NCBI GenBank assembly: GCA_012514775.1
Contig: JAAYZQ010000365.1
Location: forward strand, 1-18,241
Length of the DNA: 18,241 bases
Direction: 5' to 3'
Source: Anaerolineaceae bacterium
GTDB lineage: Bacteria; Chloroflexota; Anaerolineae; JAAYZQ01
Made by a program: the position numbers and the translations under genes. Positions 1-18,241 of the stretch are shown here, in pieces; position 1 is the stretch's first letter; each line of letters starts with the position of its first letter. Under the pieces are notes generated by a model, which saw only the letters and a list, made by a program, of their open reading frames with translations, did no database searches and was not told where the DNA came from.

Positions 1-1109
1 GGCCCGCCGCTCCAGGGGCCGGGCGGCAGGCCCAGGTCGGGCTGCTCCTGGCCGTCAAGGCTGGCCACCATCTCGACGGTCATGCCGTCGGCCATGCCCT
101 CGTAGTCGAAAAAGAGGTAGAGGCTACGCGCCCCCAACGGCAGGCTGTAGATGACCGTCGTCGGCTGGTCGAACTCGTTGACGCCCGGCGCAAAAAAGAA
201 GTTGCTGAGGAGCGCCTGTCCGGTGGACGGCCCGGGCGCGGGCTCGTCGCGGGCCCCCTGGTAGTCCAGCCCCGCGCGGGCCGCCTGGATGAGGGGCCCG
301 GCCAGCTTGACGGGCCGCAGGGCGTTGATAAAGCCGCCGATAGGCACGCAGGTGTCACCCGAATCGAGGCGGTTGTTGCCGTTGGTGTCGGCCACCGGCC
401 GGCAATCGACGTACTCGTTCCGGTCGCCGAGGCCGCCCCGCCCGGCCTCGGTGGGCACGCCCACCAGGAAGCCGTCCTGGTTCACAGCCGTGCCGCCGCT
501 GTTGCCGCCGGCGATGGTCGTGTCGGTCTTGATCCAGGCCCGGCCGTCGATGGATGCGTCGAGGGTAAAGCCGCTCACCACGCCACGGGTAAAGGTCAGC
601 GTCTCGCCGCCGATGCCGGGGTAGCCAAAGATGTTCAGTTCGTCGCCGATCTCGAGGTCGTCCGAGTTGCCGGGCTCCAGGTAGGGCAGGTTCAGGCTCG
701 ACCGGTTCACCGGGCTCAGGTCCAGCTTATGGGTGACACGAATGACCGCCAGGTCCAGGTAGGGGTCGGAGGCGACCACCTCGGCCAGGTAGGAGAGCTT
801 GGGCAGTTGGTCGGAGCGGATGGTCAGGCTCACGCCGAGATAGTCGATGCGCGGGATATCGTAGGGCGACATGCCCATGCTCAGGGGATCGGCCACGTGG
901 CAGTTGGTCAGGATCAGGCCATCGGGCGAGATGATGGTGCCCGATCCAACACCGGCGCCGTAGAGGCCATCCGCCTCTTCGGTGATCCAGGAGATCTGCA
1001 CCACGGCGGCCATGACCCGCTGTTGTGCCTGCCGGTCCAGGGCGTGAACGGGAGCCAGGCCGGCGACGAGGATTGTCAGAACGAGGGCAATGCCCAGGGT
1101 ACGCTTCAT
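1..1109 (-). CDS. Secreted trypsin-like serine protease (S1C/HtrA-like catalytic domain), C-terminus cut by window edge
   Basis: Reading the minus strand from an ATG at 1109 gives 369 residues before the window ends, so the 3' end is missing. Residues 1-23 form a Sec signal peptide (MKRT followed by a hydrophobic run ending PVHA), so the enzyme acts outside the membrane. The chymotrypsin-fold triad is visible: His71 in TNCH, Asp119 in YLDLAVI, and Ser204 in GGNSGG. About 35 residues after the serine is an insertion with a calcium-loop-like pattern (DTNGNNRLDSGD, 241-252), flanked by Cys236 and Cys254. The region after about 295 looks like a separate beta-rich pre-peptidase C-terminal type domain, but it is incomplete. 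The start has a good Shine-Dalgarno (AAAGGAG) about 7 nt upstream. It is the last visible gene of a minus-strand operon, 28 nt after the small membrane protein. The PDZ domain of true HtrA/DegP proteins is not seen in the visible part, so it is not called DegP. Confidence 0.88.
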   Translation of the reverse strand, partial: MKRTLGIALVLTILVAGLAPVHALDRQAQQRVMAAVVQISWITEEADGLYGAGVGSGTIISPDGLILTNCHVADPLSMGMSPYDIPRIDYLGVSLTIRSDQLPKLSYLAEVVASDPYLDLAVIRVTHKLDLSPVNRSSLNLPYLEPGNSDDLEIGDELNIFGYPGIGGETLTFTRGVVSGFTLDASIDGRAWIKTDTTIAGGNSGGTAVNQDGFLVGVPTEAGRGGLGDRNEYVDCRPVADTNGNNRLDSGDTCVPIGGFINALRPVKLAGPLIQAARAGLDYQGARDEPAPGPSTGQALLSNFFFAPGVNEFDQPTTVIYSLPLGARSLYLFFDYEGMADGMTVEMVASLDGQEQPDLGLPPGPWSGG

Positions 1110-1137
1110 CGTGGGTCTCCTTTCAACGCAGCCGGCG

Positions 1138-1752
1138 CTATGGCAGAGAGGCAGGCGGAGCGATCTCCGCGGACCGAACAAAGGCGCGGAAGGAGCGCTC
1201 GGCATCCGCGAAGGAATCCTCGGGGGCGACGAGGCTAAAGACGGCCGCCTGGCCGTCGCGCGCCAGGGCCACGTCCAGGCCGAGCATCACGGCCGGTAGG
1301 CGCTGGGACAAGGGGTCTTCGGCCTCGGCCACCAGGGCATACGTGGCCTCCATGGTGGGCTGCCCGTCGACGTCGTCGCCCGGCAGGATCTCTAGCAGGC
1401 GGTAGGCTGTGGATTGCCGCCCCCGGGTCAGCGAGGCGTTGTTGAGCGCCATCGTCAGGGCGGGCGTCAGGGGCGCGCTGGCGTCGATGGGCGACAGGCG
1501 CACCTCGTATGCAGTCGGCCAGGCACCGGAGTGGGAATCCACGGCGCGAAAGGCCACGCCCTCGCCCGACTGGACCAGCCAGTCCCGGGGATATTCCACG
1601 GTCAGCCCCGTGTCGGGGTCGGCCAGGGTGGCGCGCTGTCCCCGGGCGGCGGCCATGACGGCCCAGCCCAGGAGCAGCGCGACGACCAGGAGGGCGATGA
1701 CCGCCCAGTCGGACCAGCGGTCCCGCCTGGATCGCACGGTTTGCAGGGTCAT
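1138..1752 (-). CDS. Single-pass membrane protein with extracytoplasmic domain, function unknown
   Basis: The product is 204 residues. I chose the ATG at 1752 because AAGGAGAG lies about 8 nt before it; an upstream in-frame ATG at 1779 would run into the preceding gene and has no better site. The N-terminus is basic (VRSRRDRWSD) and is followed by one transmembrane helix at about 16-36. The rest, about 168 residues, should face outside. The segment at 49-60 (TGLTVEYPRDWL) resembles the start of PsbP/DcrB-like (DUF1795-type) domains, which often begin with a 'Y-P-x-x-W' strand; that family link is tentative. No catalytic motif is visible. It sits between a PrsW-like membrane protein and a secreted serine protease with gaps of 19 and 28 nt, so it is probably co-expressed and may act as a partner or substrate of those proteins. 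Confidence 0.75.
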   Translation of the reverse strand: MTLQTVRSRRDRWSDWAVIALLVVALLLGWAVMAAARGQRATLADPDTGLTVEYPRDWLVQSGEGVAFRAVDSHSGAWPTAYEVRLSPIDASAPLTPALTMALNNASLTRGRQSTAYRLLEILPGDDVDGQPTMEATYALVAEAEDPLSQRLPAVMLGLDVALARDGQAAVFSLVAPEDSFADAERSFRAFVRSAEIAPPASLP

Positions 1753-1771
1753 GGTTCTACTCTCCTTCGGC

Positions 1772-2722
1772 TCAGGCACCCTGCCCGCCGCTGGCGGTCA
1801 GGCGGTTGGCCCGGCGGATCAGGGCGATGAGCGCCCCCAGGGTGAGGACGGCCACGAGGGCGGCCAGGAGCAGCCCGTACCAGGGGTTCGTCGTCGAGCC
1901 GGCCAGGGCCGAGCCGACGCGGGTCACGCCGCCGCGGGCGACGCTGAAAATGCCGTTCAGGATGGCGGCCAGGGCCAGGCCCAGGGGCATCCACCACACC
2001 GGCTCGTCCTCGAACTTGGCCCGGGCCAAAAAGTAGCCGGTGATGCCGCCAAAGCTCGCCTGGGCCAGGGCCACGACGACGATGCGCACCACCCCCATGC
2101 CCAGGTCCACGCCGCCGCTCTGGACGACGTACTGGACGTTGAGCATGGTGGCGTATCCCAGGCCGGCCGCGGTGCCGTACAGCACCCCGTCCATGCGCTC
2201 GTCGAACTCGGGCAGGAGGTAGACGCTGTAGCGCACGGCGGCGTACTTCAGGAACTCTTGCACAAAGCCGACGACGAGGATAGAGCCCAGGAGATTAACC
2301 AGCAGGGAGCGGCCCAGCCAGGTCTGGACCTGGAACAGGTCCCGGACGACGGGAACGCCCACGGCGCTGGCCAGGAGCGCGCCGAGGACGAAAACGCCGG
2401 CGACGTAGGACTTGGGCTCAGGCTCCAGGCGGTCCTGAGCATAAAAAAAGCCCAGCCACAGGAGGGCGGGCACGAGGGCCAGGACCAGGCCAGCCAGGAT
2501 CAGCCCCGCGCCTTCCAGCACCGGAGCGATGAGGCCGGCGAGGAGGGCCACGGCCAGGGCAAAAGCAATCAGGGCTATGATGTTGAGGACTCCCGAGCGC
2601 CACACGCTGGGACGGTTGCGGCTCAGCCGCTCGTAGTGTTCCGGGCAGTAGAACCTGCGGCCGATGCGAGGGGCATCCTGGTCCACGGGCCGGTGACAGA
2701 CGCAACAGATCGTCGGCTCCAT
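1772..2722 (-). CDS. PrsW-like polytopic membrane protein with N-terminal zinc-finger-like motif; catalytic residues look degenerate
   Basis: The product is 316 residues. The ATG at 2722 is preceded by AAGGGGAG about 8 nt upstream. The reading frame stays open as far as 3265 by chance, but that extension has no family resemblance. Residues 6-29 have a Cys-x2-Cys...Cys-x2-His pattern (C6, C9, C26, H29) typical of a small cytoplasmic zinc-binding knuckle. About seven or eight hydrophobic segments follow, from 44 to 305. The order and spacing of motifs match PrsW glutamic intramembrane proteases (PF13367): FFYAQDRLEPEP (92-103), a QEFLK motif (155-159) and DGVLYGTAAGLGY (178-190). In PrsW the third block normally reads E-E-x-x-K and a later helix carries a His; here the first Glu is Gln and the His position appears to be Gln221. 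It may therefore be an inactive or altered homologue. It heads the minus-strand operon. Confidence 0.82.
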   Translation of the reverse strand: MEPTICCVCHRPVDQDAPRIGRRFYCPEHYERLSRNRPSVWRSGVLNIIALIAFALAVALLAGLIAPVLEGAGLILAGLVLALVPALLWLGFFYAQDRLEPEPKSYVAGVFVLGALLASAVGVPVVRDLFQVQTWLGRSLLVNLLGSILVVGFVQEFLKYAAVRYSVYLLPEFDERMDGVLYGTAAGLGYATMLNVQYVVQSGGVDLGMGVVRIVVVALAQASFGGITGYFLARAKFEDEPVWWMPLGLALAAILNGIFSVARGGVTRVGSALAGSTTNPWYGLLLAALVAVLTLGALIALIRRANRLTASGGQGA

Positions 2723-2772
2723 CGTCTTCACTCCCCTTCCCGGACCGATCCGGGGGATTCGTGCTGGAGCGC

Positions 2773-2802
2773 ATTGTACCCCATCATGGGCAGAAGCAGC
2801 AA
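2773..2802 (-). promoter_or_regulatory. Candidate sigma70-type promoter for the minus-strand PrsW-like operon
   Basis: On the minus strand, TTGCTG (2802-2797) is followed after 18 nt by TACAAT (2778-2773), which matches the -10 consensus at five of six bases. The -35 matches only three of six. Transcription would start near 2766, leaving a leader of about 44 nt before the ATG at 2722. It lies back to back with the plus-strand promoter at 2857. Confidence 0.4.
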
Positions 2803-2856
2803 ATCGGGGTGGGGCAGTTTCACGGCGGGCCGTCGGACTGCCCACAAATGGCTCCC

Positions 2857-2885
2857 TTGACAAAAACGCACGCATGCTGCAAAAT
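2857..2885 (+). promoter_or_regulatory. Candidate sigma70-type promoter for the SUMF1-like gene
   Basis: A perfect TTGACA (2857-2862) is followed by 17 nt and CAAAAT (2880-2885), a four-of-six -10. The predicted start near 2892 gives a leader of about 46 nt to the ATG at 2938. Local AT content is higher than in the flanking genes. Confidence 0.55.
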
Positions 2886-2937
2886 AGGTAGGCGTCGGCG
2901 GCGAAAGAGGAATCGGTGGTCGAGGCATATCCTTGCC

Positions 2938-4062
2938 ATGAAGAGGTTACGTTGGACCTTGCTCTCGGTCCTGGGGCTGCTGCTGGCCTATGCCGCGGCG
3001 AGGTTGTTGCTGGCAGAGGCGCAGAAGTCGAGGATGTACGCAGCAGCCGAAGCGGCTGCGACAGCGGGGCAATGGCCCGAGGCATCCAGGCAGTTCCGCG
3101 AGTTGATGGCCCTCGATCCGGATTATCGAGATGCCGCCACCCGGCTCGACGAGCTGATCGAGCAGGCAGTACGTGCCGTGCCGGGTGAGCAGGATGCAAA
3201 GGCCGAGATCGAGCTGCTGCGCTGGCTCGACGCCTCGGCCGATTGGGCGAGATTGGCCGTGGCATTGGACCGCAGCGGCATCCTCATACCGGCCGGCGAG
3301 TTCCTCATGGGCAGCGACACGGGACGCGACGACGAGCGCCCCCAGCACGCCGTCTACCTGGACGCATTCGAGATCGATCGTTACGAGGTTACCAACGTTC
3401 AGTATCGCCGCTTTGTGCAAGAGACCGGCTGCGACGGACCGCTATACTGGTCCGGGGACGAGTATCCATCCGGGCAGGCTTCCTACCCTGTGGTTGGCGT
3501 GAGTTGGGAGGAGGCGAACGCCTATTGCACGTGGGTCGGCAAGCGCTTGCCGACCGAGGCCGAATGGGAGAAAGCGTGCCGCGGCACCGATGGCCGCCTG
3601 TACCCGTGGGGCGAGGCCTGGGATCCGCGCCGGGCCAACGTCGATATCTCGGCCCAGGCCTTGTCACCGGCGGCCCGGGTTGGCTCTGAGGAGGCGTGGA
3701 GTGCGGCCTGGCAACTCTTGCGGGAAACGTCCGCGGAGGCCGGGGCGCCGGGGCTACGGCCTGTTGGCTCGTATCCCGAGGGCTCCAGCCCCTACGGGGT
3801 TATGGATCTGGTTGGCAATGCGTCGGAGTGGATATTCGATTGGTACAACTGGGGTGACTACTCGGACATGCCGGCGCACAATCCCCTCGGCTCAGGGCCG
3901 CCATGGAATCACTGCGTGCGCGGCACCCCGTGGCACGATCCGGTCGGGACCGCAGCCTGGGTGCAAGACATGAGCCGCTGTTCGGCACGAAACTCCTCCC
4001 ACGGGAGCCTGGATCCGCGGGCCGGGTTTCGCTGCGCGCGCTCTGTTGCCGGAGAGCAGTAG
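2938..4062 (+). CDS. Membrane-anchored SUMF1/FGE-sulfatase-domain protein, lacking the catalytic cysteines
   Basis: The product is 374 residues from the ATG at 2938. The frame is open upstream to 2761, but the promoter at 2857-2885 and the clean hydrophobic N-terminus favour 2938; the ribosome site is weak (CGAGG, about 12 nt away). Residues 6-25 form a membrane anchor. Residues 33-78 form a TPR-like helical pair (QWPEASRQFRELMALDPDY). Residues 114-369 are an FGE-sulfatase domain, shown by IPAGEFLMGS (117-126), DRYEVTN (147-153), KRLPTEAEWEKA (202-213), LYPWGE, DLVGNASEW (290-298), an RGTPW segment and GFRCARS at the end. Aligned on RCSAR (347-351), the two active cysteines of human FGE (336 and 341) correspond to Thr and Gln here. 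It is therefore unlikely to make formylglycine and more likely a binding or structural FGE-fold protein, as in many Chloroflexota and Planctomycetota. Confidence 0.85.
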   Translation: MKRLRWTLLSVLGLLLAYAAARLLLAEAQKSRMYAAAEAAATAGQWPEASRQFRELMALDPDYRDAATRLDELIEQAVRAVPGEQDAKAEIELLRWLDASADWARLAVALDRSGILIPAGEFLMGSDTGRDDERPQHAVYLDAFEIDRYEVTNVQYRRFVQETGCDGPLYWSGDEYPSGQASYPVVGVSWEEANAYCTWVGKRLPTEAEWEKACRGTDGRLYPWGEAWDPRRANVDISAQALSPAARVGSEEAWSAAWQLLRETSAEAGAPGLRPVGSYPEGSSPYGVMDLVGNASEWIFDWYNWGDYSDMPAHNPLGSGPPWNHCVRGTPWHDPVGTAAWVQDMSRCSARNSSHGSLDPRAGFRCARSVAGEQ

Positions 4063-4064
4063 CC

Positions 4065-4086
4065 GCCGCGGGGGCATTCCCGCGGC
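4065..4086 (+). terminator. GC-rich hairpin just after the SUMF1-like gene
   Basis: An 8-bp perfect stem (GCCGCGGG, 4065-4072, with CCCGCGGC, 4079-4086) has a 6-nt loop (GGCATT) and begins 2 nt after the stop codon. The sequence after it is TGTTGCC, so the U-tract is poor. It may act as a weak terminator or protect the 3' end. Confidence 0.4.
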
Positions 4087-4117
4087 TGTTGCCAGGAGGC
4101 GCTACGTCATTTGTACT

Positions 4118-4146
4118 AGCCGCTTTTGAAGGCGGTTGCGGCTTTT
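4118..4146 (+). terminator. Rho-independent terminator candidate between SUMF1-like gene and signalling operon
   Basis: AGCCGC (4118-4123) pairs with GCGGCT (4138-4143) around a 14-nt loop, and the stem runs directly into TTTT (4143-4146). An inner CCGC/GCGG pairing is an alternative fold. It faces the plus strand and separates the SUMF1-like gene from the next promoter. Confidence 0.5.
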
Positions 4147-4194
4147 GACAGAGGGGATTTGGGCCTGGACGCCGATGCGCGGCGGGCCGCCAGG

Positions 4195-4203
4195 TGATAT
4201 ACT
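4195..4203 (+). promoter_or_regulatory. Extended -10 promoter of the seven-gene signalling operon
   Basis: TGATATACT contains the extended element TGn followed by TATACT (4198-4203), five of six matches. No -35 is seen at 16-18 nt upstream; the TTGACA at 4145-4150 is too far away. Transcription near 4210 would give a leader of about 26 nt before the ATG at 4237. Confidence 0.5.
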
Positions 4204-4236
4204 GGCGGAAACCGTGCTGTGAAGGCGTCTGACCCT

Positions 4237-5595
4237 ATGGCAACAGAAGGAAGGCAGTCTCGACCCCTGTCGCGCCGCGCATTCATGCGCCTGGCCGGCG
4301 CCGCGGCCGCGAGCGCCACGCTGGCGGCCTGTTCCCCCACCCTCAGCTCGCGGGCAAGCAGGGATGGCAAGGTCCAGCTCGTTTACCAGGATTGGCGCAC
4401 CGACTGGTTCCCGGAGATGGCCCAGCAGATGCTGGAGGAATTTCACGAGACCCACCCCAACATCCAGGTATTCTACACGCCCGATCCCGAGAACCTGCTG
4501 GAGCAGATGCCCCTGGACATGGAGTCCGGGACGGCCCCCGACGTCCTGGCGGGCTGCTGCGATTGGCTGCCGGCCTGGGGCCAGCAGGGCTACCTGCTGG
4601 ACCTGGCGCCCTACGTCCGGGCCGACCTGGACCGGGATACCATCGAGGAGTGGGACCCGGCCCAATACCGCGCGCTCTTTACCCCCGATGGCCTGCAGTT
4701 CGCCCTGCCCAAGTACCACGGGGCCCTGGCGCTGTATTACAACAAGGGGCTGTTCGACGCGCGCCGCGTCGATTATCCCGATGCCTCCTGGGACCACGAG
4801 GATTACCTGGCCGCCATGAAGCGCGTCTGCGGCGACCGGAACCGGGCCGGGGTGCCCGAGATTTGGGGCAGCATGATGGACGTCGCCTGGGACCGGATCC
4901 AGGTGCACGTCAACGCCTGGGGCGGGCGCTTTGTCAACCCGGCGGACGCCACGCGCAGCATGATGGCCATGCCCCCCTCGCTGGAAGCCATGGAGTGGAT
5001 CCGCGGCCGGATGTGGGACGACCGGCTGATGGCCAGCTTCCTCGACGTCCAGAACGTGGAGACGCGCCGGGCCTTTGTCGACAGCAGGATTGCCATGGTG
5101 GAGGACGGCTCCTGGGCGCTGAAGGACATCCTGGCCGGGGCCAATTTCTCCGTGGGCGTGGCGCCCATGCCCGCCGGGCCCGTGCGGCGGGCCACGCTGG
5201 CCACCACCGACGGCTTTGCCATCTATTCCGGGACGCGTTATCCGGAGGCGGCCTGGGAGCTGGTCAAGTTTCTCATCAGCCGCGAGTACGGCCTGGCCAT
5301 GGCTCGGGCCAACTTCTTGCAGCCGGCCCGCGCGTCGCTCATCGATCAGTGGGTGGAGATCGTGCGCAGAGAGTTTGCCACCCGGACCCGGGACGTGGAC
5401 ATTGCCGTCTTTGCCGACGGTCACCTCAACGGCTATTCCGTCACCGCCGAGGTCTTTGCCAACCAGGCCGAGGCGAGCCGCCTGGCCAGGGCTGCCTGGC
5501 AGCAGATCTTTACCCTGGGGCAGGCCCCCGTCGACCTGATGCGCGAGGTATCGTCCCAGATCGAGGCGCTTCAGAAGCCGCGCCGGGAGGGCTAG
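4237..5595 (+). CDS. Extracellular solute-binding lipoprotein (family 1 type), Tat-exported, no permease genes nearby
   Basis: The product is 452 residues. I chose the ATG at 4237, with GAAGG about 11 nt upstream; a GTG at 4219 is in frame but would leave almost no leader from the promoter at 4195. The N-terminus is a Tat lipoprotein signal: twin arginines (SRRAFMR, R13-R14), a hydrophobic run and the lipobox LAAC with Cys32. The mature part has the shape of sugar-type ABC binding proteins (SBP_bac_1): an early strand with DWRTDW, FHETHPNIQV, APDVLAG, LALYYNKGLFD, then RRAFVDSRIAMVEDGSWAL, TTDGFAIYSGTRYPEAAWELVKFL. Such proteins normally deliver substrate to an ABC permease, but none follows. 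Instead the next gene begins one base after the stop and encodes a Cache-domain phosphatase. It may therefore serve as a ligand receptor for that sensor. The ligand is unknown. Confidence 0.9.
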   Translation: MATEGRQSRPLSRRAFMRLAGAAAASATLAACSPTLSSRASRDGKVQLVYQDWRTDWFPEMAQQMLEEFHETHPNIQVFYTPDPENLLEQMPLDMESGTAPDVLAGCCDWLPAWGQQGYLLDLAPYVRADLDRDTIEEWDPAQYRALFTPDGLQFALPKYHGALALYYNKGLFDARRVDYPDASWDHEDYLAAMKRVCGDRNRAGVPEIWGSMMDVAWDRIQVHVNAWGGRFVNPADATRSMMAMPPSLEAMEWIRGRMWDDRLMASFLDVQNVETRRAFVDSRIAMVEDGSWALKDILAGANFSVGVAPMPAGPVRRATLATTDGFAIYSGTRYPEAAWELVKFLISREYGLAMARANFLQPARASLIDQWVEIVRREFATRTRDVDIAVFADGHLNGYSVTAEVFANQAEASRLARAAWQQIFTLGQAPVDLMREVSSQIEALQKPRREG

Positions 5596-7782
5596 GTGGT
5601 GCGTAGCCGGTGGCGGCAGCTCCGCGCGCGGATTCTCACCTGGTCCTTTGTGCCCACGGTGGCCATCCTGGCGGCAGTCGCCGTCCTCACCTTCCTGTCC
5701 TACGAGGGCAAGCTCGAGGACGAGATCGAGGCCCGAAACCGGGAGCGCACCTACCAGGCGGCCAGCCGCCTGCGAGAAGAGGTGCTCAAGTTCTCGGAGC
5801 CCCTGGTCAGCCTCGCCCGGACCCTGGCGATTTACGAGGACTATCCCGTGGGCCAGCGCTCGGCGCTGCAAGACGCCCGGCGGCGCCTGGCGTCCTTTGA
5901 CGGCGGCGTGGTCCTCCTCGACAGCCGCGGCCAGGTGATGGGCGCCGAGCCGGGCCGCCCCGAGATCTTTCGCCAGGACTGGTCGGACCGGCTCTTTTTC
6001 CGGCGCCTGCTGGGCGGCGAGGGCGTCGTCGTGTCGGACGCCCTGGCCGACGGCCCGCAGGGAAGCCAGGTGGTCGTCGTCGCGGTGCCCATCACGAGCC
6101 ACCGCGGCGACTTTCTGGGGGCCCTGGCGGGCATGTTTCGCCTGGGCGAGCCGACCATCAGCGCCTTTTACGCCAGCCTGGTGCGCCTGCGCATCGGCGA
6201 GCAGGGGACGGCCATCCTCGTCGACTCCAGCGGGCAGGTCATCTATCACCCCCAGGCGAACCAGATCGGCACGCAGTTCGAGGACCCCGACCTGTTGGGC
6301 CGCGTCCTGGCGGGGCAGATCGACGCCTACCGCGACGGGGAGCGGGTGGTGGGCATCGCCCCGGTGCCCGGCACGCCGTGGGGCCTCGTCACCGAGGACG
6401 AGTGGGCCAGCCTGACCAGTGCCAGCCGCAGCTATCAGCGGCTCCTCCTGGGGCTGCTCATCCTGGGCATTGTCCTGCCCGCAGTGGGGTTCGGGTTCCT
6501 GGCCCACGAACGGCGCCGCGAAGCCCTGGACCGCGCCCGCCTGGAACAGCAGATGCGCGTGGCGCGGGTCATCCAGCAGACCCTGCTGCCCAAGTCCATG
6601 CCCAACCTGGCCGGCTGGCGGGTGACGGGCCATTACCAGCCGGCGCAGGCCGTGGGCGGCGACTTTTACGATTATGTGAGGCTGGACGACGGCCGCCTCG
6701 GGCTGCTCATCGGCGACGTGACCGACAAGGGGGTGCCCGCGGCCCTGGTCATGGCCACGACGCGCAGCCTGTTGCGCTCCACGGCCCGTGGCTCGGGGTC
6801 GCCGGGCCAGGTGTTGCAGCAGGTGAACGAGCTGCTGGTGCGCGAGATCCCACCCAAGATGTTTGTGACCTGCCTGTACGCCATCCTGGACCCCAAGACG
6901 GGCAGGCTGCGCTTTGCCAACGCCGGCCACAACCTGCCCTACCGCACGCGGAACGGGGCGCGCAACGGCAGCGGCCAGGCGGTCGAGCTGCGGGCCACGG
7001 GCATGCCCCTGGGGCTCATGTCGGGCATGGTGTACGAAGAGGTCGAGACGACCATCGAGCCGGGAGAATGCCTGGTCTTTTACAGCGATGGGCTGGTGGA
7101 AGCCCACAACTCGCACCGCGAGATGTTTGGCAACGCCCGCTTGCAGGCGATCCTGAGCCAGGGGGCCGCCCAGTGCCCGACCCTCATCCAGCGCCTGCTG
7201 TCCGAGCTGGAGAGCTTTACCGGGCGGGGCTGGCAGCAGGAGGACGACGTCACCCTCCTCACCCTGCACCGGGGCACGCCCGAGGATTGCGGGCCCCGGG
7301 ACAAAGCCGGGTCGCCCGGCGTGGGCCACTGGCAGATCCTGGACCACTTCTCGCTGCCCAGCGAGCCCGGCGGCGAGCACCACGCCATTGAGAAGGTGAG
7401 CCGGGCCGTGGACAGGCTGGGGCTGTCGCCCCGGCAACTGGACCGCCTGCAGACGGCCGTGGGCGAGGCGACGATGAACGCCATGGAGCACGGCAACGAA
7501 TATCGCGCCGAGCTTCCCGTGGACATCGAGGTGCTGTGCTCTTCCGAGGCCATCGCCGTGCGCATCACCGACCAGGGGAACGGGCCTCCCCCCGGAGAGC
7601 CGGAAGAGCCCGACATCGAGGCCAAGATCGCGGGGCTCCAGTCTCCCCGCGGCTGGGGGACCTTTCTCATAAAAAAGATGATGGACTGCGTCAACGTCGT
7701 CCAGGACGAGACAGGGCACACCGTGGAGCTCGTCATGCTGCGAGCGCAGCAAGGAAAGGAAAACGCCGGTGCAGCACCTTGA
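5596..7782 (+). CDS. Membrane sensor: dCache domain - SpoIIE-type PP2C phosphatase - RsbW-like HATPase
   Basis: The product is 728 residues. It starts with GTG at 5596, directly after the previous stop, or at the adjacent GTG 5599; GGGAGG at 5585-5590 can serve either. Transmembrane helices are at about 14-35 and 281-303. The segment between them (about 37-275) is extracellular and looks like a double Cache sensor, ending with PGTPWGLVTEDEW. There is no HAMP domain; a short helix (HERRREALDRARLEQQ) leads into the PP2C domain. That domain is complete, with metal-binding acids in GGDFYD (354-359), GDVTDKG (373-379), YSDGLVE (496-502) and EDDVT (549-553). Residues 580-716 are an RsbW-like ATPase with N-box ATMNAMEHGN (625-634, Glu624 just before), ITDQGNG (657-663) and RGWGTFLIKKMMD. 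The family dephosphorylates (PP2C) or phosphorylates (HATPase) STAS proteins; two STAS genes follow. Confidence 0.93.
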   Translation: MVRSRWRQLRARILTWSFVPTVAILAAVAVLTFLSYEGKLEDEIEARNRERTYQAASRLREEVLKFSEPLVSLARTLAIYEDYPVGQRSALQDARRRLASFDGGVVLLDSRGQVMGAEPGRPEIFRQDWSDRLFFRRLLGGEGVVVSDALADGPQGSQVVVVAVPITSHRGDFLGALAGMFRLGEPTISAFYASLVRLRIGEQGTAILVDSSGQVIYHPQANQIGTQFEDPDLLGRVLAGQIDAYRDGERVVGIAPVPGTPWGLVTEDEWASLTSASRSYQRLLLGLLILGIVLPAVGFGFLAHERRREALDRARLEQQMRVARVIQQTLLPKSMPNLAGWRVTGHYQPAQAVGGDFYDYVRLDDGRLGLLIGDVTDKGVPAALVMATTRSLLRSTARGSGSPGQVLQQVNELLVREIPPKMFVTCLYAILDPKTGRLRFANAGHNLPYRTRNGARNGSGQAVELRATGMPLGLMSGMVYEEVETTIEPGECLVFYSDGLVEAHNSHREMFGNARLQAILSQGAAQCPTLIQRLLSELESFTGRGWQQEDDVTLLTLHRGTPEDCGPRDKAGSPGVGHWQILDHFSLPSEPGGEHHAIEKVSRAVDRLGLSPRQLDRLQTAVGEATMNAMEHGNEYRAELPVDIEVLCSSEAIAVRITDQGNGPPPGEPEEPDIEAKIAGLQSPRGWGTFLIKKMMDCVNVVQDETGHTVELVMLRAQQGKENAGAAP

Positions 7783-8173
7783 GGCTGGCGTGCGGCGCCT
7801 GCCCGGCGCCGCCATCGTCGAGATGCGCGGAGAGGTGGACGGCTTTGCCGAGGGAGTGCTCGACAGGGCCTACACCGCCGCCGAAGAAGCTGATCCCGGA
7901 GCCATCATCCTGGACATGGGCGACGTGCGCTACATCAACAGCAAGGGGATCGCCCTGCTCGTCGTGTTGATCATGCGGGCCAGGCAGGCGCAGCGGCGCA
8001 TCCTGGCCTACGGGTTGTGCGAGCACTTTCGCGAGATCTTTCAGATCACCCGGTTGTCGGACTATATCGCCATCTATGACGACGAGGAGAGCGCGCTGGC
8101 CGGGGCCGCGTGGGACGGCCCCCAGAAAAGGGAACGTACCGGAAACGGGACCAGGTTTCAGGCAACGCCCTGA
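7769..8173 (+). CDS. STAS-domain anti-sigma-factor-antagonist-like protein (first of two)
   Basis: The product is 134 residues from GTG 7769, which overlaps the end of the phosphatase gene by 14 nt; AAAGGA lies 8 nt before it, so translation is probably coupled. The STAS fold is seen in AAIVEMRGEVD (14-24), AIILDMGDVRYINSKGIALL (45-64) and ILAYGL...IFQITRL (78-96). Ser58 in INSKG sits where SpoIIAA/RsbV proteins carry the phosphorylated serine, so it is a candidate substrate for the upstream HATPase and PP2C domains. The usual D-S-S-G is changed to N-S-K-G. After about residue 113 the tail (WDGPQKRERTGNG...) is polar and probably disordered. It is clearly a paralogue of the next gene product. 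Confidence 0.9.
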   Translation: MQHLEAGVRRLPGAAIVEMRGEVDGFAEGVLDRAYTAAEEADPGAIILDMGDVRYINSKGIALLVVLIMRARQAQRRILAYGLCEHFREIFQITRLSDYIAIYDDEESALAGAAWDGPQKRERTGNGTRFQATP

Positions 8174-8189
8174 GCCATAAGGAGGCACC

Positions 8190-8573
8190 ATGTCCAACTC
8201 GCCCAAGATCAAGGTTCGCGTTCGCCAGGCCGGCAGCGATACCTGCATCCTGGAGGTGCACGGTGAGCTGACGACCTTTGGCGAAGATCAGCTCATGGCC
8301 GCCTACAACGAAGCGTGCGACCGGAACGTGCGCAACATACTCCTGAATTTCGACGGCCTGGAGTACATGAGCAGCTCGGGCATCGGGCTGCTGGTGACGC
8401 TGCTCATCCGTGCCCAGCGGCAGCAAAAGCGGCTGCTGGCCTGTGGCCTCGACGAGCACTATCGCCACATCTTTGAGCTGACGCGGCTGAACGAGGCCAT
8501 CAGCCTCCACCCCGACGAGGCGTCGGCCCTGGCGGCCGCCGCCAAGCCGGCCGAACAAGCCTATCCCTGGTGA
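8190..8573 (+). CDS. STAS-domain anti-sigma-factor-antagonist-like protein (second of two)
   Basis: The product is 127 residues from ATG 8190, with AAGGAGG about 6 nt upstream, 16 nt after the first STAS gene. Motifs are TCILEVHGELTTF (18-30), ILLNFDGLEYMSSSGIGLL (50-68) and LLACGLDEHYRHIFELTRL. The phospho-serine position in M-S-S-S-G is Ser62, and the segment is closer to the canonical D-S-S-G than in its neighbour. The shared C-terminal pattern (GL-EH-R-IF-TRL-DE-SALA) shows that the two arose by tandem duplication. The family role is to bind an anti-sigma kinase when unphosphorylated. The stop codon lies inside the first unit of a 15-bp tandem repeat that leads into the next gene. Confidence 0.93.
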   Translation: MSNSPKIKVRVRQAGSDTCILEVHGELTTFGEDQLMAAYNEACDRNVRNILLNFDGLEYMSSSGIGLLVTLLIRAQRQQKRLLACGLDEHYRHIFELTRLNEAISLHPDEASALAAAAKPAEQAYPW

Positions 8574-8625
8574 GGAAGGCCCTGGTGAGGGATGCCCTGG
8601 TGAGGGATGCCCTGGTGAGGGAAGC
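8566..8625 (+). repeat. Four tandem copies of a 15-bp unit spanning a stop/start junction
   Basis: The units are 8566-8580, 8581-8595, 8596-8610 and 8611-8625. Units 2 and 3 are identical (CCTGGTGAGGGATGC); unit 4 differs from them by one base and unit 1 by three. Every unit contains GTGA and a GAGG Shine-Dalgarno-like core. The second STAS gene ends in unit 1 (TGA 8571-8573), and the ATG of the ATPase gene begins 1 nt after unit 4. The repeat length is a multiple of three, so copy changes do not shift frame: read in the ATPase frame it encodes VRKAL-VRDAL-VRDAL-VREA. Confidence 0.97.
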
Positions 8626-8626
8626 C

Positions 8627-11341
8627 ATGTTTGTCGATCGCGAACATGAATTGGCGAGCCTGCATCGCCACCTGGCCGAGGCCCTTGCCGGCAACGGCCA
8701 GATCTGCTTTGTGGCGGGCCAGGCGGGCAGCGGCAAGACGGCCCTGGTCCACCATTTCGTGGAACAGGCCTTTGCCGCCAACGCGGAGGTCGCACTGGCC
8801 GCGGGGAGCTGCAACGCCCAGACGGGCGCGGGCGACCCCTACCTGCCCTTCCGCGAGGCCCTGGCGATGCTCACCGGGCAGGTGACGGCCAAGGGCGCGA
8901 AGGCAGGCGGCCCGGCCGAAAACGATCGCCGCCTGCGAACGGTGCTGGTCCGCTCGGTCCAGATCCTGGTGGAAGTGGCGCCCGACCTCGTGGGCGTCCT
9001 CGTGCCGGGGGGCAAGCTCATCGGCGAGTTCGGGAAGGCCATCGCCGAGAAGGTGGGCTGGATGGATCGCCTGGAGTTGCTGGCGGAGAAAAAGGGGCTG
9101 GCCGCCGGCGCGGGCGAGACACCGGCGGAGCAGAGCCGCATCCTGGAGCAGTACACGTCCTTCCTGCAGCGGTTGAGCCAGAAGATCCCCCTTATCCTCT
9201 TCCTGGACGACCTGCAATGGGCCGATGGCGCGTCCATCAACCTCCTTTTTCACCTGGGCCGCCGGTTGGAATCCAGCCGGGTCCTCATCATCGGCTCGTA
9301 CCGGCCCAACGACCTGGCCGCCGGCCGCGAGGGCCAGCGCCATCCCCTGGAGCCCGTCCTGAACGAGCTGACCCGCTATTACGGCGACATCACGCTGGAC
9401 CTGGACGCCATCTCCGAGGAGGGCCAGCGCCGGTTCGTGGACTCGCTCCTCGACTCGGAACCGAATGCCCTGGGAGTAGAGTTCCGCGCGGCGCTTTTCC
9501 GGCACACGGGCGGCCACGCCCTCTATACCGTGGAGCTGCTGCGGGCCATGCAGGAACGCAAGAACATTGTCAAGGACGCCCGGGGGCGCTGGATCGAAGG
9601 GCCGACGCTGGACTGGAGCACGCTGCCGGCCCGCGTCGAGGGCGTCATCGAAGAGCGCATCGACCGCCTGAGCCCCGACCTGCGCGAGATGCTGCAGGTG
9701 GCCAGCGTCGAGGGCGAGCGGTTCTCCGCCGAGGTCATGGCGCGGGTACAGTCGATGCCCGAGCGAGAGGTGGTCCGCCAGCTCAGCGGCGAGCTCCAGA
9801 GGCGCCATCGCCTCATCCAGGCGGAGGGCCTGGTTCAGGTGGGCTACGTGCGGCTGTCGCTCTACCGTTTTGCCCATAACCTGTTCCACCATTACCTCTA
9901 CAACAGCCTGAGCGACGCCGAGCAGCTCTACCTCCACCGCGACGTGGGCCAGGCGCTTGAAGAGCTGGCCGCCGGGCAAACGGAAGAGATGGCCGCGCAA
10001 CTGGCCCACCACTTTGAGAAGGCCGGCCTGCTGGACAAGGCGGCGAGGTACCGGCTGCAGGCCGCCAACCGCGCCAGGCGGCTGTCGGGCTACGACGAGG
10101 CGGCGGCACACCTGGTGCGAGGCCTGGAACTGGCGGCCGGCCTGCCCCCAAGCCCGCAGCAGATGCAACTGGAGACCGAGCTGCAGATCACCCTGGGCAT
10201 GGTCTTTATCGCCCTCTTTGGCTACGGCTCGCCCCGCGTAGACCGGGCCTTTAGCCGTGCCCGGGAGCTGGTGCATCTCATGGGCGATCCGCCCCAGTCG
10301 GCGCAACTGCTGCTGGGCCAGTTGGTCTTTTACCTGATGCGGGGCCAGGTGGGCCACGTTGCCGAAGAAGGCTCGCGCCTCCTGGTCATGGCCCAACAGG
10401 CAGGCGACACGGCTTGTACCCTCATCTGTCACCTGCTGTTGGGCATCTCTGCCATGTACGGCGCCCGGTACGAGACCGCCCGGCAACAGTTGGAGCTCGT
10501 CATCGCCCTCTACAACCCGGGGCTCCACGCCGATCTGACGCACGCCTACGGCCAGGACCCCTGCGTGGCGGCCCATTCCTTCCTGTCGCGCACCATGTGG
10601 CTCCAGGGGCTGCCCGACCAGGCCCGGGAGGCGAGCAAGAGATCGCTGGCCCTCGCCGAGCAGGTCAACCACCCCTACAGCCGCACCATGGCCTCCATCC
10701 ACGCCGCCAGCCTCCACTCCTACCTGCGAGAATGGCCCGAGTGCTATGCCGAGGCCGGCCGGGCCTTTGACCTGGCCCGGGAGCGGGGCTTTGGCGCCTG
10801 GCAGGCCAACGCCAGCATGCTGCGCGGCCTGGCCCAGGTGCACCTGGGCCAGGTGGAGGCCGGACTGGCCGAGCTGACCCAGTCCCTCTTCTTGTGGGAG
10901 GCCAGCGGCGCCGGGCTGGTGTCATATGGCCGCACGAGCCTGGCCGAAGCCTACCTGGTGGCCGGCAGGCAGGCCGAGGGGCTAAGGGCCATAGAAGAGG
11001 CCCTCTACCCCAACGAGGAGGCCTGGTACCTGCCGGAGCAGTACCGGCTGCATGCCGAACTGCTCCTGTTGGAGCCCGGCTTTGAGGACGAGGCGGGCGA
11101 GCTACTGCGCAAGACCCTCGACCTGGCCGGCGCGCAACAGTCCCGGGCGCTGGAGCTGCGCGCGGCCCTCAGCCTGGCCCGCCTCTGTGCCCGCCAGGGC
11201 CGCCAGGCCGAAGGGCTGGCCGTCCTGGAAAGCTGCTACGCCGGTTACCAGGAGGGCCACGATACCATCGAGCTGCGGCAGGCCCGGGAGCTGCTGGCAA
11301 CCGCCCAGGCGACGCCCGAGCCGGAGCAGCCCCTGGCTTGA
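8627..11341 (+). CDS. AAA (AAA_16/STAND-like) ATPase with C-terminal TPR-like repeats, no DNA-binding domain
   Basis: The product is 904 residues from ATG 8627, which has GGTGAGG 6 nt upstream and begins with the usual 'F-V-x-R-E-x-E-L' opening of these ATPases. In-frame GTG codons at 8570, 8585, 8600 and 8615 inside the tandem repeat would add up to 19 residues. Walker A is GQAGSGKT (31-38) and Walker B is LILFLDD (189-195), followed by LQWAD. A winged-helix-like linker follows (ARVEGVIEERIDRLSPDLREML). From about 440 to 890 the protein is an array of helical TPR-type repeats, for example HHFEKAGLLDKAARYRLQAANRA and LAEAYLVAGRQAEGLRAIEEAL. The layout resembles MalT/LAL regulators, but there is no LuxR helix-turn-helix at the end, and no kinase or cyclase domain at the start. 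It is probably a signalling hub whose partners are other operon products. The short gap favours co-translation with the STAS genes. Confidence 0.87.
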   Translation: MFVDREHELASLHRHLAEALAGNGQICFVAGQAGSGKTALVHHFVEQAFAANAEVALAAGSCNAQTGAGDPYLPFREALAMLTGQVTAKGAKAGGPAENDRRLRTVLVRSVQILVEVAPDLVGVLVPGGKLIGEFGKAIAEKVGWMDRLELLAEKKGLAAGAGETPAEQSRILEQYTSFLQRLSQKIPLILFLDDLQWADGASINLLFHLGRRLESSRVLIIGSYRPNDLAAGREGQRHPLEPVLNELTRYYGDITLDLDAISEEGQRRFVDSLLDSEPNALGVEFRAALFRHTGGHALYTVELLRAMQERKNIVKDARGRWIEGPTLDWSTLPARVEGVIEERIDRLSPDLREMLQVASVEGERFSAEVMARVQSMPEREVVRQLSGELQRRHRLIQAEGLVQVGYVRLSLYRFAHNLFHHYLYNSLSDAEQLYLHRDVGQALEELAAGQTEEMAAQLAHHFEKAGLLDKAARYRLQAANRARRLSGYDEAAAHLVRGLELAAGLPPSPQQMQLETELQITLGMVFIALFGYGSPRVDRAFSRARELVHLMGDPPQSAQLLLGQLVFYLMRGQVGHVAEEGSRLLVMAQQAGDTACTLICHLLLGISAMYGARYETARQQLELVIALYNPGLHADLTHAYGQDPCVAAHSFLSRTMWLQGLPDQAREASKRSLALAEQVNHPYSRTMASIHAASLHSYLREWPECYAEAGRAFDLARERGFGAWQANASMLRGLAQVHLGQVEAGLAELTQSLFLWEASGAGLVSYGRTSLAEAYLVAGRQAEGLRAIEEALYPNEEAWYLPEQYRLHAELLLLEPGFEDEAGELLRKTLDLAGAQQSRALELRAALSLARLCARQGRQAEGLAVLESCYAGYQEGHDTIELRQARELLATAQATPEPEQPLA

Positions 11342-11352
11342 AAGGAAACGTT

Positions 11353-13011
11353 ATGTCAAAACCTGTTCTGCTGACCATCGACGACGATCCGGAAGTCCTC
11401 CAGGTCGTAGGCCAGGACCTGCGGCGCCACTATGGCAAGGACTATCGCGTCTTGCAGGCATCCTCGGCCGACGAGGCGCTGGAGACCGTCGAGCAGCTGC
11501 GCCTGCGGGGCGACTCGGTGGCCCTGTTCCTGGTCGACCAGCGTATGCCGGGCAAGAACGGCGTCGAGTTTCTGCAGCAGGCCATCGAGATCCATCCCAC
11601 GGCGATGCGCGTCCTCCTGACGGCCTACAGCGATACGGAGGCGGCCATCCGGGCCATCAACGACGCCCGCGTGCACCACTACCTGCTCAAGCCCTGGCAC
11701 CCGCCGGAGGAGCACCTCTACCCCATCCTGGACGACCTCCTGGCCGAATGGCAGGCCACCTTCCGCCCCTCCTTTGCCGGCGTGCGGGTCATTGGCCACC
11801 GCTGGTCACCCAAGACGCACCAGGCCAAGGATTTCATGGCCCGGAACCAGGTGCCGTACAGTTGGCTGGACCTGGAAAAGGAGCCCGAGGCTGCCCGCCT
11901 CATGGCCCAACTCGGCCTCCAATCGCCGGCGCTGCCCCTCCTGCTCTTTCCCGACGGCGAGTGCCTCCAGGCCCCCAGCAACCAGGAGATCGCGGCCAAG
12001 GTCGGGCTGCAGATCCGGGCCGAGAGCGCGCTGTACGACCTGGTGGTCGTGGGCGGCGGCCCCGCCGGCCTGGCGGCGGCCGTCTATGGCGCGTCCGAGG
12101 GTCTCAGCACGCTGGTCATCGAGCGCGAGGCACCCGGCGGCCAGGCGGGCATGAGCTCTCGCATCGAGAACTACCTGGGGTTTCCCTCGGGCATCTCCGG
12201 GGGCGAGCTGGCGCGGCGGGCGGTCATCCAGGCGCGGCGCTTTGGCGCCGAGATCCTCTCCACGCAAGAGGTGGTGGGGCTCGTGGTGCAGGGCGCCTAC
12301 CGGGGCGTCGTCCTGCGCGACGGCACCGAGGTCGGCGCCCGGGCGGTGGTCATTGCCACGGGGGTTTCGTACCGGCGCCTGGACGTGCCCGGCACCGAGG
12401 CGCTGACCGGCGCGGGTGTGTACTATGGCGCGGGCATGACGGAGGGCCAGTCGGTGCGCGACGAGGACGTGTACATCGTCGGCGGCGCCAACTCGGCGGG
12501 ACAGGCGGCGGTCTATTTCGCCGACTATGCTCGCACGGTCTACATGTTGGTTCGGGGCGAGTCGCTGGCGGTCACCATGTCGCACTACCTGGTGGAGCGG
12601 CTGCAGGCCACGGAGAACATCTGCATCCGCACCTGCACGCAGGTTACGGGCGCCATGGGCAACGAGCACCTGGAGGCGCTCATCCTCACCGACACCAGCA
12701 CGGGCCAGGCGGAGACCGTGCCCGCCACCAGCCTGTTCATCTTTATCGGCGCCCGGCCCCACACCGATTGGCTGGGGCAAGAAGTGCTCCGCGACCAGCA
12801 CGGTTTCGTCGTTTCCGGCCGCGAGCTGATGGACGGGGATCGGCCGCGGGCCTGGCCGCTGCAGCGCCTGCCCTACACCCTGGAGACCAGCGTGCCCGGC
12901 GTCTTTGTCGCCGGAGACGTGCGGCAGGGCTCCATCAAGCGCGTGGCGTCGGCCGTGGGCGAGGGCTCTATCGTCGTGCAGTTCGTGCATCGCTACCTGG
13001 CGGAGGTGTGA
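11353..13011 (+). CDS. Response-regulator receiver fused to thioredoxin-reductase-like flavoprotein; redox cysteine pairs absent
   Basis: The product is 552 residues from ATG 11353, with AAAGGAAA a few nt upstream, 11 nt after the ATPase gene. Residues 4-125 are a receiver: acidic pocket D10-D12, phospho-acceptor Asp62 in VDQRMPGKNG, Thr90, and Lys113 in LLKPW. Residues 142-220 look like a thioredoxin/glutaredoxin-fold domain, but where a CxxC would be it reads HRWSPKTHQ with no cysteine. Residues 228-550 are a thioredoxin-reductase-type two-dinucleotide fold: FAD site VVGGGPAGLAA (232-242), APGGQAG, NAD(P)H site VGGANSAGQAA (376-386), and GVFVAGD (516-522). The CxxC expected after YYGAG is missing (GAGMTEGQ). 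The architecture is known in databases as 'fused response regulator/thioredoxin-disulfide reductase'. Without cysteines it cannot do classical disulfide exchange, so electron transfer to another partner or a sensing role is more likely. Confidence 0.92.
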   Translation: MSKPVLLTIDDDPEVLQVVGQDLRRHYGKDYRVLQASSADEALETVEQLRLRGDSVALFLVDQRMPGKNGVEFLQQAIEIHPTAMRVLLTAYSDTEAAIRAINDARVHHYLLKPWHPPEEHLYPILDDLLAEWQATFRPSFAGVRVIGHRWSPKTHQAKDFMARNQVPYSWLDLEKEPEAARLMAQLGLQSPALPLLLFPDGECLQAPSNQEIAAKVGLQIRAESALYDLVVVGGGPAGLAAAVYGASEGLSTLVIEREAPGGQAGMSSRIENYLGFPSGISGGELARRAVIQARRFGAEILSTQEVVGLVVQGAYRGVVLRDGTEVGARAVVIATGVSYRRLDVPGTEALTGAGVYYGAGMTEGQSVRDEDVYIVGGANSAGQAAVYFADYARTVYMLVRGESLAVTMSHYLVERLQATENICIRTCTQVTGAMGNEHLEALILTDTSTGQAETVPATSLFIFIGARPHTDWLGQEVLRDQHGFVVSGRELMDGDRPRAWPLQRLPYTLETSVPGVFVAGDVRQGSIKRVASAVGEGSIVVQFVHRYLAEV

Positions 13012-13012
13012 G

Positions 13013-14425
13013 GTGACTGACCAGAAGCCCCCTATCTCCACCTCCGCGGATGCGCTGCCCCTGACGGCCCCGCTTGCGCCGGACGAGTACAAGTGGCTGG
13101 CGGGGCAGGGCACCCGGGTACACCTGGACCCCGGGCAAGAGATCGCGAACAATGGCGAGCTGGCGGACAACTTTTACATCCTCGTGGATGGCGAGGTGCG
13201 CGTCGCCCGGCAGGGCGACGCCGAAGAACGGGTCCTGACCTGTGCCGAGGACGAGGAGCCCCTCCTCATCGGCACGCCGTTCCTGGCCAGCGTGCGCGCC
13301 GTCCGGTCCAGCCGCCTGGTAAAGGTCGGCGCCGAGACCTACCTGCGGCAGGTGCAGGCCACCTCGCCGGCGAACCACCTCCTCGTCTCGGGCCTGGTGT
13401 GGCGCCTGCGGGCCGCCGAGTCGCTGTTGCACCAGAACGAGAAGCTGGCGGCCCTGGGACAGATGTCGGCGGGGCTCACCCACGAGCTGAACAACCCGGC
13501 GGCCGCCGGCCGGCGCGCCGCGGGCCAACTGCGCGAATCACTGCGCAGGCTCCACCGCCTGACCTTTACCCTCCAGGACCAGGACCTGAAACCGGGCCAG
13601 ATCCTGGAGCTGGCCGCGCTCCAGCAGGAGGCTGTCGACCAGGCCAGCGCCACCGTGGGCAACCGCCTGGAGATCAGCGACAAGGAGGAGGAGCTGAGCC
13701 GCTGGCTGGAGGAGAGAGACATGGACGAGCCGGGGGAGCTGGCGCCGCGGCTCGTGTCCAGCGGCCTCGACCGGGCCAGGGTGGAGGAGCTGGCCGGCAG
13801 GCTGTCGCCCATGGCGCTGGAGGCCGCCCTGCGTTGGGTGGGCAGCGTGGCGGGCGTGGGCGAGCTGCTGCGCATCGTGGAACAGAGCACGGCGCGCATC
13901 TCGGAGCTGGTCGCCGCCGTCAAGGCGTACACCTACATGGACCGCGGCTCTCGCCAGGAGGTGGACGTGCACGCCGGACTGGAGAGCACGTTGCTGATCC
14001 TGGGCCACAAGCTCCAGGACATCAAGGTGGAGCGCGACTACGAGGACGACCTGCCGGCCATCGAGGCCTTCGGAGGGGAGCTGAACCAGGTGTGGACCAA
14101 CCTCCTGGACAATGCCATCGACGCCCTTGGAGAGGACGGAGGGCACATCCGGATACGCACCTGGCGCGAGGGGCCGCGGGTCGCCGTCGAGATCGCCGAC
14201 GACGGGCCGGGCATTCCCGAAGAGGTGCGGCCCTTCCTGTTCCGCAGCTTTTACACCTCCAAGAAGCCGGGCCAGGGCACGGGCATGGGCCTCACCATCG
14301 TCTACCAGATCGTGGCACAGCGCCACGGCGGCGAGATCACGGTCACCTCGCAGCCGGGCGACACGCGCTTTCGCATCTACCTGCCCATCGAGGCCGAGTC
14401 GAAGGGAAACGGAGGCACGGAATGA
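13013..14425 (+). CDS. Soluble histidine kinase with N-terminal CRP-like cyclic-nucleotide-binding domain
   Basis: The product is 470 residues from GTG 13013, 1 nt after the previous stop, with GGAGG 6 nt upstream. No transmembrane segment is present. Residues 15-115 are a cNMP-binding-like beta barrel (LDPGQEIANNGELADNFYILVDGEVRV), although the phosphate-binding Arg cassette is not obvious. The H-box is LGQMSAGLTHELNNP, with phospho-acceptor His157. Between it and the ATPase domain lies an unusually long helical segment (about 165-310) containing an acidic stretch (SDKEEELSRWLEERDMDE). The HATPase domain (about 318-460) is complete: N-box QVWTNLLDNAIDA (359-371, Asn367), G1 ADDGPGIP (395-402), and G2 GTGMGL (422-427). 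It probably phosphorylates Asp62 of the receiver fusion encoded just upstream; this pairing is inferred from adjacency. It is the last gene of the block. Confidence 0.9.
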   Translation: MTDQKPPISTSADALPLTAPLAPDEYKWLAGQGTRVHLDPGQEIANNGELADNFYILVDGEVRVARQGDAEERVLTCAEDEEPLLIGTPFLASVRAVRSSRLVKVGAETYLRQVQATSPANHLLVSGLVWRLRAAESLLHQNEKLAALGQMSAGLTHELNNPAAAGRRAAGQLRESLRRLHRLTFTLQDQDLKPGQILELAALQQEAVDQASATVGNRLEISDKEEELSRWLEERDMDEPGELAPRLVSSGLDRARVEELAGRLSPMALEAALRWVGSVAGVGELLRIVEQSTARISELVAAVKAYTYMDRGSRQEVDVHAGLESTLLILGHKLQDIKVERDYEDDLPAIEAFGGELNQVWTNLLDNAIDALGEDGGHIRIRTWREGPRVAVEIADDGPGIPEEVRPFLFRSFYTSKKPGQGTGMGLTIVYQIVAQRHGGEITVTSQPGDTRFRIYLPIEAESKGNGGTE

Positions 14426-14556
14426 TGGCCAGGGCCGGGCGGCTACGCCATTTGTCGGAAGCCCTGGGGCAATTGACGCATCACGGCTGGCCGGAGGCCC
14501 GTCCTTTTGCCCGGACCCGGTTCCGGCATAGGGCCGATGCGTGCCCGGCCGGGGCG
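14426..14556. other. Short intergenic region after the signalling operon
   Basis: No gene is seen here. A 5-bp hairpin (CCGGA 14511-14515 with TCCGG 14522-14526) has no U-tract, so it is at best a weak terminator. TTGACG at 14473-14478 has no matching -10. Confidence 0.4.
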
Positions 14557-14565
14557 TGTTATGAT
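14557..14565 (+). promoter_or_regulatory. Extended -10 promoter of the lone receiver gene
   Basis: TGTTATGAT contains TGn followed by TATGAT (14560-14565), five of six -10 matches. No good -35 is seen. It has the same build as the extended -10 at 4195. Start of transcription near 14572 rules out the ATG at 14572 as a likely start codon and supports a downstream one. Confidence 0.5.
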
Positions 14566-14607
14566 TGAGCGATGGCAGCCAGCATGAAGGGACGGGGCAT
14601 AGAAACA

Positions 14608-15012
14608 ATGAAAACGGATACCCCGGCACTGATCGTCGCCCGGCCGGGCCGCCTGCGCGACGCCTGGCGGGCGCTGCTCATGGCCACCCCCCTCATTGGG
14701 CAGGTTCACCAGGCCGACGACGAGCCCTCGGCGTTGGGCCTGGTCGAGTCCGTCCAGCCGCAATTGGTCCTGCTCGACAGCGACATGGCCGACGGAGCGC
14801 CATGGCGGCTGCTGCAGCAGATCAAGGCCGACCACCCGGAGTGCGGGTCCGTCGTCCTCGTCTGCAGCCTGCGGGAACGGGCCCAGGCCGAAGCAGCGGG
14901 CGCCGACGTGGTTCTGCTGCGCGGCTTTCCCGCCGAACGGCTGTTCCAGGTCATCGAAGAGCTGCTTCACCGCCGGAGCATCGCCGGCACGCTGGGCGAC
15001 GCGCCGGCCTGA
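14608..15012 (+). CDS. Stand-alone degenerate receiver-like protein
   Basis: The product is 134 residues from ATG 14608, with a GGGACGGGG stretch ending about 10 nt upstream. In-frame ATGs at 14572 and 14584 are possible but would fall at or close to the predicted transcript start. The alternating strand/helix pattern fits a CheY-like fold: PALIVA (6-11), QLVLLDSDM (52-60), SVVLVCSLRE (81-90), ADVVLLRGFP (99-108). Asp57 is in the phospho-acceptor place. The rest of the active site is altered: the acidic pair after strand 1 reads ARPGR, the Thr/Ser of strand 4 is Cys86, and the conserved Lys of strand 5 is Arg105. It could be an atypical or phosphorylation-independent receiver. It follows the histidine kinase but is probably a separate transcript. 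Confidence 0.72.
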   Translation: MKTDTPALIVARPGRLRDAWRALLMATPLIGQVHQADDEPSALGLVESVQPQLVLLDSDMADGAPWRLLQQIKADHPECGSVVLVCSLRERAQAEAAGADVVLLRGFPAERLFQVIEELLHRRSIAGTLGDAPA

Positions 15013-15075
15013 CGCGGATGCCGGGGCCCCTCCGCCTCGCGCCGCGCGCGGCAGCCGTTCCTGCCCCGGCCCGGC

Positions 15076-15104
15076 TTGACAAATCTGCCGGTTCACGGTA
15101 GCCT
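15076..15104 (+). promoter_or_regulatory. Sigma70-type promoter of the CoA-disulfide-reductase-like/thioesterase operon
   Basis: A perfect TTGACA (15076-15081) is followed by 17 nt and TAGCCT (15099-15104), which keeps the key T, A and final T of the -10. Transcription near 15111 would place the palindrome at 15118-15136 in the first part of the leader. Confidence 0.55.
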
Positions 15105-15117
15105 ACCCCTGCACGCA

Positions 15118-15136
15118 ACCTGGCGTTGCGCCAGGT
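15118..15136. promoter_or_regulatory. Perfect 8-bp inverted repeat in the leader: operator or RNA hairpin
   Basis: ACCTGGCG (15118-15125) and CGCCAGGT (15129-15136) are exact reverse complements around TTG. The element lies just after the predicted transcription start and 5 nt before the AGAGGAGG ribosome site. It could be a repressor operator or a hairpin that affects translation. No U-tract follows, so it is not a terminator. Confidence 0.65.
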
Positions 15137-15157
15137 CATTCAGAGGAGGAAGGAAAG

Positions 15158-16501
15158 ATGGCAGAAAGGCTCGTCGTTATCGGCGGGGTAGCGGCCGGCA
15201 TGAGCGCCGCCGCCAAGGCCAAGCGCACCAGGCGCGACCTGGAAGTGGTGGTCTATGAGAAGGGCGGCCACATCTCGTACGCCGCCTGCGGCCTGCCCTA
15301 TTTCCTGGCCGGCGACGTGCCCCACATCGAGGAGCTCATCGTGCGCACCCCCGAGCAGATGGCCAAGCAGGGCGTGGAGGTCAAGGTCCACCACGAGGTG
15401 ACGTCCATCGATCCCGGGGCCAGGACGGTGTGGGTCCACGACCTGGAAGGCGGCCGGTCCTTCGAGCAGCCCTACGACCGCCTGGTGATTGCCACCGGCG
15501 CGCGGCCGTCGTGCCCGCCCCTGCCCGGCTGCGAGCTGGGGGGCATCTTTGGCCTGCGCTCCCTGGAGTCGGGGCTCGCCATCCAACGCTATCTCCGGGA
15601 AGATAAGCCCAAGAGCGCCGTCATCGTCGGGGGCGGCTACATCGGGGTCGAGATGGCCGAAACGCTGCGGCGCCTGGGCCTGGAGGTGACCATGCTGGTC
15701 CGGTCGGGCAAGGTGTTGCGCGCCACCCTCGACGACGACATGCGCGAGCTGGTGCACGCCGAGTTGAGCCGCCACGGCGTCGAGATCGCGGAAGGCCCGG
15801 CCGTCGGCTTTGAGGGGGACGACGACGTGGAGTCCGTGCAGGCCGTGGGCGAGGAGTATGCCTGCGACACGGTGATCCTCGGCCTGGGGGCGGAGCCCAA
15901 CGTGGACCTGGCGCGCGCCGCGGGCATCGCCCTGGGCGCCACGGGGGCCATCGCCACGGATGACCAGATGTGCACCAACCTGCCCGGCGTCTATGCCGCC
16001 GGCGACTGCGCCGAGGCGTTGCACCTGGTCACGGGCAGGCCCGCCTGGGTGCCCCTGGGCAGCACGGCCAACAAGCAGGGCCGCGTGGCGGGCAGCAACG
16101 CCGCCGGCAAGCCGGCGACCTTTGGCGGCATCCTGGGAACCATGATCGTCCGCTGTTTCGACCTGGCCGTGGGCTTTACGGGGCTGACGTCGTTGGAAGC
16201 GCGGGCGGCCGGCTACGACGTCCAGGAGTTCAAGATCCAGGCCAGCGACCTGTCGCACTATTTTCCCGGCACCGCCGAGGCCCACGTCAAGCTCGTCGTG
16301 GACGGCGACAGCGGGCGGCTCCTGGGCGGGCAGCTCGTGGGGCCCCACCGCGCCATCAAGCGCATCGACGTCCTGGCCACGGCCCTCTACAACCGCATGA
16401 CCGTGCCCCAGATCCAGGAGCTGGACCTGGGCTACGCGCCGCCCTTTGCGCCGGTGTGGGACCCCGTCCTGGTGGCAGCCAACGTGGCGGCGAAGGATTG
16501 A
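15158..16501 (+). CDS. CoA-disulfide reductase-type FAD/NAD(P)H oxidoreductase
   Basis: The product is 447 residues, the usual length of CoADR/NADH oxidase-type flavoproteins. ATG 15158 follows a strong purine-rich site (AGAGGAGGAAGG). FAD is bound through VVIGGVAAGMSAA (6-18) and VYAAGDCAE (278-286), and NAD(P)H through VIVGGGYIGVE (155-165). The single catalytic cysteine is Cys44 in SYAACGLPYF. The two tyrosines used by S. aureus CoADR have likely counterparts here: Tyr368 (HYFPG) and Tyr426 (LGYAPPF). The reaction expected is NAD(P)H-dependent reduction of CoA disulfide or CoA persulfide/polysulfide. There is no C-terminal rhodanese domain. A water- or peroxide-producing NADH oxidase, or a polysulfide reductase of this family, remains possible. 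It is cytosolic and forms an operon with the thioesterase 8 nt downstream. Confidence 0.85.
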   Translation: MAERLVVIGGVAAGMSAAAKAKRTRRDLEVVVYEKGGHISYAACGLPYFLAGDVPHIEELIVRTPEQMAKQGVEVKVHHEVTSIDPGARTVWVHDLEGGRSFEQPYDRLVIATGARPSCPPLPGCELGGIFGLRSLESGLAIQRYLREDKPKSAVIVGGGYIGVEMAETLRRLGLEVTMLVRSGKVLRATLDDDMRELVHAELSRHGVEIAEGPAVGFEGDDDVESVQAVGEEYACDTVILGLGAEPNVDLARAAGIALGATGAIATDDQMCTNLPGVYAAGDCAEALHLVTGRPAWVPLGSTANKQGRVAGSNAAGKPATFGGILGTMIVRCFDLAVGFTGLTSLEARAAGYDVQEFKIQASDLSHYFPGTAEAHVKLVVDGDSGRLLGGQLVGPHRAIKRIDVLATALYNRMTVPQIQELDLGYAPPFAPVWDPVLVAANVAAKD

Positions 16502-16509
16502 GGCCGGCC

Positions 16510-17370
16510 ATGCCACGCACGTACGTCCGCAACTTCCAGGTTCGACATTACGAGTGCGACGCCTACGGGCACCTGAACCACGCCGGTTACGTGCGCTACA
16601 TGCAGGAGTCGGCCTTTGACGCCTCGGCCGACGCCGGCTGGGACATGGCGCGCTACGAAGCCATGGGCTTTTACTGGCTGGTGCGCGACACCGAGATCGA
16701 GTACCGGCGCCCCCTGTGCTACCAGGACCGGGTGCAGGTCAAGACCTGGGTGGCCGACTTCCGGCGGGTGCGCTCGCAGCGCGTCTACGAGTTCCGGCGC
16801 GACGGGCAAGACGAGGTGGTCGCCAGGGCCGAGACCGATTGGGCCTTCATGCAGCGCGAGGGCGACCGGCCCGCTGCTATCCCGGACGAGATGAAGGCTG
16901 ACTTTTTTCCGGAAGGACTGCCCGAGGTGGGACCCCCGCGGCCGCGGTTTCCCGGCCCCCCACAGCCGCCCGGGTCGGCCTTTCGCCTGGGCCGCCGCGT
17001 GGAGTGGCGCGACCTGGACCCGGCGGGCCACGTCAACAATTGCGTCTACCTGGCCTACGTCGAGGACGGCGGCCTGCAGTGGCTGCGCTCGCGGGGCTGG
17101 GGCATGGCGCGCCTGGTGGCCGAGGGCCTGGGCATCGTCGCCCGGCAGCACCGCATCGAGTACCGGCAGCCCGCCCTGCTGGACGATGAGCTGGACCTTT
17201 ACACCTGGGCGTCGGACCCGGGGACCACGTCCATCGTCCGCTACACGTTCATCGCCCGGCGCTCCGACGGCGCCCTGCTGGCCCGGGCGCGCACCCACCA
17301 GGTCTGGATCGACCTCCAGTCGGGCGCGCCCAGGCCCATGCCCGAGGCACTCCGGCAGGCCATGGCCTAG
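16510..17370 (+). CDS. Double-hotdog acyl-CoA thioesterase
   Basis: The product is 286 residues from ATG 16510, 8 nt after the preceding stop; the ribosome site is a modest GAGG overlapping that stop. The frame is open upstream but runs through the oxidoreductase gene. Two 4-hydroxybenzoyl-CoA-thioesterase-like hotdog domains sit in tandem: residues 4-118 with D-AYGHLN (Asp17, His21, Asn23) followed by the long helix, and residues 157-270 with D-PAGHVN (Asp170, His174, Asn176). A Pro-rich linker (about 137-154) joins them. Both halves keep the D-x3-H-x-N pattern, so both may be active. Family members hydrolyse acyl-CoA to acid and free CoA; substrate chain length cannot be told from sequence. 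Co-transcription with a CoA-disulfide-reductase-type gene suggests a shared role in CoA thiol balance. Confidence 0.85.
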   Translation: MPRTYVRNFQVRHYECDAYGHLNHAGYVRYMQESAFDASADAGWDMARYEAMGFYWLVRDTEIEYRRPLCYQDRVQVKTWVADFRRVRSQRVYEFRRDGQDEVVARAETDWAFMQREGDRPAAIPDEMKADFFPEGLPEVGPPRPRFPGPPQPPGSAFRLGRRVEWRDLDPAGHVNNCVYLAYVEDGGLQWLRSRGWGMARLVAEGLGIVARQHRIEYRQPALLDDELDLYTWASDPGTTSIVRYTFIARRSDGALLARARTHQVWIDLQSGAPRPMPEALRQAMA

Positions 17371-17390
17371 CAGGCAGCCCGGCTGTGGGG

Positions 17391-17411
17391 GCGCTATCCA
17401 ATGGATTGCGC
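17391..17411. repeat. 21-bp near-perfect palindrome downstream of the thioesterase gene
   Basis: GCGC-T-ATCC...GGAT-T-GCGC: the outer four bases and the inner four bases on each side are complementary, with one T:T mismatch and a short AAT centre. It begins 20 nt after the stop codon. No U-tract follows; it could be a weak transcript end or a protein-binding site. Confidence 0.5.
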
Positions 17412-17462
17412 GGCCAGAATCCGGCGGAGTGTACCACGTGCGGCGCGGGGCGGCGGCAGGCA

Positions 17463-17561
17463 GAATGCGAGCGCAGGGTTGGTGCAGGCTCACTTGACAG
17501 TGGCTCAACAGTCAGGGCTCGCCGGGGAGTAGCCGACTCCGCAACAACCTGAATGCGAGCG
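17463..17561 (+). repeat. Pair of 11-bp direct repeats (GAATGCGAGCG)
   Basis: Exact copies lie at 17463-17473 and 17551-17561, 88 nt apart. Each is followed within about 10-20 nt by a TTGAC box (TTGACA at 17494, TTGACG at 17571), but only the second has a -10. This could be a duplicated upstream activator site or chance. Confidence 0.4.
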
Positions 17562-17570
17562 ACACGGAAC

Positions 17571-17599
17571 TTGACGGTTGTGTGAGAATCAGGTATAAT
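17571..17599 (+). promoter_or_regulatory. Near-consensus sigma70 promoter for the phosphodiesterase-family gene
   Basis: TTGACG (17571-17576), a 17-nt spacer and a perfect TATAAT (17594-17599) give 11 of 12 consensus bases, the best match in the window. Transcription would begin near 17606, inside a small GGGA-ACG-TCCC palindrome (17612-17622). Confidence 0.7.
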
Positions 17600-17841
17600 A
17601 GCGTCCAGCGTGGGAACGTCCCCCCGTGCTCAGGTACAGTGTAGGCCTCGTGCTCCGGAATCGATGACCGTACAATAGGGCTGTGCTCTAACCTACCCTA
17701 ATTGCAGGCCGGACTTACAGCAGCATCATCGTTGCCCGTAACCTGTTCGCTTCAAAAACGATATACCAGTTAGACGTCAAGGTCGCGTTGCCCGCCCAAA
17801 GATGGACCTGAACCCTACTCCTCTTACCAGGTGAGTGTATC

Positions 17842-18241
17842 ATGACGAATCCCCGTGTGTGGAGTCTCGGGCTAGACGGAGCAACGCTTGCTCTGATCCG
17901 ACCTTGGGCCTCATCCGGTCACCTCCCGGTACTCGCTCGGCTGATAGACGGCGGAGTTTCCGGGAACTTGCGCTCAACTTATCCACCGCTCACGGGCCCT
18001 GCCTGGAGCTCGTTCATGACGGGCAAGTCTCCGGCATGGCACGGCGTTCTCGAGTTTTTCCGCCGCGAGGAGGGAACGTATCGCCAACGCCTCAACAGCC
18101 CCCAAGACCTTGACGGCCATTCCTTGTGGCGGATCCTGAGCGATGCCGGCCGGCAGGTTGGGGTCATGGGCGTGCCCCTTACCTATCCTCCTGAGGCGGT
18201 AAACGGGTTCCTCATCACCGGGCTGCTGACCTCCTCCGGCA
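17842..18241 (+). CDS. Type I phosphodiesterase/nucleotide pyrophosphatase-family protein (alkaline phosphatase superfamily), 5' part only
   Basis: ATG 17842 follows AGGTGAG 6 nt upstream; 133 codons are visible and the frame is still open at the window edge. Residues 7-13 (WSLGLDGA) form the first strand with Asp12 as a likely metal ligand. Residues 48-61 (PPLTGPAWSSFMTG) match the nucleophile segment of the PF01663 family, with Thr51 aligning to the catalytic Thr, and KSPAWHGV follows as expected. No signal peptide is present, so this is probably the cytosolic bacterial branch. Family members cleave phosphodiesters or phosphoanhydrides such as nucleotides, or transfer lipid-linked phosphate groups; the substrate is unknown. 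Codons such as CTT, CTA, TCA, AGT and ATA are more frequent here than in the GC-rich genes to the left, hinting at a different history or expression level. Confidence 0.83.
   Translation, partial: MTNPRVWSLGLDGATLALIRPWASSGHLPVLARLIDGGVSGNLRSTYPPLTGPAWSSFMTGKSPAWHGVLEFFRREEGTYRQRLNSPQDLDGHSLWRILSDAGRQVGVMGVPLTYPPEAVNGFLITGLLTSSG

Follow-up and report, generated by a model that had tools for sequence, protein, structure and literature searches.

A candidate partner switch gated by a solute-binding lipoprotein, encoded beside a STAND-type ATPase gene in an Anaerolineaceae bacterium

LuxPQ is an example of a sensor kinase activated by a solute-binding protein (SBP). Receptors activated in this way include chemoreceptors, sensor kinases, protein kinases, and diguanylate cyclases or phosphodiesterases, and the portion of the source available to us names no phosphatase among them (PMC11113362). 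The same portion describes neighboring SBP-sensor pairs without detectable interaction, so adjacency of the two genes is not proof that their products interact (PMC11113362). Input modules can also be shared between outputs; as far as the text consulted goes, modules of the RsbQ / RsbP-PAS type are attached to a PPM phosphatase, a histidine kinase, or a diguanylate cyclase (PMC3183031), and work on the coiled-coil linker of RsbU includes the proposal that helical linkers let phosphatases, kinases, and cyclases exchange sensory domains (PMC12143880, in the part seen). Partner switching on a STAS protein is known from SypE-SypA, where the excerpt consulted describes the target of SypA as unknown (PMC8256260). 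In the literature searched, we found no report of an SpoIIE/PP2C phosphatase or a partner switch driven by an SBP. Here, we describe a gene block that suggests such an arrangement, found in an 18,241-nt stretch of DNA from an Anaerolineaceae bacterium (contig JAAYZQ010000365.1), the whole of which is referred to as the window.

As an initial annotation of the window had stated, seven genes follow one another on a single (+) strand with short gaps or an overlap. All seven reading frames were confirmed at their positions (Table 1), intergenic spacing across the block is, in order, 0, -14, 16, 53, 11, and 1 bp, and Pfam domain matches agree with the labels given to the genes, with two limits, i.e., the TPR region of the ATPase and the H box of the kinase. 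The annotation's observation that neither a sigma factor nor a DNA-binding domain is present also held among the window proteins scanned with Pfam. Since the block's modules also occur apart, it combines known signaling parts in a new way and is not one wholly new machine. A possible eighth gene of the run, encoding a degenerate receiver, lies on the same strand 182 bp after the CRP-kinase gene; its match barely exceeds the cut-off (30.4 vs. 30.2 bits) and, by eye, its Lys is replaced by Arg. Pattern scans of positions 3800-15300 found no promoter-like site, where 0.7 would be expected. Terminator-like sites numbered 8, compared with 4.5 (sd 2.1) after shuffling; all of those on the (+) strand fall within the PP2C gene, and the scans say little about co-transcription either way. 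A structured RNA was rejected as an element of the block (no match in an Rfam scan), as was a defence system (no PADLOC match for the six proteins scanned). Viral copies were likewise rejected, none of the 51 pattern stretches found in viral contigs being a relative.

Table 1. Features of the gene block; the starts at 8627, 11353, and 13013 are corrected, likeliest start codons.
Feature	Position	Strand	Basis
Solute-binding lipoprotein (SBP_bac_1)	4237..5595	+	Pfam PF01547, 95.7 bits
Receptor: dCache, long helix, PP2C (SpoIIE), HATPase_c_2 (RsbW-like)	5596..7782	+	Pfam, AlphaFold model
STAS 1, anti-anti-sigma type, putative phosphosite Ser58	7769..8173	+	Pfam PF01740, TIGR00377
STAS 2, putative phosphosite Ser62	8190..8573	+	Pfam PF01740, TIGR00377
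STAND-type ATPase: AAA_16, low-confidence middle, TPR-like superhelix	8627..11341	+	Pfam AAA_16, model, Foldseek
Receiver, glutaredoxin-like stretch, TrxR-like flavoprotein	11353..13011	+	Pfam, NCBIfam
CRP-like domain, histidine kinase (HATPase_c)	13013..14425	+	Pfam
Stand-alone receiver, degenerate (possible eighth gene)	14608..15012	+	Pfam Response_reg, 30.4 bits

The SBP carries, by eye, a twin-arginine motif and a lipobox, and its top-scoring solved chains are Lmo0181, an arabino-oligosaccharide-binding protein, a maltose-binding protein, and GacH. Family members at 57-68% identity occupy at least 22 places in 21 of 396 genomes from one Chloroflexota class (probably Anaerolineae), counts of places being lower bounds since scoring in the class and phylum samples was limited to two to four candidates for each genome. 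In 21 of the 22 places we found the pairing by which an SBP-activated receptor is recognized, i.e., an SBP gene with a receptor that has an extracytoplasmic domain: the next gene, on the same strand, encodes a dCache protein of kinase or PP2C type, and the gap is ~60 bp or less in 19 of the 21 pairs. The exception (L192, in G168) has no Cache match and a broken frame. Fifteen of the 21 Cache neighbors group with the kinase type, and an H box can be recognized in each of the 14 wide loci of the kinase type (that of L209 lies in a shifted frame). L189, truncated before its output domain, was labeled from its Cache domain alone, and L208 has no PP2C motif, yet its Cache-PP2C match extends to query residue 448. 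Three loci (L072, L073, and L075) share the gene order SBP, Cache-kinase, receiver, GAF-PP2C.

The SBPs also differ with the kind of receptor that they adjoin. In a tree built without L192, a branch (98/97) separates the PP2C-coupled SBPs and the window SBP from the rest, and partner type changes once, which was equaled by 0 of 500 shuffles. With L189 and L192 left out, distances among SBPs and among their Cache partners were correlated (r 0.78 over 24 pairs; 0 of 2000 permutations); for the seven PP2C-coupled pairs alone, r was 0.42 and not significant (292 of 2000). The gene after one SBP paralogue at 36% identity (L193) encodes an ABC permease, and this permease, used as a query, matched none of the 25 SBP loci. 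This absence would be expected by chance and is weak evidence because permease matches are rare in all loci: the same query matched 2 of the 229 loci fetched, and the EAA pattern of permeases occurred in 2 of the 189 loci other than SBP loci.

The PP2C domain of the receptor (Pfam SpoIIE, 177.9 bits) possesses metal-binding aspartates, with D356, D374, D498, D550, and D551 invariant across 23 aligned rows and present in 97/101, 89/101, 89/94, 90/93, and 92/93 locus rows, respectively. The putative catalytic residues of an RsbW/SpoIIAB-type kinase are likewise conserved (E624 in 73/74 and N628 in 74/74 locus rows), SpoIIAB and RsbW are among the solved relatives, and the AlphaFold model predicts one continuous helix at residues 270-330. 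The top profile and fold match to the receptor was Rv1364c (3ke6). The trees of its two halves are discordant: the window Cache groups with SBP-linked Cache-PP2C proteins in a quick build without bootstrap, and the window PP2C groups with the STAS-linked family in a tree that used 22 hand-chosen triplet rows and in which several SBP-linked rows sit on long branches, one of them (L208) half filled. Judged from these sequences, the receptor looks like a recombinant that took its Cache part from an SBP-linked receptor and its PP2C-HATPase part from a STAS-linked protein. For the full dCache-PP2C-HATPase architecture, no match that included the Cache was found at E up to 1e-150 in the 396 class genomes or at E up to 1e-140 in 400 phylum genomes (two candidates per genome), and, under the cut-offs applied, there was no full-length match in the orders of G053, G104, and G030 (2, 9, and 1 genomes). 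No SBP was seen beside the 60% PP2C relatives.

Both STAS proteins match TIGR00377 (STAS 1, 53.6 vs. a cut-off of 53.45; STAS 2, 59.4 bits) and both have the phosphorylatable Ser/Thr of a STAS substrate; at the putative phosphosite of the two queries, which can match each other's genes, 70 of 71 loci have Ser and the remaining one has Thr. In 58 of 69 loci, two STAS genes come after a PP2C-HATPase gene, and this, with the SBP-dCache pairing, supports the annotation's reading of the first four genes as a sensory partner switch.

The AAA-TPR label of the next gene stood in part. Its AAA portion was confirmed by Pfam (AAA_16, 88.7 bits; Walker motifs by eye), and the TPR region, with no Pfam match, is based on the predicted model and on PF13424 in many relatives. 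In the model, TPR-like helices extend up to residue 913, giving the NTPase and repeat superhelix of a STAND protein, and the top Foldseek match is 6mfv, a STAND protein with TPR, at a weak TM of 0.23-0.30. The middle (residues 351-444), where a winged-helix domain was sought, has pLDDT below 50, and Pfam found no DNA-binding domain in the ATPase. A longer relative (L091, 43% identity) carries BTAD, a DNA-binding part that the window ATPase is without.

Recurrence of PP2C-STAS-STAS with the ATPase was borne out in L086, where the order is PP2C end, STAS, STAS, ATPase (53-69% identity; one other genome with the arrangement) and where only the C-terminal end of the receptor relative is present, and by the same-sized contigs of relatives. 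L086 was the only one of 30 narrow ATPase loci with PP2C or STAS inside the 1.5-kb flanks. Among the best 80 of 559 PP2C loci, an ATPase at >30% identity adjoins the PP2C gene only in L065 (47%), which is without the normal PP2C-STAS-STAS triplet. Twelve of 49 PP2C relatives lie on contigs equal in size to those of ATPase relatives, vs. 0.3 in shifted controls, and 11 of these coincidences are possible, since PP2C, two STAS, and ATPase would not all fit on the contig of 5195. This comparison drew on the 49 near-full-length PP2C rows of 120 listed (without P0046, P0057, P0064-P0066, and P0068 on), all 120 listed ATPase rows, and, from the 120 flavoprotein rows listed, the first 18.

The receiver-flavoprotein represents a widespread family for which we found no description, as a receiver-TrxR fusion, in the literature searched. 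Its receiver is intact, D15, D16, D67, T95, and K118 being invariant in 19/19 aligned proteins. The glutaredoxin-like stretch is a weak TIGR02200 match (28.6 of 89.5 bits) without cysteines, and the TrxR-like part scored 217.5 bits against the TIGR01292 cut-off of 343.45. CxxC is absent at both redox sites, i.e., the glutaredoxin-like stretch and the NADPH domain, in 19/19 aligned proteins. A 'thioredoxin reductase' function was rejected because the redox-active CxxC of the NADPH domain is missing, and the earlier suggestion that an internal redox state serves as input is weakened since the family is without CxxC. The CRP-kinase has a HATPase_c domain (93 bits) and an HELNNP H box identified by eye only, with no Pfam match to HisKA. 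An intact receiver adjoins a kinase with HATPase and an H box seen by eye, as in a two-component pair, and 14 of 30 receiver-flavoprotein loci have a CRP-kinase no more than 1.5 kb downstream. None of the 20 wide flavoprotein loci (5-17 kb) had PP2C, STAS, or SBP beside it, five of them holding only a distant ATPase (26-29% identity), and the 101 PP2C or SBP loci gave partial single-domain matches with 0 spanning matches to the flavoprotein or the CRP part. PP2C and flavoprotein relatives have 0 contig sizes in common (49 and 18 rows). ATPase and flavoprotein relatives share two, 10014 and 34842, in two close relatives (79-88% identity), and outside the window nothing else links the flavoprotein to the ATPase; a third shared size (3663; one relative of each) could not hold both genes and was left out of the count. 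We read the receiver-flavoprotein and CRP-kinase as a two-component pair of their own that came to lie downstream in this lineage and may be co-transcribed. The neighborhood search for conserved order, which had been proposed for all seven genes, was partly positive for the five-gene part and negative for the seven-gene unit; the annotation's sensory unit thus stands for the first five genes.

On balance, it seems somewhat probable that the first five genes form an SBP-gated partner switch with the ATPase as its likeliest local target, and that the flavoprotein and CRP-kinase are a pair apart. The lipoprotein would bind a solute outside the cell, probably a carbohydrate given its nearest relatives, and, as the conserved pairing suggests, would dock on the dCache domain of the adjacently encoded membrane protein. 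The signal would then descend one long helix to the PP2C phosphatase, in the same chain as the RsbW-type HATPase kinase, and from the conserved catalytic residues and sites we infer that the two activities would set phosphorylation of one serine in each STAS protein. Unphosphorylated STAS proteins would bind a target, perhaps locally the STAND-type ATPase, whose ATP-driven state would be the output; this is the weakest step. The most likely core of the proposal is that solute-bound SBP would set a phosphatase/kinase with both activities, and that this would switch the two STAS proteins. A broader version, in which the STAS proteins of a switch set directly by the exported SBP act on the STAND ATPase instead of a sigma factor and SBP-Cache is an exchangeable input cartridge for kinases, phosphatases, and phosphatase-kinases, is tentative, being possible rather than probable.

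The target of the STAS proteins may instead be a sigma factor encoded elsewhere. Ordinary sigma-factor control, with the ATPase as a bystander or separate regulator, would suit the matches of PP2C, HATPase, and STAS to models and structures of RsbU/SpoIIE, RsbW, SpoIIAB, and Rv1364c, as well as the rarity of the ATPase beside PP2C genes (L065 alone in the best 80 loci); however, the window proteins scanned include no sigma factor and the ATPase adjacency returns in L086 and on same-sized contigs, and we consider this explanation unlikely. The initial annotation had favored a single phosphorelay, through which an extracellular ligand and an internal state would act via all seven proteins on the ATPase and/or the flavoprotein. 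Its genes do share a strand, with junction gaps of 11 and 1 bp, and relatives of the ATPase and flavoprotein do occur on equal-sized contigs (10014 and 34842), but recurrence of the flavoprotein apart from PP2C, STAS, and SBP in 20/20 wide loci and the lack of a spanning flavoprotein or CRP-kinase match in all 101 PP2C or SBP loci led us to reject it as the main reading and to regard it as improbable. Least probable is that the SBP serves nutrient uptake and stands beside a receptor by accident. It does come from SBP families of carbohydrate transporters, and adjacency alone can mislead (PMC11113362, in the part seen); against this stand the Cache gene kept adjacent in 21 of 22 places, an SBP clade specific to partner type, and an L193 permease unmatched in the 25 SBP loci.

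If the SBP-gated switch is real, SBPs control protein phosphatases besides kinases, cyclases, and chemoreceptors, a single SBP-Cache input can be traced over three output kinds, and nature supplies a test of sensory domains exchanged via helical linkers (PMC12143880, as far as seen). The STAND ATPase would then be a candidate target for a partner switch without a nearby sigma factor and, should STAS proteins act on it, extracellular solute state would be read directly into an ATP-driven protein assembly.

Rv1364c (3ke6), which also carries STAS and acts on SigF, resembles the window receptor in joining phosphatase and RsbW kinase domains in a single chain, but the match does not extend beyond PP2C and kinase, and the window adds a dCache domain, an SBP, an ATPase, and two STAS proteins encoded by genes of their own. 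SypE-SypA and SiaA have sensory domains other than the window's, and to our knowledge neither involves an SBP or a STAND ATPase. The SiaA phosphatase domain (6k4e) served as a structure comparator and, like the window, belongs to kinase/phosphatase partner switching on a STAS protein, as does SypE-SypA in the excerpt consulted (PMC8256260). In RsfS-RsfR, the receiver-PP2C protein, whose target is an anti-SigF antagonist, is under the control of a sensor kinase, which resembles the order SBP, Cache-kinase, receiver, GAF-PP2C of three SBP loci; the passages available, however, name no SBP, and the pathway ends in SigF with a phosphatase unfused to a membrane sensor (PMC10950880). The window receptor looks like the sensory-domain exchange of the RsbU-linker proposal, whose main text is without the words transmembrane and extracellular (PMC12143880). 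As in SBP-activated sensor kinases, the SBP gene adjoins a membrane receptor gene (PMC11113362, same portion), whereas the window's predicted output is a serine phosphatase/kinase. Finally, in RsbQ / RsbP-PAS, as in the window, a separate protein and its sensory domain, the products of neighboring genes, together make up a single input unit; there, in the text consulted, the unit is a hydrolase with PAS (PMC3183031), and here it is an exported SBP with dCache, one branch of whose family is fused to phosphatase and kinase and accompanied by two STAS genes.

The seven genes initially annotated as a possible single phosphorelay, merging an extracellular ligand with an internal state and directing its output to the ATPase and/or the flavoprotein, were all found on the plus strand (4237-14425), and Pfam supported their domain labels with the exception of the ATPase TPR part and the CRP-kinase H box, which were assigned from a structure model and by eye. 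As also claimed, neither a sigma factor nor a DNA-binding domain was detected among the window proteins scanned. The genes form a real, partly conserved sensory block; the first five are most readily interpreted as an SBP-gated partner switch whose candidate target is the ATPase, and the remaining two as a two-component pair independent of them.

Coordinates of the gene block, its neighbors and related features (L numbers, loci cut from other genomes)
Feature	Sequence	Coordinates	Strand	Remark
SBP	window	4237-5595	+	
dCache-PP2C-HATPase receptor	window	5596-7782	+	
STAS	window	7769-8173	+	
STAS	window	8190-8573	+	
ATPase	window	8627-11341	+	refined start
Receiver-flavoprotein	window	11353-13011	+	refined start
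CRP-kinase	window	13013-14425	+	refined start
Degenerate receiver	window	14608-15012		extends the seven-gene run
FGE-sulfatase-type protein	window	2938-4062	+	directly upstream; ends 174 bp before SBP gene
CoA-disulfide-reductase-like flavoprotein	window	15158-16501	+	downstream; 441.6 vs curated cut-off of 578.8
PrsW-type intramembrane protease	window	1772-2722	-	upstream of block
Trypsin-like protease	window	3-1109	-	upstream of block
Membrane protein after SBP-Cache-PP2C	L195	4733-6475		
Membrane protein after SBP-Cache-PP2C	L202	9563-11338		
Membrane protein after SBP-Cache-PP2C	L205	3223-4962		
Membrane protein after SBP-Cache-PP2C	L211	9788-11401		cut by contig end
~265-aa protein and CrtO-like FAD oxidoreductase region	L066	12169-14400		downstream of Cache-less triplet
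Lipoamide-dehydrogenase-like flavoprotein	L016, L021, L024, L028, L032, L036, L056, L066, L067			upstream of PP2C gene

SBP matches (E up to 1e-80) occurred at 23 places in 22 of 396 genomes drawn from a single class, that of genome G001 and presumably Anaerolineae, with identities of 57-68% at 22 places (wide regions for 20, narrow loci for two) and 36% at one paralogue (L193). The next same-strand gene encoded a dCache-region protein in 21/22 places, the SBP frame being broken in the sole exception (L192). Six of these 21 proteins were of the Cache-PP2C type and 15 were closer to Cache-kinase, with the H box in all 14 wide loci and the fifteenth cut short; both pair types occur within one genome (G100). 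An ABC permease gene comes directly after the L193 paralogue; it had no match in 25 SBP loci, a weak result considering its low base rate (2/229 loci overall). A branch of the SBP tree (98/97) has the window and the six PP2C-coupled SBPs on the same side; the coupling label requires a single change, a value equally low in 0/500 shuffles. SBP and Cache distances were correlated across 24 pairs (r 0.78, 0/2000 permutations) and across 17 kinase pairs (r 0.86, 0/2000), and not significantly across seven PP2C pairs (r 0.42, 292/2000). Since adjacent genes travel together, the correlation reflects joint inheritance, not binding. According to a published study, 10/11 characterised SBP-kinase couples are adjacent or very close, and the cases studied there showed no binding (PMC11113362). 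Three genomes reached via the PP2C search (L072, L073, L075) carry the order SBP, Cache-kinase, single receiver, GAF-PP2C, an arrangement in which a phosphorelay could carry the same SBP input to a PP2C. The next gene in 4/6 SBP-Cache-PP2C loci encodes a similar-looking membrane protein (537-591 aa), a possible partner; two of the four were domain-scanned, giving a weak GAF as sole match.

Among the best 80 of 559 confirmed PP2C loci, whose titles include Chloroflexota and Actinomycetota, 69 contained both PP2C and HATPase regions, and two STAS genes followed in 58 of these, one in nine (four near a contig end) and none in two. PP2C without HATPase (11 loci) was accompanied by no STAS in nine and by one in two. 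The PP2C/HATPase catalytic residues and the STAS serine were conserved. Downstream of the Cache-less PP2C-HATPase-STAS-STAS triplet, 53/80 loci encode a ~265-aa protein with no Pfam or NCBIfam match and 39/80 a CrtO-like FAD oxidoreductase; together with the triplet, these may constitute a wider partner-switch gene cluster. An upstream lipoamide-dehydrogenase-like flavoprotein was seen in 9/80. Of ~8000 candidates scored per protein search, at least 7940 (PP2C), 3131 (ATPase) and 8000 (receiver-flavoprotein) were relatives. In the 120 matches listed per search, close PP2C relatives with a named taxon came from Anaerolineae (rows P0022, P0046, P0050, P0066) and Halothiobacillaceae (P0060), whereas the receiver-flavoprotein family was much broader, including cyanobacteria, a Nitrospira and Ardenticatenaceae.

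ATPase relatives (E up to 1e-100) were present in 74/396 genomes. A 3.9-kb contig (L086) repeats the order PP2C end, STAS, STAS, ATPase at 53-69% identity, and neither PP2C nor STAS was in view in the other 29 narrow ATPase loci. Twelve of 49 near-full-length PP2C relatives lay on contigs of exactly the same size as those of the 120 ATPase relatives listed (mean of 0.3 with sizes shifted), one of the 12 being too short to carry all four genes; this indirectly points to shared contigs and says nothing of gene order. The nearest ATPase kin among the matches listed measure 904-919 aa. Of two longer relatives scanned, one (L091) has an N-terminal BTAD domain and one (L089) does not, and by eye several others start like L091. 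In the ATPase model, the TPR-like helices were confidently predicted and the middle poorly; the model's top Foldseek match, to a STAND protein, had weak TM values.

The receiver-flavoprotein (E up to 1e-130) was found at 47 places in 44/396 genomes, and neighborhoods were compared for 30 loci. A CRP-kinase lay downstream on the same strand within 1.5 kb in 14/30, in 5/30 a kinase match lay upstream and lacked the CRP part, and no kinase match adjoined the remaining 11, two of which show <350 bp downstream. The proposed seven-gene unit held in part for its first five genes and was not supported for this pair, which stands separately elsewhere: 20 wide loci (5-17 kb) contained no PP2C, STAS or SBP, and ATPase matches in five of them reached 26-29% identity. 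Conversely, neither a spanning flavoprotein match nor the kinase's CRP part occurred in any of 101 PP2C or SBP loci; partial single-domain flavoprotein matches (25-38%) were present in four, and matches to the kinase part alone in nine. The receiver is intact, and CxxC is absent at both redox sites of the family. The usual cyclic-nucleotide pocket carries Glu and Arg. Since by eye the CRP domain lacks both, cyclic-nucleotide sensing by it seems doubtful.

On the PP2C-domain tree, the window groups with the Cache-less STAS-linked family and three GAF-PP2C rows, separated by a branch (100/98) from six SBP-linked Cache-PP2C rows, some of which have long branches. A quick tree of the Cache region instead places the window, together with its database relatives, among those SBP-linked rows, and kinase-linked rows split off (SH-aLRT 100). 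The trees are discordant; therefore, the input and output halves have different nearest kin, and the receptor looks like a recombinant. The AlphaFold2 receptor model (mean pLDDT 78, pTM 0.41) links Cache and PP2C by a single helix (270 to 330, pLDDT 65-71). Sequence comparison shows SBP-Cache and PP2C-HATPase-STAS pairing, intact catalytic sites and receptor halves of different kin. The SBP would dock on the receptor, the signal would run through its helix, the STAS proteins would become phosphorylated, and the ATPase would be the candidate target.

The component parts are of known kinds; for their combination, in which an SBP would drive a PP2C partner switch, no description was found in the literature searched on the subject. 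Among solved structures, Rv1364c (3ke6) matches the receptor best in both profile and fold comparisons. Exchangeable inputs have precedents in the RsbQ-PAS module (PMC3183031) and the RsbU linker mechanism (PMC12143880).
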